Assembly: GCF_900107255.1 (NCBI RefSeq)
Contig: NZ_FNPH01000008.1
Coordinates: 62,001 to 126,000, forward strand
Source: Micromonospora pattaloongensis
Lineage (GTDB): Bacteria > Actinomycetota > Actinomycetes > Mycobacteriales > Micromonosporaceae
Reading direction: 5' to 3'
DNA length: 64,000 nt
The notes under the pieces were generated by a model that was not told the origin of the DNA, ran no database searches, and saw only the letters and a list, made by a program, of their open reading frames with translations. Positions within the stretch are counted from its first letter, which is position 1; the number at the start of each line of letters is the position of its first letter. Made by a program: the position numbers and the translations under genes. Shown one piece after another: positions 1 through 64,000 of this stretch.

Positions 1-193
1 CGTAGCACTGCGCGTACCGGCCGACCTCGGCGACGCCGAGCACCCGGGCCAGCAGCAGCATGATCCCGAAGACCGCCGCCTGACTGAGCACCGCCCCGAT
101 CAGGTTGAGTCCGCCGCCGCGCGCCATGCCGCGTACGTGGCGGTCACCCGCGTCGGCGGGCGGCGCCACCGGCGGCACGGACCGGGTGGTCAC
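1..193 (-). CDS. Polysaccharide flippase (Wzx/MATE-like), N-terminal part only
   Basis: Only the first 64 codons lie in the window; the 3' end is beyond base 1. The predicted N-terminus has a short proline-rich cytosolic leader followed by RGGGLNLIGAVLSQAAVFGI and then LLLARVLGVAEVGRYAQ. This is the usual first membrane helix and the LG..E.G.Y motif of oligosaccharide flippases that move lipid-linked repeat units across the membrane. The GTG start follows the TGA of the upstream Wzz-like gene after one base (TGA-G-GTG), so the two are probably co-translated. Its place after a polymerase and a chain-length gene supports the Wzx call, but the bulk of the protein cannot be seen. Confidence 0.7.
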   Translation of the reverse strand, partial: MTTRSVPPVAPPADAGDRHVRGMARGGGLNLIGAVLSQAAVFGIMLLLARVLGVAEVGRYAQCY

Positions 194-194
194 C

Positions 195-1229
195 TCATCG
201 ACCCGCCGTCGTGACGTCGGTGACGGCGTGGGCCCGCGGCGCGGGGACGGCGGCGGGGGTGGCGGCATCGGCCGGGGCGGCAGCCGCCGCGACCGCACGG
301 CGGTTGCGAGCCACGAGTTCGAGCAGGGCCACCAGCAGCACGGCGACCAGCACGCCGGCGCCGGCGACCGGCACCACGGTGCGGATCACGGCGCCCGTCC
401 GGGACACCCGCTCGGTCTCCCCCACGCTGGCGACCTTCGCCGGATCGGCGGCCTGAACCTGCGCGCGCGCCGCCTGGAGCCCTTCGCGCGCCTTGGCCAG
501 CGCCGCCGTCGCGCTGTCCCGCTGGGCGATCAGCGCCTGGTACTCCGGCAGCTTCGGGCCGAGCGCGTCGAGCCGCTTCTGCAGCGCCGCGATGGCCGCG
601 GCGGAGCTGGCCGCTCCCCCGCTGTTGCCGACCGCCGCCATCTCCAGCTGCTGCCGCCGCAGGCTGGCGGACTCGCTGAGCAGCGCCTGGTAGAGCTTGT
701 CCGGCTGGGACACCTTGTTGGTCTTCTCCCAGTCGGTGATCGCCGCGGTCGCCGCGGTCACCTCACCGGTGGCGGTCTCGACCTCCCGGTCGCCGACCTC
801 GACCTGGGAGGAGAAGAGGAACTCCAGCGCGTGCTCGGCGGTCGCGGCGAGCACCGGCGACACCGTGTCCCGATCGGTGCTGGTGTAGCGGAGCTCCAGC
901 TGGCTGCTCGCCCCGACCTGGGTGACCTTCAGCCCGTCGCGCAGCGCGCCGGCGCCGACCCCGGTGTCGGCCGACACCTGCTCGACCACCTTCGGCGCGG
1001 TCACGGCCGCGCCGAACGCCGCGACGAACTGGTTCGCGGCCTGGACGCCGGTGAACTGCTGGGCGGCGGCGCCGCCGACGAGCGCGGGCGCGGCCACGTA
1101 CGCGGTGCCGGCGTACCGCTGCGGCGCGAGCAGCACGATTGCCGTCGCGGCCGCGGCGGCGACGACCGGGACGCCCACCAGCACCCACAGTCGCCGCCGG
1201 GCGACCCGCAGGTAGTCGACGATCTCCAC
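195..1229 (-). CDS. Wzz/YveK-like chain-length regulator of polysaccharide export
   Basis: A 344-residue membrane protein with the Wzz architecture: a short cytosolic start (EIVDYLRVARRRLWVL), a first membrane helix at about residues 14-34, and a periplasmic or extracytoplasmic middle section. The latter holds coiled-coil-prone stretches around residues 190-270 (SLRRQQLEMA, LQKRLDALG, AALAKAREGLQAARAQV). A second helix follows near residues 295-320, then an alanine/proline-rich tail. There is no Walker A tyrosine-kinase domain, so any BY-kinase partner is encoded elsewhere. The GTG start is chosen because GGGGAG lies 8 nt upstream and because it places EIVDYL at the N-terminus, as in the family. 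The much longer open frame upstream is a shadow of the polymerase gene. Confidence 0.8.
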   Translation of the reverse strand: MEIVDYLRVARRRLWVLVGVPVVAAAAATAIVLLAPQRYAGTAYVAAPALVGGAAAQQFTGVQAANQFVAAFGAAVTAPKVVEQVSADTGVGAGALRDGLKVTQVGASSQLELRYTSTDRDTVSPVLAATAEHALEFLFSSQVEVGDREVETATGEVTAATAAITDWEKTNKVSQPDKLYQALLSESASLRRQQLEMAAVGNSGGAASSAAAIAALQKRLDALGPKLPEYQALIAQRDSATAALAKAREGLQAARAQVQAADPAKVASVGETERVSRTGAVIRTVVPVAGAGVLVAVLLVALLELVARNRRAVAAAAAPADAATPAAVPAPRAHAVTDVTTAGR

Positions 1230-1246
1230 GCTTGCGCTCCCCACTT

Positions 1247-2725
1247 CTATTGAGCCGTTACGAGCTGTCGCGGCGCCGGTGACGCCGCCGGGTCGGCCGC
1301 CGCGCGGTGCGCGACGCTGGCCGCCGCCGCCGCGAAGGCGACGAAATACCAGAGTGTGACCACATTGGAGATCACATTCGAGGCCGCGCTGACCGCGATG
1401 AACGCCACCGCGCAGCCGAGGAACCCGACGGCGATGCCGCGCTCCAGACTGCCGGGCGGCGCCCGGCGCAGGGCCAGCCGGCCGGTGTGCAGGCTGAGCA
1501 GCATCATCGCCAGGTACGCGAGCAGCCCGAGCACGCCGGTCTCGACGTACGCCCGCAGGAAGTCGTTGTGCGGCTTCTTGGCCTCGTCGGTCTCGCGCTG
1601 CGTCATGTTCGGGCCGATGCCGGTCACCGGGTTGCGGTTGGCCAGCGTGACGATCTCGGTCCAGTAGTCCACCCGCCAGGCGAGCGTGTTGCCGGTGGGG
1701 CCGCCCCCGACGGCCCGTACCTCGCCGAGCTGGGCGAACCGGTCGGCCACGGTGGGCAGCAGCACCGCCCCGGCGACCGCGACCCCGCAGAGCAGGACGA
1801 TCAGCCGGGCGCTGCGCTGCAGCACCGCGACGACCACCAGGCCGATCGCCGCGCCGAGGATGGCGCTGCGCGTGTTGGTCAGCAGCAGGAAGACCAGCGA
1901 GAGCGCGAGCAGCGCGCCGAGGGCGAGCCGCAGCCGCCGTTCCAGGTACCGGTAGACGCCGAACCCGAAGATCACCATGAACATCAGGTAGCGCCCGAAC
2001 GTGGTGGACTGGCTGAACGGGCCGCTGATCCGGGTGAAGCTGCCCTTCACCTCCGACGGCGGCTGGCCGAGCAGCGACATCACCAGGGTGTAGCCGAGCG
2101 CCAGCACCAGCGAGGCGTAGCAGGCGAGCAGGATCCGCCGGATCGCCCGGGTGTCGGGCATCAGCTGCTGCAGCACCAGGAACATCACCACGACGGTGAG
2201 GATCCGCAACGCCTCCAGCAGGCTGGTGGTCGGGTGCGTCGCACCGAGCGCGCTGACCACGCCGGTCGCGCCGACCAGCAGCAGCGCCCAGCCCAGCGGC
2301 GAGCCGTGCAGCCGGCCGTGCCGCCGCAGCTGCGCGGCGAGCCAGAGCCCGGCGGCGAGCAGGAACAGGACGGCGAGCAGCGTCGAGGGGTCGAGGGCGC
2401 GGGCGGCGCCATCGACGTCGGCGCGGCCGGCCGTACGGCCGCTGAGCTTGAACAGGTCGACGCAGGAGCGCACCGCGAGCATCAGCATCACGTACGCGGC
2501 GAAGCGGGTCAGCGCCAGCGCCGCCACGATCAGTCCGCCGACCGCGGCGAGCGGCAGGACCGCCCCCTGCTTGTCGCCCGACGCCATCGAGACCCCGGCG
2601 ACCACCGCGGCCGCCGCCGCCACAACGGCAGCACCCACGCTGAGCACCCGGGGGGAGGTCGGGAGGGGCCCCTTCATATCGTTCTGTGCATAGGAAGGGG
2701 CCTTCCCAACGTCTCGGCGGGACAC
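1247..2725 (-). CDS. O-antigen ligase/Wzy-type polysaccharide polymerase
   Basis: A polytopic membrane protein of up to 492 residues with about ten to twelve hydrophobic segments. It carries the Wzy_C/WaaL signature near residues 360-390: a histidine-containing loop (KKPHNDFLRAYVETGVLG) followed by a hydrophobic helix. Such proteins join undecaprenyl-linked repeat units on the outer face of the membrane. The GTG start gives MSRRDVG; an in-frame ATG at 2677 (MKGPLP) is a good alternative, since neither has a strong ribosome site. It sits 17 nt before the chain-length gene and after a glycosyltransferase gene, all on one strand, consistent with a Wzx/Wzy-dependent exopolysaccharide locus that continues beyond the left edge. 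Confidence 0.8.
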   Translation of the reverse strand: MSRRDVGKAPSYAQNDMKGPLPTSPRVLSVGAAVVAAAAAVVAGVSMASGDKQGAVLPLAAVGGLIVAALALTRFAAYVMLMLAVRSCVDLFKLSGRTAGRADVDGAARALDPSTLLAVLFLLAAGLWLAAQLRRHGRLHGSPLGWALLLVGATGVVSALGATHPTTSLLEALRILTVVVMFLVLQQLMPDTRAIRRILLACYASLVLALGYTLVMSLLGQPPSEVKGSFTRISGPFSQSTTFGRYLMFMVIFGFGVYRYLERRLRLALGALLALSLVFLLLTNTRSAILGAAIGLVVVAVLQRSARLIVLLCGVAVAGAVLLPTVADRFAQLGEVRAVGGGPTGNTLAWRVDYWTEIVTLANRNPVTGIGPNMTQRETDEAKKPHNDFLRAYVETGVLGLLAYLAMMLLSLHTGRLALRRAPPGSLERGIAVGFLGCAVAFIAVSAASNVISNVVTLWYFVAFAAAAASVAHRAAADPAASPAPRQLVTAQ

Positions 2726-2808
2726 AAGGTCGCCACAATCTAACCGGCAATACGCAGAGTGACTATGGGTCGATCCGTCGACTTTCCGTCAATCGCCCCT
2801 CCGGGGGA

Positions 2809-4059
2809 TCATGCCGCAACGGGCCTGGCCAGCGACAGGTAGAGCCGTTCCAGGTCCCGGGCCGCGCCGTCCCAGGTGTACTCATCGGATACTCGATCAC
2901 GTAACGCAATCGCACCGGCACGCTCCGCCGCGAGATCGGCCGTGAACCGCCGCAACGCCCGCACCAGATCGTCCTCCGACCCGTCCCGGAACAGTCGCCG
3001 GCCGGGGCCGTCCGCCCCAACCACCTCGACGTGCGGGCAGATGTCGCTGACCAGCACCGGCAGCCCGTACGAGGCCGCCTCCAGCAGCGTCAACGGCAGC
3101 CCCTCCAGCCGGGAGGGCTGCACGAAGCCGGCCGCGTGCGAGTAGAGCTCGGCGAGCAGGTCGCCGTACGCGAAGCCGGTGAACACGATCCGCGGATCGC
3201 CGTCCGCGGCGGCCCGCAGCCGGGCCACGTACTCGTCGGTGAAGGACGACCCGCCGACCACCGCCAGTCGCAGCGGGGTGGGCACCCGGCGGAACGCCCG
3301 GATCAGCAGGTCCGCGGCCTTCTCCGGAACGAGCCGGCCGACCAGCAGCAGGTAGCCGCCGGGGGTCAGCCCGAAGCGCGCGCCGAGTTGCCGCGGCGGC
3401 ACCCGACGCGGGGCCGCGACGCCGTTCGGGATGTAGCGGGCGGCCCGCCCGAAGCGCTCGTCGTAGTGCCGGGCAAGGGCGCGCGACACCACCACCCGCT
3501 CGTCGGGAACGTGCCCGCTCAGCCAGTGCGCCGTGTTCAGCACGGTGCGGGCCGCCAGCCCCCACTTGGCCCGCTGATTGTCCAGGCCGTGCACGGTCAG
3601 CACGACCCGTGCCCGGGACAGGAAGCGCGGCAGCGGCGCCATCAACCCCGGCCCGAGACCGTGGTAGTGCACGATGTCGGCCCGCTCGCGCAGCGCGGCC
3701 AGCGTCGACCGGCCGGAGTGCACGATCGCGTCGAGGTGCTTGCTGGGCACCGTACGCAGCTCGCGCAGCCGGACGCCCCGGTACTCCTGCACCGGCACCG
3801 CGCCGTAGCTCTGCCGACAGTAGACGGTGACCTCGTGCCCGTTGCCGGCGAGCCGGCTGGCCAACTCCTCGACGTGCCGCTCGATCCCGCCGTACGTCGC
3901 GGGCATCCCCTTCTGGCCGATCATGGCGATCCGCAGCGGGCGCCAGCCCGCGTCATCGCCGCCCCGCTGCCGGGGGACGTGCGGCGCGTCGGCGATGTCG
4001 GGCCGCGCCAACGGGCGCGGGACCGGTTCGAGCTCGACCGGGTGGGCTTCGCGGATCAC
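2809..4059 (-). CDS. Glycosyltransferase family 4 (rhamnosyltransferase-like)
   Basis: A 416-residue GT-B glycosyltransferase. The N-terminal domain starts with RIAMIGQKGMPATYGGIERH, the glycine-rich donor/acceptor loop typical of DUF1972-type rhamnosyl- and mannosyltransferases. The C-terminal GT4 domain has VGRLVPEKAADLLI and the E-x7-E motif (EGLPLTLLE). It probably adds a sugar to the lipid-linked repeat of the neighbouring polysaccharide locus; donor and acceptor cannot be told. The start is one of two adjacent GTG codons (4062 or 4059). AGGAGG lies 5 or 8 nt upstream, so the second GTG is preferred, and an upstream in-frame codon at 4086 would precede this site. Confidence 0.85.
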   Translation of the reverse strand: MIREAHPVELEPVPRPLARPDIADAPHVPRQRGGDDAGWRPLRIAMIGQKGMPATYGGIERHVEELASRLAGNGHEVTVYCRQSYGAVPVQEYRGVRLRELRTVPSKHLDAIVHSGRSTLAALRERADIVHYHGLGPGLMAPLPRFLSRARVVLTVHGLDNQRAKWGLAARTVLNTAHWLSGHVPDERVVVSRALARHYDERFGRAARYIPNGVAAPRRVPPRQLGARFGLTPGGYLLLVGRLVPEKAADLLIRAFRRVPTPLRLAVVGGSSFTDEYVARLRAAADGDPRIVFTGFAYGDLLAELYSHAAGFVQPSRLEGLPLTLLEAASYGLPVLVSDICPHVEVVGADGPGRRLFRDGSEDDLVRALRRFTADLAAERAGAIALRDRVSDEYTWDGAARDLERLYLSLARPVAA

Positions 4060-4107
4060 CACGTGTGCCTCCTTTGGACACTGCACTGCGTGACTTCACC
4101 AGAGCCC

Positions 4108-4127
4108 CCCGTGACGGCCGTCACGGG
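4108..4127. promoter_or_regulatory. Perfect 20-bp palindrome between two operons
   Basis: The sequence is its own reverse complement over 20 bases, centred on GGCC, with half-site CCCGTGACGG. It lies 72 nt after the polyprenyl synthase stop and about 50 nt before the glycosyltransferase start, both on the minus strand. It could be a dimeric repressor operator for the glycosyltransferase promoter or the stem of a terminator for the Ebo-like operon. No U-rich tail is seen, which favours an operator. Confidence 0.5.
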
Positions 4128-4198
4128 CGCGTCCAGGACGGTAGATCACCGGCAGGGGGGACTGGATCAACCTTCAGCCGACGTTGCCGGACGAATGG

Positions 4199-5269
4199 CT
4201 ACCGCTGGCGATCCACCGCGGACTCGGCGAGCGCGGCCAGGGCCTCGCGCGCCCCGGCGGTCAGCGGCGCCTCCGCGAGCGCGGCGAGCGCGCTGTCGGC
4301 GCGCACCCGGATCATCTGCTCGATCCGGTCCCGCGCCCCGGTCTCCACGATGATCGACCGCAGCTCCGCGGCGCCGTCCGCGTCGAGCTCCGGGTTGCCG
4401 AACAGGGTGCGCAACCGCGCCGCCTGCGCGCGATCCGCCCGGTCGCGCGCGAGCGCCATCATCACGGTCGGCTTGCCCTCACGCAGATCGTCGAGGACCG
4501 ACTTACCGGTGACCGCCGGGTCGCCGAAGACGCCCAGCACGTCGTCGCGGAGCTGGAAGGCGTCGCCGAGCGGGTCGCCGAAGGCCGCGTACGCGGCCTG
4601 CAGCTCCTCGCTCGCCCCGGCCAGTCCCCCGCCGATCTGCAGCGGCCGGGTGACCGTGTAGCGGGCGGCCTTCATCCGGATCACGGTGAGCGCGCTGGCC
4701 ACCGAACCGTCGCCGACCCCGGAGACGAGATCCAGGTACTGCCCCGCGATCACCTCGGTCCGCATGTGGGAGTAGACCGCGTACCCCTGCTGGAGCTGGT
4801 CGGCGGGGAGCCCGGACTCGTGGAACATCTGGTCCGCCCAGGTGGCGCAGAGGTCGCCGCAGAGCAGCGCGGCGCTGCGGCCGTACGCGCCGGCGTCGCC
4901 GCGCCAGGAGAGCCGGGCGTGCAGGTCGGCGAAGAGCCGGTGCACCGACGGCTCCCCCCGGCGCCGGTCGCTGCCGTCCATGATGTCGTCGTGGATCAGC
5001 GCGAACGCGTGGAAGAGCTCCAGCGCGGCCGCCGCGGCCACGATCTCGCGGCGGTCCGCGCCGCCCGCGCCGCGCCAGCCCCAGTAGCAGAACATCGGCC
5101 GCAGCCGCTTGCCGCCGGCCAGCACGAAGCGGCGCAGCGTGTCGAAGACCCCGCGCGGCGCCCCGTCCGGCCAGCCCGGATCCTGCCGGTCCAGGAAGGC
5201 CGCCAGCTCGGCGTCGCAGCGCGCGCGCAGTCCCTCCGTGCCGGTCTCCGGCGCCAGCTGAGCGGTCAT
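4199..5269 (-). CDS. Polyprenyl (geranylgeranyl-type) diphosphate synthase
   Basis: A 356-residue trans-isoprenyl diphosphate synthase. The first aspartate-rich motif is LIHDDIMDGSDRRRG (DDIMD, about residue 96) and the second is QLRDDVLGVFGD, followed by GKSVLDDLREGKPT. Product length cannot be fixed from sequence; the family in actinobacteria mostly makes geranylgeranyl or longer all-trans diphosphates. The ATG overlaps no gene but starts 7 nt after the phosphodiesterase stop, and its GAGG ribosome site lies inside that stop region. It is therefore the last gene of the Ebo-like operon and a plausible prenyl donor source for the UbiA-type enzyme encoded four kilobases upstream. Confidence 0.85.
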   Translation of the reverse strand: MTAQLAPETGTEGLRARCDAELAAFLDRQDPGWPDGAPRGVFDTLRRFVLAGGKRLRPMFCYWGWRGAGGADRREIVAAAAALELFHAFALIHDDIMDGSDRRRGEPSVHRLFADLHARLSWRGDAGAYGRSAALLCGDLCATWADQMFHESGLPADQLQQGYAVYSHMRTEVIAGQYLDLVSGVGDGSVASALTVIRMKAARYTVTRPLQIGGGLAGASEELQAAYAAFGDPLGDAFQLRDDVLGVFGDPAVTGKSVLDDLREGKPTVMMALARDRADRAQAARLRTLFGNPELDADGAAELRSIIVETGARDRIEQMIRVRADSALAALAEAPLTAGAREALAALAESAVDRQR

Positions 5270-5276
5270 GGCCGCC

Positions 5277-6683
5277 TCACCTCTCCCCGGCGGCCGGCGA
5301 CGTGTGCGCCAGCCCCGCCAGTTGCAGCAGGAACTCCTTGACGTCGGTGGCGGCGAACTCGGTGCGGGCCGCCGCCGGGTCGGAGCAGAGCAGCACCGGT
5401 CCGTCCAGCGGATCCGCGGGGAGCCGCCCGTGCGACCCGCGCACCGCCTTCGCCCCGGCGTCCAGGCCGACCACGCTCATCAGGTAGCGCATCCCGACCT
5501 TCTTGCGCAGCAGCGCCAGCGCCGCCCGCCCCTTCGCCGCGCCCGGGTTGGCCGGGTCGAAGAAGAGCTCCGCCGGGTCGTAACCGGGCTTGCGGTGGAT
5601 CTCGACGAGCTTGGCGAAGTCCGGGGCACGGGCGTCGTCGAGCCAGTAGTAGTACGTGAACCAGGCGTCCGGGTCGGCGACCAGCACCAGGTCACCGGCG
5701 CGCTCGTGGTCCAGCCCGTGCGCGGCCTTCCCCTCGGCGTCCAGCACCTCCGCCACACCGGGCAGCGCCGCGCAGAGCTTCGCCACCGCCGGCACGTCGG
5801 CCGGATCCTTCACGTAGACGTGCGCGACCTGGTGGTCGGCGACGGCGAACGCCCGCGACGTCCACGGGTCGAGGTACTCCATCCCGGCCTGGGTGTAGAC
5901 CTCCAGCAGCCCCTCGGAGCGGAGCAGCCGGTTGATGTCGACCGGGCGGGAGACGTCGGTGATGCCGTACTCCGACAGCGCCACCACGGTCACGCCGCGG
6001 GCGGCGGCCGCGTCCAGCAGCGGGGCGAGCGCGCGGTCCAGCTCGGCGGCGGCGGCCGCGGCACGCGGCGCGGAGCTGCCGTGGCGCTGCAGGTCGTAGT
6101 CGAGGTGCGGCACGTACGCCAGGGTCAGGTCCGGCGAGTGGGCGGCCATGATCTGCTCGGTGGCCTGGATGATCCACGCCGACGAGGTGATGCCGGCGCC
6201 CGCACCCCAGTAGCTGAAGAGCGGGAACGTGCCGAGCTTGTCGGTCAGCTCGTCGTGCAGTGCCGGCGGGTACGTGTAGCAGTCGGGGTCCTTGCGCCCG
6301 TCGGCGTGGTAGATCGGGCGGGGCGTGACCGTCCAGTCCACGTCGGCGCCCATCGCGTACCACCAGCACACGTTCGCGACCGTGTAGTCCGGCTTGACCT
6401 TCCGCGCCGCGTCCCAGAGCTTCTCCCCGCCGACCAGCGCGTTGTGCTGCCGCCACAGGAAGATCTCGCCCAGGTCCCGGAAGTACCAGCCGTTGCCCAC
6501 GATGCCGTGCCCGGAGGGCAGCTCGCCGGTGAGGAAGGTCGACTGCACCGAGCAGGTCACCGCGGGCAGCACCGTGCCGAGCGGGGCCTGGAACCCGGAC
6601 CGCGCCACCGCGGACAGCCGCGGCATGTGCGCGAGCAGCCGGGGCGTCAGCCCGACCACGTCGAGAACGAGCAGTGGTCTCAC
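5277..6683 (-). CDS. Type I phosphodiesterase/nucleotide pyrophosphatase family protein (EboF-like)
   Basis: A 468-residue member of the alkaline phosphatase superfamily. Visible elements are RPLLVLDVVG (first metal aspartate) and TCSVQSTFLTGELPSGHGI (nucleophile Thr/Ser region, then the invariant GH.I.GN.W). There are also HLDYDLQRHG (metal Asp/His pair) and a final DHQVAHVYV histidine. The position where most family members have SDHG reads SEYGI, so one Asp/His metal-ligand pair is changed. No signal peptide is evident. The GTG start overlaps the EboE stop by four bases (GTGA). In the Ebo cluster of cyanobacteria a protein of this family is the last member; the substrate is unknown. Confidence 0.75.
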   Translation of the reverse strand: MRPLLVLDVVGLTPRLLAHMPRLSAVARSGFQAPLGTVLPAVTCSVQSTFLTGELPSGHGIVGNGWYFRDLGEIFLWRQHNALVGGEKLWDAARKVKPDYTVANVCWWYAMGADVDWTVTPRPIYHADGRKDPDCYTYPPALHDELTDKLGTFPLFSYWGAGAGITSSAWIIQATEQIMAAHSPDLTLAYVPHLDYDLQRHGSSAPRAAAAAAELDRALAPLLDAAAARGVTVVALSEYGITDVSRPVDINRLLRSEGLLEVYTQAGMEYLDPWTSRAFAVADHQVAHVYVKDPADVPAVAKLCAALPGVAEVLDAEGKAAHGLDHERAGDLVLVADPDAWFTYYYWLDDARAPDFAKLVEIHRKPGYDPAELFFDPANPGAAKGRAALALLRKKVGMRYLMSVVGLDAGAKAVRGSHGRLPADPLDGPVLLCSDPAAARTEFAATDVKEFLLQLAGLAHTSPAAGER

Positions 6684-7852
6684 GAGGACACCTCCGTGGG
6701 GGTGGGCGACGACCCGGCCCGCGCGGTCAGCGCGCGCAGCTCGTCGCGGGCGAAGGCCAGCTCCGCGGCGATACCGCCGGCGAGCTGGTCGGGGGTCTGC
6801 GGCCGGTGTCCGTCCGGCAGAACCCCCCAGGTGTACGTCTCGACGTCGAAGTGGTCGCAGAGCGCGACCGGACCGCCGGCCAGCTCGGCGAGCGCGGCGC
6901 GCAGTACCGGCGCCGTCGACGTCAGCGGCGCGGCGGGCGCGGCGTGCAGCGGCACGTGGTAGTGCACCCGCCACGGGCCGGGCAGCCCGGCGTCCAGCGC
7001 CGCGTCGAGGTCGTCGGTGGCGCCGCCGTGCGCGCCCCGCGTCTGATGCAGGAAGCGCGGCTCCACGTACCCGCGCAGCACGTCGGCGTCGGTCTCCGGC
7101 GTTTCGGCGACGAGCGCGGCCGAGACCTGCACCTTCACGATCGGCAGCGCGGCGTGGTGCAGCGCGGCGATCGCGGCCGCCGGCTCCTCCCAGGCGCAGG
7201 CCAGGTGCGCCAGGTCGAGGCAGATGCCGAGCCACTCGGTGTCCATCTCGGACAGGTGGCGGATCGCGTCGTCGGTGGTTTCGACGATGCAGCCGGGCTC
7301 CGGCTCGAAGCCGACCCGGATCGGCCGCCCGGACTCGCCGGCGATCCGCGCCAGCCCGGCGGCGAGCTCGTCGAGCCGGCGGGCGCAGGCGGCGGCGCGC
7401 CCGGGCTCCCACGGCTCCCGCCAGGCGAGCGGAAGCGTGGAGATCGAGCCGCGGGCCGCCCCCTCGGGGAGAAGATCGGCCAGCACCCGCGCCAGGTCGA
7501 GGGTGTAGTCGAGCCGCTCGCGGGTGCTCCAGTCCGGGTGGTAGACGGCGTGCTTGACCACGGGCGCCTGGAACGCCCGGTACGGGAAGCCGTTGAGCGT
7601 CACGACCTCCAGCCCGCGCGCGTCCAGCTCGCGGCGCAGCCGCCGCCGCTGCCCGGCGTCCGCGGCCAGCGCGGCGGCAACCGGGGCGGACAGCCAGAGA
7701 CCGAGCCCGAGCAGGTCCGCCTCCAGCCGCTCCCGCACCGGCTGCGCGTACGTGTCGAGCTGCGCGATGATCCCGTCCAGGTCCTCGGCCGGGTGCACGT
7801 TGGTGCAGTAGCCGAGGTGCAGGGTCTGCCCGTCGGGATGCGACAGGCGCAT
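6680..7852 (-). CDS. eboE: EboE-like metabolite traffic protein (xylose isomerase-like TIM barrel)
   Basis: A 390-residue protein that opens with LHLGYCTNVHPAEDLDGI and carries LNGFPYRAF, HPDWSTRERLDYT, GFEPEPGCIVET, WLGICLDLAHLAC and VHYHVPLH. These are the conserved blocks of EboE proteins, which look like sugar phosphate isomerase/epimerase barrels with likely metal-binding Glu, Asp and His. In Nostoc the ebo genes are needed to move a scytonemin precursor to the periplasm; the chemical role of EboE is not known. The ATG is chosen because it shares a base with the TatD stop (TGATG) and removes a shadow extension of 37 residues. Confidence 0.8.
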   Translation of the reverse strand: MRLSHPDGQTLHLGYCTNVHPAEDLDGIIAQLDTYAQPVRERLEADLLGLGLWLSAPVAAALAADAGQRRRLRRELDARGLEVVTLNGFPYRAFQAPVVKHAVYHPDWSTRERLDYTLDLARVLADLLPEGAARGSISTLPLAWREPWEPGRAAACARRLDELAAGLARIAGESGRPIRVGFEPEPGCIVETTDDAIRHLSEMDTEWLGICLDLAHLACAWEEPAAAIAALHHAALPIVKVQVSAALVAETPETDADVLRGYVEPRFLHQTRGAHGGATDDLDAALDAGLPGPWRVHYHVPLHAAPAAPLTSTAPVLRAALAELAGGPVALCDHFDVETYTWGVLPDGHRPQTPDQLAGGIAAELAFARDELRALTARAGSSPTPTEVSS

Positions 7853-8703
7853 CAGCTGCCCCCGCGCTTGATGGAGCTGCCCTCGAACGTCGCCTCGACC
7901 TCGCCGATGTCGGAGAGGTCCAGCCGCCCGGACTGCCCGTAGAACTCCACCGGGTTGCGCCACAGCACCCGGTCGACGTCATCGGGGCTGAATCCGGCGG
8001 CGAGCATCGCCTCGCCGGTGCGGAGCGTGAGCAGCGGGTCCGAGCGCCCCCAGTCGGCGGCCGAGTTGACCAGCATCCGCTCCAGGCCGTGCTCCTTGAG
8101 GATCTCGACCATGCGCGGCGGGGACATCTTGGTGTCCGGGTAGATGGAGAAGCCCATCCAGCAGCCGGAGTCGCGGACCAGGCCGACGGTGACCTCGTTG
8201 AGGTGGTCGACGACGACCCGACCGGGCTCGATCCCCGACTCGGCGACGACCGCCAACGTCCGCTCGGTGCCGCGCGCCTTGTCCCGGTGCGGGGTGTGCA
8301 CCAGCGCGGGCAGCTCGTACTCGACGGCGAGGGCGAGCTGCGCGGCGAACGCCTCGTCCTCCTCCGGCGTCATCGAGTCGTAGCCGATCTCCCCGACCGC
8401 GACCACCCCGTCCTTGGCCAGGTACCGCGGCAGCAGGTCGAGCACCGGCCGGCAGCGCGGGTCGTTGGCCTCCTTCGGGTTGAGCGCGATGGTGGCGTGG
8501 TGCCGGATGCCGAACTGGCTGGCCCGGTACGGCTCCCAGCCGATCAGCGAGTCGAAGTAGTCGGCGAACGAACCCGGGTTCGTGCGGGGCTGCCCGAGCC
8601 AGAACGCCGGCTCCACGATCGCCCGGACGCCCGCCGCGGCCATCGCCTCGTAGTCGTCGGTGGTGCGGGAGGTCATGTGGATGTGCGGGTCGAAAATGCG
8701 CAT
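7852..8703 (-). CDS. eboB: TatD-family metal-dependent hydrolase (EboB-like)
   Basis: A 283-residue amidohydrolase. MRIFDPHIHMTSRT gives the first HxH metal pair. VAVGEIGYDSM supplies the glutamate, LVHTPHRDKARGT and VVVDHLNEV the two later histidines, and VNSAADWGRSDPL the final aspartate. Generic TatD proteins are DNases or deaminases, but this subfamily (long AFWLGQPRTNPGSF segment) is the one found in Ebo clusters, where the substrate is unknown. The second of two start codons (ATG at 8703) is preferred because it shares one base with the EboA stop. The gene is in the middle of the overlapping eight-gene operon. Confidence 0.8.
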   Translation of the reverse strand: MRIFDPHIHMTSRTTDDYEAMAAAGVRAIVEPAFWLGQPRTNPGSFADYFDSLIGWEPYRASQFGIRHHATIALNPKEANDPRCRPVLDLLPRYLAKDGVVAVGEIGYDSMTPEEDEAFAAQLALAVEYELPALVHTPHRDKARGTERTLAVVAESGIEPGRVVVDHLNEVTVGLVRDSGCWMGFSIYPDTKMSPPRMVEILKEHGLERMLVNSAADWGRSDPLLTLRTGEAMLAAGFSPDDVDRVLWRNPVEFYGQSGRLDLSDIGEVEATFEGSSIKRGGS

Positions 8704-9323
8704 CACGCCTTCTTTCCTTCGGCGGCGGCCAGGCGGTCCAGCAGGGCGAGGGCGTCGGCGGCGACGTCACGGCCGGCGGCGCGCCGCTCCTCGACGAGCC
8801 CGGCGAGCATCGTGGCGAGCTCGCCGTCCGCGCGGGTGTCCAGGTCGTGCACCACGTTCAGCGGCACACCCATGAACACGCACTTGAGCACCGCCTGCCG
8901 CCACATCGGCTGGTCCAGGTGGCGGGCGTACGTCCCGAGGGCGGCGGCCACCAGCCGGGTGTCGTTGGTGCGGATCGCGTCGTGCAGCAGCGGCACCGCG
9001 CCGGCGCCGATCGGCAGCAGCGGCAGAGCCTTGAGCACCGCGCGTTTCTCGGCGGCGTCGCCGTACCGGTAGAGCGTGTCGGCCGCGGTGGCGACCTGAT
9101 CGGCCGGGAGCGCGGCGAGCAGCAGCGCCCGGGCCGCCTCGTCGACGGTCCACCCGGGGGCCGACGGCAGCGCTGCGCGCCCGCACCGGCGCGCGGCCGT
9201 CGCGAACAGCCCACCGATGTCGTCGGGTTCGCGCGCGACGCGGGCCAGCGCCTCCCGCAGCCACTCCTGCTCGGGTGCGGTGGACAGCGCGGCGAGCGCG
9301 ACGCGCAGGTCGTCGGGTTCCAT
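8703..9323 (-). CDS. eboA: EboA domain protein
   Basis: A 206-residue, mostly helical protein without signal peptide or membrane helix. The stretch RYGDAAEKRAVLKALPLLPIG, then IRTNDTRLVAAALG and WRQAVLKCVFMGVPL, is the conserved core of the EboA family, which resembles HEAT-like helical repeats. The function is not known. Its presence is the best single marker that this operon belongs to the Ebo/Edb class. The ATG shares one base with the stop of the downstream-numbered TIM-barrel gene (TGATG), implying translational coupling. Confidence 0.8.
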   Translation of the reverse strand: MEPDDLRVALAALSTAPEQEWLREALARVAREPDDIGGLFATAARRCGRAALPSAPGWTVDEAARALLLAALPADQVATAADTLYRYGDAAEKRAVLKALPLLPIGAGAVPLLHDAIRTNDTRLVAAALGTYARHLDQPMWRQAVLKCVFMGVPLNVVHDLDTRADGELATMLAGLVEERRAAGRDVAADALALLDRLAAAEGKKA

Positions 9324-10255
9324 CACTCGTGCTCCCCTGTGGTCGGTACGGGTACCGCCGCGCTGCCAGCGGCAGCGCTCCGCGGCGCGGGCACGGTCGG
9401 GTGCGGCCCCGACTCCGGCGCGCGCCGCTCGGCGTCGCGCAGGAAGGCCAGCGACTCGGCGGCGACGGTCGGGGCCGCGTGCGAGTGCCGGGGCAGCTCG
9501 ACGGCGACCAGCCCCCGGTAGCCGCCGTCGGCGAGCGCCCGCAGCACCGGCGGGAAGTCGATCTCCCCCGTGCCGAACTCGAGGTGCTCGTGCACTCCGC
9601 GGCGCATGTCGTCGATCTGCACGTTGACCAGGTCCCCGGCCACCTCGGCCACGCACTGCGGCACCGGCGCCGGCTCCAGACAGCGGCAGTGTCCGATGTC
9701 GAGGGTGAGACCGAAGCGCGGCGGAGCGCCGAGCGCGTCGCGCAGCCGCCGCCAGTCGGCGATGGTCTGCACCAGCATGCCGGGCTCGGGTTCGAAGCCG
9801 AGCGGCACGCCCGCGGCGTCGGCGGCCGCGACCACGGTCGTCGTGTGGTGCACCAGCCGCTCCCACGCGGTCGGCTCCGGCACGTCGGCGGGGCGCACCC
9901 CGGCCCAGAACGACACCGCCTCGGCGCCCAGGTCCGCGCCGATCGCGACGGCCCGGCGCAGGAACTCGATCCGCCGCGCCGGCTCGTCGTGCAGCAGCGT
10001 CGGGGCGTGCTTGTGCCAGGGGTCCAGCAGGTAGCGCGCGCCGGTCTCGATCACCACGGCCAGGTCGAGGTCGCGCAGCCGGTCGGCGACCCGGGTGACC
10101 CGCCGGGCCAGCTCGGGGGCGAACGGGTCGAGGTGGTCGTGGTCGAGGGTGAGGGCCACCCCGGTGTAGCCGAGTTCGGCGATCACCGCCAGCGCGTCGT
10201 CCAGCCGGTGGTTGGCGAACCCGTTGGTCCCGTACCCGAAGCGGAGGCCGGTCAT
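9323..10255 (-). CDS. Sugar phosphate isomerase/epimerase-like TIM barrel protein of the Ebo operon
   Basis: A 310-residue xylose isomerase-like barrel: GYGTNGFANHRLDDAL at the start, then LDHDHLDPF, VIETGARYLLDPWHKH, GFEPEPGMLVQT, LTLDIGHCRC and VQIDDMRRG. The Glu/Asp/His/Glu set is compatible with a divalent-metal isomerase or epimerase. The GFEPEPG..V.T block is shared with the EboE-like protein two genes downstream, so the two may be distant paralogues. The last 50 residues form a low-complexity Ala/Pro tail. The ATG overlaps the UbiA stop (ATGA). It may act on the sugar or cyclitol part of the pathway product; that is inference. Confidence 0.75.
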   Translation of the reverse strand: MTGLRFGYGTNGFANHRLDDALAVIAELGYTGVALTLDHDHLDPFAPELARRVTRVADRLRDLDLAVVIETGARYLLDPWHKHAPTLLHDEPARRIEFLRRAVAIGADLGAEAVSFWAGVRPADVPEPTAWERLVHHTTTVVAAADAAGVPLGFEPEPGMLVQTIADWRRLRDALGAPPRFGLTLDIGHCRCLEPAPVPQCVAEVAGDLVNVQIDDMRRGVHEHLEFGTGEIDFPPVLRALADGGYRGLVAVELPRHSHAAPTVAAESLAFLRDAERRAPESGPHPTVPAPRSAAAGSAAVPVPTTGEHE

Positions 10256-11109
10256 GTCGGGGACACCTTGCGGGCGAGGCGCCGGCCGAGCGGGGCGGCG
10301 GCCGCGACGGCCAGCCCGGCGCCGGCCGCGCCGGCGCGCGCGGTGAGCGCCCCCTGCAGCGCCGGCAGTCCGGTGATCCCGGCGCCGACCGCGGCGCGGA
10401 TCCGCGGTGCGGTGGGCTCTGCCGCGGCCCGGGCCTGCGCGCCGCCGTACTGCGCGGTGTACCAGGCGGCGAGCGCGGCGGGCACGGCCCGACGCCAGGA
10501 TCGGCCGGCGCCGCGCCGTCCGGCGGCGGCGGCCAACGCCGCGGTCCCGGCCAGGGTGAGCGCGGGCAGCCGGCGATCCGCGCCCGAGACCTCCCGCCGG
10601 GACAGCTCGGTGAGGGTGTACGTGTGTGCGGCGACCGCCAGCGCGGCGGGCACCGCCCGGGCGGGGCGGCCGGCGCCGGCGCCCAGCAGCACGTCGAGGC
10701 CGCGGCACGCGGCCATCACGGCCGGGCCGGCCGCGGTGTTCTTCGCCTTCAGGTCGTACGTCCAGACGGCCGCGGCGAGCACCGCCGCGGTGCCCAGGCC
10801 GCGACGGCCGCCGGCGGCGCCGGCCAGGGTCAGCCCGGCGGCGGTCAGCCCGGCGGCGATACCCAGCGCGGCGGGCGCGCTGATCCGCCCGGACGGGATC
10901 GGCCGCTCGGGGCGCTCCACCGCGTCGAGCTCCCGGTCGGCCCAGTCGTTGGCCGCCATGCCGGCCCAGTAGAGGCAGACCGAGGCCGAGGCCAACCCGG
11001 GGGTACGCCGGTCGAGCGCGCCGGCGGCGGCGGCGCCGGCCACCACGTCGCCGGGGACCGACAGCGCGGCGGGCGCGCGGACCAGGTCGACGAGATCGCG
11101 GAGCCGCAT
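10252..11109 (-). CDS. eboC: UbiA-family prenyltransferase (EboC-like)
   Basis: A 285-residue integral membrane prenyltransferase with about eight helices. The first aspartate motif is NDWADRELDAVERPERPI (NDxxDxxxD followed by RP.R.I.SG) and the second region reads TYDLKAKNT. These residues bind the Mg-diphosphate of a prenyl donor. SCNG-type variation in the second motif matches EboC rather than quinone enzymes. It should transfer a prenyl group onto a soluble acceptor at the membrane. It lies directly after the inositol phosphate synthase gene (TGATG overlap), and a prenyl diphosphate synthase closes the operon, so donor and possible acceptor formation are encoded together. Confidence 0.8.
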   Translation of the reverse strand: MRLRDLVDLVRAPAALSVPGDVVAGAAAAGALDRRTPGLASASVCLYWAGMAANDWADRELDAVERPERPIPSGRISAPAALGIAAGLTAAGLTLAGAAGGRRGLGTAAVLAAAVWTYDLKAKNTAAGPAVMAACRGLDVLLGAGAGRPARAVPAALAVAAHTYTLTELSRREVSGADRRLPALTLAGTAALAAAAGRRGAGRSWRRAVPAALAAWYTAQYGGAQARAAAEPTAPRIRAAVGAGITGLPALQGALTARAGAAGAGLAVAAAAPLGRRLARKVSPT

Positions 11110-12254
11110 CACGCCGCCCCGCCGTCGAGGCCGCGGACGAACGCGGTGAGCACGCTCCACTGCTCGCCGAACGAGTGCGTGCCGGCGTCGATCGGGTCCT
11201 TGAAGAAGAACGCGAGCTCGGGCAGGGGCCCGCTCCGGCCGGCGCGGTGCGCGGCGGCGGCGAGCCGGGCCAGGTCCAGCACGAGCGGGGCGGCGAGCGC
11301 GGAGTCACAGCCGTGCCAGGTGAACTCCATCCGCATCGCGGTGCCGAGGAAACCGGAGAAAGTGATCAGGTCCCAGGCGGTCTTGAAGTCGCCGAGGTCG
11401 TCGACGAAGTCGATCCGGGTGGTCCCCTGCGGCTGGTAGCCGAGCGTCTCGCCGAGCACCCGCTGCTTGCTGGCGGTCTTCGCGGCGTTCGCGCCCGGCT
11501 CCGCCAGGGCGGCGCCGTCGCCGCCGCCGAGCAGGTTGACCCCGGACCAGGTGCGCACCCGCAGGTTGCGCAGCGCGAACATCGGGGCGAGCACGGACTT
11601 CACCAGCGTCTCGCCGGTCTTGCCGTCGTGGCCGGCGTACGGCACGCCGGCGGCGCGGGCCAGCTCGGCCAGCGCGGGCAGCCGGGCGCCGGTCGAGGGC
11701 GTGAAGTCGACATAGGCGCAGCCAGCCCCGAAGGCCGCGTACGCGGTGAGCGAGCTGGGCGGCAGCACCTCGCCGGAGGCGTCGAGCGCGGCCCGCAACG
11801 CGGCCAGGTCGGCGTGGGCCGGATGCGCCGGCGGCACCGGCTCGGTGGTGGCGACGTTGACCACCACGACGTGGTCCAGCCCGTGCCGCTCCCGGAACGC
11901 GACGAGGTCCGCGGTGATCGCCGCGGCGGTCAGCGCCTGCGTGGCGGCGCTCGGCAGCGGCCGGACCTCCCGCTCCAGCGCGACCAGCTCGTCGTGCACG
12001 GCGTCGACCAGCCGGGCCGGCACGACCCCGGCGGCGGCCAGCGCGTCGGCCTTCTTCACCAGCGGCGTCTCGGCGATGTCATGGCCGCCGAGGACCAGGT
12101 CGGCGAAGCCGGGCAGGGCCGGGCTGCGCAGCTCGGGCAGTTCGGTGACGCACCCCGTCGCCTCGGTGAGGCCGGCGCGGAGCGCCAACGCCCCGACGAT
12201 GCTGGTGACCGCGACGGACCCACGCGCGCCGATGAACCAGACTCCCGTACGCAT
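11109..12254 (-). CDS. myo-Inositol-1-phosphate synthase family protein (Ino1-type)
   Basis: A 381-residue NAD-dependent synthase. GVWFIGARGSVAVTSIVGAL is a Rossmann-like start, NVATTEP contacts the cofactor, and GHDGKTGETLVKSVLAPMF and WSGVNLLGGGDG are the conserved active-site lysine regions of inositol-3-phosphate synthases. The family converts glucose 6-phosphate to an inositol phosphate. It is shorter and more divergent than the housekeeping actinobacterial Ino1 used for phosphatidylinositol, so the exact cyclitol is uncertain. The ATG is chosen because GGAGG lies 6 nt upstream; an in-frame GTG six codons earlier precedes that site. It is the first gene of the operon. Confidence 0.8.
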   Translation of the reverse strand: MRTGVWFIGARGSVAVTSIVGALALRAGLTEATGCVTELPELRSPALPGFADLVLGGHDIAETPLVKKADALAAAGVVPARLVDAVHDELVALEREVRPLPSAATQALTAAAITADLVAFRERHGLDHVVVVNVATTEPVPPAHPAHADLAALRAALDASGEVLPPSSLTAYAAFGAGCAYVDFTPSTGARLPALAELARAAGVPYAGHDGKTGETLVKSVLAPMFALRNLRVRTWSGVNLLGGGDGAALAEPGANAAKTASKQRVLGETLGYQPQGTTRIDFVDDLGDFKTAWDLITFSGFLGTAMRMEFTWHGCDSALAAPLVLDLARLAAAAHRAGRSGPLPELAFFFKDPIDAGTHSFGEQWSVLTAFVRGLDGGAA

Positions 12255-12546
12255 CTTCGCCTCCAGTGCCACGACGCCGACGTGGCTGTTGTGCCGATCC
12301 CCGTACGCGGACCGGTTGACATCGATCGATCAACCTACCGGGGACAATTGGGCCCCGTCCGCCTGGCCGATCCAGGGTGGCACCACCGTGACGGCGCCGA
12401 CGTCGGCGTCGACGACGCCGTCCCGGGCCCGGTCGGCCAGGCGAACGAGGCAGTGGCAGGCAGGGTCGGTCGGCGTCTCGACCCTGCCTCCCCCGCTGTT
12501 CCACATTGCTTATTCAGTTGTCTCTCGCTTATTCAGTTGTGGTGCC
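12255..12546. promoter_or_regulatory. Upstream region of the Ebo-like operon with an inverted repeat
   Basis: No gene is seen. On the minus strand this region must hold the promoter of the Ino1-led operon. At 12314-12335 GGTTGA and TCAACC flank a TCGATCGA core, giving an imperfect dyad like a LacI- or TetR-type operator, 60-80 nt before the start. At 12508-12521 and 12527-12540 a 14-base direct repeat (GCTTATTCAGTTGT) occurs twice, 19 bases apart. Confidence 0.45.
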
Positions 12547-12585
12547 CCGCCGGCCGGGCGGGAGTGCCACCCGCCCGGCCGGCGG
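12547..12585 (-). terminator. Strong hairpin after the ThuA/sugar dehydrogenase gene
   Basis: Two perfectly complementary 16-base arms (12547-12562 and 12570-12585, CCGCCGGCCGGGCGGG type) flank a 7-base loop, starting 6 nt after the stop codon at 12591. There is no U-tract, as is common for terminators of very GC-rich actinobacteria. Confidence 0.8.
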
Positions 12586-12590
12586 TGCGA

Positions 12591-15500
12591 TCAGGGGGTC
12601 GTGGAGCCGAACTCGACCCAGTTGAGGTTGAAGAAGCCGGTGGTCGGTCCACCGGTGACCGGCTTGAAGACCAGGTAGACCTTCTGCGCGCCGACCGGGT
12701 GGTTGACCGGAACGCTCTGGCTCGCCCACGCGTTGGTGCCGGCGGTGGCGTTGATCGTCGCGGTGGTCACCAGCTGGCCGTCCGGCGCGCCGACCCGCAC
12801 CTCGACGATGGCCCGCGGGGTGCCCGCGGTCGCCGCCGAGCCGCCGGCGTAGCGGAACGTGATGCTGTCCGCGTCGCCGAGGTTGATCGGGTCGAAGGCG
12901 ATGTAGTCGCCGTTGTCGATGCCGGTCAGGTGCTGGCCGCCGCCGGTGTCGTTCGTGGCGGCGACGGTGACACCCTGCTTGACCCGGGCGAACTCGGCCT
13001 GCTGCTGCCGGGTCTGGATGCTGGTCTGGCCGACCGCGCTGAGCGCCGGCTGGCCGTTGGCGCCCAGGTCGGTGTACGACGCGCTGATGCCGCCGTACAG
13101 GTAGCCACCGGCGTGGTCGGCACCGTCGGCCGGGGTCACGAGGGTGCCCGTGCAGCCCGTGGTCGAGGTCTCACCGTGGCCGTGGTCGTCGTGACCCAGC
13201 ACGAACGAGACCGTCACCCGGCTGCAGTCGATCTCCCCGTCCTCGGGGTCGGTCACCTTCACCGTGAACGGCACCGTGTCGCCCCAGTTGAAGAAGGAGC
13301 CCGCCACCGGCGAGGTGACCTCCACCGTCGGGGCCGTGTTGCCGACCGTGATGGTGCGGCTCAGCGACGCGGTCTTGCCGCTGGAGTCGGTCACCGTCAG
13401 CTTGGCGTAGTAGACCCCGTTGGTGGTGTAGGTGTACGACGCGTTCGCCGCGGTCGAGTCCGTGGTGCCGTCGCCGTCGAAGTCCCAGGCGATCGAGATC
13501 GACTCACCGGGCTCCGGCGAGTACGACCCGGCGCTCGAGAAGTCGACCTTGAGCGGCGCCTGGCCGGAGGTCGCCGACGCGGTGAGCTCGGCGACCGGGC
13601 CACGGGTGCCCTTGACGTAGCGGATCACCGACAGCGCCGCGTCCGGGTTGGCCCGGAAGAAGCCGTCACCGTACTCCAGCAGGTAGAGGCTGCCGTCCGG
13701 GCCGAACTCCATGTCCATCGGGTTGTCGAAGACGAAGCCCGGCAGGAACTGCTCCACGCCCAGCAGGTTGCCGCTGCCGTTGGTGCGCATCATGTAGATC
13801 TTGTCCCGGGTGAACTCACCGAACACCACGGCGTCGTTGTAGTACTCCGGCAGCTTGTTCGGCGAGGCCAGGTCCGCGTCGTACTTGTAGATCGGGCCGC
13901 CCATCGGGCCGACGCCGCCGGTGCCAATCACCGGCCACTTGAAGTCGCAGGTTCCGGCCGGCGTCTTCAGGTAGCTGTCCGCGCACGGCGTGGTGCCGTT
14001 GAAGGTGTACCAGAACTGCGGCTGCGCCACCGGCGGCAGCGTCGTGCGGCCGGTGTTACGCGGCGAGTCGTTGACCGTCGCCGCGCAGTTGAACGCGCCC
14101 TTCGACGTCTTCGTGGCGAAGTCGTAGTCGATGTAGGGCAGGCTCGGCGAGTAGCAGTACGGCCAGCCGAAGTTGCCGGCCTTGTTGGTGGCGAGCCAGC
14201 GACCGGCGCCCTCCGGGCCGCGGGTGGCGCTGGGCACGCGGGAGTCCGGCGAGTAGTCGCCGATGTAGACGAAGCCGCGGGAGTCCACGTCGAAGCGGAA
14301 CGGGTTCCGCAGGCCCATCAGGAAGATCTCGGGCCGGGTCTTGTTGTCCCGGTCCTCCGACTCGGGGAACAGGTTGCCCGCCGGAACGCTGTACGAGCCG
14401 TCGTCCTTGACCTTGATCCGCAGCACCTTGCCGCGCAGGTCGTTGGTGTTGCCCGAGGAGCGCTGGGCGTCGTAGCCGGGGCCCTGGGTCGGGGACTCGT
14501 TGATCGGCGTGTAGCCGTCCGAGCCACTGGCGTTGGTGTCGTCGCCGGTGACCAGGTAGAGCAGGCCCTTGCCGTCGAACTTGACCTCACCGGCGACGTG
14601 GCAGCAGATGCCGCGGTCCACGTCCACCTTCAGGATCTCCTGCTCGGTGGACATGTCCAGGTGCGGCGTCGGCTCCTCGACGAACTTCACCCGGGACAGC
14701 AGGTTGTACCCCTTGAACTTGTCCCAGACGGTGGGGTCGTCGCTGATGGCCGGGGCGTCGCCCTCGTTGACGCCCGGCGTGGCCGGGTCGTCCACCGGGG
14801 TGTTCAGCCGCGGCGCGTAGTAGAGGTAGACCCACTTGTTCGTGGCGAAGTTCGGGTCCAGGGTGACGGACTGCAGCCCGTCCTCGTCGTGCTGGTAGAC
14901 CGGCAGCGTGTTGATGATCGGGCTGGCGCCGCTCTTCGGGTCGTAGAGCCGGACCTCGCCGGCGCGGGTGTTGTGCAGCACCCGGCCGTCGGGGAGCACG
15001 GCCAGCGTCATCGGCTCGCCGGGCTCGTCGTTGAGGATCACCTTCTCGTAGTTGGCCAGCACGGTGGCGCCGCAGTCGCCGGCGGCCGCGCCCGCGGCCC
15101 ACTGGATGCCGCCCAGCAGGTGCTTGCGGAACGCGCCGTTGGCGTACGTGCCGGCGGAGTGGCCGAGGCCGGTGTACCAGGAGCGACCGCCCTGGTAGTC
15201 GCGGCACCAGGTGACCGGGTGGTCGAAGCCCATCGTGCCGCCGGTGTAGCTCTGCTCGTTGACGGTCGCCAGCACGTGCGCCTTGCCGCGCACGTTGGTG
15301 GCGAAGTTGTACCACTCGTCCTCGAGCGTCAGCTCGCGGGAGAGCGGCTTGGTCGACGGGTGCGCCCGGTCGGCGACGTCGATGCGCCCGCTGGTCACGG
15401 CGGAGGCGCCGGAGACGGTCGTGCCGACGAGGTCGCGGTAGAACGCCCACTGCGGCTCGCCCTCGGCGGCCGCGTGCACGCCCACGTAGCCGTTGCCGGC

Positions 15501-15848
15501 CTTGACGTAGCGCTCGAACGCCTCCTGCTGGACGTCGTTGAGCAGCTCGCCGGAGCTGTTGAGGAAGACCACCGCCTTGTAGTTGGCGAGGTTCTCGTCG
15601 CTGAACGCGGTCGCGTTCTGCGAGACGTCGATGGTGAAGCCGTTGTTGTCACCGAGATTGCGGATCGCGTTGACGCCCTTGGCGGTGGAGTCGTGCCGGG
15701 CGCCGTCACCGCCGGTGAAGACCAGGACCTGGTAGCCGGCCGGGTGCTCGTGTCCGGGGTGCGCGGCCACCGGAGCGGTCGCGACCAGTGGGGCGGATAT
15801 CGCGGCCGCCGCGACGACGGGAAGCCATCGTCGTGCCGTTGATGCCAT
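12591..15848 (-). CDS. Secreted ThuA - glucose/sorbosone dehydrogenase-like - PKD - CBM multidomain protein
   Basis: A 1085-residue exported protein. A Sec signal (ARRWLPVVAAAAISAPLVAT...AHP) spans about residues 1-32. A ThuA domain (YQVLVFTGGDGARHDS ... YVGVHAAAEGE) covers about 38-260. A beta-propeller of the PQQ-type glucose/sorbosone dehydrogenase class follows at about 275-740, with LPDGRVL, DEDGLQSVTLDPNF, TGDDTNA, LRGKVLRI, RNPFRFD and GEFTRDKIY. A PKD domain (AWDFDGDGTTDS) lies near 785-855, then an Ig-like linker and a C-terminal CBM6/35-like sandwich. ThuA proteins take part in trehalose and 3-keto-glycoside metabolism. The ATG has GGAGG 8 nt upstream. It probably oxidises or processes a polysaccharide-derived sugar outside the cell. 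Confidence 0.8.
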   Translation of the reverse strand: MASTARRWLPVVAAAAISAPLVATAPVAAHPGHEHPAGYQVLVFTGGDGARHDSTAKGVNAIRNLGDNNGFTIDVSQNATAFSDENLANYKAVVFLNSSGELLNDVQQEAFERYVKAGNGYVGVHAAAEGEPQWAFYRDLVGTTVSGASAVTSGRIDVADRAHPSTKPLSRELTLEDEWYNFATNVRGKAHVLATVNEQSYTGGTMGFDHPVTWCRDYQGGRSWYTGLGHSAGTYANGAFRKHLLGGIQWAAGAAAGDCGATVLANYEKVILNDEPGEPMTLAVLPDGRVLHNTRAGEVRLYDPKSGASPIINTLPVYQHDEDGLQSVTLDPNFATNKWVYLYYAPRLNTPVDDPATPGVNEGDAPAISDDPTVWDKFKGYNLLSRVKFVEEPTPHLDMSTEQEILKVDVDRGICCHVAGEVKFDGKGLLYLVTGDDTNASGSDGYTPINESPTQGPGYDAQRSSGNTNDLRGKVLRIKVKDDGSYSVPAGNLFPESEDRDNKTRPEIFLMGLRNPFRFDVDSRGFVYIGDYSPDSRVPSATRGPEGAGRWLATNKAGNFGWPYCYSPSLPYIDYDFATKTSKGAFNCAATVNDSPRNTGRTTLPPVAQPQFWYTFNGTTPCADSYLKTPAGTCDFKWPVIGTGGVGPMGGPIYKYDADLASPNKLPEYYNDAVVFGEFTRDKIYMMRTNGSGNLLGVEQFLPGFVFDNPMDMEFGPDGSLYLLEYGDGFFRANPDAALSVIRYVKGTRGPVAELTASATSGQAPLKVDFSSAGSYSPEPGESISIAWDFDGDGTTDSTAANASYTYTTNGVYYAKLTVTDSSGKTASLSRTITVGNTAPTVEVTSPVAGSFFNWGDTVPFTVKVTDPEDGEIDCSRVTVSFVLGHDDHGHGETSTTGCTGTLVTPADGADHAGGYLYGGISASYTDLGANGQPALSAVGQTSIQTRQQQAEFARVKQGVTVAATNDTGGGQHLTGIDNGDYIAFDPINLGDADSITFRYAGGSAATAGTPRAIVEVRVGAPDGQLVTTATINATAGTNAWASQSVPVNHPVGAQKVYLVFKPVTGGPTTGFFNLNWVEFGSTTP

Positions 15849-15982
15849 GTGTGTTTCCTCCGGGGATCGGGAGGCGGTGATGCCTCGCCGCTGGCACGGG
15901 TTGGTGTTGCGGGTGCGGGGACCCTGGTGCCATCCCTGGCGCGGTGCCACGTCCGCCAAGGTTGTGCGCTGCGCCTTCTGGT

Positions 15983-16025
15983 CGTCCGGCGCGGCCGGGG
16001 AATCCCGGTCCGGCCGCGCCGGACG
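15983..16025 (-). terminator. Second hairpin after the sugar ABC operon
   Basis: Arms at 15983-15998 and 16010-16025 are perfectly complementary over 16 bp, with an 11-base loop. It stands 90 nt beyond the oxidoreductase stop and about 135 nt before the ThuA gene start, in tandem with the hairpin at 16048-16078. Confidence 0.6.
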
Positions 16026-16047
16026 GCCGTTCCTCGGTGCCCGCAGC

Positions 16048-16078
16048 TCCGGCACGTGGGGCGCAACCACGTGCCGGA
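16048..16078 (-). terminator. Hairpin directly after the Gfo/Idh oxidoreductase gene
   Basis: A 12-bp perfect stem (TCCGGCACGTGG with its complement) and 7-base loop begin 34 nt after the stop at 16113. It likely ends the ROK-ABC-oxidoreductase transcript or partly separates it from the ThuA gene. Confidence 0.65.
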
Positions 16079-16112
16079 CCCTCGCGTGCGGGCGAGGAGT
16101 CTTTCTCTCGGG

Positions 16113-17330
16113 TCAGGCGTTGGCCGCGGTCAGGGCCGATTCCACCGCGATCCATGCCTGCTGCTCGGCCGAGCGCTCCACCGCGTCCAGCACCAGCTGG
16201 ACCTGCAGGGCGTCGGCGAACGAGGGTGACGGGTCCACACCGGTGGCGAGCGCCTCGAGGAAGTCGCGCGCCTGGTGGGTGAAGGAGTGCTCGTATCCGA
16301 TGAGGTGACCGGCCGGCCACCAGGCCGACAGGTACGGGTGGTCCGGCTCGGTCACCAGGATCCGGCTGAATCCCTGCTCCTGGCTGGGCAGGGTGGCGTC
16401 GTAGAACTCGAGCTCGTTCATCCGCTCGAAGTCGAACGCCACCGTGCCGAGCGACCCGTTGATCTCGATCCGGATGCCGTTCTTGCGTCCGGTCGCGAAG
16501 CGGGTCGCCTCGTACGTGCCGATCGCGCCGCCGTCGAGCCGGGCCAGGAACAGCGCGGCGTCGTCGACGGTGACCGGGCCGGTGGCCGGTGCGGCCCCGT
16601 CGGGGCCGCCGCCGGCCGACGCCGCCAGCCCGCTGGCCTGGACCGGCAGCGGCCGTTCCGGGACGAACGTCTCGGTCAGGCCGCTGACGGCGGTGATCCG
16701 CTGGCCGGTGATGTACTGGGTGGTGTCGATGATGTGCGCACCGATGTCACCCAGCGCGCCGGAGCCCGCCTTGTCCTTCTGTAGCCGCCACACCAGCGGG
16801 AACTGCGGATCGACGATCCAGTCCTGCAGGTAGCTGGCGCGGACGTGCCGAATGACGCCGAGCCGGCCCGCCTGGACCAGCTGGCGCATCAGCGCGATCG
16901 CCGGGACGCGGCGGTAGTTGAACCCGCACATCGCCAGCACCCCGGCCGCCCGCGCCGCCTCCGCCGCCGCGGTCATCTCCCGCGCTTCCTCGGCGGTGTT
17001 GGCCAGCGGCTTCTCGCACAGCACGTGCTTGCCGGCGGCGAGCGCGGCCTGCGCGATTTCGGCGTGGCTGTCACCGGGCGTGCAGATATCGATCACGTCG
17101 ATGTCGTCCCGGGCGACTAGCGCGCGCCAGTCGGTGGTGTGGCTCTCCCAGCCGAGCCGGTCGGCGGCCTCGGCCACCTTCGACTCGTCGCGGCCGCAGA
17201 TCGCCGCCATCCGGGCCCGCACCGGCAGGTCGAAGACCCGGTTCACGGTGCGCCACGCCTGCGAGTGCGCGGCGCCCATGAACGCGTAGCCGATCATGCC
17301 GATTCGGAGCTCTTTTTCCACAGTAGACAA
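16113..17330 (-). CDS. Gfo/Idh/MocA family sugar oxidoreductase
   Basis: A 405-residue NAD(P)-dependent dehydrogenase. The Rossmann domain starts with LRIGMIGYAFMGAAHSQAW; the catalytic HVLCEKPLANTAEE (EKP) is near residue 100. The C-terminal domain has GSGALGDIGAHIIDTTQYITG, carrying the usual Asp/His pair. Such enzymes oxidise sugars or inositols, often at C3. A TTG start is preferred: GGAGG lies 5 nt upstream, while the GTG at codon 4 would be 14 nt away. It follows the substrate-binding protein gene by 19 nt and is the last gene of the sugar transporter operon, so it probably oxidises the imported sugar. Confidence 0.85.
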   Translation of the reverse strand: MSTVEKELRIGMIGYAFMGAAHSQAWRTVNRVFDLPVRARMAAICGRDESKVAEAADRLGWESHTTDWRALVARDDIDVIDICTPGDSHAEIAQAALAAGKHVLCEKPLANTAEEAREMTAAAEAARAAGVLAMCGFNYRRVPAIALMRQLVQAGRLGVIRHVRASYLQDWIVDPQFPLVWRLQKDKAGSGALGDIGAHIIDTTQYITGQRITAVSGLTETFVPERPLPVQASGLAASAGGGPDGAAPATGPVTVDDAALFLARLDGGAIGTYEATRFATGRKNGIRIEINGSLGTVAFDFERMNELEFYDATLPSQEQGFSRILVTEPDHPYLSAWWPAGHLIGYEHSFTHQARDFLEALATGVDPSPSFADALQVQLVLDAVERSAEQQAWIAVESALTAANA

Positions 17331-17349
17331 GGTGGCCTCCCCGCGTGCG

Positions 17350-18420
17350 TCAGAACCCGAGCTTGAGGTAGTTGCTCGCGTTCTCCTTGGTGATGGTCTC
17401 CGAGGCCAGGGTGATCTCCTTGGGCACCTCGAGCTCGACCAGGTCGGACATGCCCTTGCTCTGACCGATCAGGCGGGCCAGCGAGATCGCCGAGGAGGCC
17501 ATCGAGGGGCTGTAGGTGACCGTCGCCTTCAGCACGCTGTTGTCGGCCTGGATCGCCTCGATCGCCGCCTTGGAGCCCGCGCCGCCCACCATGAAGAACT
17601 CGCTGCGGTTGGCCTGCTTGATCGCGGCCAGCACACCGATGCCCTGGTCGTCGTCGTGGTTCCAGAGCGCGTCGAGCTTCGGCAGCGCCTGCAGCATCTG
17701 CGCCGCCGCCCGCTGCCCGGTGTCGGCGGTGAACTCGGCGGGCAGCCGACGCGCCACGCTGAACCCGTAGGTGGCCAGCGAGGCCTTGAAGCCGGCGGAG
17801 CGCTCCTGGGTCAGCTCGAGCGAGTCGATGCCGGGGATCTCGCCGATCACCGGGTTGGTGACGCCCTTGGCCTTGAGCTGCTCGCCGATGTAGTGGCCGG
17901 CCGAGACGCCCATGCCGTAGTTGTCGCCCTTGATCTGCAGGCGGTACGCCAGCGCGTCCGGGAAGGCGCGGTCGAGGTTGACGACCGGGATGTTCGCCTT
18001 CATGGCCTCCAGGCCGAACGCGTTGAGCTCCTTGCCGTCGTGCGGGAGCACGACGATCACGTCGGGCTTCTGTCCGACCAGCGTCTGCAGCGCGGCGCGC
18101 TGGGCCGCCGCGTCCGCGCCGGCCTCGACGATCTTGAGCTCGACGTCGGAGTACGCCGCGGCCTGCGCCTTGGCGTTGTTGGTGATCGCGGCGATCCAGC
18201 CGTGGTCGGCGGCCGGGGCGGAGAACCCGATCGTCACCTTCTTGCCGGCCGCGGCGTTCGGGTTGCCCGAGTCGGCGCCCTTGGTCTGGGCCTCCTGCGG
18301 GCTCGCGTCGTTGCTGGTGCAGGCCGTGAGCAGCGCGCCGGCGCCGAGCGCGCCGGCGCCGAGCAGCAGCCGGCGCCGCGACAGGTCGCTGCCGGCCGCG
18401 CGGCCGAAGGACTTGGTCAT
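17350..18420 (-). CDS. Sugar ABC transporter substrate-binding lipoprotein (ribose/xylose class, Tat-exported)
   Basis: A 356-residue periplasmic-binding-protein-like lipoprotein. The N-terminus has a twin-arginine motif (LSRRRLLLGAG) and a lipobox (LLTAC), so export is probably by Tat with lipid anchoring at Cys about 34. The mature part is of the PBP type I class: KVTIGFSAPAADHGWIAAI, LVGQKPDVIVVLPHDG, NIPVVNLDRAFP, WNHDDDQGIGVLAAI. It delivers a monosaccharide or cyclitol to the permease encoded upstream. The ATG has GGAGG at a good distance. A 134-nt gap with two small hairpins separates it from the permease gene. Confidence 0.85.
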   Translation of the reverse strand: MTKSFGRAAGSDLSRRRLLLGAGALGAGALLTACTSNDASPQEAQTKGADSGNPNAAAGKKVTIGFSAPAADHGWIAAITNNAKAQAAAYSDVELKIVEAGADAAAQRAALQTLVGQKPDVIVVLPHDGKELNAFGLEAMKANIPVVNLDRAFPDALAYRLQIKGDNYGMGVSAGHYIGEQLKAKGVTNPVIGEIPGIDSLELTQERSAGFKASLATYGFSVARRLPAEFTADTGQRAAAQMLQALPKLDALWNHDDDQGIGVLAAIKQANRSEFFMVGGAGSKAAIEAIQADNSVLKATVTYSPSMASSAISLARLIGQSKGMSDLVELEVPKEITLASETITKENASNYLKLGF

Positions 18421-18494
18421 GACGACCTCCTGATTCGCTTCGTGGTGGGGGTATCCGGGTGTGTGGAGCCCGGCGGACGTCGCATTTCTCGACG

Positions 18495-18538
18495 ACCACC
18501 TGCGGTGGTGCGGGTATTTCGCCGGCCGGGACGGCCGG
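18495..18538 (-). other. Intercistronic hairpins between permease and binding-protein genes
   Basis: Two short stems lie in the 134-nt gap inside the sugar operon: ACCACC/GGTGGT with loop TGC (18495-18509) and CCGGCC/GGCCGG with a 5-base loop (18522-18538). Hairpins here often stabilise or separately terminate segments so that binding protein is made in excess; this is inference. Confidence 0.35.
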
Positions 18539-18554
18539 TGTCATGGGAGGTTCG

Positions 18555-19661
18555 CTAGGCCCTGATGGCCTTGTTTCGGGACAGGAACTGGGTCAGCGCG
18601 TTGAAGCGGAACTGCTGGATCAGCACGGCGGCGACGATGATCGCGCCCTTGATCATGTTCTGCGACTCGGTGCTGAGACCGTTGATCGAGAACAGGTTGG
18701 TGATGGTGGAGAAGACCAGCACGCCCAGGAGCGCGCCGACGATGGTGCCGCGGCCGCCGCTGAGCAGCGTGCCGCCGATGATCGCCGCGGCGATCGCGTC
18801 CAGCTCGTACATGTTCGCCATCGCCGCCTGCGCGGAGGTCGCCTGCGAGGTGAGCATGAGCGCGCCGATGCCGCAGCAGAGCCCGGAGAGCGCGTAGAGC
18901 ATCAGGGTGTGGGCCTTGACGTTGATGCCGGCCAGCCGGGCCGCCTCGACGTTGCCACCGACGGCGACCGTGCGCCGGCCGAAGGTGGTGCGGTTGAGCA
19001 GCACCCAGCCCAGCGCGCCCACGGCCACCAGGATCACCACCAGCACCGGGATGCCGAGCAGCTTGGCACTGGCGAGGTCGTTGATGAACTGCGAGGTCGA
19101 GACCTGCGTCTGCTTGTTGGAGATCTCCGCCGCCAGGCCGCGGGCCGCGACCATCATCGCCAGCGTGGCGATGAAGGGCACCAGCCGTCCGTACGAGATC
19201 AGCACCCCGTTGACCAGGCCGACGCCGAGGCCGACGACGAGCCCGGTGAAGATCATGCCGCCGGCGCCGTAGCTCTGGGTCGCCAGCGTGGTGGCCCAGA
19301 CGCCGGCCAGCGCCATGATCGCGCCGACCGACAGGTCGATGCCGCCGCCGATGATCACAAACGTCATGCCGACCGTGACCACACCGATCGCGGAGGCCTG
19401 CTGCAGGATCGTGAACGTGTTGTTCTTGACCCAGGTCGCGTCGCTGTAGAGCTGCGGCTGGGTGATGATGCCGATGACCACCAGGGCCACCAGCACGCCG
19501 ATCAGACCCAGGTTGCGCCGGGCGTAGTCGCTCGCGTCCGACCGCCACCAGCTCTGGTTGGCGCCTGCGCCGTGGCCATGCTGCTTCGTCTGCCCGGGTG
19601 CCGCCGCGGTCGCGGTCGCCTCCCCAGGTACGGCGGTCGCCGTCGCCTCGTCCGCGGTCAC
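18555..19661 (-). CDS. Sugar ABC transporter permease (RbsC class)
   Basis: A 368-residue membrane protein with a roughly 45-residue cytosolic leader rich in Ala/Thr and then about nine or ten helices. Family blocks include AIGVVTVGMTFVIIGGGIDLSVGAIMALAGV, LRVPFIATLAMM-like (GRLVPFIATLAMMVAARGLA), NRTTFGRRTVAVGGNVEAARLAGI and GGRGTIVGALLGVLVFSTITNLFSI. These are characteristic of BPD_transp_2 permeases for ribose, xylose and inositol. It is transcribed after the ATPase gene and before the binding-protein gene. The substrate is not deducible, but neighbours with sugar dehydrogenase features point to a monosaccharide or cyclitol. Confidence 0.85.
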   Translation of the reverse strand: MTADEATATAVPGEATATAAAPGQTKQHGHGAGANQSWWRSDASDYARRNLGLIGVLVALVVIGIITQPQLYSDATWVKNNTFTILQQASAIGVVTVGMTFVIIGGGIDLSVGAIMALAGVWATTLATQSYGAGGMIFTGLVVGLGVGLVNGVLISYGRLVPFIATLAMMVAARGLAAEISNKQTQVSTSQFINDLASAKLLGIPVLVVILVAVGALGWVLLNRTTFGRRTVAVGGNVEAARLAGINVKAHTLMLYALSGLCCGIGALMLTSQATSAQAAMANMYELDAIAAAIIGGTLLSGGRGTIVGALLGVLVFSTITNLFSINGLSTESQNMIKGAIIVAAVLIQQFRFNALTQFLSRNKAIRA

Positions 19662-19704
19662 AGTCCTTCTCCTTCGGTCACGAATCCGGTGTCGAATGCA
19701 TCGC

Positions 19705-21240
19705 TCATGCGGCTGCGCCCTCCATCAGCGCCCCCGCCATCACGAGGTCCAGCACCGTCTCCTCGTCGAGCTCACTGCCCGGCGCCTCGTGGATGACCCG
19801 CCCCTCGCGCATGACCAGCACGCGGTCGGCGAGGCCGAGCACCTCGGGGACCTCGCTGGAGACCAGCAGCACCCCGACGCCCTGCGCCGCGAGGTCGCGA
19901 ATCACCTGGTACAGCTCGGCCCGCGCGCCGACGTCGACGCCGCGGGTGGGCTCGTCGAGCAGCAGCAGCCGGGTCTCCCCCAGCAGCCAGCGGCCGACGA
20001 CGACTTTCTGCTGGTTGCCGCCGGAGAGCTGCCGCACCGCCCGGTGCACGTCGCGCGGGCGCAGCTCCAGCGTGTCCGCGATCCGGTTCGCCTCCGCGAC
20101 CTCCCGCTCCGCGTTGGTGAAGCCGACGCGGGCCAGGCGGCTGAAGGTGGCGAGCGTGACGTTGCGGTAGATCGGCTCGCCCAGCAGCAGCGCCTGGCTC
20201 TTGCGCTCCTCCGGCGCCAGGCCGATACCGGCGCGGACGGCGGCCCCGACGCTGCCCGCCCGCAGCGTCCTGCCGGCCACCCGGACCGTGCCCGCCTCGG
20301 CCCGCCGGGCGCCGAAGATCGTCTCCAGCAGCTCGGAGCGGCCGGAGCCGACCAGGCCGGCGATGCCGACGATCTCGCCGGCCGCGACGGTCAGCGAGAC
20401 GTCGGCGAACTCACCGTGCCGGGTCAGCCCCTCGACGCGGAGCAGCTCCTCGGCGCTGGCGTCCGCCGGCGGGCGGTCGGGGAAGACGTACTCAATGGTC
20501 CGGCCGGTCATCCGGCTGACCAGCTCACGGGTGGGGGTGGTGCGCGCGGGCAGGTTGGCGGCGGTGGTGCGGCCGTCCTTGAGCACCGTCACCCGGTCAC
20601 CGATCTCGCGGATCTCCTCCATCCGGTGCGAGATGTAGATGACCGCGATCCCCTGCGCGGTGAGCTCCCGGATGATCCGGAAGAGGTTCTCGACCTCGTC
20701 GTGGGCGAGCACGGCGCTCGGCTCGTCCATGATGATCAGCTTGGCCTCGTGCGACAGCGCGCGGGCCATGCTGACGATCTGCTTGCCGGCCGCCGGCAGC
20801 GAACGCACCAGCCGGCGCGGCGGGATCTCGGCGTGGCCGAGCCGGCCGAGGATCTCCCGGGTGACCCGGGCCATCTGCGCCCGGCGCACGAAGCCGAACC
20901 GGCGCGGCTCGTGGCCGAGGAACGCGTTCTCCGCGACGGAGAGGTCCTCGACCAGGTCGAGCTCCTGGTAGATGGTGGCGATGCCGGTCTTCATCGCGGC
21001 CTGCGGGTTGGCGAAGGAGACCTCCTCGCCCAGCCACTCCACCGTGCCCGAGTCCGGGCGGTGCACCCCGGCCAGCACCTTGATCAGCGTGGACTTGCCG
21101 GCGCCGTTCTGCCCGAGCAGGCAGTGCACCTCCCCGGCGCGGACCTCCAGCTGCACGCCGTCGAGGGCGCGTACGCCGGGAAAAGTCTTCACCACGTCGG
21201 TCAGGCGCAGCACGACCGGGCGGTCGTCGGTGTCGGCCAT
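19705..21240 (-). CDS. Sugar ABC transporter ATPase with two nucleotide-binding domains (RbsA class)
   Basis: A 511-residue ATPase made of two ABC domains. The first has Walker A GQNGAGKST (about residue 40) and Walker B LIIMDEPSAVL, with the degenerate signature LPAAGKQ. The second has the family's altered Walker A GLVGSGRSE, signature LSGGNQQKV and Walker B LLLLDEPTRGVD. It energises the adjacent permease. The ATG at 21240 is preferred because GAGGAG lies 6 nt before it. An ATG 12 codons earlier (21276) overlaps the ROK gene stop (ATGA) and is a real alternative that would give translational coupling. Confidence 0.85.
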   Translation of the reverse strand: MADTDDRPVVLRLTDVVKTFPGVRALDGVQLEVRAGEVHCLLGQNGAGKSTLIKVLAGVHRPDSGTVEWLGEEVSFANPQAAMKTGIATIYQELDLVEDLSVAENAFLGHEPRRFGFVRRAQMARVTREILGRLGHAEIPPRRLVRSLPAAGKQIVSMARALSHEAKLIIMDEPSAVLAHDEVENLFRIIRELTAQGIAVIYISHRMEEIREIGDRVTVLKDGRTTAANLPARTTPTRELVSRMTGRTIEYVFPDRPPADASAEELLRVEGLTRHGEFADVSLTVAAGEIVGIAGLVGSGRSELLETIFGARRAEAGTVRVAGRTLRAGSVGAAVRAGIGLAPEERKSQALLLGEPIYRNVTLATFSRLARVGFTNAEREVAEANRIADTLELRPRDVHRAVRQLSGGNQQKVVVGRWLLGETRLLLLDEPTRGVDVGARAELYQVIRDLAAQGVGVLLVSSEVPEVLGLADRVLVMREGRVIHEAPGSELDEETVLDLVMAGALMEGAAA

Positions 21241-21272
21241 CTGGGCTCCTCGGCTCACGGTGGTCGAATCGG

Positions 21273-22451
21273 TCATGACGCCTGCTCGAAGGCGACGTCG
21301 CTGGCGAGCACGGCGGCGCCGGCGACACCGGCTCGCGAATTCAGCTCGGACAGGACCACCGGCAGATTGCCGGTGGCCAGCGGCAGCGAACGGCGGTAGA
21401 CCACGCTGCGGATCTCGGCGAGCAGGATGTGCCCGAGGTGGGCCAGCCCGCCACCGATGACGATCATGGAAGGGTTGGCGAAGCTCACCAGCCCGGCGAG
21501 GACGCTGCCGACCCGGCGCCCGCCGTCGCGGATCAGCCGGATGCAGGTGGGGTCCCCCTCGGTGGCGCACTGCGCCACATCGCGGGCGGTGACGGTCCCG
21601 GTGGCCGCGAGCCGCTCGGCGAGCGCCGGCGAGGTGCCGGAGCGGGCGGCCATGGTCGCGTCCTTGGCGAGCGCGGCGCCGCTGAACACCGCCTCCAGGC
21701 AGCCGACGTTGCCGCACGAGCACATCGGACCGATGCCGTCCACCTGGATGTGTCCGATGTCGCCGGCGCACCCGTCGGTGCCGCGGTAGACCTCTCCGCC
21801 GAGGTAGATACCGCAGCCGATGCCAGTGCCGATCTTGACGTAGAGGAAGTCGTCGACGGAGTGCGCGACCCCGCCGTGCCGCTCCCCGATCGCCATGATG
21901 TTCACGTCGTTGTCCACCACCGCGGGGCAACCGTGCTCCCGGGTGAGCAGCTCGCGCACCGGGAAGCGGTCCCAGCCCGGCATGATCGGCGGCGAGACCG
22001 GCACCCCGTCGCGGTAGCTGACCGGCCCCGGCACCCCGATGCCGATCGAGTCCAGCCGCTCGTAGACGCCGTCCACTTTCGCCTTTGCGAGCAGCTCGTT
22101 GACCCGGTGCAGGATCACCTTGGGTCCGGAGCGGATGTCCGACGGCTCGCTGTAGGCGGCGATCGGCTCCAGCCGGCCGTTCGTGACCTCGAGGTCGATC
22201 GAGCTGGCGCCCAGGTCCACCGCCGCGAAGCGGAGGTCGGGGTTCAGCTCGACCAACGTGGACCGGCGGCCGCCCCGGGACGCCGCCATCCCGGCCTCGG
22301 TCACGAAGCCGGTGCCGACGAGCCGGTCCAGCTCGGCGAGCAGCCGGGGACGCGCGATCTCCAGCTGGTCGGCGAGCTCGGCGCGGGAGATGGCGCCCTG
22401 ATCGCGCAACAGGCGCAACAGGCGCAGGTGCAGCGGATCCGAGGTGCGCAC
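21273..22451 (-). CDS. ROK-family transcriptional regulator of the sugar operon
   Basis: A 392-residue repressor. An N-terminal winged helix (RLLRLLRDQGAISRAELADQL ... GRRSTLVELN) is followed by the ROK ASKHA domain with IGIGVPGPVS, VDNDVNIMA, VKIGTGIGCGIYLGG and the zinc site (GH ... CSCGNVGCLE). ROK repressors lose DNA binding on sensing a sugar. It is the first gene of the operon and overlaps the ATPase gene, so it likely autoregulates the locus. The GTG start has GGAGG about 8 nt upstream. It is closely similar to a second ROK protein at 27084-28277. Confidence 0.85.
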   Translation of the reverse strand: MRTSDPLHLRLLRLLRDQGAISRAELADQLEIARPRLLAELDRLVGTGFVTEAGMAASRGGRRSTLVELNPDLRFAAVDLGASSIDLEVTNGRLEPIAAYSEPSDIRSGPKVILHRVNELLAKAKVDGVYERLDSIGIGVPGPVSYRDGVPVSPPIMPGWDRFPVRELLTREHGCPAVVDNDVNIMAIGERHGGVAHSVDDFLYVKIGTGIGCGIYLGGEVYRGTDGCAGDIGHIQVDGIGPMCSCGNVGCLEAVFSGAALAKDATMAARSGTSPALAERLAATGTVTARDVAQCATEGDPTCIRLIRDGGRRVGSVLAGLVSFANPSMIVIGGGLAHLGHILLAEIRSVVYRRSLPLATGNLPVVLSELNSRAGVAGAAVLASDVAFEQAS

Positions 22452-22741
22452 GGGGGGTACCTCCGGGGGAAGGTTCACGCCGCGGAAACCTTGGCGTGTT
22501 GTGCTCGACACAGTAGGAGTCTTCTCACGGCTGTGTCTAGAGCTTTGGTCCACTAAGGCGTAACTTTTTTCGAACGAAACAGAAGTCCTTGACAGACTCG
22601 GCGAAACAATCTTTCGGGCGAGTGCGTCGATCCCGGATGATCCGGGTCTGAGCAGCAAAAACGGGCGTGCCGGCGTCGCGGATCTCTTGATCAACTTGGT
22701 GCGACGGGCACACCTGTTTGGCGCGTCGGGCACACCTGGGG
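22452..22741. promoter_or_regulatory. Promoter and operator region of the ROK-sugar operon
   Basis: This stretch contains no gene. At 22543-22558 lies CTTTGGTCCACTAAGG, an imperfect dyad about 95 nt before the ROK start and a candidate ROK operator. A run of T (22563-22568) and an AT-richer patch follow. At 22632-22646 CCCGGAT-G-ATCCGGG is a perfect 7-bp inverted repeat. At 22705-22716 and 22727-22738 a 12-base sequence (CGGGCACACCTG) is directly repeated with a 22-base period, two helix turns. Confidence 0.4.
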
Positions 22742-22769
22742 CCCGGCCGCGCGCGTGCGCGCGGCCGGG
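22742..22769 (-). terminator. Hairpin after the Tat-exported TIM-barrel gene
   Basis: Arms 22742-22753 and 22758-22769 (CCCGGCCGCGCG type) pair perfectly over 12 bp with a 4-base loop, 18 nt past the stop codon at 22787. It should end the single-gene transcript before the ROK operon promoter region. Confidence 0.75.
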
Positions 22770-22786
22770 TCCCGGTGCTCGGACGA

Positions 22787-23899
22787 TCAGTCCTCGCGGT
22801 AGATGCTCAACTCCGCCATGTGCCGGTAGCTGCGCTCCGCGAACGCGAGCGACTGCCCGGGGTTGGCCGCGCCGCCGGGGGCGGTGTCCTGCTCCCAGTT
22901 GGCGTGGTGGAAGTCGTACTCGCCGATGGTCTGGAAGAACTGCTGGAAGTTGATGTCGCCGTCGCCGAGCGGCACCATGTCGTAGCCGTTCGGCACCGCG
23001 GTGTTCTTGTCGCCGTCCTTGGCGTGGAACAGCGGGAACCGCTTCGGGCGCCGCGCCACGGTGAGGATCGGGTCGAAGATGTCGGTGCGCTCGCGGCCGG
23101 CCGAGTTGATGTACTTGGTGTGCTTGTAGCGCGCCACGTACCCCCAGAAGATGTCCATCTCGAAGAAGACGTACTTCGGGTCGGTCTTGGCCATGAAGTA
23201 CTCGAGCTTGCGGATGCCGGACGACCGGGTCGGCTTGCCGTTGGCGTCCAGCGGACCGCTGTCGAGCAGGAAGTTGTACGCGGCGTCGTGGTTGTGGGTG
23301 TAGAGCCGCATGCCGCGCTCCTTGGCCTGCCGGCCGAGCTCGTTCCACAGGTCGGCGGCGGCGTCCCAGTCGGACTGGTAGGCGCTGTTGGTCGGGTCGG
23401 AGCCGGTGCCGATGTTCTTCATGCCCAGCTCTTCGGCGATGTCCAGCTGCTGCTGGAACGTGTCCGCCCGGATCGACGCGTGCGTGCCGTTGGCGACCAG
23501 TCCGTTGTCGTCCAGGATCTTGCGGATCTCGGCCGGCGTGATCTGGCGGCCGAGGATGGCCGTGTTCTGGGTGTAGCCGGCGAACTCGATCTCCTTGTAG
23601 CCCATCTCGGCGAGGCGGGCGAGCACCCGCTCGAAGCCGTACGGGACCCCGCTGTCGTCGGGGGCGGCGCTGATCCGGTCGCGGACGGCGTAGAGGATGA
23701 TGCCGCGGTTCTGCTCGGGGATCAGGGGGTCGACCCGCCAGGTCCCCTTGGCGGTGGCCGGGCCCGCGGTCTGCAGCACGGGCAGGCCCGCGGCGCCGAG
23801 GGCGGCGGCCGCGCCGGCCGACGCGGCGAGGATCTTGCGCCGGGTGAGCGCGGTGTTCGGTCGAGCGGCGTCGCCGGTACGGCGGTGCATCTCGTCCAT
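22787..23899 (-). CDS. Tat-exported sugar phosphate isomerase/epimerase-like TIM barrel protein
   Basis: A 370-residue protein with a twin-arginine signal (LTRRKILAASAGAAAALGAAG, about residues 19-45) and an xylose isomerase-like barrel. Its blocks are ILYAVRDRI, MGYKEIEFAGY, GTHASIRAD, MRLYTHNHDAAY, YVFFEMDIFW, FPLFHAKDGDK and MVPLGDGDINF; Glu, Asp, His and Asp form a metal site. Export is unusual for an isomerase and matches secreted proteins acting on keto-sugars or polysaccharide products. The ATG at 23899 has AAGGTGG 5 nt upstream; a GTG three codons earlier overlaps that site. It lies upstream of the ROK operon, on the same strand, as a separate unit. Confidence 0.75.
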   Translation of the reverse strand: MDEMHRRTGDAARPNTALTRRKILAASAGAAAALGAAGLPVLQTAGPATAKGTWRVDPLIPEQNRGIILYAVRDRISAAPDDSGVPYGFERVLARLAEMGYKEIEFAGYTQNTAILGRQITPAEIRKILDDNGLVANGTHASIRADTFQQQLDIAEELGMKNIGTGSDPTNSAYQSDWDAAADLWNELGRQAKERGMRLYTHNHDAAYNFLLDSGPLDANGKPTRSSGIRKLEYFMAKTDPKYVFFEMDIFWGYVARYKHTKYINSAGRERTDIFDPILTVARRPKRFPLFHAKDGDKNTAVPNGYDMVPLGDGDINFQQFFQTIGEYDFHHANWEQDTAPGGAANPGQSLAFAERSYRHMAELSIYRED

Positions 23900-24175
23900 T
23901 TTATCCACCTTTCTGCGGCGACCGCTGGTCGCCTGATGACCGAATAGGAGGGTTGGGGGATACGCGGGCCACGCGCGCCGCCGATACGCGTTGACCCCGG
24001 ACCCTCGCGGGCCCTGCGGTGTGACCTCGACGTTTACATGTGTGTCGCACGTGTTACGTCTGCGGCAGACCGTAACCCCGGAGATCAGCGAAGGAAAGCC
24101 CCCATCGCCGCAAACTTTTGGAGGACAGGCCGATAGCTTTGTCCTCTGTCGAGGCGAAGTTGAGCGCGGCGGCGA

Positions 24176-24985
24176 CTATTTATAGAGGAGCTTCGCCATC
24201 CGCCGGCCGGCAACCATCAGTCCCAGCGCTGTCACCCCAACGAGGTACCCCACGTCCACCAGTTGCGCGCCGCCGACCTCGCCCAGGCTGATCGACCGGA
24301 CGAGTTCCACCGCCCGGTAGAGCGGGCTCAGCTCGACCAGCCACCGCAGCAACGCCGGGTAGGACTCGGCCGGAACGAACGTCCCGGAGAAGAGGAAGAG
24401 GGCGAACTGGGCCGACGCCATCAGGTCGAAGTCCTGCCAGCTGCGCATGTACGTGGAGAGCGCCATGCCCAGCGCCCCGAACGCGAAGCCCGCCAGCACC
24501 GCGGCCGGGAAGGCGGCCAGCGCCCGCAGCGCGGTGGTCAGCTCCATCGCGGTCATGATCGCGAGAAACCCGGCCGAGTACGCGCCCCCGCGTAGCATCG
24601 CCCAACCCAGCTCGCCGAGCGCGATCTCGAAGGGCCGCACCGGCGTCGCGAGGATCCCGTCGTAGAGCTTGACGTACTTCATCTTGCCGAAGAAGTTGAA
24701 CGTGGTCTCCGCGAGCGCGCCGGACATCGCCGAGGAGGCGAGCATCGCCGGCGCCACGAACGCCGCGTACGACACCACCTGCCCGCTGGGCAGGGTCAGA
24801 CCGCCGATCAGCGCGCCGACCCCGACCCCGATGGAGAAGAGGTAGAGGACCGGCTCGAGGAACCCCGAGATCATCACGAGCCAGTACGCGGACCGGAGCG
24901 CCGCGGCGTTGCGTTCCATCACCGACAGCGAGCGGGCCGCGGCGGCCGGCAGCGCCGCGAGGCGGGGCAGGACGAGGCTGACCAT
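24176..24985 (-). CDS. ABC-2 type exporter permease (second)
   Basis: A 269-residue protein with six hydrophobic segments and the ABC-2 family features RNAAALRSAYWLVMISGF and EPVLYLFSIGVGVGALIGG near the N-terminus. Further on come KYVKLYDGILATPVRP and FLFSGTFVPAESYPALLRWLVELSPLYRAVEL. This pattern matches NodJ/DrrB-like permeases that export drugs, lipids or polysaccharide. It is the last gene of a three-gene exporter operon and lies 13 nt after the first permease gene, with a GGAG site (tgcgcaggagacgtc) before the ATG. The exported substrate cannot be told from sequence. Confidence 0.8.
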   Translation of the reverse strand: MVSLVLPRLAALPAAAARSLSVMERNAAALRSAYWLVMISGFLEPVLYLFSIGVGVGALIGGLTLPSGQVVSYAAFVAPAMLASSAMSGALAETTFNFFGKMKYVKLYDGILATPVRPFEIALGELGWAMLRGGAYSAGFLAIMTAMELTTALRALAAFPAAVLAGFAFGALGMALSTYMRSWQDFDLMASAQFALFLFSGTFVPAESYPALLRWLVELSPLYRAVELVRSISLGEVGGAQLVDVGYLVGVTALGLMVAGRRMAKLLYK

Positions 24986-24998
24986 GACGTCTCCTGCG

Positions 24999-25754
24999 CT
25001 AGTCGAGAAGGCGACGGCGGAACCGGGCGTGGGCGAGCAGCCAGCCGAGCGCCACCCAGACGGCGAGATACAGCAGGTGGCCGGTCGCCGACCAGGCCGG
25101 CGCGACGCCCAGCGTGGCGGAGCGGCACAGGTCGACGCCGTGCCAGAGCGGCGACAGGTAGGCCAGCCACCGCAACACCGGCGGCAGCGACTCGACCGGG
25201 AAGAAGACGCCGGCGAACAGCGTCATCGGGATGACCGCGACCCGGAACAGCAGCGCCAGGTAGCTGTCGCTGGTGATGCTGGCGGAAAACGCGATGGTCG
25301 GCAGCGCCACCGCGGCGCCGATCAGCAGCACCAGCAGCAGCGTGACGGGCGCCCACGCCGAGTGCAGCGCGCCGAACGCGGCCGCGACGGCGAGGAACGC
25401 GGCGCTGGAGACCAGGACCCGCAGCAGCACGAACCCCAGCTGGCCGCCGAGCACGTCGACGACCCGCAGCGGCGCGGCGATCTGCGAGAAGTAGGTCTTG
25501 ACCCACTGAAACCCGCTCAACACGGGCCAGGTGGCCTCGCCCATCGCGACCTGCAGCGCGGTGGAGGCGATCAACCCGGGGACGATCCAGTCCAGGTACG
25601 GCACTCCCCCGATACCGCTATCCACGTAGGCCCCGACGCCCACGCCGAAGCTGAGCATGGTGAGCAGGGGCAGCAGAAAAGAGGAGAAGACGCTGCCGCG
25701 CCAGGTGCGCCGGTAGCCGACGAGGTGGTACTCGAGCACCGCGAGAGAGCCCAC
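24999..25754 (-). CDS. ABC-2 type exporter permease (first)
   Basis: A 251-residue ABC-2 permease with six helices: VLEYHLVGYRRTWRGSVFSSFLLP, LSFGVGVGAYVD, then FAGVFFPVESLPPVLRWLAYLSPLWHGVDL, the same layout as its neighbour at 24176-24985. The two are probably a heterodimer. The GTG start comes one base after the TGA of the ATPase gene, and the ATPase end supplies the ribosome site. Sequence similarity between both permeases is low outside the FF.VE..P..LRWL...SPL block. Confidence 0.8.
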   Translation of the reverse strand: MGSLAVLEYHLVGYRRTWRGSVFSSFLLPLLTMLSFGVGVGAYVDSGIGGVPYLDWIVPGLIASTALQVAMGEATWPVLSGFQWVKTYFSQIAAPLRVVDVLGGQLGFVLLRVLVSSAAFLAVAAAFGALHSAWAPVTLLLVLLIGAAVALPTIAFSASITSDSYLALLFRVAVIPMTLFAGVFFPVESLPPVLRWLAYLSPLWHGVDLCRSATLGVAPAWSATGHLLYLAVWVALGWLLAHARFRRRLLD

Positions 25755-25755
25755 C

Positions 25756-26694
25756 TCAGTCCACCAGTGTCCGGCCGGTCAGGTGCAGGAACACGTCCTC
25801 CAGCGTGCTGCGCCGCACCAGCACGCCGGCCGGCTCCAGCCCGCGCTGCTGTACCTGGGCCAGCGCCGCGTCGCCGTCGTCGGCGTAGAGCAGGAGGCGG
25901 TCGGGCAGCGCCTCCGTCCGCTCACCCACCCCGGCGAGCTTGCCGGCGATGTCCTCCGGGGCGTCCGCGGCGAAGCGCAGCTCCACCACCTCCCGCGTGG
26001 AGTAGCGCGTGATGAGCTCGCGCGGCGCCCCCTCGGCCACGATCCTCCCGCCGTCCATCACGACGAGCCGGTCGCAGAGCTGCTCCGCCTCGTCCATGTA
26101 GTGCGTGGTGAGCAACAGCGTCACGCCCTGCTGCTTCAACCGGAACAGCCGCTCCCAGACCAGGTGCCGGGCCTGCGGGTCGAGGCCGGTGGTCGGCTCG
26201 TCGAGGAGCACGATCTCGGGCTCGTTGACCAGCGCCCGCGCGATGGTGAGCCGGCGTTTCATCCCGCCCGAGAGCGGCTCCACCTTGCTGCCCGCGCGGT
26301 CGGTGAGCTGGACGAACTCGAGCAGCTCGTCGGCGCGCTCCCGCGCGACGCGGCGCGGGATGCGGAAGTAGCGCGCGTAGGTGGTGAGGTTTTCCCGGAC
26401 GGTCAGCTCGGGATCGAGGTTGTCCAGCTGGGGGCAGACCCCGAGCCGGGCCCGGATGGCGGGGCCCTGCCGGAGCGGGTCCATGCCGAGGATGCGCAAC
26501 GTGCCGGCGCTGGGCGCGGAGACGCACGCGATCATCCGCATCGTCGAGCTCTTGCCGGCGCCGTTCGGGCCGAGGAAGCCGAACGCCTCGCCGCGCGGCA
26601 CGTCCACGTCGATGCCGTCGACCGCCGTGAATTCGCCGAACCGCTTGCGCAGCCCCCGCGCGTGGATGAGGGCACCGTCGCTGCTCACCGTCAC
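25756..26694 (-). CDS. ABC exporter ATP-binding protein (DrrA/NodI class)
   Basis: A 312-residue single-domain ATPase. Walker A is GPNGAGKSST, the Q-loop VCPQLDNLDPELTVREN, the signature LSGGMKRRLTIARAL, Walker B IVLLDEPTTGLDPQAR, and the H-loop LLTTHYMDEAE. The C-terminal 90 residues (ELITRYSTREVVELRF ... VRRSTLEDVFLHLTGRTL) are the DrrA-type regulatory tail. It starts with one of two GTG codons (26694 or 26688). No good ribosome site is visible, and TAGGTT 7-12 nt upstream could be a -10 element of a nearly leaderless mRNA. It leads the three-gene exporter operon. Confidence 0.85.
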   Translation of the reverse strand: MTVSSDGALIHARGLRKRFGEFTAVDGIDVDVPRGEAFGFLGPNGAGKSSTMRMIACVSAPSAGTLRILGMDPLRQGPAIRARLGVCPQLDNLDPELTVRENLTTYARYFRIPRRVARERADELLEFVQLTDRAGSKVEPLSGGMKRRLTIARALVNEPEIVLLDEPTTGLDPQARHLVWERLFRLKQQGVTLLLTTHYMDEAEQLCDRLVVMDGGRIVAEGAPRELITRYSTREVVELRFAADAPEDIAGKLAGVGERTEALPDRLLLYADDGDAALAQVQQRGLEPAGVLVRRSTLEDVFLHLTGRTLVD

Positions 26695-27083
26695 GCCGAC
26701 GAACCTAACCCCGCGGTACGACGGTTCCGCTACCGAGTTCCCCCGTTTACCGGGCGTTGTTCCGGGCGGGTCGAACCGTGACGGCGCGTCACCGCGACAC
26801 GCCCGACCGCTTTCGTACAACCGAGAACAAAGTTTCCCTTAAGAATCTTGAACTTCGACCCAAAATCATCTAAGTTTTCACGCACGAAGCGTTACTCCTT
26901 CGGCCGCGTCGACCAGGCTCCCCGGGACGGGAACCCGAGTTCGTCGAGCCGGAGCGCGCACACGGTCCGCACCACCGAATAGGCCGAGGATGATACAAAC
27001 ACAGATTCTACTCGGTCTATTGCATTACCCTCTAAACCAGTCCGCGATAAGCCGCCGACCCCGCGCCAACTCCAGGTTAGGAA
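26695..27083. promoter_or_regulatory. Divergent promoter region between exporter operon and second ROK gene
   Basis: 389 bases without a gene, flanked by divergent starts. Bases about 26815-26880 are strikingly AT-rich for this genome (CTTAAGAATCTTGAAC, CAAAATCATCTAAGTTTTC), and a second AT-richer patch lies at 26985-27030. These are likely promoter and operator DNA for both genes. I see no perfect inverted repeat longer than about 6 bp and no ORF with coding character. Confidence 0.45.
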
Positions 27084-28277
27084 ATGACGAACATGTTGGG
27101 AGTCTGGCCGGAAAACCCGCACCAGTCGCAGGTCCTGCGCCTGCTGCGTGACAACGGGCCGGCGTCGCGGGCGGAGCTCGGCGACGCGGTCGGACTGTCC
27201 CGGTCCAAGGTGGCGACCGAGTTGGACCGACTGCTGGAGCGCGGCCTGATCGAGACGGTCGGCCCGGCCGCGTCGCGCGGTGGGCGGCGCTCGTCGATCG
27301 TCCGCATCGCCGCCGCCACCCGCTTCCTGAGCGTCAACATCGGCGCCACCACCATCGACCTCGCGGTCACCGACGGCGAGCTGCGGGTGCTCTCCCGGGT
27401 CACCGAGCGCACCGAGCTCCGGCTCGGGCCGACCGCCGTGATCGGCCAGGCCCTGGAGCTGATCAACAAGGTGCGCGCCGACTCCGGCACCACCCGGTTC
27501 ACCGGGGCCGGCATCGGAATACCCGGCCCGGTGAGCTTCCGCGAGGGCGTGCCCGTCTCCCCGCCGTTCATGCCCGGCTGGCACCGCTTCCCGGTGCGCG
27601 AGATGTTCAGCACCGAGCTGGGGTGCCCCGTGCTCGTCGACAACGACGTGAACATCATGGCGCTCGGCGAAAAGCACGCCGGCATCGCGAAGTCGTTCGA
27701 CGACTTCCTCTTCGTGAAGATCGGCGCGGGCATCGGCGCCGGCATCGTCGTCGGCGGCGCGGTCTACCGGGGCGCGAACGGCTGCGCCGGCGACATCGGG
27801 CACACCGCCGTCGACGAGGAGGGCCCGCTCTGCGTCTGCGGGAACGTCGGCTGCCTGGAGGCGTACTTCGGTGGGGCGGCGCTGACCCGTGACGCCCTGG
27901 CCGCCGCCCGCTCCGGCCGCTCGGACCACCTCGCCGAGCAGCTCGACCAGGCCGGCACGCTCACCGCGGTCGACGTCGCGCACGCGGCCGCCGCCGGCGA
28001 CCCGGTCGCGATCGGCCTAGTCCGCGACGGCGGGCGGCGCGTGGGGCAGGTGCTGGCGAGCCTGGTCAGCTTCTTCAACCCCGGGATGATCGTCATCGGC
28101 GGCGGGCTCGCCGGGATGGGGCACGCGCTGCTCGCCGAGATCCGCAGCGTGGTCTACCGGTCGTCACTGCCGCTGGCGACCGGCGACATGCCGATCGTGC
28201 TCTCGGAGATGGGCGATCAGGCCGGCCTGGTCGGCGCGACCCGCATGGTGAGCGACCACGTCCTCACCACCACCTGA
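27084..28277 (+). CDS. ROK-family transcriptional regulator (second)
   Basis: A 397-residue ROK repressor with an N-terminal winged helix (VLRLLRDNGPASRAELGDAVGLSRSKV) and an ASKHA domain holding GIGIPGPVSF, VLVDNDVNIMALGE, VKIGAGIGAGIVVGG and the zinc site CVCGNVGCLEA. The whole protein aligns block for block with the ROK regulator at 21273-22451, so the two are close paralogues. It stands alone on the plus strand, divergent from the exporter operon, which may be its target. The ATG at 27084 has AGGTTAGGAA just before it; an ATG three codons later is possible. Confidence 0.85.
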   Translation: MTNMLGVWPENPHQSQVLRLLRDNGPASRAELGDAVGLSRSKVATELDRLLERGLIETVGPAASRGGRRSSIVRIAAATRFLSVNIGATTIDLAVTDGELRVLSRVTERTELRLGPTAVIGQALELINKVRADSGTTRFTGAGIGIPGPVSFREGVPVSPPFMPGWHRFPVREMFSTELGCPVLVDNDVNIMALGEKHAGIAKSFDDFLFVKIGAGIGAGIVVGGAVYRGANGCAGDIGHTAVDEEGPLCVCGNVGCLEAYFGGAALTRDALAAARSGRSDHLAEQLDQAGTLTAVDVAHAAAAGDPVAIGLVRDGGRRVGQVLASLVSFFNPGMIVIGGGLAGMGHALLAEIRSVVYRSSLPLATGDMPIVLSEMGDQAGLVGATRMVSDHVLTTT

Positions 28278-28288
28278 CCCCGCGCCGG

Positions 28289-28819
28289 CTACAGCGAGGG
28301 GTCGGCCGTGCCGCGGGCCTGCGCCACCAGCGCCGCCGCGACCTCGCGCGCCTCGTCCGAGTCGTGGTCGGTCGCCGGGTCATAGCGGACCGTCCAGCTC
28401 AGCCCGTCGACGCCGCTGACCCGCCGCCCCACCACGCGCACTCCCCCGCCCGCGAACGGGTGGTGCAGGCTGTACGCCACCGAAGAGGTGACGCGGGCCC
28501 GCACGTGGTGCGGCACCTCCCCCGGTTCCCGCAGCCGGTACGACTGCACCGGCCGGTCCGCGACCACCCGGTACCCGTCGCGTTCGGCGACCACGTGCGC
28601 GGGGGTGACCGCGAGTTCGGTGCCGGACCAGACGGCCTTGTGGATCTCGTGCCAGCCCAGCCGCGCCGGCTGCGCGGGCAGCCAGAGGCCGCGGTTGGTC
28701 ACGACGACCACGGCCTCGGAGTCGGCGACGGCCGACCAGGCGAGCACCCGCTCGTCGCGGTCGAGCGCGGGGCGACGGTCGGCCGGCAGCTTGGGCCGGC
28801 GACGGAACAGCGCGATCAT
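28289..28819 (-). CDS. Conserved hypothetical protein following dnaG
   Basis: A 176-residue protein of unknown function without signal peptide or membrane helices. It begins with a basic leader (MIALFRRRPKLP) and is mainly predicted beta-strand: DRDERVLAWSAVADSEAVVVVTNRGLWLP, WHEIHKAVWSGTELAV, RARVTSSVAYSLHHPFAGG, VDGLSWTVRYDPATD. The pattern resembles PH-like or bPH domains seen in small actinobacterial proteins encoded after primase; that fold guess is weak. The start lies 2 nt after the dnaG stop, and the end of dnaG carries its GGAGG ribosome site, so it is made with primase. Confidence 0.65.
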   Translation of the reverse strand: MIALFRRRPKLPADRRPALDRDERVLAWSAVADSEAVVVVTNRGLWLPAQPARLGWHEIHKAVWSGTELAVTPAHVVAERDGYRVVADRPVQSYRLREPGEVPHHVRARVTSSVAYSLHHPFAGGGVRVVGRRVSGVDGLSWTVRYDPATDHDSDEAREVAAALVAQARGTADPSL

Positions 28820-28821
28820 CT

Positions 28822-30693
28822 CTACAAGCCTCCCGCCGCCTGCTCGCGCAACGCCCGCGCGTGCTGCTCCAGCGAGAGCAGCTCACCGAAGAGCGCGAAG
28901 TACTCGTCCTTGTTCGCGACCGGGTTGATCCGCTGCACCTTCGACTTCAGGTCCCGGATCCGCGCGGTGACCGCGCCCCACTCCAGCCGGGCGAGCGTCA
29001 CCGACACGTACCGCGGGTCCGGTTCGCCGTCGATGCGCAGCGGCTCGACCGCGAGCTCCCCGACGAGCGCCTTGGCGCCCAGATCCGCGCAGGCGTCCCG
29101 GATCGCCTCGATCCAGACCGCGCCCCCGGTCCCGGCGGCGGCCGCGCCGCCGACCTCGGTCACCGCGGCGCGGATGGCCACGTGCAGCGGGTGCCGGTAG
29201 ACCTCGGCGCCGAGCGCGTCGAACATCGGCCCGGCCAGGACGGGCACCTGCAGCGCCAGCTTCAGCGACTCGCGTTCCACCGTCAGCTGCGGGTTGTCCA
29301 CCTCGCCCTCGACCGGGGCCGGCCGGGCGCGGGTGTCCGGGGCCGCGCCGGCCTTCGGCGGAGCGGCGGCCGCGGCCAGCACCGCCCGCTGCACCGGCTC
29401 GATCTCCATGCCGAGGTCCCCGGCGAGCTTGCGGACGTACTCGGGGCGCTTCTCCCGGTCCTTGATCTTCGCCACCAGCGGCGCGGCCCGGCGCATCGCC
29501 TCCACCCGGCCGTCGACGGTGTCGAGGTCGAAGCGGTCCAGCACCTGGCGCAGCGCGAAGTCCACCAGCGGCTCCCGGCGCGCCACCAGGTCGCGCACGG
29601 CCATGTCGCCCTTGGCCAGCCGCAGCTCGCACGGGTCCATGTTGTCGGGGCTGACGGCGATGAAGGTACGGCCGACGAAGCGCTGGTCCTCCTCGAAGGC
29701 CCGCAGCGCGGCCTTCTGGCCGGCGGCGTCGCCGTCGAAGGTGAAGATGATCTCGCCGGCGACCGCGTCGGTGTCCATCAGCAGCCGACGCAGCACCCCG
29801 ATGTGGTCGGCGCCGAAGGCGGTGCCACAGGTCGCCACGGCGGTCGGTACGCCGGCGAGGTGGCAGGCCATCACGTCCGTGTAGCCCTCGACGATCACCG
29901 CCCGGCCCTGCTTCGCGATCTCCCGCTTCGCGTGGTCGATGCCGTAGAGCACGTGCGACTTCTTGTAGATCGGCGTCTCGGGGGTGTTCAGGTACTTCGG
30001 CCCGTCGTCATCGTCGAAGAGCTTGCGGGCGCCGAAGCCGATCACGTCGCCGGTCAGGTCACGGATCGGCCAGAGCAGCCGGCGGCGGAACCGGTCGATC
30101 AGCGACCCGGAGCGGGCCTCCCGGGACAGCCCGGCGGTGATCAGCTCCTGGGCGGTGAACCCCTGCTGCCGCAGGTGCTTGGTGAGCAGGTCCCACGCGT
30201 CGGGGGCGAAGCCGCAGCCGTACCGCTCGGCGGCCGCCTTGTCGAAGCCGCGCTGCGCGAGGAACTCGCGCGCCGGGCGCGCCCCCGCGCTGCCGAGCTG
30301 GCCGGTGTAGAACTCCACCGCGGCGGCGTGCGCCGCCACGAGACGCTGCTTCTGGCCGTGCTGCTGACGCACCGGCGCCGGGCCGGCCTCGAGGTAGCGC
30401 AGCTGGATGCCGGCCCGGTCGGCGAGGCGCTCGACGGACTCCACGAACGTCAGGTGCTCGGCGTCCATCAGGTACTTGATCGCGTCGCCGCCAGCACCGC
30501 AGCCGTGACAGAAGTAGACATTTCGCCCGGGAGCGACGGTGAAGGACGGCGTCTTCTCGTCGTGGAACGGACAGAGGCCCTTGAGGTTGCCGCCGCCGGC
30601 GGACTTCAACGTGACGCTCTCGGAGATGATGTCGGCGATGGAGGTGCGTTCCCGCACCAGCGCGATGTCCTCGTCCCGGATCCGACCAGCCAT
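28822..30693 (-). CDS. dnaG: DNA primase
   Basis: A 623-residue primase that makes RNA primers at the replication fork. The CHC2 zinc finger is at the start (CPFHDEKTPSF, then FCHGCGAGGDA). The TOPRIM catalytic core follows, with VIVEGYTDVMACH (about residue 270) and IIFTFDGDAAGQKAA (about 315). A C-terminal helicase-binding domain completes it, and the length is normal for actinobacteria. The ATG at 30693 gives the expected MAGRIRDEDI start; an upstream in-frame codon at 30750 adds residues not typical of the family. A conserved hypothetical gene follows immediately. Confidence 0.95.
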   Translation of the reverse strand: MAGRIRDEDIALVRERTSIADIISESVTLKSAGGGNLKGLCPFHDEKTPSFTVAPGRNVYFCHGCGAGGDAIKYLMDAEHLTFVESVERLADRAGIQLRYLEAGPAPVRQQHGQKQRLVAAHAAAVEFYTGQLGSAGARPAREFLAQRGFDKAAAERYGCGFAPDAWDLLTKHLRQQGFTAQELITAGLSREARSGSLIDRFRRRLLWPIRDLTGDVIGFGARKLFDDDDGPKYLNTPETPIYKKSHVLYGIDHAKREIAKQGRAVIVEGYTDVMACHLAGVPTAVATCGTAFGADHIGVLRRLLMDTDAVAGEIIFTFDGDAAGQKAALRAFEEDQRFVGRTFIAVSPDNMDPCELRLAKGDMAVRDLVARREPLVDFALRQVLDRFDLDTVDGRVEAMRRAAPLVAKIKDREKRPEYVRKLAGDLGMEIEPVQRAVLAAAAAPPKAGAAPDTRARPAPVEGEVDNPQLTVERESLKLALQVPVLAGPMFDALGAEVYRHPLHVAIRAAVTEVGGAAAAGTGGAVWIEAIRDACADLGAKALVGELAVEPLRIDGEPDPRYVSVTLARLEWGAVTARIRDLKSKVQRINPVANKDEYFALFGELLSLEQHARALREQAAGGL

Positions 30694-30914
30694 ACGGCGC
30701 CGCTCACCCCCCTGTCTCCGGCGTACATCCTGCCCTGCCGATCCGATCATCGGCGGCAGGGGTTCACGGTTGGCGCGCGCGTCACGTCCGGCCCGGGCCG
30801 CAACGGTGTCGCGGCGGACACGGACATCGATAGGATCCGTGCGCGTGGCCGGGGCCGCCCCGCCGGGACGTCGGTACCGACGATCAGGTCGGTGCGAGGA
30901 TTAGGGTCGTAGGC

Positions 30915-31361
30915 ATGTCGGATACGCCGTTGCGCAGGGTCGACACCGACACCGTGGCCGGGTTCATCGACAAGGTCGCCTGGCTGCGGGTCGAGGACGG
31001 TCGCGTCCTGGCGACCCGCTCCCACGGCCGGACCCTCTACTACCTCCCCGGCGGCGAGCGCGAGCCGGGCGAGACCGACCTGCAGACCCTGACGCGGGAG
31101 GTCGCCGAGGAGCTGACCGTGACGATCATGCCCGAGACCGTCACGCCGGTCGGCACCTTCGAGGCGCAGGCGGACGCGCAACCGCCCGGTGTGCTGGTGC
31201 GGATGGCGTGCTACGCCGCCGATTACGACGCCGCCGGCGCGCTCTCGCCGAGCGCCGAGATCGCCGAGCTGGCCTGGCTGACGTACGCCGATCGCGACCG
31301 GGTCTCCCCCGTCGAACAGCTGGTCTTCGATCAGCTCCACGCCACCGGCGAGCTGACCTAG
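30915..31361 (+). CDS. Nudix hydrolase
   Basis: A 148-residue Nudix protein. The Nudix box reads GGEREPGETDLQTLTREVAEEL, with the metal-binding REVAEE intact, though the final conserved glycine is replaced by threonine (EELTV). Such enzymes hydrolyse nucleoside diphosphate derivatives. TAGGGT about 10 nt before the ATG could be a -10 box of a leaderless transcript. The gene is divergent from dnaG and convergent with dgt: the two stop codons overlap in a single CTAG. The pairing with a dNTPase suggests nucleotide-pool cleaning, which is inference. Confidence 0.85.
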   Translation: MSDTPLRRVDTDTVAGFIDKVAWLRVEDGRVLATRSHGRTLYYLPGGEREPGETDLQTLTREVAEELTVTIMPETVTPVGTFEAQADAQPPGVLVRMACYAADYDAAGALSPSAEIAELAWLTYADRDRVSPVEQLVFDQLHATGELT

Positions 31362-32608
31362 CTGCTGGCCAGGCGCCGGTGCCAGGTCACGGCCGTGGGA
31401 TCGGTCAGCGAGGCGACCTGGTCGATCACCACGCGCAGCCGGGCGGCGTCGTCTCCGGCGGCCTTCCACAGCGGCGCGAAGACCGGATCGAGCCCCTCCG
31501 GCGCGCGGGCCAGCAACGCCGCCACCAGCTTGCTCAGCAGCTCCCGCTGCCGGTCGTACGCCGCGGCCGCCCCGGGCCGGCGCATCACGTAGCGCAACGC
31601 CATCCCCTTCAGCAGCGCGCACTGGGCGCGGATCCCGGACGGCACGACCAGATCGGCGGCGTAGCGCCGCAGCGCCGACCGGCCGAACCGTTCCCGGGTG
31701 GCGGCCACCGCGGCCGCGACGAACCGGCCGGTCAGCACGCTCGTCATCCGCTTCAGCGCCGCCTGGGCGCCGTGGCTGCCGTCATAGTCGACGAGCGGAC
31801 GCAGCGCCGGATCGCCGAGAAGCGCCAGCAGCACCGTGTCGAGCTCGTCGACCGACTCCGGCGAGTACGCCTGCGCCACGTCGACGCAGAGCGCGCGCCG
31901 CTCGTCGGCGTCGTGGAGCAGCCGGCGCAGCGGCAGGTACCCGCCGTAGATCGCGTCCTCCACGTCGTGCACCGAGTAGGCGACGTCATCCGCCCAGTCC
32001 ATGACCTGCGCTTCGAGGCTGCGCCGGCGCGGCTGCGGCACGCCGCGACGCAACCACGCGAAGACCTCGGCGTCGTCGGTGTACACCCCGAACTTGCGTT
32101 CGCCGTCCGCGCGCGGCCAGGGATATTTGCAGGTCGCGTCGAGGGACGCGCGGGTGAGGTTGAGCCCCGCGGACGAGGCGTCGGGGGCGATGACCTTGGC
32201 TTCCAACCGGGTGAGCACACGCAGCGTCTGCGCATTGCCCTCGAACCCGCCACAGGCTCGCGCGAGCGCGTCGAGCGCGGCCTCGCCGTTGTGCCCGAAC
32301 GGCGGATGCCCCAGGTCATGGGCGAGCCCCGCGACGTCGACGACGTCCGGGTCGCACCCGAGCCGCTCCCCCATCTCCCGCGCGATCTGGGCGACCTCCA
32401 GCGAGTGGGTCAGCCGCGTCCGCAGGAAGTCGTCGCCGCCGGTCGGACCGGCGGCACCGGCGGTGTGCACCTGGGTCTTCGCGGCGAGCCGCCGGAACGC
32501 GGCGGAGTGCAGCACCCGCGCTCGGTCGCGCTCGAACGGGCTGCGGCTGTGGCCGGTGTCCTTGGGCGGCTCCGGCCGCCACCGCTCGGCCTCGAACGCG
32601 GTGGTCAC
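31358..32608 (-). CDS. dgt: Deoxyguanosinetriphosphate triphosphohydrolase-like protein
   Basis: A 416-residue HD-domain dNTPase. The metal site is formed by TRLTHSLEVAQIARE (first His), GLAHDLGHPPFGHNGE (HD pair) and WADDVAYSVHDVEDAI (final Asp), in the usual spacing. The N-terminal RSPFERDRARVLHSAAFRRLAAKTQV block is the dGTPase signature. It converts dNTPs to deoxynucleoside and triphosphate, and in actinobacteria its gene often lies near dnaG, as here. It starts with GTG. Its stop overlaps that of the Nudix gene on the opposite strand. Confidence 0.9.
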   Translation of the reverse strand: MTTAFEAERWRPEPPKDTGHSRSPFERDRARVLHSAAFRRLAAKTQVHTAGAAGPTGGDDFLRTRLTHSLEVAQIAREMGERLGCDPDVVDVAGLAHDLGHPPFGHNGEAALDALARACGGFEGNAQTLRVLTRLEAKVIAPDASSAGLNLTRASLDATCKYPWPRADGERKFGVYTDDAEVFAWLRRGVPQPRRRSLEAQVMDWADDVAYSVHDVEDAIYGGYLPLRRLLHDADERRALCVDVAQAYSPESVDELDTVLLALLGDPALRPLVDYDGSHGAQAALKRMTSVLTGRFVAAAVAATRERFGRSALRRYAADLVVPSGIRAQCALLKGMALRYVMRRPGAAAAYDRQRELLSKLVAALLARAPEGLDPVFAPLWKAAGDDAARLRVVIDQVASLTDPTAVTWHRRLASS

Positions 32609-32696
32609 CGGCCGAGCCTAACGCCGGCCTGCGACATCGACGCGACTGTCCGGTTGCCGACTGCCAGGGCGTGTCGACGACAGGACAATCGGCGGC

Positions 32697-33182
32697 GTGA
32701 CGGGGCGCATGTGGCTTCGGAGCAGCCGGACGATCCAGATCGATGACATCCCCCCGACCCTGCGACGCGCGGTCGAGGAGCACTGTGCCGGTCAGCTCAT
32801 GGGCGACCTCGGCACCGCGACCGCCTGCTGCGCCACGCGTTCGGTCCACGTCCGCCGGCCGGGACTCAACTCCCGCGCGTTCGGGTTCGACGAACCGGAG
32901 CAACAGCGGGTGGACATCCTGCTGCCGCGCTACCTGGTGGTCGCGCGGATGGAGGGCGAACGCCGGACGTACGTGGTGTCGGCGCGGTTGGCCAGCATGA
33001 CCCTCGGCCCGTCGCTGACCACGTTGGGCGCGGTGATCAGCGACTTCGGGGTGGCGGTGACGGCGCAGTGGTCCGCGCACGGCACGGTCAGCCCGGTCTG
33101 GATCGGGCTCGGCGACGACGCGGACGGGTACGGGTTCCTCACCGCGCTGCGCGGCGCCGTCGCGGCGGCCCGCCCGGCCTGA
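32697..33182 (+). CDS. Hypothetical protein
   Basis: A 161-residue soluble protein that I do not recognise. There is no signal peptide and no membrane helix. Visible segments include RTIQIDDIPPTLRRAVEEH, ATACCATRSVHVRRPG, DEPEQQRVDILLPRYLVVAR and RTYVVSARLASMTL. A C-terminal half follows with WIGLGDDADGYGFLTALRGAVA. The strand pattern and coding-biased third positions support a real gene. It is divergent from dgt (88-nt gap) and convergent with a glyoxalase-like gene. The GTG start at 32697 or the ATG four codons later could be used. Confidence 0.6.
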   Translation: MTGRMWLRSSRTIQIDDIPPTLRRAVEEHCAGQLMGDLGTATACCATRSVHVRRPGLNSRAFGFDEPEQQRVDILLPRYLVVARMEGERRTYVVSARLASMTLGPSLTTLGAVISDFGVAVTAQWSAHGTVSPVWIGLGDDADGYGFLTALRGAVAAARPA

Positions 33183-33189
33183 CCCGGGA

Positions 33190-33205
33190 CGCCACCGGCG
33201 TGGCG
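33190..33205. terminator. Small hairpin between convergent genes
   Basis: CGCCAC (33190-33195) pairs with GTGGCG (33200-33205) across a CGGC loop, 8 nt after the plus-strand stop and 18 nt after the minus-strand stop. It could serve both directions. Confidence 0.4.
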
Positions 33206-33222
33206 ACCCCGGGCCCGTGGCG

Positions 33223-33591
33223 CTACGTGGCCTCCGCGGGGGTCCGCTGCTTGAGGATGCAGAACTCGTTGCCCTCCGGATCGGCCAGCACGATCCACCC
33301 CACGTCCGGCCCCTGACCGATGTCGACGTGCCGGGCGCCCATGTTGACCAGGCGCTCGACCTCGGCCTCCTGGTCGGTCGGGCGCAGGTCGATGTGGAGC
33401 CGGTTCTTCAGCTCCTTCGTCTCGGCGGCCGGCACGAAGATCAGACCCGGCAGCTGGTCCGGCGCGCGCCGGATCTCGATCTCGTCGGGCTTCTCGTACG
33501 TGATCTGGTAGCCGAGCGCCTCCGCCCACCACCGCGCGAGCCGCGCGGGGTCACGGGCGTCGACGACCAGGTTCTCCCACTGGCTACCCAT
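33223..33591 (-). CDS. VOC family (glyoxalase-like) protein
   Basis: A 122-residue protein with two beta-alpha-beta-beta-beta modules. It begins WENLVVDARDPARLARWWAEALGY and ends GWIVLADPEGNEFCIL, as in the Glyoxalase_6 group. Metal ligands of true glyoxalases (His/Glu) are partly present: HIDLRP and the E of PEGNEF. Members act in bleomycin-type resistance, isomerisation or lyase reactions, and many actinobacterial copies have no known role. The ATG has GGAGG 8 nt upstream. It is a single gene on the minus strand, 181 nt after the ppdK stop region in genome order. Confidence 0.75.
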   Translation of the reverse strand: MGSQWENLVVDARDPARLARWWAEALGYQITYEKPDEIEIRRAPDQLPGLIFVPAAETKELKNRLHIDLRPTDQEAEVERLVNMGARHVDIGQGPDVGWIVLADPEGNEFCILKQRTPAEAT

Positions 33592-33772
33592 GGGCCATGC
33601 CTCCGTTGCGATGGATCGACGCGATGACGCTTCAGGTTACGCGGGGTAGCCGGAATCGGCAGGGCGACCGCGAGGCACGGACCGAGCGTGACCGTTGGGG
33701 CGGTCGGACACCCGCCGGTCGGACACCGCCGTTCGGCCGAAACGTTCGCGGTCGATCAGGGATTTCCCGCCG

Positions 33773-36481
<2,709 letters not shown>

Positions 36482-36507
36482 CAGAGCCTCCCACGCGCCG
36501 AATCGAC

Positions 36508-36582
36508 ACTGAACGAAGGTTCAGTACGGTCTCCGTACCCCATCGTCGGACTTCCGTACCAGGGGAACCAATGGCCATTGGT
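36508..36582. promoter_or_regulatory. Three palindromes upstream of ppdK
   Basis: Within 75 bases before the ppdK start lie ACTGAAC-GAAG-GTTCAGT (36508-36525), the overlapping GTACGG-TCT-CCGTAC (36524-36538) and the perfect 16-bp palindrome ACCAATGGCCATTGGT (36567-36582). All are exact. Together they look like a regulated promoter with two or more dimeric operators; which protein binds is unknown. Confidence 0.5.
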
Positions 36583-36774
36583 GGGCGAAGGCTAAGCGAC
36601 TGCGTGGTTGCCGGACAGAGTTCGGTGACCAGTCGCACAGTTATCGACAATCGTGCGTTCGTACGTTTTTCTGGGAGCGATTCCACGCTCATGATCGCGC
36701 ACGAGGGTGGGCACGGCGGCATTCTGTCGGGCAGGTCGACGCGCGACGGAAAATCACCCGAACGTTTCTCGCCA

Positions 36775-37926
36775 TCAGCCGCCGGAGTCGGCGAGTTCGG
36801 CGCCCTCGGGCACCATGTCGTCGTCGCGGCTGTCGAGCCAGCCGTCGGGCAGGAAGACCTTGCCCGGCGAGTTGGTGCGCCCCCGCGGCTGGCCGAGCAG
36901 CTCGACCGGGAACGGGGCGTCCCCCTCGAGCTTGCCGAGCAGATCGTCGAGCTCCATCAGGCTCTCGATCATCGCGAGCGACCGGCGCAGCTCGCTGCCG
37001 ACCGGAAAGCCCTTCAAGTACCAGGCCACGTGCTTGCGGAAGTCCGTACAGCCGTCCCGCTCGCTCTCCAGCCACTCCACCAGCAGCTCGGCGTGCCGGC
37101 GCATCGTCGTCGCGACCTCGCCCAACGTCGGCAGCGCCCGGTCGGGACGCCCGGCGAAGGCCGCGGCCAGATCGGCGAAGAGCCAGGGACGACCCAGGCA
37201 ACCGCGGCCGACCACCACCCCGTCCGCGCCGGTGTGGGCCACCATCCGCAGCGCGTCGTCGGCCTCCCAGATGTCGCCGTTGCCGAGCACCGGCACGTCC
37301 AGGGCCTGCTTGAGCGTCGCGATCGCGTCCCAGTCCGCGGTCCCGGAGTAGCGCTGCGCGGCGGTACGCCCGTGCAGCGCCACCGCCGCCACCCCGGCGT
37401 CCTGCGCGGCCAGCCCCGCCTCCACGTACGTCAGGTGGTCGTCATCGATGCCCTTGCGCATCTTCACCGTCACCGGAACGCCGGCCGGCGCGGCGGCCGC
37501 GACCGCCGCCCGCACGATCCGCGCGAACAGCCGACGCCGCCACGGGAGCGCGGAACCGCCGCCCTTGCGGGTCACCTTCGGGACGGGACAGCCGAAGTTC
37601 AGGTCGATGTGGTCGGCGAGATCCTCCTCGACCACCATCCGCACCGCCGCCGCGGTGACCTCCGGGTCGACGCCGTAGAGCTGCAGGCTGCGCGGTCGCT
37701 CGTCACCGTCGAACGCGACCATCCGCATGGTCCGCGGATTGCGCTCCACCAGCGCGCGCGTGGTGATCATCTCGCAGACGTAAAGCCCCCCGCCCTGCTC
37801 ACGGCAGAGCGTGCGGAAGGCGACGTTGGTGATGCCGGCCATCGGCGCGAGCACGACGGGCGGCCACACCTGGTGCCGCCCGAGGGCGAGCGGCGGCAGG
37901 ACGGCGGCGGCGGCAGGGGTGGTCAC
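36775..37926 (-). CDS. dusB: tRNA-dihydrouridine synthase
   Basis: A 383-residue FMN enzyme that reduces uridine to dihydrouridine in tRNA. Characteristic blocks are VVLAPMAGITNVAFRTLCRE, LQLYGVDPEVTAAAVR, DHIDLNFGCPVPKVTRKGGGSAL (with the catalytic Cys in NFGCP), VTVKMRKGIDD, ALHGRTAAQRYSG, VLGNGDIWEADDAL and GVVVGRGCLGRPWLFAD. The C-terminal HVAWYLKGFPVGSELR is the tRNA-recognition helical domain. It starts with GTG. It lies between glyS and ppdK on the same strand but with sizeable gaps and a terminator before it, so it probably has its own promoter. Confidence 0.92.
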   Translation of the reverse strand: MTTPAAAAVLPPLALGRHQVWPPVVLAPMAGITNVAFRTLCREQGGGLYVCEMITTRALVERNPRTMRMVAFDGDERPRSLQLYGVDPEVTAAAVRMVVEEDLADHIDLNFGCPVPKVTRKGGGSALPWRRRLFARIVRAAVAAAAPAGVPVTVKMRKGIDDDHLTYVEAGLAAQDAGVAAVALHGRTAAQRYSGTADWDAIATLKQALDVPVLGNGDIWEADDALRMVAHTGADGVVVGRGCLGRPWLFADLAAAFAGRPDRALPTLGEVATTMRRHAELLVEWLESERDGCTDFRKHVAWYLKGFPVGSELRRSLAMIESLMELDDLLGKLEGDAPFPVELLGQPRGRTNSPGKVFLPDGWLDSRDDDMVPEGAELADSGG

Positions 37927-37990
37927 ACGCTCAAGGATTCCACGAGGTCAGCGGGGGCCGCACCGCGGTAACCGGCCGAACTACCCGAAA

Positions 37991-38028
37991 CGGCTCCCTC
38001 CGCCCGGAAGCCGGGGCGGAAGGAGCCG
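37991..38028 (-). terminator. Terminator after glyS
   Basis: The arms 37991-38005 and 38014-38028 pair over 15 positions with one internal mismatch (C/A) around an 8-base loop. On the minus strand the stem is followed by TTTCGG, a weak U-run. It begins 12 nt after the glyS stop at 38040. Confidence 0.75.
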
Positions 38029-38039
38029 CTCGTCACGCG

Positions 38040-39419
38040 TCAGCAGCCGGGCAGACGCTCGATCAGGTAGCGCTCGACCTGATCCAGCGAGACCCGCTCC
38101 TGGGTCATGGTGTCCCGGTCCCGGACCGTCACCGCGTTGTCCTCGAGCGTGTCGAAGTCGACCGTGACGCAGAACGGGGTGCCGATCTCGTCCTGGCGCC
38201 GGTACCGGCGACCGATCGCCTGCGAGTCGTCGAACTCCACCACCCAGCGCTTGCGCAGGTCGGCGGCGAGCCCCTTCGCCTTCGGCGACAGCGCCTCGTT
38301 GCGGGACAGCGGCAGCACCGCCACCTTGACCGGCGCCAGCCGCGGGTCGAAGCGCATCACCGTGCGCTTGTCGACGCCGCCCTTGGTGTTCGGCGCCTCG
38401 TCCTCGTCGTACGCCTCCAGCAGGAACGCCAGCACCGCGCGGGTCAGGCCGGCGGCCGGCTCGATCACGTACGGCATCCAGCGCTCGCCCTTGGTCTGGT
38501 CGAAGTACGACAGGTCGACGCCGGAGTGCTTGCTGTGCGTGGAGAGGTCGAAATCGGTGCGGTTGGCGATCCCCTCCAGCTCGGCGAACTCGGTCCCGCC
38601 GAAGCGGAAGCGGTACTCGATGTCGACCGTGCGCTTCGAGTAGTGGGAGAGCTTCTCCTTCGGGTGCTCGTAGAAGCGCAGGTTGCTCTCCGACAGCCCG
38701 AGGTCGAGGTACCAGTTCCAGCGCTCCTGCAGCCAGTACTCGTGCCACTGCTCGTCCGAGCCGGGCTCGACGAAGAACTCCATCTCCATCTGCTCGAACT
38801 CGCGGGTCCGGAAGATGAAGTTGCCCGGGGTGATCTCGTTACGGAACGACTTGCCGGTCTGGGCGATGCCGAACGGGGGCTTCTTGCGGGCGACCGTCTC
38901 GACGTTCTTGTAGTTGACGAAGATGCCCTGGGCGGTCTCGGGGCGCAGGTAGTGCAGCCCCTCCTCGCTCTCCACCGGGCCGAGGTAGGTCTTCATCAGG
39001 CCGTTGAACATCCGCGGCGCGGTGAAGGTGCCCTTGTTGCCGCAGTTCGGGCAGTTCAGCTCGGTCAGGTCGGACGGCGCCCGGCCGTGCTTCGCCTCGA
39101 ACTCCTCCTCGAGGTGGTCCGCGCGGAACCGCTTGTGGCAGAACTGACACTCGGTCAGCGGGTCGACGAACGCCTCGAGGTGGCCGGAGGCGGCCCAGAC
39201 GTCGCGGGCGAGGATCACGGCCGAGTCCAGGCCGACGACGTCCTCACGCTGCTGGACCATCGTCTTCCACCACTGCCGGCGGACGTTCTCCTTGAGCTCC
39301 ACGCCGAGCGGACCGTAGTCCCAGGCGGATCGGGTGCCGCCATAGATCTCGCTGGACGGGAAGACGAAACCGCGGCGCTTGGCGAGGCTGACGACGGCGT
39401 CGATACGGTCGGCTGGCAT
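38040..39419 (-). CDS. glyS: Glycyl-tRNA synthetase (single-chain type)
   Basis: A 459-residue class II synthetase of the alpha-2 type. It opens with [20 protein letters not shown]. It has a four-cysteine zinc site (CQFCHKRF and CPNCGNKG), motif 2-like regions ([40 protein letters not shown]) and the C-terminal anticodon-binding domain ([13 protein letters not shown]). It charges tRNA-Gly. The ATG has GGAGG at a perfect distance (taggaggaactc). I found no T-box leader upstream. The gene is monocistronic with its own terminator. Confidence 0.95.
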
Positions 39420-39583
39420 GAGTTCCTCCTACACCGACTGGCGGTCGGCGGGGATGCGACGGGACAAATCAACAACGGCCGGCGCGACGGCACGGTTACC
39501 GACGGCGGACCGCCCAGGAGACTACCGTGACCGGCGGGTGACGCCGCCGCCGGCAGCACCGACGACCGCGACGCGGACGCGGA

Positions 39584-40096
39584 TCACCGGATGCCGCAGA
39601 CCTCGAACTCCCCGGTCCCGGCGTCCTGGGAGAGCTCGACGTGCAGCGTCCGCTGCCCACCGCGGTCGTACCTGACGTCCACCGGCACGATCACCACGTT
39701 GGCGATCGTGGCGTCGCCGATGGTGTACGAGTCGATCGCCGGCTCGGCGGAGACCCGCCGCTCGAACTCCGGCACCGACTCGCGTCGGTGGATGTCGTCG
39801 CAGAGCAGCGCGTACGCCTTGGCGTACTCCCGCTGCTCAACCGCGTCGAAGTAGGCGGCGACGACCGCGTGGGACCGCTCGTTGACCGCCTGCGTGCCGG
39901 TGACGGCGATCCCGACCAGCGCGGCCGCGCCACCGCCGCAGCAGAGCAGCACCGCGAGGGCGGCGACGCCGATCCCGACCCAGACCCGCGCGGTGCGCCC
40001 CTCCGTGGGGGGCGCCGCGAACGGCGGACGGGCCCCGGGACCCGGTGGCGGCGTCGGCACCACGGCGGGCGGAGTCGCCGGTCCGGGAATGGTCAT
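39584..40096 (-). CDS. Membrane-anchored protein with NTF2-like C-terminal domain
   Basis: A 170-residue protein with a proline-rich cytosolic leader (about residues 1-35), one membrane helix (VWVGIGVAALAVLLCCGGGAAALVGIAV, about 38-65) and an extracytoplasmic domain. The domain, SHAVVAAYFDAVEQREYAKAYALLCDDIH, has the usual layout of DUF4878/NTF2-like lumazine-binding folds and ends with strands FEVCGI. The two cysteines (LLCDD and VCGIR) could form a disulfide. The role is unknown; such proteins are common and variable in actinobacteria. The ATG is chosen as the first codon giving the MTIPGP leader. Confidence 0.7.
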   Translation of the reverse strand: MTIPGPATPPAVVPTPPPGPGARPPFAAPPTEGRTARVWVGIGVAALAVLLCCGGGAAALVGIAVTGTQAVNERSHAVVAAYFDAVEQREYAKAYALLCDDIHRRESVPEFERRVSAEPAIDSYTIGDATIANVVIVPVDVRYDRGGQRTLHVELSQDAGTGEFEVCGIR

Positions 40097-40152
40097 GGGG
40101 GCAAGCCTAATCCCTGCCGCGCAGCGGCTCGTGGAACGGTTTTCCGTGCCGG

Positions 40153-40494
40153 TCAGCGGCCCGGCTCGGTGGCCCGGTCGCTGGCGGAGACGGTGACCGC
40201 GCCGCCGGGCTCGGCGCTCGCCAACGGCTCGTACGCCGAGGGCTCGTCCAGCGACTCGGCGAGCAGCGGCGTCGCGTACACCTTGACGTCGAACGCCCCC
40301 AGCGCCCGCCGGTAGGTGCCGACCGACTCCCACTCGGTCACCAGGCACCAGTGGTCGGGCTCGTCGAGGGAGCGGGTGAGCTGACCGCGCCGGTATCCGG
40401 GGCGGGCGGCGAGCGCGGCGAGCGCGGCGTGGGCGCGCTCGGTGAACGCCGGCGCGGATTCCTCGGTCACCACGAACCGGTTCATCACCAGCAC
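40153..40494 (-). CDS. Antibiotic biosynthesis monooxygenase (ABM) domain protein
   Basis: A 113-residue protein of the dimeric alpha/beta ABM fold: VMNRFVVTEESAPAFTERAHAALAALAARPGY followed by RSLDEPDHWCLVTEWESVGTYRRALG. Homologues include haem-degrading and quinol monooxygenases, but most actinobacterial copies are uncharacterised and residues for haem binding are not clear here. GAGGAG lies 7 nt before the GTG at 40494; a later GTG and ATG are less well placed. It is divergent from a small membrane protein gene with only 36 nt between. Confidence 0.7.
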   Translation of the reverse strand: MLVMNRFVVTEESAPAFTERAHAALAALAARPGYRRGQLTRSLDEPDHWCLVTEWESVGTYRRALGAFDVKVYATPLLAESLDEPSAYEPLASAEPGGAVTVSASDRATEPGR

Positions 40495-40530
40495 ACGCGT
40501 CTCCTCGATGTCTCACTAGAGTCTGTCGCC

Positions 40531-40788
40531 ATGCAGCCTACGCAGAACGGTCCGCTGTCCCGCTTCGGCCGGGTCAACCCGACGGCGGCGTTTCTCGGCA
40601 CGCTCGCGCTGGTGCTCGCCGGATTGTTCGCGCCCGGCATCATCGGCGGCGCGCTGCTGCTGGTGCTCGCCGGCGCGGTCGCGGCGCTTCTGGTCGCGAC
40701 CTGGTCGGCGCACCCGCCCCGCGCCCGGCTGCCGCGGGTGCTCGTGCTGACCGTGCTGGTCACCGCGGCACTGGTCAAGATCCTCTAG
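40531..40788 (+). CDS. Small two-helix membrane protein
   Basis: An 85-residue protein with two or three hydrophobic segments (AFLGTLALVLAGLFAPGIIGG, LLLVLAGAVAALLVATW, VLVLTVLVTAALVKIL) and a short polar start QPTQNGPLSRFGRVNP. It resembles the DUF6703 group of small actinobacterial membrane proteins, though I give that name tentatively. TAGAGT about 10 nt before the ATG suggests a leaderless transcript. No function can be proposed. Confidence 0.6.
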   Translation: MQPTQNGPLSRFGRVNPTAAFLGTLALVLAGLFAPGIIGGALLLVLAGAVAALLVATWSAHPPRARLPRVLVLTVLVTAALVKIL

Positions 40789-40850
40789 CCGCCGTTGTCC
40801 CCCAGGGACGCACGGGTGGTCAGCCGTCATGACATGCACCCATGCGTTTT

Positions 40851-40865
40851 TGACAATCGTTCTCA
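40851..40865 (+). promoter_or_regulatory. Zur-box-like operator upstream of znuA
   Basis: TGACAATCGTTCTCA is a 7-1-7 dyad with the TGA-AA...TT-TCA form of actinobacterial Zur boxes, 20 nt before the znuA start. The position would block transcription when zinc is plentiful. A Zur-type regulator is encoded at the end of the same locus. Confidence 0.65.
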
Positions 40866-40885
40866 TTCTCGACCAGAGTTGGGTC

Positions 40886-41836
40886 ATGCCCAGCCGTACC
40901 ACCTCTCGCCGCGCGCTCGCCGCGGCCGCCCTCGTCGCCCTCGCCGGGGCCGGTGGCTGCACCGGCGCCGCCGACGCCGACCCCGACCGCGTGAGCGTGG
41001 TCACCGCCTTCTACCCGCTGCAGTTCGTCACCGAGCGGGTCGGCGGCGACGCGGTGCGGGTGACGAGCCTGGCCAAGCCCGGCGCCGAGCCCCACGATCT
41101 CGAGCTCAACCCGCAGCAGGTCGCGCAGATCACCGACGCGAAGGTCATCGTCTACCTCAAGGGCTTCCAGCCGGCCGTCGACGAAGCGGTCGCGCAGGAG
41201 GGCGGGGACCGGACCTTCGACGTGTCGACCGCGACCCCGCTGCTCACGGCGAGCGCCGGCGGGCACGACCACGAGGGGGAGGCGGGCCACGCGGAGGAGT
41301 CGGGTGACGAGCACGCCGGCCCGGACCCGCACGTGTGGCTGGACCCGACCCGACTCGCCACCATCGCGGACAAGGTCGCCGAGCGGCTCGGCGCCGCCGA
41401 CCCGGCGCACGCCGCGGACTACACGGCGCGGGCGAAGGCGCTGCGCACCGAGCTCGAGACGCTCGACCGCGAGTACGCGCAGTCGCTGAAGAACTGCCAG
41501 CGCCGGGAGATCGTGACCAGCCACAGCGCGTTCGGCTACCTGGCCGAGCGCTACCAGCTCGAGCAGATCGGGATCACCGGCCTGTCGCCCGAGGACGAGC
41601 CCTCGGCACAGCGGCTGGCCGACGTGGTGACCGAGGCGCGCCAACACCAGGCCACGACGATCTTCTTCGAGACCCTGGCGAGTCCGAAGGTCGCCGAGAC
41701 CATCGCCCGCGAGGTCGGCGCGAAGAGCGCCGTCCTCGACCCGATCGAAGGACTGCAGCCCGGCACGACCGGCGACTACCTTTCGGTGATGCGCACCAAC
41801 CTCACGGCGCTCACGTCCGCGCTGGGCTGCTCGTGA
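40886..41836 (+). CDS. znuA: Zinc ABC transporter substrate-binding lipoprotein
   Basis: A 316-residue cluster A-I metal-binding protein. A signal peptide ends in GAGGC, an acceptable actinobacterial lipobox (Cys about 24). Metal ligands are the histidines of AEPHDLELNPQ, DPHVWLDP and TSHSAFGYLAERY and the aspartate of VLDPIEGL. A His/Asp/Glu-rich loop (GGHDHEGEAGHAEESGDEH) between the first and second ligands is typical of ZnuA rather than manganese proteins. The ATG at 40886 is preferred because the upstream codons overlap the Zur-box-like site. It overlaps znuC by four bases. Confidence 0.9.
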   Translation: MPSRTTSRRALAAAALVALAGAGGCTGAADADPDRVSVVTAFYPLQFVTERVGGDAVRVTSLAKPGAEPHDLELNPQQVAQITDAKVIVYLKGFQPAVDEAVAQEGGDRTFDVSTATPLLTASAGGHDHEGEAGHAEESGDEHAGPDPHVWLDPTRLATIADKVAERLGAADPAHAADYTARAKALRTELETLDREYAQSLKNCQRREIVTSHSAFGYLAERYQLEQIGITGLSPEDEPSAQRLADVVTEARQHQATTIFFETLASPKVAETIAREVGAKSAVLDPIEGLQPGTTGDYLSVMRTNLTALTSALGCS

Positions 41837-42594
41837 GCCCCACCGTCATCGAGGTCCAGCACGGGACGGTCGCCTACGACGGCCGTCCCGTGCTGCGCGA
41901 CGTCTCCGTCGCCGTGACCGCCGGCGAGGTCGTCGCCGTGCTCGGCGCCAACGGCTCCGGCAAGTCGACGCTGATCCGCACCATCCTCGGGCTGACGCCG
42001 CTGACCGGCGGCGCCGTCCGGCTCTTCGGGACCCCGGTCCGCCGGTTCCGGCAATGGCGGCGCATCGGCTACGTGCCCCAGCGGATCGGCGCCGGCAGCG
42101 GCGTGCCCGCGACCGTGGCCGAGGTCGTCGCGTCCGGCCGGCTGGCCCGGCGCGGCGTGCTGCGGCCCGCGCGCGCCGCCGACCGCGAGGCCGTCGCCGC
42201 GGCGCTGCACGCCGTCGGGCTCACCGACCGCGCCGGCGACCCGGTCGCCACCCTCTCCGGCGGCCAGCAGCAGCGCACCCTGATCGCCCGCGCGCTCGCC
42301 GGGCAGCCCGAGCTGCTGGTCCTCGACGAGCCGACGGCCGGGGTCGACGCGGCCAGCCAGCAGGCGTTCGCGGACGCGCTGCGCGGGTTCGTCGACGGTG
42401 GCGGGACCGTGCTGCTCGTCGCCCACGAGCTGGGCCCACTGGCGCCCCTGATCAGCCGGGCGGTCGTCGTCCACCACGGGGAGATCGCACACGACGGCGC
42501 CGTCCCCTCCCCCGCCGGCCACCACGCCGAGCCGGGGCACGACCACGTGCACCCGCACGCGCCGTCGGATTCGTCGCGGATGTGGAGCGCATGA
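41833..42594 (+). CDS. znuC: Zinc ABC transporter ATPase with His-rich tail
   Basis: A 253-residue ATPase. Walker A is GANGSGKST, the signature LSGGQQQRTLIARAL, Walker B LLVLDEPTAGVD, and the H-loop LLVAHELG. It energises the ZnuB permease. The last 30 residues are unusually histidine-rich (HHAEPGHDHVHPHAP), a likely metal-binding extension. The GTG start overlaps the znuA stop (GTGA), and its stop overlaps the znuB start (ATGA), so the three are translationally coupled. Confidence 0.9.
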   Translation: MSPTVIEVQHGTVAYDGRPVLRDVSVAVTAGEVVAVLGANGSGKSTLIRTILGLTPLTGGAVRLFGTPVRRFRQWRRIGYVPQRIGAGSGVPATVAEVVASGRLARRGVLRPARAADREAVAAALHAVGLTDRAGDPVATLSGGQQQRTLIARALAGQPELLVLDEPTAGVDAASQQAFADALRGFVDGGGTVLLVAHELGPLAPLISRAVVVHHGEIAHDGAVPSPAGHHAEPGHDHVHPHAPSDSSRMWSA

Positions 42595-43472
42595 ACGTCT
42601 TCCAGTACGAGTTCGCGATCCGGGCGCTGATCGCGGCGCTCGTGATCGGGCTGACCGCCCCGGCGCTCGGGATCTACCTCGTGCAGCGCCGCATGTCGCT
42701 GATCGGCGACGGGGTCGGCCACGTCGCGCTGACCGGCGTCGGCGTCGGCCTGCTGCTCAACCAGTCCCCCATCCTCACCGCCATGCTGGTCGCGGCCGCC
42801 GGGGCGGTCGCCATCGAGCTGATCCGGGAACGGGGGCGCACCTCCGGCGATCTCGCGCTGGCGATCCTGTTCTACGGCGGGATCGCCGGCGGCGTGATGC
42901 TCGTCGGGCTCTCCAGCAACCGCAGCAACGCGGCGCTCATGTCGTACCTGTTCGGCTCGCTGAACACGACCTCCCCCACCGACCTGGTGGTCATCGTGGG
43001 GTTGGGCGCGGTGCTGCTCGCCGCGATGCTGGTGCTGCGGCCGGCGCTCTTCGCGGTCTGCCAGGACGAGGAGTACGCGAAGGTCTCGGGGCTGCCCGTG
43101 CGCGCCCTCAACCTGCTGCTCGCGGTGACCACCGCGGTGACCGTGACCATCGCGATGCGCACGGTCGGGCTGCTGCTGATCAGCGCCATGATGGTCGTGC
43201 CGGTGGCCACCGCGCAGCAGGTCACCCGCGGCTTCCGCAGCACGATGGCGCTGGCGATGGGGGTCGGGCTGCTCGCCGCTGTCGCCGGGGTGTGGCTCGC
43301 CGGCCAGGTCAACACCGCGCCCGGCGCCACCATCGTGGTGCTGGCGATCGCCGCATTCCTGGCGGTGGCGCTGGGCGCCGCCCTGCGGCGCACGCTGCAC
43401 CGCCGGTCCCTACCGGCCACCACCCGGCCGACCGCCGAGCTGGAGCCGCCCGACGTGGTGCTGGAACGCTGA
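42591..43472 (+). CDS. znuB: Zinc ABC transporter permease
   Basis: A 293-residue ABC-3 family permease with about eight helices. Conserved blocks are GIYLVQRRMSLIGDGVGHVALTGVG, DLALAILFYGGIAGGVML, LFAVCQDEEYAKVSGLP and LLLISAMMVVPVATAQQ. It forms the membrane channel for zinc. The C-terminal 30 residues are a basic then acidic cytosolic tail. It ends 69 nt before the ArsR gene, so the regulators may be on the same transcript or have their own promoter. Confidence 0.9.
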   Translation: MNVFQYEFAIRALIAALVIGLTAPALGIYLVQRRMSLIGDGVGHVALTGVGVGLLLNQSPILTAMLVAAAGAVAIELIRERGRTSGDLALAILFYGGIAGGVMLVGLSSNRSNAALMSYLFGSLNTTSPTDLVVIVGLGAVLLAAMLVLRPALFAVCQDEEYAKVSGLPVRALNLLLAVTTAVTVTIAMRTVGLLLISAMMVVPVATAQQVTRGFRSTMALAMGVGLLAAVAGVWLAGQVNTAPGATIVVLAIAAFLAVALGAALRRTLHRRSLPATTRPTAELEPPDVVLER

Positions 43473-43541
43473 GGCGACCCCGGCTGCGGCGTCGGCGGTC
43501 CTGCGGCGCCACGCCGTGGCGGAATTGGTTACCGTTACGGG

Positions 43542-43841
43542 GTGACGACCATGAACGGGTACGAGGGCTACGAGGGCGCCGGCGAGCTGCTGCGCGCGCT
43601 CTCCGCCCCGATCCGGGTCGCCATCGTCACCGAGCTCGCCGCCGGTGAGCGCTGCGTCCACGAGCTCGTCGACAAGCTCGGCGCGGCGCAGCCGCTCGTC
43701 TCCCAGCACCTGCGGGTGCTGCGCGGCGCCGGCGTGGTGCGCGGGTCGCGGCGCGGCCGCGAGATCGCGTACGCCCTGGTGGACGAGCACGTCGCGCACA
43801 TCGTGGCCGACGCGGTGAGCCACGCCCGGGAGGCCCGATGA
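43542..43841 (+). CDS. ArsR/SmtB-family zinc-sensing repressor
   Basis: A 99-residue winged-helix repressor (LLRALSAPIRVAIVTELAAG, then AAQPLVSQHLRVLRGAGVV). The last helix reads DEHVAHIVADAVSHARE, which fits exactly the alpha-5 sensor motif D-x-H-x10-H-x2-E of SmtB and CzrA. These proteins bind zinc and release DNA. A CVHEL element in the alpha-3 region could add a second site. The likely start is GTG at 43542, or ATG four codons later. Its stop overlaps the zur start (ATGA), so the two sensors are co-produced. Confidence 0.85.
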   Translation: MTTMNGYEGYEGAGELLRALSAPIRVAIVTELAAGERCVHELVDKLGAAQPLVSQHLRVLRGAGVVRGSRRGREIAYALVDEHVAHIVADAVSHAREAR

Positions 43842-44239
43842 TGAGCGGCGACGGCACCGCCGTGCGCAACACCCGCCAGCGCAGCGCGGTCAGCGCCCTG
43901 CTGGCCGAGGTGGAGGGCTTCCACAGCGCGCAGGAGCTGCACGCGATGCTGCGCGAGCGCGGCGAGCGGGTCGGGCTGACCACCGTCTACCGGACGCTGC
44001 AGGGGCTGGCCGACTCCGGCGAGATCGACGTGATGCGCCCGCCGGGCGGCGAGCACCTCTACCGCCGGTGCAGCCAGGGACACCACCACCACCTGGTGTG
44101 CCGCGCCTGCGGCCGCACCGTGGAGGTCGAGGGGCCGGCTGTGGAGAACTGGGCGGAGCGGGTCGCGGCCCAGCACGGGTTCGCCGACGTCAGCCACACC
44201 CTGGAGATCTTCGGCACCTGCCCGGCCTGCGTACGCTGA
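43838..44239 (+). CDS. zur: Fur-family zinc uptake regulator
   Basis: A 133-residue Fur protein. The winged helix has RNTRQRSAVSALLAEVEGFHSAQELHAML and VGLTTVYRTLQGLADSGEID. The dimer domain has the structural zinc cysteines in CRACG and CPACV, plus the regulatory His cluster QGHHHHLVC and H in VSHTLEI. The short C-terminus and the context next to znuACB point to Zur rather than Fur. Zinc-loaded Zur represses uptake by binding boxes like that at 40851. It starts with tandem ATG codons. Confidence 0.88.
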   Translation: MMSGDGTAVRNTRQRSAVSALLAEVEGFHSAQELHAMLRERGERVGLTTVYRTLQGLADSGEIDVMRPPGGEHLYRRCSQGHHHHLVCRACGRTVEVEGPAVENWAERVAAQHGFADVSHTLEIFGTCPACVR

Positions 44240-44301
44240 CGTACCGTCGCCGCCCTCGGCGTGTCCTGCGGGGACGCGCCCGTTCCGGCACGCTGAGCCG
44301 C

Positions 44302-44907
44302 ATGAGGATTTACGCCGACCGCTTCCCCACCGCCGCCCGCCAACTCCTCACGGATCTGCTCGTCGCCGCCTGGGTCTACCTCTGGATCCGGGCCGCCAGC
44401 TGGCTGCACGACCTCGTCGAGCAGCTCGCGGTGCCGGGGCGGAAGCTGGAGGGCGCCGGCGGCGGGCTCGCCGACAACCTCGCCGACGCCGGCGGCAAGG
44501 TGGGGCGCGTCCCGCTCGTCGGCGACGAGCTCACCGCCCCGTTCAACCGCGCCGCCGAGGCGGCCCGGTCGATGGCCGAGGCGGGGCGGGACCAACAGGC
44601 GTTCGTCGGTGAGCTGGCGCTCGCGCTGTCGGTGGCGGTGCTGGTCTTCCCGCTCGGTGTGGTGCTGCTCGGCTGGCTTCCGCTGCGGGTCCGGTGGATG
44701 CGCCGGGCCACCGCGGCCGCCGCGCTGCGCTCCACCCCGTCGGGGCGCGACCTGCTCGCGCTGCGGGCGCTGGCCGCCCGCCCGCTCCCCGCCCTCACCC
44801 GGATCGACCCGGACGTCGCCGAGGCATGGCGCCGCGGCGACGAGTCGACGGTCAATGCCCTGGCCGCGCTGGAGCTGCGCGCCCTCGGCCTCCGCACCTC
44901 GCGCTGA
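44302..44907 (+). CDS. Hypothetical two-helix membrane protein
   Basis: A 201-residue protein with two hydrophobic segments, at about residues 13-33 (LLTDLLVAAWVYLWIRAASWL) and 108-130 (ELALALSVAVLVFPLGVVLLGWLPL). Between them is a linker of about 70 residues with Gly/Ala repeats (LEGAGGGLADNLADAGGKV). The C-terminal 70 residues are soluble and rich in Leu/Ala/Arg (RRGDESTVNALAALELRALGL). I do not recognise a characterised family, although similar proteins of unknown role are common in Micromonosporaceae-type genomes. It is 62 nt after zur and could be read from that transcript. Confidence 0.65.
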   Translation: MRIYADRFPTAARQLLTDLLVAAWVYLWIRAASWLHDLVEQLAVPGRKLEGAGGGLADNLADAGGKVGRVPLVGDELTAPFNRAAEAARSMAEAGRDQQAFVGELALALSVAVLVFPLGVVLLGWLPLRVRWMRRATAAAALRSTPSGRDLLALRALAARPLPALTRIDPDVAEAWRRGDESTVNALAALELRALGLRTSR

Positions 44908-44988
44908 CCCCGTCCCACGCTCGTGCGGTTGTGCCTCGCACACGTGGTTCACGGGGCCGGATCGGGCGCCACAGCTGTGCGATCGACG

Positions 44989-46962
44989 CTAGCTGGGCGG
45001 TGGGATGCGGCGCCGGACGTCGGGGGCGGTGGCCGGGCCGGGGGTCCAGGTCGAGACCCAGGCGCGGTCGTCGGAGGGGGCGACGACGCCCTGCTCAAGG
45101 AAGGCGTAGCGGCCGTCGAGCACGCGCTTGGCGGCCGCGACGTCGACCGGGTCCGTGTTCTCCCACAGCGCCCGGAACAGCGCGTCGACGCGCAGCCGCG
45201 CCTGCCGGCAGAACAGGTCGGCCAGCTCCACGCCCTCCGGGCGGGCCTCCCGCTGCGCGTTGGCCCGCACGCAGACCGCCGAGATCGCGAAGAGCTCCGC
45301 GCCGATGTCCACGATCCGGCCCAGGAACCCCTGCTTGCGCTCCAGCTTCCCCTGCCAGCGCGACATCGCGTAGAACGTCGAGCGGGCCAGCTTGCGCGAG
45401 GCGCGCTCGGCGTAACGCAGGTGGCCGGCGAGCGCGCCGAACTCCGCGTACGCGCCGGGGTTCTGCCCCCGGCCGACCGCGAGCGTCGGCAGCCACCTCG
45501 CGTAGAACGCGCCGGCCCGCGCCCCGGCGCGGGCCTTGCGGCCCAGCCCCGCCTCCGGGTCGATGATGTCGCCGGCCACCGACAGGTGGGCGTCGACGGC
45601 CTCCCGGGCGATGAGCAGGTGCATGATCTCGGTCGAGCCCTCGAAGATCCGGTTGATCCGCAGGTCGCGCAGGATCTGCTCGACCGCGGCCGGCCGCTCG
45701 CCGCGGGCGGCGAGCGACTCCGCGGTCTCGTAGCCGCGCCCGCCCCGGATCTGCACCAGTTCGTCGGCGATCCGCCACGCCATCTCGCTGGCGTAGAGCT
45801 TCACCAGCGCCGCCTCGATCCGGATGTCGTTGCGGTCGTCGTCGGCGAGCAGGCAGCAGAGCTCCAGCATGGTCTCCATGCCGTACGTCGTGGCCGCGAT
45901 GAACGCGATCTTCGTGGCCACCGCCTCGTGGGCGCCGACCGGCCGCCCCCACTGCACCCGTTCCGCCGCCCACTCCCGCGCCACGTGGAGGCACCACTTG
46001 CCGGCGCCGACGCACATCGCGGGCAACGAGAGCCGCCCGGTGTTCAACGTGGTGAGCGCGATCTTCAGACCGCGACCCTCGCCACCGATCACGTTCTCCG
46101 CCGGCACGAAGACGTCGTGGAACCGGGTCACGCTGTTCTCCAGCCCGCGCAGGCCGAGGAAGGCGTTACGGCGCTCGACGGTGATCCCCGGCGAGTCCCC
46201 CTCCACCACGAACGCGGTGATCCCGCCGCGGCGTCCCTCGCTCGCCGGGACCCGGGCCATCACGACCAGCAGGGTCGCGACCGTGCCGTTGGTGGCCCAG
46301 AGCTTGACGCCGTTGAGGCGGTAGCCGGCGCCGTCCTCCGTCGGCTCGGCCGTGGTCGCCAGCCGCGCCGGGTCGGAGCCGACGTCGGGCTCGGTCAGCA
46401 GGAACGCCGAGACCTCGCCGGCGGCGAGCCGGGGCAGGAACGTCTGCTTCTGCTCGTCGGTGCCGAAGAGCTTCAACGGCTGCGGCACGCCGATCGACTG
46501 GTGCGCCGACAGCAGCGCGCCGATCGCCGGGCTGACCGAGCCGGCCCGCATCAACGCCTGGCAGTAGTGCAGGTTCGACAGCCCGAGCCCGCCGTACTTC
46601 TCGTCGATCTTCATGCCGAAGGCCCCGAGCCGGGCGAGGCCCTGGAACACCTCGTCCGGGATGCGCGCGTCCCGCTCGATCCGCTCACCGTCCACGTCGG
46701 AGCGGACGTACTCGTCGAGCCGGCCGAGGAACTCCTCGGCCTTGGCGGTCGCGGCCGGATCCGGGGTGGGCCAGGGGTCGATCAGGTCGAGCCGGAGGCG
46801 ACCGAGGAACAGCTCCTTGCCGAAACTGGGCTTGCCCCACTCCGACTCGCGCGCGGCCTCGGCGACCTGCCGCGCCTCCCGCTCGGAAACCTGCCCGGCC
46901 TCGGCCGGCAGCGGACCCACCCCGTCGGCCCCCGCGGACCGGCTGTTCTGCGTCGTGGTCAC
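44989..46962 (-). CDS. Acyl-CoA dehydrogenase with C-terminal extension
   Basis: A 657-residue flavoprotein. The dehydrogenase core covers about residues 75-450: FGMKIDEKYGGLGLSNLHYC, FLLTEPDVGSDPARL, GYRLNGVKLWATNGTVA, AFLGLRGLENSVTRF, VQIRGGRGYETAESLAARGE and RINRIFEGSTEIMHLLIAREA. The extra C-terminal 180 residues resemble the very-long-chain type. It oxidises an acyl-CoA in fatty acid breakdown; chain length is unknown. The GTG start has GAGGGGG 6 nt upstream. It is monocistronic on the minus strand. Confidence 0.88.
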   Translation of the reverse strand: MTTTQNSRSAGADGVGPLPAEAGQVSEREARQVAEAARESEWGKPSFGKELFLGRLRLDLIDPWPTPDPAATAKAEEFLGRLDEYVRSDVDGERIERDARIPDEVFQGLARLGAFGMKIDEKYGGLGLSNLHYCQALMRAGSVSPAIGALLSAHQSIGVPQPLKLFGTDEQKQTFLPRLAAGEVSAFLLTEPDVGSDPARLATTAEPTEDGAGYRLNGVKLWATNGTVATLLVVMARVPASEGRRGGITAFVVEGDSPGITVERRNAFLGLRGLENSVTRFHDVFVPAENVIGGEGRGLKIALTTLNTGRLSLPAMCVGAGKWCLHVAREWAAERVQWGRPVGAHEAVATKIAFIAATTYGMETMLELCCLLADDDRNDIRIEAALVKLYASEMAWRIADELVQIRGGRGYETAESLAARGERPAAVEQILRDLRINRIFEGSTEIMHLLIAREAVDAHLSVAGDIIDPEAGLGRKARAGARAGAFYARWLPTLAVGRGQNPGAYAEFGALAGHLRYAERASRKLARSTFYAMSRWQGKLERKQGFLGRIVDIGAELFAISAVCVRANAQREARPEGVELADLFCRQARLRVDALFRALWENTDPVDVAAAKRVLDGRYAFLEQGVVAPSDDRAWVSTWTPGPATAPDVRRRIPPPS

Positions 46963-47067
46963 GGCTACCCCCTCGAGGTGGGTACGGCTACCAGCGCTGA
47001 CTGGCAACCACGCTACTCCCGGGTAGTACCGAGGGGTAGGGGGTCATCGATGCCATCCGGGCCCCGG

Positions 47068-47598
47068 TCATCCCCGCGACGCGCCCGCCTCCGCCCGGAC
47101 GCCCTCGTCCTCGTCGTCCTCCCCGTCGTCCTCGTCGTCCTCGTCCTCGTCGGTGTAGCGGGTGGTGACCGGGAGGATGACCCAGAAGATCAGGAACCAG
47201 ATCCCGGTGACGGCGCTGAGCGCGAAGGCGACCGGGCGCGACAGGATGTAGTCGGTGATCAGCAGCACCGCACTGACCATCGCGATCAACATGAACGCCA
47301 GGCCGCCGGTCGCCATCCTGTGCGCGAAGCGGACCAGCTCCGGCTTGCGTCCCTTCCGGAACAGCGCGCGGTGGAACGCGACCGGCGAGATGATCATCGC
47401 GGTGGACGCGGCCGCGGCGAGCAGCGCGACCACGTAGACGTCCTTCTGGAACTCCGCCACCTTGGGAAAGCCGTTACTGAACGGCAGCGTCAGCAGGAAC
47501 GCGAAGAGGATCTGGATCCCCGTCTGCGCCACCCGCAACTCCTGGAGCAGATCCGTGAAGTTCCGCTGCCAGCGTTGCTTTTCGCTCTCTCGCACCAT
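47068..47598 (-). CDS. DUF6328-like membrane protein with acidic tail
   Basis: A 176-residue protein with four hydrophobic helices (FAFLLTLPFSNGF, VYVVALLAAAASTAMIIS, GLAFMLIAMVSAVLLITDYIL, FALSAVTGIWFLIFWVIL). The conserved start RWQRNFTDLLQELRVAQTG is one I associate with the DUF6328 family. The final 30 residues are a run of Asp and Glu (DEDEDDEDDGEDDEDEG). The ATG at 47598 is chosen because GGGGAGGG lies about 6 nt upstream; a codon six residues earlier precedes that site. Function is unknown. Confidence 0.7.
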   Translation of the reverse strand: MVRESEKQRWQRNFTDLLQELRVAQTGIQILFAFLLTLPFSNGFPKVAEFQKDVYVVALLAAAASTAMIISPVAFHRALFRKGRKPELVRFAHRMATGGLAFMLIAMVSAVLLITDYILSRPVAFALSAVTGIWFLIFWVILPVTTRYTDEDEDDEDDGEDDEDEGVRAEAGASRG

Positions 47599-47705
47599 CG
47601 CGCCCTCCCCATGCATCGCGAATGTGGGCGCGGAAATGCCCGGACACCGCGATGATCAAACAGGGGTCACTGGCCGCGCGCCGGATTCGCCGGTCTCGTC
47701 CAGCC

Positions 47706-48500
47706 TCAACGGTTCGCGGCCAGCCAGCGCACCGCGAAGTCCACCGCGTCGCGTTGGCGCATCAGCCGGCACTGCGCGCTGCCGACCTCACCGGCCCGCA
47801 CCAGGCCGGCCGTGTCCAGGTCCTCGCCGAGCAGGTCGAAGTCGCTCTCGTCGAGCGCCACGTCCTCCCACCACACCCACTCCCGGCCGTCGTCGGCGGT
47901 ACGCACGGCCGCACCCACCCGCTCCCGCGGCGGGTCCGGTCGCCGGTACTCGGCCAGGTGCAACGAGGTGTTCGAGTCGTGCCCCACGCCGAGCAGCAGC
48001 ACGTCGGCGTCGAGCTCGTAGAGACGGGCCAGCGGCGAGCGCTCGCCGAGCATGTCGGCGCGGGCGTGCCCGCCGACGACCTGCTCGGCGCGCGGCCCCA
48101 CCGCCGCGAAGGAGACCTGCGGGTGGTCGCTGCGGCGCGCCCCCGGCCAGGCGCGCACCGCCTCGGCGATCACCCCCATCCAGCGGCTCGGCGTGGCGGC
48201 GGCGTCGAAGCCCGGCATCTCGTCGCGGATCACCGGCCACCACTCGCGCGGCACCGGAGGATTGCGCCACGTCGCCGGATCGGTGTTCTCCGGGGTGTGC
48301 GTCGGCACCACGAGCGTGCCGTCCGGGCCGAGCGCGTCCCGCAACGCGAGCACCACCGCGTGCGGTCCACCACAGACCCAGCCGAGCGGGCGCAGCGCCG
48401 AGTGCACCAGCAGCGTCGAACCGGGGCGCACCCCCAGGCGGCGCAGATCCGCCGCGAGCGAGCTGCGAGTGCGCGGCCAGGCCGTGCCGCTGATCGTCAT
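47706..48500 (-). CDS. AAC(3)-family aminoglycoside N-acetyltransferase-like protein
   Basis: A 264-residue antibiotic acetyltransferase of the AAC(3) fold. It has STLLVHSALRPLGWVCGGP, DGTLVVPTHTPENTDPATW, FDAAATPSRWMGVIAEAVR, RSDHPQVSFAAVGPRAE and LLLGVGHDSNTSLHLAEYR. The last block carries the conserved D.NTSLHLAE, and the C-terminal RDAVDFAVRWL matches the family. Members acetylate the 3-amino group of aminoglycosides from acetyl-CoA, though many chromosomal copies have other or unknown substrates. The ATG overlaps the stop of the alpha/beta hydrolase gene by four bases. Confidence 0.85.
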   Translation of the reverse strand: MTISGTAWPRTRSSLAADLRRLGVRPGSTLLVHSALRPLGWVCGGPHAVVLALRDALGPDGTLVVPTHTPENTDPATWRNPPVPREWWPVIRDEMPGFDAAATPSRWMGVIAEAVRAWPGARRSDHPQVSFAAVGPRAEQVVGGHARADMLGERSPLARLYELDADVLLLGVGHDSNTSLHLAEYRRPDPPRERVGAAVRTADDGREWVWWEDVALDESDFDLLGEDLDTAGLVRAGEVGSAQCRLMRQRDAVDFAVRWLAANR

Positions 48501-49324
48501 GCCGTTCCCCGCCCGACCCGGGCCAGGATCGCCTCGGTGAGCGGACCGGGCGCCTGGTCCGGGATCCAGTGCGACACCCCGGTGAGCCGCACGAACCGGT
48601 AGTCACCGCGGACGCCGTCGCCGCACGCCAGGGCCGCCCGCGCCCCGACGGCCGCATCGCGGTCGCTCCACACGTACGTCGTCGGCACCGTCACCGGTCC
48701 GATGTCGGCGAAGTCCCGCCGCGACAGCGCCCGGTACCAGTTCAACGCCGCGGTCAGCGCCCCCGGCGCGCGCATCGGCGCCACATACGTGTCGACCCGA
48801 TCCCGCGGCACGCCCCGCAGCACCAGGCGCAGCCCGGCCGCGTCGCGTCCCAGCAGCACCCGCTCCGCGAGGCGCGGCCGTTGGAAGAGCCGCATGTACG
48901 CGAACCGTGCCCGCTGGCCGAAGCCGGTCGAGAGCGCCCGCCCCAACGCCCGCGGATGCGGCACGGAGATGGCGGTGAGAGTGCGGACCCGTGCCGGTTG
49001 CCGGGCGGCCAACTGCCAGCCGACGACCGCCCCCCAGTCGTGGCCGACGACGTGCGCCGCGTCCACCCCGAGCGCGTCGAGCACCGCCGTCGCGTCCGCG
49101 ACGCACTCCGCGATCCGGTAGTCGGCCGCCTCCGCCGGGCGCGCGCCCGGCGAGTAGCCCCGCTGATCCAGCGCGTACGTGCGCAGCCCGGCGTGCAGGG
49201 CAGGGAGAACGTGCACCCACTCGCCGCTGTGCTGCGGGAATCCGTGCAGCAACAGCATGGGCTCACCGTCGTCCGGGCCGCCGACGTGCACGTCGAACCG
49301 CAATCCACGCGCGGCGATCTGCAT
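48497..49324 (-). CDS. Alpha/beta hydrolase (epoxide hydrolase-like)
   Basis: A 275-residue alpha/beta hydrolase. LLLHGFPQHSGEW is the oxyanion-hole HGFP motif and VVGHDWGAVVGW the nucleophile elbow with Asp, as in epoxide hydrolases and haloalkane dehalogenases. VWSDRDAAVG supplies the acid and GVSHWIPDQAP the catalytic histidine. The substrate is unknown. The ATG at 49324 gives the expected MQIAARGLRFDVH start. It lies 29 nt after a membrane protein gene and overlaps the acetyltransferase gene, so the four genes from 51227 to 47706 may form one operon. Confidence 0.82.
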   Translation of the reverse strand: MQIAARGLRFDVHVGGPDDGEPMLLLHGFPQHSGEWVHVLPALHAGLRTYALDQRGYSPGARPAEAADYRIAECVADATAVLDALGVDAAHVVGHDWGAVVGWQLAARQPARVRTLTAISVPHPRALGRALSTGFGQRARFAYMRLFQRPRLAERVLLGRDAAGLRLVLRGVPRDRVDTYVAPMRAPGALTAALNWYRALSRRDFADIGPVTVPTTYVWSDRDAAVGARAALACGDGVRGDYRFVRLTGVSHWIPDQAPGPLTEAILARVGRGTA

Positions 49325-49353
49325 GACCGGCAGCCTACCGTCGATCGACGCCG

Positions 49354-50112
49354 CTACTCGTACTGCTGCTTCGGGACGGGGATCTCCCGCCACGACTCCA
49401 CCCTCAGGTACGGGATGCTCTCGCCGTTGACCGGATCGCTCTCGGTGCGCGGGCTGTAGCCGCCGACCACCTCCACCCAGGTGTCCGCGGCAAGCCCGGC
49501 CGGCGCCTCGCCCTCCAGGCCCACCTTGATCGGGCGGCCGTCGGCGGCACAGCAGGACAGGATGATCCGCGCCAGCATGGGCTGCCCGTCCGGCCCGGTC
49601 GCGACGAAGCCGCTGAGCTGCACGCGGCGCTGCCCGAGCGAGGCGCCCTCGTCGAAGATCGCCCGGGAGGCGTAGTCGAGGACACTGATCTTCACCGGGT
49701 CGCCCTCGGGCAGCGGCGGATAGTCGGAGAGCTGCTGCCCGGCCAGCGCCGTGCCCGCCTGCGCGGCCGCGTACGACCCGAGCGCCGGCGGCGAGACCAG
49801 CAGCAGGCCGAGCACCGGCAGGATCAGCAGCCAGCCCACCCGTGGCTCGTGGTGCCCGTTCCCATGATCGTGGCCGTGGTGCTCGTGGCCGTGGTCGTGC
49901 TCAGGGCCGCCCTCGGTGGCCGGGGTGGGCCGGCGGCGCCGGAGGTCGTACCAGAGGGTCATCACCGCGGCCGCGATCAGCAGCAGGCCCGCGACGATCA
50001 GGAACGGCCGCAACCCCTCCTTGACGTACCGCAGATACATGTCGGTGACGCTCGCCTTCACGACGGCCCCACCGAACAGCAGCAGCACCACCGCCTGCGC
50101 CTGCCGGTTCAC
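49354..50112 (-). CDS. TIGR03943-type membrane protein with His-rich linker
   Basis: A 252-residue protein with two N-terminal helices (AVVLLLFGGAVVKASV, RPFLIVAGLLLIAAAVMTLWY), a His/Asp linker (EHDHGHEHHGHDHGNGHHEP, about residues 72-91) and a third helix (VGWLLILPVLGLLLVSPPALGSY). A soluble outer domain follows, with VQLSGFVATGPDG, LARIILSCCAADG and WVEVVGGY. It corresponds to the partner always found next to ArsP/YraQ-type permeases in actinobacteria. The His cluster and CC pair hint at metal handling. The GTG overlaps the permease stop (GTGA). Confidence 0.78.
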   Translation of the reverse strand: MNRQAQAVVLLLFGGAVVKASVTDMYLRYVKEGLRPFLIVAGLLLIAAAVMTLWYDLRRRRPTPATEGGPEHDHGHEHHGHDHGNGHHEPRVGWLLILPVLGLLLVSPPALGSYAAAQAGTALAGQQLSDYPPLPEGDPVKISVLDYASRAIFDEGASLGQRRVQLSGFVATGPDGQPMLARIILSCCAADGRPIKVGLEGEAPAGLAADTWVEVVGGYSPRTESDPVNGESIPYLRVESWREIPVPKQQYE

Positions 50113-51227
50113 AGCAGCACCCCTCCGACGGCCACCGCGACCAGCACCGCGATCGCGAGCGTCGCCGGGGCGAAGCGCAGCGCGAACCGGCGGCCGAAGG
50201 TGCCCGCCTGCATCGAGATCAGCTTGAGGTCGACCATCGGCCCGACGACCAGGAACACCAGTCGCGACGTGAGCGAGAACTGCGACAGCGAGGCGGCGAC
50301 GAACGCGTCGGCCTCCGAGCAGATGGAGAGCAGCACCGCGAGGAGCGCGAGCGCGATCACCGACAGCACCGGTTCGTCGGCGAGCCGCTGCAACCACACC
50401 TCGGGCACGATCACGTTGATGGTGGCCGCCGCCATCGCGCCCAGCACCAGGAAGCCGCCCGCGTGCATGACGTCGTGGCGCACCGCGGCCCAGAACGCGC
50501 GGCCCCGGGACAGGTCGTCGAGGTCGGGACGGTGCGGCAGTTTGATCCAGTCGGCGCGGCCCAGCCGCAGCCAGAGCCAGCCCATCACCATCGCGACGAT
50601 CAGACTGGCCACGCCGCGCCCGACGACCATCTCCGGGTTGCGCGGAAACGCCACCGCGGTCGCCGTCAGCACGATCGGGTTGATCGCCGGCGCGGCCAGC
50701 AGGAACGCCAGGGCGGCCGCCGGGGTCACGCCCCGGCGGATCAGCGACCCGGCGATCGGCACCGAACCGCACTCGCAGCCGGGGAGCACGACCCCGGCGG
50801 CGCTGGCGACCGGCACGGCGAGCGCGGGATGCTTCGGCAGCGCCTTCGCCCAGAACGACCGGGGCACGAAGACCGCGATGACCGCGGAGAGCGCCACCCC
50901 GAAGACCAGGAACGGCATCGCCTGGACCATCACGGAGACGAAGACCGTGGTCCAGGTCTGCAGCCGGGCGTCGGAGATCAGGCTCGCGATCGGGCCCCGG
51001 AAGAGGACCAGCAGGATCAGCAGGACGGCGAGCACCTCGATGGAGCCGACGCGATCGCCGAACAGCCGGCGACGCGGCGGCCGGCCGGCTCCTCGCGGGG
51101 GCTCGCCGGTCCGGAGGCCATCGGCCGGCGGCGCCGGCCGGGTGGCCGGAGAATCGGCGGCGGTCACGGCCGATATGCCCCCTTCGCTCGACGGACTGTC
51201 GGTGCCCGGCCGGGCCATCCGGACCAT
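50109..51227 (-). CDS. Predicted permease of the YraQ/ArsP family
   Basis: A 372-residue permease. After a disordered leader of about 60 residues come two groups of helices with the family motifs MVQAMPFLVFGVALSAVIAVFVP, GVVLPGCECGSVPIAGSLIRRG (CEC motif), AFLLAAPAINPIVLTATAVAF and SICSEADAFVAASL. The CEC and the conserved Asn-Pro suggest transport of a thiol-reactive metal or organometal species. The ATG at 51227 or an ATG three codons later starts the protein. It is divergent from the TPP-riboswitch operon. Confidence 0.82.
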   Translation of the reverse strand: MVRMARPGTDSPSSEGGISAVTAADSPATRPAPPADGLRTGEPPRGAGRPPRRRLFGDRVGSIEVLAVLLILLVLFRGPIASLISDARLQTWTTVFVSVMVQAMPFLVFGVALSAVIAVFVPRSFWAKALPKHPALAVPVASAAGVVLPGCECGSVPIAGSLIRRGVTPAAALAFLLAAPAINPIVLTATAVAFPRNPEMVVGRGVASLIVAMVMGWLWLRLGRADWIKLPHRPDLDDLSRGRAFWAAVRHDVMHAGGFLVLGAMAAATINVIVPEVWLQRLADEPVLSVIALALLAVLLSICSEADAFVAASLSQFSLTSRLVFLVVGPMVDLKLISMQAGTFGRRFALRFAPATLAIAVLVAVAVGGVLL

Positions 51228-51320
51228 CGCCGGGTGCAGACCCGCCGGGGGAAGCCCGGGGGGCAGCTCACCATAACCCGGACACCCCGCCCGCCGGTGA
51301 CGCCGCGCGTGACCAGGCTG

Positions 51321-51348
51321 TTAACGGTCGCGCGGCGGGTGCTAGCGT
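51321..51348 (+). promoter_or_regulatory. Putative promoter of the TPP riboswitch operon
   Basis: TTAACG (51321-51326) and TAGCGT (51343-51348), spaced by 16 bases, lie about 20 nt before the riboswitch P1 stem and fit a housekeeping -35/-10 pair of GC-rich bacteria only loosely. Confidence 0.35.
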
Positions 51349-51366
51349 CAGCGAGACAACTTCACA

Positions 51367-51458
<92 letters not shown>

Positions 51459-51471
51459 GATCCTCCAGCCG

Positions 51472-51502
51472 CGCCATGACCGCCGACATCACGGTCATGG
51501 CG
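51472..51502 (+). promoter_or_regulatory. Expression-platform hairpin of the TPP riboswitch
   Basis: CGCCATGACCG (51472-51482) pairs perfectly with 51492-51502 around a 9-base loop, between the aptamer and the ykoE ribosome site. No U-tract follows; TCCTCTCCT at 51507-51515 could pair with the GGGAG ribosome site, so control may be at translation. Confidence 0.5.
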
Positions 51503-51542
51503 TGCGTCCTCTCCTGGTTCGATAGGACTGGGAGCGCAACTC

Positions 51543-52133
51543 ATGACTCAACCCACCGGCAACCGCTGGCGCACCGTCGACATCGTGGTCGCGTCGGTCA
51601 TCGCCGTGGCTTTCGGCGTGGTTTTCTGGGCATGGAACATCGTCTGGAGGGCCACAGACCCCGCCTTCGCCTTCTTCCCGCCGGCCCAGACGCTCATCTA
51701 CGGCGTCTGGCTGATGCCGGCCGTGATCGGCGGGCTGGTGATCCGCAAGCCCGGCGCCGCGCTCTACTGCGAGACGCTCGCGGCGGTCATCTCGGCGTTG
51801 CTGGGCAGCCAGTGGGCCGGCACGGTCATCCCCCAGGGGATCGTCCAGGGGATCGGCGCGGAGTTGGCGTTCGCGGCATTCCGCTACCGCTCGTTCCGGA
51901 TGCCCACGGCCGTCCTCGCCGGCGCGCTGACCGGCCTGAGCGCCGCGCTGTTCGACTTCGTCGTCTGGAACGCCGAGACCGATCTCACGAGCTACCGACT
52001 TCCCTATGCTCTGCTCACCATCGTCAGCTCGACTGTTATCGCGGGTTTCGGCGCGTGGGCCCTGACCCGGGCGCTGGCGCAGACCGGCGTGCTGGACCGC
52101 TTTCCCGCCGGCCGCGAACGCAGGGCCGTCTGA
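51543..52133 (+). CDS. ykoE: ECF transporter S component, YkoE type (thiamine precursor)
   Basis: A 196-residue membrane protein with about five or six helices: VDIVVASVIAVAFGVVFWAWNIV, LIYGVWLMPAVIGGLVIRKPGAALYCETLAAVISALLG, QGIVQGIGAELAFAAFRYR and ALTGLSAALFDFVVWN. This matches YkoE, the substrate-binding unit for thiamine or hydroxymethylpyrimidine. The ATG has GGGAG 8 nt upstream. Control by the TPP riboswitch immediately before it strongly supports the substrate call. Gene order YkoE, YkoD, YkoC follows Bacillus. Confidence 0.9.
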   Translation: MTQPTGNRWRTVDIVVASVIAVAFGVVFWAWNIVWRATDPAFAFFPPAQTLIYGVWLMPAVIGGLVIRKPGAALYCETLAAVISALLGSQWAGTVIPQGIVQGIGAELAFAAFRYRSFRMPTAVLAGALTGLSAALFDFVVWNAETDLTSYRLPYALLTIVSSTVIAGFGAWALTRALAQTGVLDRFPAGRERRAV

Positions 52134-52151
52134 CCCGTGCGGACCGACGCG

Positions 52152-52209
52152 TGATCAAGGGATCGGCAGCCGCAACGCGCGCCGTGTCGTGCCGCCGATC
52201 CCTTGATCA
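52152..52209 (+). repeat. Long inverted repeat between ykoE and ykoD
   Basis: TGATCAAGGGATCGGC (52152-52167) and its exact complement (52194-52209) enclose 26 bases that are also partly self-complementary (CGCGCG core). The hairpin sits in the 93-nt gap inside the operon and ends 17 nt before the ykoD start. It could be a mobile-like intergenic palindrome or an RNA element controlling relative expression. Confidence 0.75.
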
Positions 52210-52226
52210 ACCGGAAGGGGGCGGGC

Positions 52227-53651
52227 GTGGGCGCGGTTGAGCTGCGCGGGTTCGGGTGGCGGCACGCCGGCCGGAAGGCCTGGGCGGTGCGCGGCGTGGA
52301 CCTGCGGATCGAGCACGGCGAACGGGTGCTGCTGCTCGGCCCCTCCGGGGCCGGCAAGAGCACGCTGCTCGCCGCGCTCGCCGGGCTGCTCCCCGAGGAC
52401 TCGGGCGAGCAGAAGGGCACCGCCGAGATCGACGGGCTGGATCCGCGCAAGGCGCGCGAGCGGGTCGGCATGGTCTTCCAGGACCCGGAGACCCAGCTCG
52501 TGATGGCGCGCTGCGGCGACGACGTCGCGTTCGGGCTGGAGAACCGCGGCGTGCCGGCCGAGGAGATCTGGCCGCGGGTCGACGAGGCGCTGCGCCGGGT
52601 CGGCTTCCCGTACGGCCGCGACCGGCCCACCGCCGCGCTCTCCGGCGGCGAGCAGCAGCGGCTCGCGCTCGCCGGCACGCTCGCCCTCCGGCCCGACCTG
52701 CTGCTGCTCGACGAGCCGACCGCGAACCTCGACCCGGTCGGCGCGACGCTGGTCCGCGAGGCGGTCGCCGGAGCGGTTCGCGGCGACACCACCCTGATCC
52801 TCGTCGAGCACCGGGTCGCGGAGGCGCTCCCGCTGGTCGACCGGGTCGTGGTGCTCACTCCCGGCGGCGGGGTGACCGCCGACGGCCCGCCCGACGCGGT
52901 ATTCGCGGCGCACGGCGAGGCGCTGGCGGCGGCCGGGGTCTGGGTGCCCGGCCGCCCGGTCCAGCCACGCCGGGCCACCGCGCCCACCGGCGACACGCTG
53001 ATCACCGCGGAGCGGCTCGGCCTGCCACCCCGGCTGCGCCCGACCGACCTGACCGTACGGGCCGGCGAGGCGCTCGCCGTGCTCGGCCCGAACGGGGCCG
53101 GCAAGTCCACGCTGGCGCTGCTGCTCGGCGGGCTGGTCAAGCCGGGCGTCGGCCGGGTCGTCGCCACGTCCGCGCTCGCCGGCCGCGACGCCGGCACTCC
53201 CCCGCACCGGTGGCGGGCGCCGGCGCTGGCCACCCGGATCGGCTCGGTCTTCCAGGACCCCGAGCACCAGTTCGTCACCCGCACCGTCTTCGACGAGCTG
53301 GCGCTGGGGCCGCGCCGCACCGGGCGGTCGGAGGCGGAGACGAGGTCCGTCGTGAACGACCTGCTGGTGCGGCTGCGGCTGGACCGGCTCGCCGGCGCCA
53401 ACCCGTACACCCTCTCCGGCGGGGAGGCGCGGCGGCTGGGCGTCGCCACCGCCCTGGCCACCGCGCCCCGCCTGCTGGTGCTCGACGAGCCCACCTTCGG
53501 CCAGGACCGGCGCACCTGGCTGGAGCTGGTCGAGCTGCTCGCGGGGCTGCGCGACGCGGGCCACGGCATCGTGACGGTGACCCACGACGCGGAGTTCGTG
53601 GCGTCGCTGGCGGACCGGCACGTGGCGCTGGAGCGGAGCGGAACGCGGTGA
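52227..53651 (+). CDS. ykoD: ECF transporter ATPase, fused double ABC domain (YkoD type)
   Basis: A 474-residue protein with two complete ABC ATPase domains. The first has Walker A GPSGAGKST, Q-loop VFQDPETQLV, signature LSGGEQQRLALAG and Walker B LLLLDEPTANLD. The second has GPNGAGKST, FQDPEHQFV, signature LSGGEARRLGVAT and LLVLDEPTFGQD. VFQDPE.Q is typical of ECF energy-coupling ATPases, and the fused form matches YkoD. The GTG start follows GGAAGGGGG by 6 nt; an upstream TTG lies within the inverted repeat. Its stop overlaps the ykoC start (GTGA). Confidence 0.9.
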   Translation: MGAVELRGFGWRHAGRKAWAVRGVDLRIEHGERVLLLGPSGAGKSTLLAALAGLLPEDSGEQKGTAEIDGLDPRKARERVGMVFQDPETQLVMARCGDDVAFGLENRGVPAEEIWPRVDEALRRVGFPYGRDRPTAALSGGEQQRLALAGTLALRPDLLLLDEPTANLDPVGATLVREAVAGAVRGDTTLILVEHRVAEALPLVDRVVVLTPGGGVTADGPPDAVFAAHGEALAAAGVWVPGRPVQPRRATAPTGDTLITAERLGLPPRLRPTDLTVRAGEALAVLGPNGAGKSTLALLLGGLVKPGVGRVVATSALAGRDAGTPPHRWRAPALATRIGSVFQDPEHQFVTRTVFDELALGPRRTGRSEAETRSVVNDLLVRLRLDRLAGANPYTLSGGEARRLGVATALATAPRLLVLDEPTFGQDRRTWLELVELLAGLRDAGHGIVTVTHDAEFVASLADRHVALERSGTR

Positions 53652-54457
53652 CCGAGTCACCGCTCGCCGCGCCGATCGCGGAGGCCGGCGCGCCGCTGGC
53701 CCGCCGCAATCCGGTCGCGAAGCTCGGCGCCGCGCTCGTGTTCTCGCTCGCGCTGCTGGCCACGGTGGACCCGGTCGCCCCGGCGATCGCGATCGCCATC
53801 GAGCTGGCCGTGCTCCCGCTCTTCGGGGTCCGCTACCGGGTCCTGGCCCGGCGGGCCTGGCCGCTGCTCGTCGGCGCGGTCGGCATCGTGGTCACGCTCG
53901 TGCTCTTCGCCGCCGAGCGGGACGGCGCGGTGCTCGTCGACGCCGGCCCCGTCGTGGTCACCACCGGGGTGCTGATGACCGCGCTCGGGCTGGTGCTGCG
54001 GATGCTCGCGGTGGCGCTCCCCGGCGTGATCGTCTTCGCCACCACCGACCCGACCGATCTGGCCGACGCGCTGATCCAGAACGTGAAGACGTCGCCGCGC
54101 TTCGCCATCGGCGCGCTCGCCGCGTTCCGGCTGCTCCCGCTGCTCGGCATGGAATGGCAGATGCTGACGCTGGCGCGGCGGGCGCGCGGCGTGGACGCCG
54201 GCCGCAACCCGCTGGCCAAGCTGCGGCTCTTCGCGTCCACCGCGTTCGCGCTGCTGGTCGGGGCGATCCGCCGCGGCACCCGGCTCGCGACCGCGATGGA
54301 CGCGCGCGGCTTCGACGCCGGCACCCCGCGCACCGTGGCCCGGCGGCAGCGCTTCACCGCCGCGGACGCGGCGCTGATCATCGTGGCCGGCGCGCTGGCC
54401 GGGCTCGCGCTGACCGTGAGCGTCCTGCTCGGCACGTTCCGGCCACTGATCGGCTGA
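53648..54457 (+). CDS. ykoC: ECF transporter T component (YkoC type)
   Basis: A 269-residue membrane protein of the CbiQ/EcfT family. It opens with RRNPVAKLGAALVFSLALLATVDP, has several helices and carries the coupling motifs LTLARRARGVDAG and TRLATAMDARGFDAG. In each, the ARG signature contacts the Q-helix region of the ATPases. It forms the transmembrane scaffold joining YkoE and YkoD. The GTG overlaps the ykoD stop by four bases. A strong hairpin follows the gene. Confidence 0.9.
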   Translation: MTESPLAAPIAEAGAPLARRNPVAKLGAALVFSLALLATVDPVAPAIAIAIELAVLPLFGVRYRVLARRAWPLLVGAVGIVVTLVLFAAERDGAVLVDAGPVVVTTGVLMTALGLVLRMLAVALPGVIVFATTDPTDLADALIQNVKTSPRFAIGALAAFRLLPLLGMEWQMLTLARRARGVDAGRNPLAKLRLFASTAFALLVGAIRRGTRLATAMDARGFDAGTPRTVARRQRFTAADAALIIVAGALAGLALTVSVLLGTFRPLIG

Positions 54458-54513
54458 CCGGCACACATCGCCGAAGTCGCATGCCCGACCCCCGGCTGCG
54501 CGGGGCCCCAGGA

Positions 54514-54557
54514 GCGGGTGCATCTGTTGTCGCTGGAACGACGACAGACGCACCCGC
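54514..54557. terminator. Terminator between ykoC and uppS
   Basis: The arms 54514-54532 and 54539-54557 pair over 19 positions (two G-U-type differences) around CTGGAA. The flanks CCGACCCC and GGGGTCGG can extend it. It lies 57 nt after ykoC and 38 nt past the uppS stop, so it can serve both convergent genes. Confidence 0.75.
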
Positions 54558-54594
54558 AGCGGGGTCGGATCAACGGCGGCGGAACGCGCAGGCC

Positions 54595-55413
54595 TCAGGC
54601 GGAGGGCGGGACCGGGTTCGGCAGGGCGCCGCCGAAGCGCCGGTCGCGTTGGGCGTAGAGCTCGCAGGCGTACCAGAGGTGACGGCGGTCGAAGTCCGGC
54701 CAGAGCGTGTCCAGGAAGACCAGCTCGGCGTACGCGGACTGCCAGAGCAGGAAGTTGGAGGTGCGCTGCTCGCCGGAGGGGCGCAGGAAGAGATCGACGT
54801 CGGGGACCTCGGGGTGGTAGAGGTAGCGCGCGATCATTTTCTCGTTGACCTTGTCCGGGTCGACCCTGCCGGCCGCCACGTCCCGGGCGATCGCGGCCGC
54901 CGCGTCGGCGATCTCCGCCTGGCCACCGTAGTTCACGCAGAACTGCAGCGTCAGCGTCGAGTTGCCCCGCGACATCTCCTCGGCGGTCTGCAGCTCGCTG
55001 ATCACGCTCTTCCAGAGCCGCCCGGCCCGGCCCGACCAGACCACCCGGACCCCGAGGTCGACGAGCTGGTCGCGGCGGCGCCGGATCACGTCGCGGTTGA
55101 AGCCCATCAGGAAGCGCACCTCGTCCGGCGAGCGCCGCCAGTTCTCGGTGGAGAAGGCGTACGCCGACAGGTAGGGGATGCCGAGCTCGATCGCGCCCTC
55201 GATCGTGTCGAAGAGCGAGAACTCCCCCTGCTCGTGCCCCTTCGTGCGGGGCAGGCCGCGCTCCTTGGCCCACCGGCCGTTGCCATCCATCACGACCGCC
55301 ACGTGCCGGGGCAGAGCGTCGGCGGGCAGCGCCGGCGGCCGGGCGCCGGAGGGGTGCGGGGTGGGCGGCGTGGGCTCGCGCCGCGCGCGGCGACGGCTCA
55401 TGGACTTGATCAA
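54595..55413 (-). CDS. uppS: Isoprenyl transferase (cis-prenyl diphosphate synthase)
   Basis: A 272-residue cis-prenyltransferase that makes the long-chain lipid carrier for cell wall synthesis. The signature blocks are [25 protein letters not shown] (catalytic Asp in MDGNGRW), [30 protein letters not shown] and [25 protein letters not shown]. The TTG start is preferred: AGGAG lies 7 nt upstream and TTGA overlaps the recO stop. The ATG four codons later has no ribosome site and would give 268 residues. It lies next to recO as in mycobacteria. Confidence 0.9.
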
Positions 55414-56186
55414 GAGCGCTCTCCTGGGTTCCGGTCGACCAGCGGCAGCGAGCGTAACCCGCGCTCCAGGTGCCATTGCAGGTGCGCGGCGACCAGGCCG
55501 CTGCACTCGCGCCGGGTGGCGGGCTCGGCGGCGTCCGCCACCCGCCAGTCGCCCGAGGTGAGCGCGGACATCAGGTCGATGGTGGCGGGCGCCGGATGGG
55601 CGGCGCCGGGTGGGCGGCAGTCCGGGCAGACACAACCCCCGGCCGGTACGGAGAACGCGCGGTGCTGCCCGGGCGTGCCGCACACGGCGCACTCCACCAG
55701 CGCGGGCGCCCAGCCGGCGAGGCTCATGCCGCGCAGCAGGTACGCGTCGAGCACCAGCGTCGCGGCGTGCTCGGCGTCGGCGAGCGCCCGCAGCGCGCCG
55801 AGGGTGAGCAGGAAGAGCCGCAGCGACGGCTCGCCCTCGACCGGGGTGAGCCGTTCGGCGGTCTCCGCGATCGCGCTCGCCGCCGTGTAGCGCGGATAGT
55901 CCTCGAGGAACCGCTTGCCGTACAGGTTGATCCCCTCGACCTGGCTCACCGACTGCAGCGCCGGGCCGTGCCCGTCGGGATCGCCGGCGAGCTGCACGTC
56001 GATGTGGCCGAACGGCTCCAGGCGGGCACCGAACCGCGAGGTGGTGCGGCGTACGCCGCGGGCGACCGCCCGGAGGCGGCCGTGCCGGCGGGTCAGCAGC
56101 GTGATGATGCGGTCCGATTCGCCCAGTTTCTGGACGCGCAGCACCACCGCGTCGTCGCGGTAGAGCGGGCGGCGGTATCCGGGCAC
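55410..56186 (-). CDS. recO: DNA repair protein RecO
   Basis: A 258-residue recombination mediator. The N-terminal OB fold ([39 protein letters not shown]) is followed by a helical domain and a zinc-binding module with four cysteines (CAVCG and CVCPDC). It loads RecA with RecR at gaps. The GTG start gives the family's short lead ([11 protein letters not shown]). Its stop overlaps the uppS start. The usual neighbour era is separated here by two unrelated genes. Confidence 0.9.
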
Positions 56187-56319
56187 CCCGCCATTCTGCC
56201 CCGCCCGCCGGCGCGGATGATCTGCCGACGCCCCTGATGCGCGTCTCAGGGTCGGCTCCGGGTGCGCTCGTGGGGCGCGCCGGATGTGCCCCGGCGCCCA
56301 CCGGCCGTAGCGTCCGGTC

Positions 56320-57096
56320 ATGGATTCCTCGCGGACCTTCGCCGCCGCGCTCGGCGCCGCCGCCCTCGTCGCGCTGCCCGGTTGCGCCGTGCTCGCCGAA
56401 CGGCAGCTCGACTTCACCGACACGGAGGCGGTGAAGATCACCGAGATCACGATCGCGCCCGGCAGCGGCGACATCGTCATCCGCACCGGCCCGGTGTCGG
56501 CGGTGCGGATCAAGCGGGAGGTGCGCTACCGCGGCGACGAGCCGGGGGCGACCTACCGGATCGACGGCGCCGTGCTGGCCGTGGAGACCGACTGCGGCCG
56601 CCAGTGCAGCGTCTCGTACGACATCCTCGCCCCGGAGGGCGTGTCCGTGCGCGGCGAGAACGGGTCGGGCGACCTGGAGCTGACGGACGTGTCGGCCATC
56701 GACGTCACGGTCGGCTCGGGGGACATCACCGTGATCCGGCCCTCCGGGGCGGTCACGGCGCGGACGGGCTCGGGCGACATCCGGCTGGTGGACGCGGCCG
56801 GCGGGGTCTCGGCGCGCACGGGTTCGGGCTCGATCGACGCACACGGCCTCGGTCGGAGCCGGGTCGACGCGGAGACCGGCTCGGGCGACATCACGCTCGG
56901 GCTGACGAGCCCGGCCGACGTGCGGGCGCACGCGTCCAGCGGGTCGATCGAGCTGACGGTGCCGTCGGCCGGCTACCGGGTGGCGGTGACCACCGGCTCG
57001 GGCAGCAGGAACGTGGACGTGACGCACGAGCCGGCCGGCGCGCACCTGCTGGAGCTGGAGACCGGAAGCGGCGACGTCACGGTGCGGCGACGCTGA
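56320..57096 (+). CDS. DUF4097-family lipoprotein with beta-helix repeats
   Basis: A 258-residue exported protein. A signal peptide ends in ALPGC, a lipobox with Cys about 22. The body is a right-handed beta-repeat with recurring GSGDI/GSGSI turns at about 20-residue spacing ([72 protein letters not shown]). This is the DUF4097/putative adhesin pattern. A CGRQC pair may form a disulfide. The role is unknown. It is divergent from recO and ends convergent with the acyltransferase gene. Confidence 0.78.
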
Positions 57097-57099
57097 CGC

Positions 57100-58212
57100 T
57101 CACCGCCCGGCCGCGACCGCGTCGGCCGGCGCGGTCGCGGCCGGGACAGCCGGGCCGGGCCGGAGCCCGGAGGGGGTGCCGATCTCCCGGGTGACCACCG
57201 GCGCGGTCGCCGGGCGGCGGGGTGCGGGCAGCACCGCGAGCCGGCGCCGCGCGGCGAGGTCCTCGACCCACCCGAACAGCACCACCGCGAGGGCGACCAG
57301 CAGCGCCAGCAGCGTCAGTTGCAGCGCGAGTCCCGGCCACGTCGTGCGGTTCACGCCGAACGGCGCGGTCAGCGCGAAGATGCCGAGCAGGATCGGCATG
57401 TGCCACAGGTAGATGGTCAGCGCCCGCTGGTTGAGCACGGTGACCGCCCGGGCGAACGCGGCGCTGCGGTCGATCCAGGCGGCGCGGCCCGGCGCCAGGC
57501 CGAGCAGGATCAGCACGAAACCGATCGACCAGAGGGCGTTGCCGAGCGGGATGTCGTTGATGTCGTAGCCGCGCGGCCCGGGGTGGGTGAAGATCCAGCC
57601 GGCGCCGGCGGCACCGAGAGCGGCGGCGATCCCAACGAGCGCCCGGCGCGACATCCGCCGGAGCATTCCGTCGTGGTGAGCGAAGCCGAGCAGCCAGGCG
57701 CCGAAGTAGAGCCCGATGTCCCGCACCACCGGGTGCACCCCGAGCCCGCCGAACTCGACGACGAGCAGCAGCAGGTACGGCGCGACCAGCGTGGGCACCG
57801 GGAAGCGTCGGAACAGCGGCAGGGCCAGCGGGGAGAGCAGCACGAACCAGAGGTAGTCGCGCAGATACCAGATCGGGCTCAACGCCAGCGCGCCCCAGCT
57901 GTTGGTCGGCGCGTCGGTCAGCGGCAGCAGCCAGTACAGGAGCCGCCAGTTGACCGTCAGTCCGGTGAGCAGCATGGCCGGCACGAAGATCGCCGCGAGC
58001 AGCCACAGCGACGGCAGCAGTCGGCGCAGACGGCGAAGCACCGCCGCGGGACCGGAGCGGTCCAACGAGGCGGCCATCAGGGATCCGGCGAGGGCGAACA
58101 TCACGGACATCGCCGGGAACACCAGGGACAGGGAGGCCCAGCCCGTGGCGTGGTAGACGACAACTCGGATGATTGCCAGAAAGCGCAGCAGATCCAGGTA
58201 TCTGTTTCGCAT
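57100..58212 (-). CDS. Acyltransferase family 3 membrane protein
   Basis: A 370-residue integral membrane acyltransferase with about ten helices. It begins RNRYLDLLRFLAIIRVVVYHATGW, the family motif with the catalytic His in VVYHATG, and carries SPIWYLRDYLWFVLLSP and NQRALTIYLWHMPILL. Such enzymes O-acetylate or succinylate surface sugars, antibiotics or lipids. The ATG at 58212 places the motif at the N-terminus; an in-frame ATG 12 codons upstream is possible. The C-terminal 45 residues are Pro/Ala-rich. It interrupts the era-recO block. Confidence 0.82.
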   Translation of the reverse strand: MRNRYLDLLRFLAIIRVVVYHATGWASLSLVFPAMSVMFALAGSLMAASLDRSGPAAVLRRLRRLLPSLWLLAAIFVPAMLLTGLTVNWRLLYWLLPLTDAPTNSWGALALSPIWYLRDYLWFVLLSPLALPLFRRFPVPTLVAPYLLLLVVEFGGLGVHPVVRDIGLYFGAWLLGFAHHDGMLRRMSRRALVGIAAALGAAGAGWIFTHPGPRGYDINDIPLGNALWSIGFVLILLGLAPGRAAWIDRSAAFARAVTVLNQRALTIYLWHMPILLGIFALTAPFGVNRTTWPGLALQLTLLALLVALAVVLFGWVEDLAARRRLAVLPAPRRPATAPVVTREIGTPSGLRPGPAVPAATAPADAVAAGR

Positions 58213-58479
58213 CAACTCATACGTATCGCAGGAACCTGGGAACGGCATCCCAGGAAGTCACAGGGGTCGCTACCGACCTACCCAGGTCGGGACAGCGGGG
58301 AACGCCCCGGCCGTAACCGGACGGGTGAAAAAATCCACACTCGCGGGATTGTCAGCGCGGCACGCCGAGCGGCCGCGTACAGAAGTGGGCGCGCCGTCCG
58401 GTCCGGCCGGCGCGGGCGCCCCGGCAGGCGCGGCGCGGTGTCGGGGCGGCGAACGCGTCGCGTCGACCGTCCCGGCGCG

Positions 58480-59415
58480 TCAGAAGCCGAGCTTGCGCAG
58501 CTGCTTCGGGTCGCGCTGCCAGTCCTTCGCGACCCGGACGTGCAGGTCCAGGTAGACGCGCTTGTCCAGCAGCGCCTCGATCTCCTGCCGCGCGCGCGTG
58601 CCCACCTGCTTGAGCCGGCTCGCCTTCGCCCCGATCACGATCGCCTTCTGGCTCGGGCGCTCCACGTAGACGTCCGCGTAGATCTTCGTGACCGCGCCCT
58701 CCTGGAGCATCTCCTCGACCACCACCGCGATGGAGTGCGGCAGCTCGTCGCGGACGCCCTCCAGGGCGGCCTCCCGGATCAACTCGCCGATCAGCACCTG
58801 CTCCGGCTCGTCGGTGAGCATGTCGTCGGGGTAGAGCTGCGGCGACGGGGGCAGGTAGCGGGCCATCACGTCGACCAGCGTGTCGACCTGGTGGCCGGAG
58901 ACGGCGCTGACCGGCACGATGTCGGCGAAGTCGCCGAGCTCGCTGACCGCGAGCAGCTGCTCGGCCAGCCGCTTCTTGTCGACGAGGTCGGTCTTGGTGA
59001 CCACGGCGAGCACGGTGGCCTTGAGCGCTGCGATCTCGCCGGTGATGAAGCGGTCGCCCCGCCCGATGGGCTCGTTGGCGGGGATGCAGAGGCCGATCAC
59101 GTCGACCTCGCTCCACGTCTCCCGGACCAGGTCGTTGAGGCGCTCGCCGAGCAGCGTGCGGGGCCGGTGCAGGCCCGGCGTGTCGACGAGCACGAGCTGG
59201 CCGTCCGGCCGGTGCAGCACGGCGCGGATCACGTGCCGGGTGGTCTGCGGCTTGTTGGAGGTGATCGCGATCTTCTGGCCGACGATCGCATTGGTCAGCG
59301 TGGACTTGCCGGCGTTCGGCCGGCCGACGAAGCACGCGAATCCGGCGCGGTAGGTCGGCGCGTCCCGGCGCGCCGGCGCCGCCACCGGGGCGGCGCGCCC
59401 GTCGGGGGCGCTCAC
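58480..59415 (-). CDS. era: GTPase Era
   Basis: A 311-residue GTPase for 16S rRNA maturation and 30S assembly. The G domain has GRPNAGKSTLTNAIVG (G1), NKPQTTRH (G2), VDTPGLHRP (G3), VVTKTDLVD (G4) and VSAVSG (G5). The C-terminal KH domain has VYVERPSQKAIVIGAKASRLKQVGTRARQEIE with the GAKG-like RNA loop. The GTG start overlaps the stop of the preceding small gene (GTGA). It is the last gene of the phoH-ybeY-CNNM operon. Confidence 0.95.
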   Translation of the reverse strand: MSAPDGRAAPVAAPARRDAPTYRAGFACFVGRPNAGKSTLTNAIVGQKIAITSNKPQTTRHVIRAVLHRPDGQLVLVDTPGLHRPRTLLGERLNDLVRETWSEVDVIGLCIPANEPIGRGDRFITGEIAALKATVLAVVTKTDLVDKKRLAEQLLAVSELGDFADIVPVSAVSGHQVDTLVDVMARYLPPSPQLYPDDMLTDEPEQVLIGELIREAALEGVRDELPHSIAVVVEEMLQEGAVTKIYADVYVERPSQKAIVIGAKASRLKQVGTRARQEIEALLDKRVYLDLHVRVAKDWQRDPKQLRKLGF

Positions 59416-59795
59416 TCCTGCACCGTCCCGAGGATCGTGCCGTCCGGGGCGGCCACGTGGATCGGCGCGTCGGCGCTGATGTCCCGGACGGCGGCGTGGC
59501 CGGCGCCGTCGAGCGTCGAGGCCTCGGTGACCACGGCGGCCGCCTCCAACCGGGTGGCGCCGGCCGCGGCCGCGGACGCCACCGCGAGCTGCAGCGCGGT
59601 GATGGTCAGCGACGGCAGCGACACGCTCGCCGCCGCGTACGTCCGGCCGTCCTGGTCGCGGACGGCGGCGCCCTCGATCGCCCCGACCCGGGCGCGGGCG
59701 CCGCGGGCCAACGTGACGAGCTTCGCGTCCTCGGCGCTCAGCTCCGGGGCGGACGCGGGGGCCGCCCCGGCGGGCGCGGCGGATGACTCGGACAT
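59412..59795 (-). CDS. Cytidine deaminase-like protein lacking the zinc site
   Basis: A 127-residue protein between the CNNM gene and era. The segment LVTLARGARARVGAIEGAAVRDQDGRTYAAASVSLPSLTITALQLAVASAAAAG follows the cytidine deaminase fold order (AR..., VGA, DG..Y, then the helix that normally carries CAE). The zinc ligands (C/HxE and PCxxC) are all absent; the protein has no cysteine and only two histidines. It is therefore probably a degenerate, non-catalytic member, comparable by position to a small conserved gene next to era in mycobacteria. The ATG shares a base with the CNNM stop (TGATG). Confidence 0.72.
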   Translation of the reverse strand: MSESSAAPAGAAPASAPELSAEDAKLVTLARGARARVGAIEGAAVRDQDGRTYAAASVSLPSLTITALQLAVASAAAAGATRLEAAAVVTEASTLDGAGHAAVRDISADAPIHVAAPDGTILGTVQE

Positions 59796-61201
59796 CAACG
59801 GGTTGCCTCTCCTCGGACCAGCTCTGGTGCTCGTTCCGCCGCCCCGGCCCGGCCATCCGGGCCCGACGCGTCGAACTCGGACCCCTCGGGTCCGTCGGAT
59901 TCGGTGCTGCGGCGCACGAGCACGGAGTCGATGCGGTTACGCCGGCCGGCGGTCCCCTCGGCGACGAGCCGCAACCCGCCCACCGTAGCGGCCGCCCCGG
60001 GGATCGGCACCCGGCCCAGCGCCTGGGCCAGCAGACCCCCCACGGTCTCGACCTCGTCGGCCGGCAACTCGACGTCGAAGAGCTCGCCGAGATCCTCGAT
60101 GGGAAGCCGGGCGGTGACGCGGACGGCCCCGTCCGGGAGGCGCTCGATCGGCGGACGCTCCACGTCGTACTCGTCGGTGATCTCGCCGACGATCTCCTCG
60201 AGGATGTCCTCGATGGTCACCAGGCCGCCGGTCCCGCCGTACTCGTCGACCACGATCACCAGGTGGGTGCGGGCGGCCTGCATCTCGGAGAGCAGGTCGT
60301 CGACGGGCTTGGACTCCGGCACGAAGATCGCCTCGCGCATCAGCTCGACGACCGGGACGAGGTCGCTTCGCGGGTCGCCGCTCTGCACGCGGCGGATCAC
60401 GTCCTTGAGGTAGACGATGCCCAGCACGTCGTCGACGTTCTCGCCGATGACCGGGATCCGGGAGAAGCCGGAACGCAGGAAGAGCGCGAGCGCCTGGCGC
60501 AGCGTCTTCGTCGACTCGATCCAGACCATCTCGGTGCGCGGCACCATCACCTCGCGGGCGATGGTGTCGCCGAGCGCGAAGACGGAGTGGATCATCTGGC
60601 GCTCGCCGTGCTCCACCACGCCGCGCTGCTCGGCCAGGTCCACCAGCTCGCGCAGCTCGACCTGGGTCGCGAACGGGCCCTCGCGGAAGCCGCGCCCGGG
60701 GGTGACCGCGTTGCCGATCAGGATGAGCAGGGAGGCCAGCGGGTTGAGCGCCCGGCCCAGCCCGCGCACCAGCGGCGCGGTGGCGCGGCCGACGGCGTAG
60801 GCGTGCTGGCGTCCGAGCGTGCGCGGCGCCACCCCGACCACGACGAAGCTGACGACGGTCATCGCGCCCGCGGTGACCAGCGCGGCCGTCCAGCCGGCGC
60901 CGAAGGTGTCGACCGCGACCAGCGCCACCAGCGTCGTGGCGGTCAGCTCGCAGAGCAGCCGCAACAGCAACAGCAGGTTGAGATGGCGGACGACGTCGGA
61001 GGCGACGATCTGCAACGCCCGCGCCCCGCGCACCTTGTCGCGGGCCAGCTCGGCGGCGCGCGCCGGCGAGACGGCGACCAGCGCGGCGTCGGTCATCGCG
61101 AAGATCCCGGCCAGCACGAACAGCCCGGCGGCGAAGACCAGCAGTTGCAGGTCGGGTAGGCCGGAGACGGCCGCCGCCGGCGCCGCTGAAGCGCCGCCCA
61201 C
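59795..61201 (-). CDS. CNNM/CorC-type membrane protein with CBS pair
   Basis: A 468-residue protein of the hemolysin/CNNM family. About four N-terminal helices (LLVFAAGLFVLAGIFAMTDAALVAVS ..., AMTVVSFVVVGVAPRTLG) form the DUF21/CNNM domain. Two CBS motifs follow (REVMVPRTEMVWIES, and HLVIVVDEYGGTGGLVTIEDILEEIVGEITDEYD). A CorC_HlyC domain (LPDGAVRVTARLPIEDLGELF) and an acidic tail complete it. It is linked to magnesium or cobalt efflux and binds ATP in the CBS pair. The GTG start shares one base with the ybeY stop. Confidence 0.88.
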   Translation of the reverse strand: MGGASAAPAAAVSGLPDLQLLVFAAGLFVLAGIFAMTDAALVAVSPARAAELARDKVRGARALQIVASDVVRHLNLLLLLRLLCELTATTLVALVAVDTFGAGWTAALVTAGAMTVVSFVVVGVAPRTLGRQHAYAVGRATAPLVRGLGRALNPLASLLILIGNAVTPGRGFREGPFATQVELRELVDLAEQRGVVEHGERQMIHSVFALGDTIAREVMVPRTEMVWIESTKTLRQALALFLRSGFSRIPVIGENVDDVLGIVYLKDVIRRVQSGDPRSDLVPVVELMREAIFVPESKPVDDLLSEMQAARTHLVIVVDEYGGTGGLVTIEDILEEIVGEITDEYDVERPPIERLPDGAVRVTARLPIEDLGELFDVELPADEVETVGGLLAQALGRVPIPGAAATVGGLRLVAEGTAGRRNRIDSVLVRRSTESDGPEGSEFDASGPDGRAGAAERAPELVRGEATR

Positions 61202-61668
61202 TACCGGGTCTGCGCGGCCCGCCAGCTGGTCAGCAGCCGGGCCTGCAGCGCGAACATCTCGCGCTCCTCGTCGGGCTCGGCGTGGTCGTAGCCGAGCAGG
61301 TGCAGGACGCCGTGCACGGTCAGCAGGTGCAGCTCGTCGGCGGGCGAGTGCCCGGCCGCCGCCGCCTGCTTCTCCGCGACGTCGGGGCAGAGCACGATGT
61401 CGCCGAGCAGCCCCGGCTCGCCCGCGCTCACTTCGCCCGGACCGTGGTCGACGCTCCCCTCGTCCATGGGGAACGCGAGCACGTCGGTCGGGCCGTCCCC
61501 ACCCATCCAGCGGTGGTTGAGCTCCGTCATGTACTCCACGTCGACGAGCAGGATGGAGAGCTCGGCGAGCGGGTTGACCCCCATCTCGTTGAGCGCGTGG
61601 CGGGCCACGGCGAGCACGGCGTCGGTGTCGACCTCGACGCCCGACTCGTTGGCGATCTCGATGGACAA
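61201..61668 (-). CDS. ybeY: Endoribonuclease YbeY (rRNA maturation factor)
   Basis: A 155-residue single-strand RNase needed for 16S rRNA 3'-end processing. The zinc motif [14 protein letters not shown] (H-x3-H-x5-H) is intact, and [25 protein letters not shown] is the family core. A TTG start is used with GGGGG about 6 nt upstream; the next ATG would remove conserved residues. It follows phoH by 16 nt. Confidence 0.93.
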
Positions 61669-61684
61669 CTGATCCCCCGGTGAG

Positions 61685-62746
<1,062 letters not shown>

Positions 62747-62903
62747 AGGTCGGCCCGCGGGCCTACGCCACCTGCTCTCGATCTCGGTGCCGCCCCCTTG
62801 TGGCGCGGCATGCGGACGTGTTTCCCATCGTATCGGCTCAACGCCGGACGCACCGCGTCCATTTCCACGCGTCCCGCGCCCCTGTACCCCGGTTCAGCAG
62901 CGA

Positions 62904-64000
62904 CTACGGCTCGCTCACCGGCACGCCGTCGAAGGTCTCCTGCGTACGGGTGAACCGGTACGTCGCCCAGTGCATCCGCACCACCGCGCCCGAGCCGTCC
63001 CGGGTGAGCCGCAGCAGCTCGCCCACCTCCCGCCCGGAGACCGTACGCAGCACGTCCGGCTGGTCCGGCAGCGGCGCGAAGACCGCCGGGGGCCTGCCCG
63101 CCGGGTCGTCCGCCCCGCGCGCCCGCAGGGCCCCGTCGCGCCAGAAGAAGACGTGCTCGAAGCCCTCGCCCCACCAGCGCCCGAGCACCGACCGGTACGC
63201 CGCCGGTGCCGGCTCCCCCGGCGTCCAGGGCACGATCTCGGCCGGGTCCTCCCGGACGGCGGCCTCCAGCAGCCGGTGCGGCAGCTCCAGCGTCGCCGCA
63301 GCGGTCCCCGAGGAGCCCAGCACCGCGCAGCCCATCGCGCCGGGTGTGCCGGCGCCGCCGCGCCGGCCGTAGACCGCGGCGAGGAAACCGGGCATCGCCC
63401 CGTCGTGCCCCACGTGCATCACCCGGTCCCCCTGTGGCAGCAGGATCAGGCCGAGCCCGAACCCGGCCGCCCAGAGCGACTCGTCGGTCACCGTCGCCGG
63501 CCACCGCATCTCGTCCAGCGTCGCGGCCCGCAGCACCTCGGCGCGCGGGTCGAGCGCCGCCGGGTCGGCGAGGAAGGCGGCCCAGCGGGCCATGTCGCCG
63601 GCGGTGCTCCAGAGCTGCGCCGCCGGTGCGACCGCGCCGAAGTCGGCGGGCGGCTCCGGGCGGGCGTGATCCGAGTACGCGTCGACGAGGAATCCGGTGA
63701 CGGCCTCGGGACCGGGGGCGACGGCGGTCCCGGTGAGCCCGAGCGGGGTGAGGATCCGGTCCGCCAGCACCTCGGCCCAGGTGCCACCGCGCAGCCGGGC
63801 CACCGCGTGCCCGAGCAGCGACAGCCCCAGGTTGGAGTAGTGGTAGCGCCGTCCCGACGGCAGCACCCGCTCGGCGCGGGCGAGGTCCGCGATCAACCCG
63901 CCGACGTCGGGGGCGCGCAGGGTGTCCCAGACGTCACCGTACGGCTCGCGCTGCAGGCCGGCGGTGTGCGACAGCAGCCGGCGCACGGTCAGCTCGCCGT
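62904..64000 (-). CDS. Serine hydrolase, beta-lactamase/D-Ala-D-Ala carboxypeptidase class (5' part missing)
   Basis: At least 365 codons of a penicillin-binding-protein-like hydrolase; the N-terminus with the catalytic SxxK lies beyond base 64000. Visible are ELTVRRLLSHTAGL, the Y-x-N motif in RYHYSNLGLSLLG, and a GHDGAMPGF block in place of the KTG-like motif. A C-terminal lipocalin-like domain follows (RSVLGRWWGEGFEHVFFWRDG ... WATYRFTRTQE). Members are esterases, carboxypeptidases or beta-lactamase homologues; the substrate is unknown. It is on the same strand as phoH with a 157-nt gap. Confidence 0.82.
   Translation of the reverse strand, partial: GELTVRRLLSHTAGLQREPYGDVWDTLRAPDVGGLIADLARAERVLPSGRRYHYSNLGLSLLGHAVARLRGGTWAEVLADRILTPLGLTGTAVAPGPEAVTGFLVDAYSDHARPEPPADFGAVAPAAQLWSTAGDMARWAAFLADPAALDPRAEVLRAATLDEMRWPATVTDESLWAAGFGLGLILLPQGDRVMHVGHDGAMPGFLAAVYGRRGGAGTPGAMGCAVLGSSGTAAATLELPHRLLEAAVREDPAEIVPWTPGEPAPAAYRSVLGRWWGEGFEHVFFWRDGALRARGADDPAGRPPAVFAPLPDQPDVLRTVSGREVGELLRLTRDGSGAVVRMHWATYRFTRTQETFDGVPVSEP

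Follow-up and report, generated by a model that had tools for sequence, protein, structure and literature searches.

An ebo-type operon of Micromonospora pattaloongensis with an Ino1-type cyclase in the position of EboD

Results

Gene content and organization of the locus

The analysed window comprised 64,000 nucleotides of a single contig of Micromonospora pattaloongensis. Reading the coordinates directly from the sequence revealed eight genes on the minus strand, running from position 12254 to position 4199 (Table 1). The successive junctions were overlaps of 1, 4, 1, 1, 1 and 4 nt, followed by one 7-nt gap, which is the arrangement described in the original prediction. The Pfam Ino1, UbiA, TatD, Phosphodiest and polyprenyl_synt domains all scored above their cut-offs. 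EboA and EboE were assigned to the ebo cluster by their own family models, and EboB and EboF by Pfam domains; a single profile for each of the latter two families, built across both cyclase types (Ino1 and EboD), detected both types. The UbiA protein scored 130.5 bits against the EboC equivalog NF035940 (cut-off 250), and EboA scored 82 bits against the narrower model NF035937 (cut-off 320), both below the threshold. Taken together, the family assignments supported the proposed kinship of the operon with ebo clusters. Of the 82 Ino1-type loci from the same class, 71 had the first seven genes in exactly this order, and a chance neighbourhood was therefore rejected.

Table 1. Features of the ebo-type operon and of the adjacent upstream region
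Feature	Coordinates	Strand	Remarks
ino1-like cyclase (eboD position)	11109..12254	-	381 aa; Pfam PF07994/PF01658 above cut-off
eboC-type UbiA prenyltransferase, SCO3242 family	10252..11109	-	285 aa; NF045897 378 bits, cut-off 260
Xylose-isomerase-like TIM barrel (SPI)	9323..10255	-	PF01261 134 bits
eboA, all-helical protein	8703..9323	-	206 aa; NF035938 159 bits, cut-off 50
eboB, TatD-like metal-dependent hydrolase	7852..8703	-	PF01026 above cut-off
eboE, TIM barrel	6680..7852	-	NF035939 415 bits, cut-off 250
eboF, type I phosphodiesterase/nucleotide pyrophosphatase family	5277..6683	-	GTG start; PF01663 211 bits
Polyprenyl diphosphate synthase, accessory	4199..5269	-	PF00348 above cut-off
ThuA-GSDH-PKD-CBM6 protein	12591..16070	-	Pfam; secreted by N-terminus read by eye
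Gfo/Idh/MocA oxidoreductase	16113..17330	-	Pfam
Sugar-type ABC importer	17350..21930	-	Binding protein 17350-18420, permease 18555-19661, ATPase 19705-21930; Pfam
TIM barrel, twin-arginine-like start	22787..23908	-	PF01261; RRKIL near N-terminus

The secreted-looking ThuA-GSDH protein, the Gfo/Idh oxidoreductase, the sugar-type importer and the TIM barrel upstream of the operon had been left out of the original prediction. A GSDH domain was located near 42 of the 82 Ino1-type loci versus 2 of 56 EboD-type loci, and a TIM barrel like that of the window near 42/82 and 0/56, respectively. Gfo/Idh proteins similar to that of the window were found near nine of the 82 Ino1-type loci, and the binding protein, permease and ATPase parts of the importer near 8, 9 and 16 of them.

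The cyclase of the operon

The closest solved relative of the operon cyclase was the archaeal Ino1 1u1i (E 1e-69, 239 bits). Eight positions corresponding to the catalytic residues of Ino1 (K212, N240, D246, K259, K263, K291, D317 and K352) showed at least 97% conservation among 35 relatives, and both 1u1i and the mycothiol Ino1 of the same genome had identical residues there. All eight positions checked thus carried the residues of a myo-inositol-1-phosphate synthase, and judging from this conservation the operon cyclase is likely to be an inositol phosphate synthase. The mycothiol Ino1 is a separate gene (at C24), and the operon copy reached only 35.7 bits against the mycothiol-model cut-off of 638; relocation of the mycothiol enzyme into the operon was therefore rejected.

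EboD was absent from the operon and was not found elsewhere in the genome, and the locus was filed as an ebo variant. The PF01761 matches of the genome were AroB, whose gene is followed by a type II dehydroquinase (read from the translation), and one match barely above cut-off in a dehydrogenase-like protein. An EboD query gave no match at E≤1e-60, with four of the ten candidates scored. The lack of EboD noted in the original prediction was thereby supported, neither search having revealed EboD elsewhere in the genome.

Distribution of the two cyclase types

Among 88 ebo loci from the same class, 82 carried this Ino1 and none carried EboD; the remaining six had neither cyclase, and three of these were cut by contig ends. 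EboD was found in none of 388 same-class genomes at 1e-60, four candidates per genome being scored in most of the results shown. In the control for this query, with all candidates scored, 11 of 16 genomes matched at ≤1.2e-105, and the next best match was at 1.5e-45. In 80 loci on genome contigs, a sample leaning to the EboD type, EboD was present in 51 and Ino1 in none. The two cyclases were never seen in one locus among those examined.

Ino1-type clusters were also identified on one Gemmatimonadota plasmid and on three haloarchaeal plasmids, the coverage of both groups consisting of plasmid records. EboA and a full EboE were not detected in the haloarchaeal clusters, and in one case a haloarchaeal Ino1 belonging to this clade stood without EboC. 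In the planctomycete G457, EboB, EboE and EboF were scattered, yet Ino1 and EboC overlapped by 4 nt and EboD was not found. The near-identical G477 showed the same Ino1-EboC spacing, likewise without EboD, and a further genome, G529, had no EboD and an Ino1 of the same clade. The association of Ino1 with EboC thus held across same-class loci, plasmids and planctomycetes, in support of the proposal that Ino1 stands in the place of EboD.

An ebo-clade Ino1 was not universal among ebo genomes that lack EboD. Two alphaproteobacterial genomes (G409, G588) with ebo genes and no EboD at the locus had no Ino1 other than one from the YcaO-cluster clade; G028, also without EboD at the locus, had an Ino1 of that clade and a second, weak match, and three genomes with short ebo contigs (G589-G591) gave no Ino1 match. 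When 41 EboD-positive genomes (8 of 16 from one search and 33 of 37 from another, G407 counted once) were searched for Ino1, seven had a match above 100 bits; the four of these that were compared (L260-L262, L268) were all nearest to the YcaO clade.

The EboC tree of 100 rows implied at least two changes between Ino1 and EboD, with rows having neither cyclase uncounted. In a more careful tree of 43 rows, the Ino1-associated EboCs fell on one side of a branch (support 71/83, not starred). The latter omitted 17 neither-cyclase rows as well as L187, L181 and L173, and was based on a random draw of 10 of 25 actinomycete Ino1 rows and 14 of 36 rows of the larger EboD group, the pools being counted by hand. 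Repeated independent cyclase swaps were thus not demonstrated by these two trees.

Prenylation and tailoring proteins

Across 100 EboC-like sequences, conservation of the NDxxDxxxD motif was 90% or higher. UbiA enzymes act mostly on aromatic substrates. According to PMC9235831, the EboC enzyme Ubi-297 farnesylates quinolines and farnesyltransferase activity was demonstrated for EboCs of EboD-type operons; the tested EboCs did not react with phenols or catechols, and all acceptors tried were aromatic. The solved structures nearest to the prenyl synthase of the operon were the (2E,6E)-FPP synthase 8f8f and the GGPP synthase 3lk5. A prenyl diphosphate synthase occupied the same position in two genomes of the same family, and a clear one was located within 189 nt (match to match) on the same strand in seven of the 82 Ino1-type loci, an eighth being weak. 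These seven belonged to three families and two arrangements, and none was found beside the EboD-type loci examined. The recurrence fits the prenyl donor role originally assigned to the terminal gene; its rarity makes the gene accessory and places it outside the core.

SPI was characteristic of the Ino1-type operons: a relative above 150 bits was present in 78/82 Ino1-type loci versus 0/55 of the EboD type, although Ketogulonicigenium carries an annotated sugar phosphate isomerase of its own downstream. The SPI barrel showed weak matches to IolE (inosose dehydratase). The AlphaFold2 model of EboA (pLDDT 94.9) contained 12 helices and had no match among PDB folds at E≤0.001; its sequence profile gave one weak match (E 0.005), to the chain CTPR3Y3, a designed repeat protein. 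Conservation of 93% or more was found for residues H7, H9, E105, H136, H167 and D217 of EboB among 149 sequences and for the SEYG motif of EboF among 151. For the EboE model, Foldseek ranked xylose isomerases first by E-value; a second aligner placed ketose 3-epimerases closest (best Z 25.0, 264 aligned, rmsd 2.5), and a keto-glucal hydratase was among the top folds (Z 22.8, 288 aligned, rmsd 3.4). The EboE profile had no match among PDB sequences at E≤0.01, and the matches of the predicted fold are too general for naming a reaction. At a 90% threshold, only one to two positions per protein separated the Ino1 and EboD types of EboA, EboB, EboE and EboF.

Discussion

The gene content and order, the cyclases never occurring together in a locus and the coupling of Ino1 to EboC together define an Ino1-type ebo operon. 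On this comparative sequence evidence, Ino1 is very probably a functional replacement of EboD in an otherwise common pathway; no earlier report of the variant was found in the literature searched. The exchange of one cyclase for an unrelated, NAD-dependent one of the inositol-phosphate-synthase type, with the other enzymes nearly unchanged, amounts to a natural experiment on the ebo pathway. It points to the carbocycle as central to the pathway and to the ring or a derivative of it as the probable acceptor of EboC.

In the proposed mechanism, Ino1 would convert glucose 6-phosphate to inositol phosphate, and EboC would attach a C15-C20 chain at the membrane to this ring or to a modified form, using a prenyl diphosphate supplied in this genome by the last gene of the operon. 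Epimerisation, isomerisation or hydrolysis by the TIM barrels and EboB may modify the ring, EboF may remove a phosphate or cleave a phosphodiester, and EboA would serve as a helical scaffold. The pathway would end in a small membrane lipid, a prenyl-cyclitol, for chemistry or traffic outside the membrane; we infer both its chain length and its purpose. The product of Ino1 retains its phosphate and has no ketone, which distinguishes it from the SPC product, so the same downstream enzymes would need to accept a different ring; the few residues separating the two types temper this objection. The isoprenoid-cyclitol idea was already published for ebo clusters of the EboD type, as PMC5133447 states, and the replacement of EboD by Ino1 supports, without proving, the product proposed in 2016. 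Two reports count against a prenyl-cyclitol: the farnesylation of quinolines by EboCs tried on aromatic acceptors (PMC9235831) and the export defect ascribed to Nostoc ebo mutants, in which the scytonemin monomer stays in the cytoplasm (PMC6282210). On balance, we give a prenyl-cyclitol product slightly less than an even chance.

That latter phenotype would fit an export helper, a device formed or produced by the ebo proteins that moves a co-encoded metabolite over the membrane, with the cyclitol as a cofactor or tag instead of a lipid headgroup. A Streptomyces plasmid operon adjoins NRPS-type genes, a ScyD/ScyE family gene adjoins the operon of S. camelliae, and SCO3242 and SCO3243 are listed under the CDA cluster in PMC3610822. 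However, the core has no transporter, its families are enzymes, which points to synthesis, and about half of the same-class loci adjoin GSDH- or TIM-type partners; we regard an export helper as unlikely. The aromatic acceptors of EboC and of most UbiA enzymes would suit a cyclitol-derived lipoquinone acting as a redox lipid for secreted dehydrogenases, whose ring would become a polyhydroxybenzene by oxidation and dehydration, either ahead of prenylation or following it. This would agree with the frequent GSDH neighbours, the Gfo/Idh gene adjoining the window operon, the IolE and keto-glucal hydratase similarities, and a weak plastocyanin-like end of the Natronococcus partner dehydrogenase (20.6 bits, below the family cut-off). 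Yet the core has no oxidoreductase besides the cyclase, window-like Gfo/Idh genes are rare near such loci, and EboE and SPI match epimerases and isomerases best, which leaves a lipoquinone improbable.

It is also decidedly improbable that the cyclase is no inositol synthase and forms a different ring. The solved homologue 6k96 is named for such a product, a five-membered cyclitol phosphate, but it scored 51 bits versus 239 for archaeal Ino1, and every catalytic position checked was retained. The four upstream features, on the same strand, would fit a locus for the uptake and breakdown of a sugar or cyclitol with catabolic ebo genes, as would EboE-only paralogues, which adjoin dehydrogenases and have permease matches near 14/36 and ATPase matches near 14/36. 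We consider this very unlikely, as enzymes that form the ring de novo or supply prenyl diphosphates belong to biosynthesis, and the importer parts accompany a minority of the loci.

Returning to the prenyl-cyclitol reading, its broadest form is rather unlikely as a whole. In this form, cyclases of two unrelated families would supply a single conserved pathway, shared by bacteria and archaea, whose product would be a new class of small prenyl-cyclitol membrane lipid that links cells to oxidation and traffic taking place outside the membrane. The distribution extends the pathway to Halobacteria and, on the basis of the family name and printed annotation, probably to Streptomyces coelicolor (SCO3242-SCO3243). 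The Ino1 variant may also explain the two EboD-less planctomycetes of a 2016 survey.

Comparison with known systems

The operon shares EboA, EboB, an EboC-like UbiA protein, EboE and EboF with the EboD-type cluster (eboABCDEF) of eustigmatophyte plastids, Bacteroidetes, cyanobacteria and Proteobacteria. It differs in having Ino1 for EboD, an additional SPI TIM barrel and, in this genome, an EboC of the SCO3242 family, as well as in the GSDH neighbours of its relatives. The EDB ('edible') cluster of Pseudomonas fluorescens NZI7 holds a full ebo cluster, according to PMC6282210, and has eboD, unlike the operon; the compounds reported from E. coli carrying EDB are indoles and isoindoles (PMC9655573). 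With the UbiA family, including Ubi-297, the operon EboC has the NDxxDxxxD motif in common. The cyclase belongs to the fold family of archaeal and bacterial myo-inositol-1-phosphate synthases (Ino1/MIPS) and has their conserved lysines, asparagine and aspartates; it is distinct from the mycothiol Ino1 of its own genome and is of a type that occurs in ebo operons.

The operon and its surroundings

The original prediction described eight nearly contiguous genes on the minus strand, and direct reading of the sequence reproduced the coordinates, the successive overlaps (1, 4, 1, 1, 1 and 4 nt) and the final 7-nt gap. The families assigned by NCBIfam and Pfam were, in operon order, an Ino1-like synthase, an SCO3242-family UbiA protein (EboC), a xylose-isomerase-like TIM barrel (SPI), EboA, a TatD-like protein (EboB), EboE, a type I phosphodiesterase (EboF) and a polyprenyl diphosphate synthase. 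The top plasmid matches came from Nonomuraea and Streptomyces. Upstream, on the same strand, are genes for a ThuA-GSDH-PKD-CBM6 protein that looks secreted, a Gfo/Idh/MocA protein and an ABC importer of the sugar type, together with a TIM barrel whose start is twin-arginine-like. Given the genes found downstream, the operon borders a polysaccharide locus.

Features and comparison loci (L, locus handles; coordinates without a handle refer to the window)
Location	Strand	Source	Observation
12254-4199	minus	window	Eight-gene operon
5277-6683	minus	window	EboF; across 151 sequences from the two types, conservation of its SEYG motif is at least 93%
195-4086	minus	window, downstream	Chain-length-determinant-like, O-antigen-ligase-like and glycosyltransferase genes (translations read, no profile test)
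L002:104-2337		same genome, other part	Nucleotidyltransferase-like gene, then iron-alcohol-dehydrogenase-like gene (translations, by eye), presumably glycerol-1-phosphate dehydrogenase-like
L046:13816-16802		same-class locus	No Ino1; FAD oxidoreductase and inositol monophosphatase family gene upstream
L034:4221-16447		Streptomyces camelliae plasmid	Ebo of the Ino1 type; neighbours are a ScyD/ScyE family gene, an aromatic prenyltransferase and a multicopper oxidase
L237:7461-16048		Roseomonas plasmid	Ino1 of a different clade, Gfo/Idh/MocA, YcaO, PIG-L deacetylase, glycosyltransferase; TIM barrel close to SPI (318-330 bits, with L238)
L238:7410-16111		Hymenobacter plasmid	As L237, glycosyltransferase excepted

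The mycothiol-type Ino1 of the genome is located elsewhere, and the operon Ino1 is a dedicated second copy. Its closest solved structure was the archaeal Ino1 1u1i (E 1e-69), with the five-membered-cyclitol synthase 6k96 far behind. Eight positions which we take to be catalytic (K212, N240, D246, K259, K263, K291, D317 and K352) were unchanged in the mycothiol enzyme and at least 97% conserved in a set of 35 relatives.

Absence of EboD and distribution of the two operon types

EboD, noted as missing from the operon, was not found elsewhere in this genome either. The DHQ-synthase family profile recovered two proteins: AroB, behind which visual reading shows a dehydroquinase-like frame, and a dehydrogenase-like protein barely above the cut-off. 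Searched with an Azospirillum EboD, 388 same-class genomes, the window's own among them, gave no match at E<=1e-60; in the rows listed, four of the 8 to 18 candidates per genome were scored, as against all candidates in the control search. The threshold separates EboD well, since 11 of the 16 control genomes matched at <=1.2e-105 and the next best value was 1.5e-45.

EboE matches were present in 98 of 394 genomes of the same class (the grouping as supplied by the database tool), above the curated cut-off in 90. The 100 EboE loci examined came from 93 of these 98 genomes, the window's own not among them; four genomes with partial matches only, and some further partial matches in sampled genomes, were left out. 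Twelve loci contained EboE without other core genes (L086, L117, L120, L131, L133 and L134-L140); in the annotated ones (L086, L131) the neighbours were dehydrogenases and related enzymes, and this branch looks catabolic. Among the other 88, Ino1 of the operon type occurred in 82 (80 genomes, 23 genera, 11 families), 71 of which shared the order Ino1-EboC-SPI-EboA-EboB-EboE-EboF; the arrangement is thus common. The six with neither cyclase comprised three interrupted by contig ends according to their coordinates (L068, L105, L106), two second operons in genomes also holding an Ino1-type operon (L046, L059) and one true exception (L100).

The EboD type was sampled from named genome contigs, as the best 80 of 584 candidates in an Azospirillum-led EboE alignment, and the sample therefore leans towards EboD-type taxa. 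It comprised 51 EboD loci (in one, only a 65-bit fragment where the contig ends), 24 EboE-only loci and five with neither cyclase. The bacterial ebo plasmids examined were four of EboD type and four of Ino1 type (three Streptomyces and the Gemmatimonadota member Gemmatirosa). The supposed mutual exclusivity of the two synthases held for each locus: Ino1 outnumbered EboD by 82 to 0 in the same class and EboD outnumbered Ino1 by 51 to 0 on genome contigs, and no locus among all those examined had both.

At the genome level, seven of 41 EboD-positive genomes searched gave an Ino1 match above 100 bits and none above 150; four of these seven sequences were compared, and their nearest clade was that of the YcaO cluster rather than that of ebo. 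Three genomes with ebo genes but no EboD at the locus (G409, G588, G028) likewise had a YcaO-clade Ino1 as their best match, which may or may not serve ebo in trans. The plasmid clusters L237 and L238 represent a putative inositol-based pathway distinct from ebo.

Association of Ino1 with EboC in other taxa

On plasmids of Halocatena, Natronococcus and Halobaculum, Ino1 and an EboC-like UbiA are grouped with EboB, EboF and two TIM barrels; neither EboA nor full EboE was detected in these clusters. The Natronococcus UbiA scored 197 bits against the EboC model and 161 against SCO3242, each below the cut-off. A fourth haloarchaeal Ino1, from Halomarina, groups with these three; its neighbours are glycosyltransferases and EboC is absent, so membership of this clade does not always make an Ino1 an ebo gene.

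A 2016 survey described unclustered ebo genes in three planctomycetes, two of them without EboD (PMC5133447). In our sample of 149 planctomycete genomes, 14 UbiA neighbourhoods were examined, eight of which held no other core ebo gene. In G457, Ino1 and EboC are paired with a 4-nt overlap, and the near-identical G477 has equal spacing; EboB, EboE and EboF are at other sites, and the EboD search gave an AroB-level match only. In these two genomes Ino1 thus stays with EboC where the remaining genes are dispersed. G529 is the contrary case, lacking EboD and retaining EboC-SPI-EboF together; its Ino1, which shares 55% identity with the G457 protein, is at a separate site. EboD is present in G420 and G552, and an Ino1 search at E<=1e-5 found nothing in either. 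The expected association of Ino1 with EboC across taxa was recovered in same-class loci, Gemmatimonadota and haloarchaeal plasmids and G457/G477, with G529 and Halomarina differing.

Accessory genes and proposed pathway

Seven of the 82 Ino1-type loci, representing three families, had a prenyl diphosphate synthase within 189 nt (match to match) on the same strand, upstream in family f39 and downstream in f1 and f22; these scored 69 to 586 bits against the window's synthase. Two further loci gave a weak match (L130, E 4e-10) and a distant one on the opposite strand (L057). The same search found none near 56 EboD-type loci. Our reading is that the synthase was recruited separately. GSDH was nearby in 42 of the 82 same-class Ino1-type, two of 56 EboD-type and none of 36 EboE-only loci, the window-type upstream TIM barrel in 42, 0 and 0, and ThuA in 25, two and 0, respectively; part of this difference may reflect lineage, because the taxa differ between the groups. 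ABC importer parts were near only 8 to 16 of the 82, and permease and ATPase matches were commoner near EboE-only loci (14/36 each).

In the proposed pathway, Ino1 would form a ring, which EboC would prenylate, directly or as a derivative; EboE, SPI and EboB would modify the ring, EboF would act on a phosphate and EboA, all-helical in its predicted model, could be a scaffold. We infer both this prenylated-ring product and its purpose. An EPEP motif is conserved in EboE and SPI, whose relatives are mainly epimerase- or isomerase-like. Only one to two positions each in EboB, EboE, EboF and EboA separated the types at the 90% threshold, and the downstream steps therefore look shared. Phosphodiesterase-family relatives of EboF usually have D-H-G at the SEYG position, and its metal site is possibly altered, judging by this motif.

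Comparison with known ebo systems

An isoprenoid-cyclitol product was proposed earlier for EboD-type ebo, in a survey which mentions that actinobacterial EboA is fused to a xylose-isomerase-like part; a search of its main text found no word starting with inositol or myo-inositol (PMC5133447). Open-licence PMC literature on ebo, SCO3242 and an Ino1-ebo link yielded no report that we recognised as describing the Ino1-type variant. SCO3242 and SCO3243 are listed with the CDA genes (PMC3610822), EboC farnesylates quinolines (PMC9235831) and the EDB cluster yields indoles (reviewed in PMC9655573). In Nostoc, ebo is tied to scytonemin monomer export (PMC6282210), and the neighbours of the Streptomyces camelliae operon (L034) echo the scytonemin setting of cyanobacteria.
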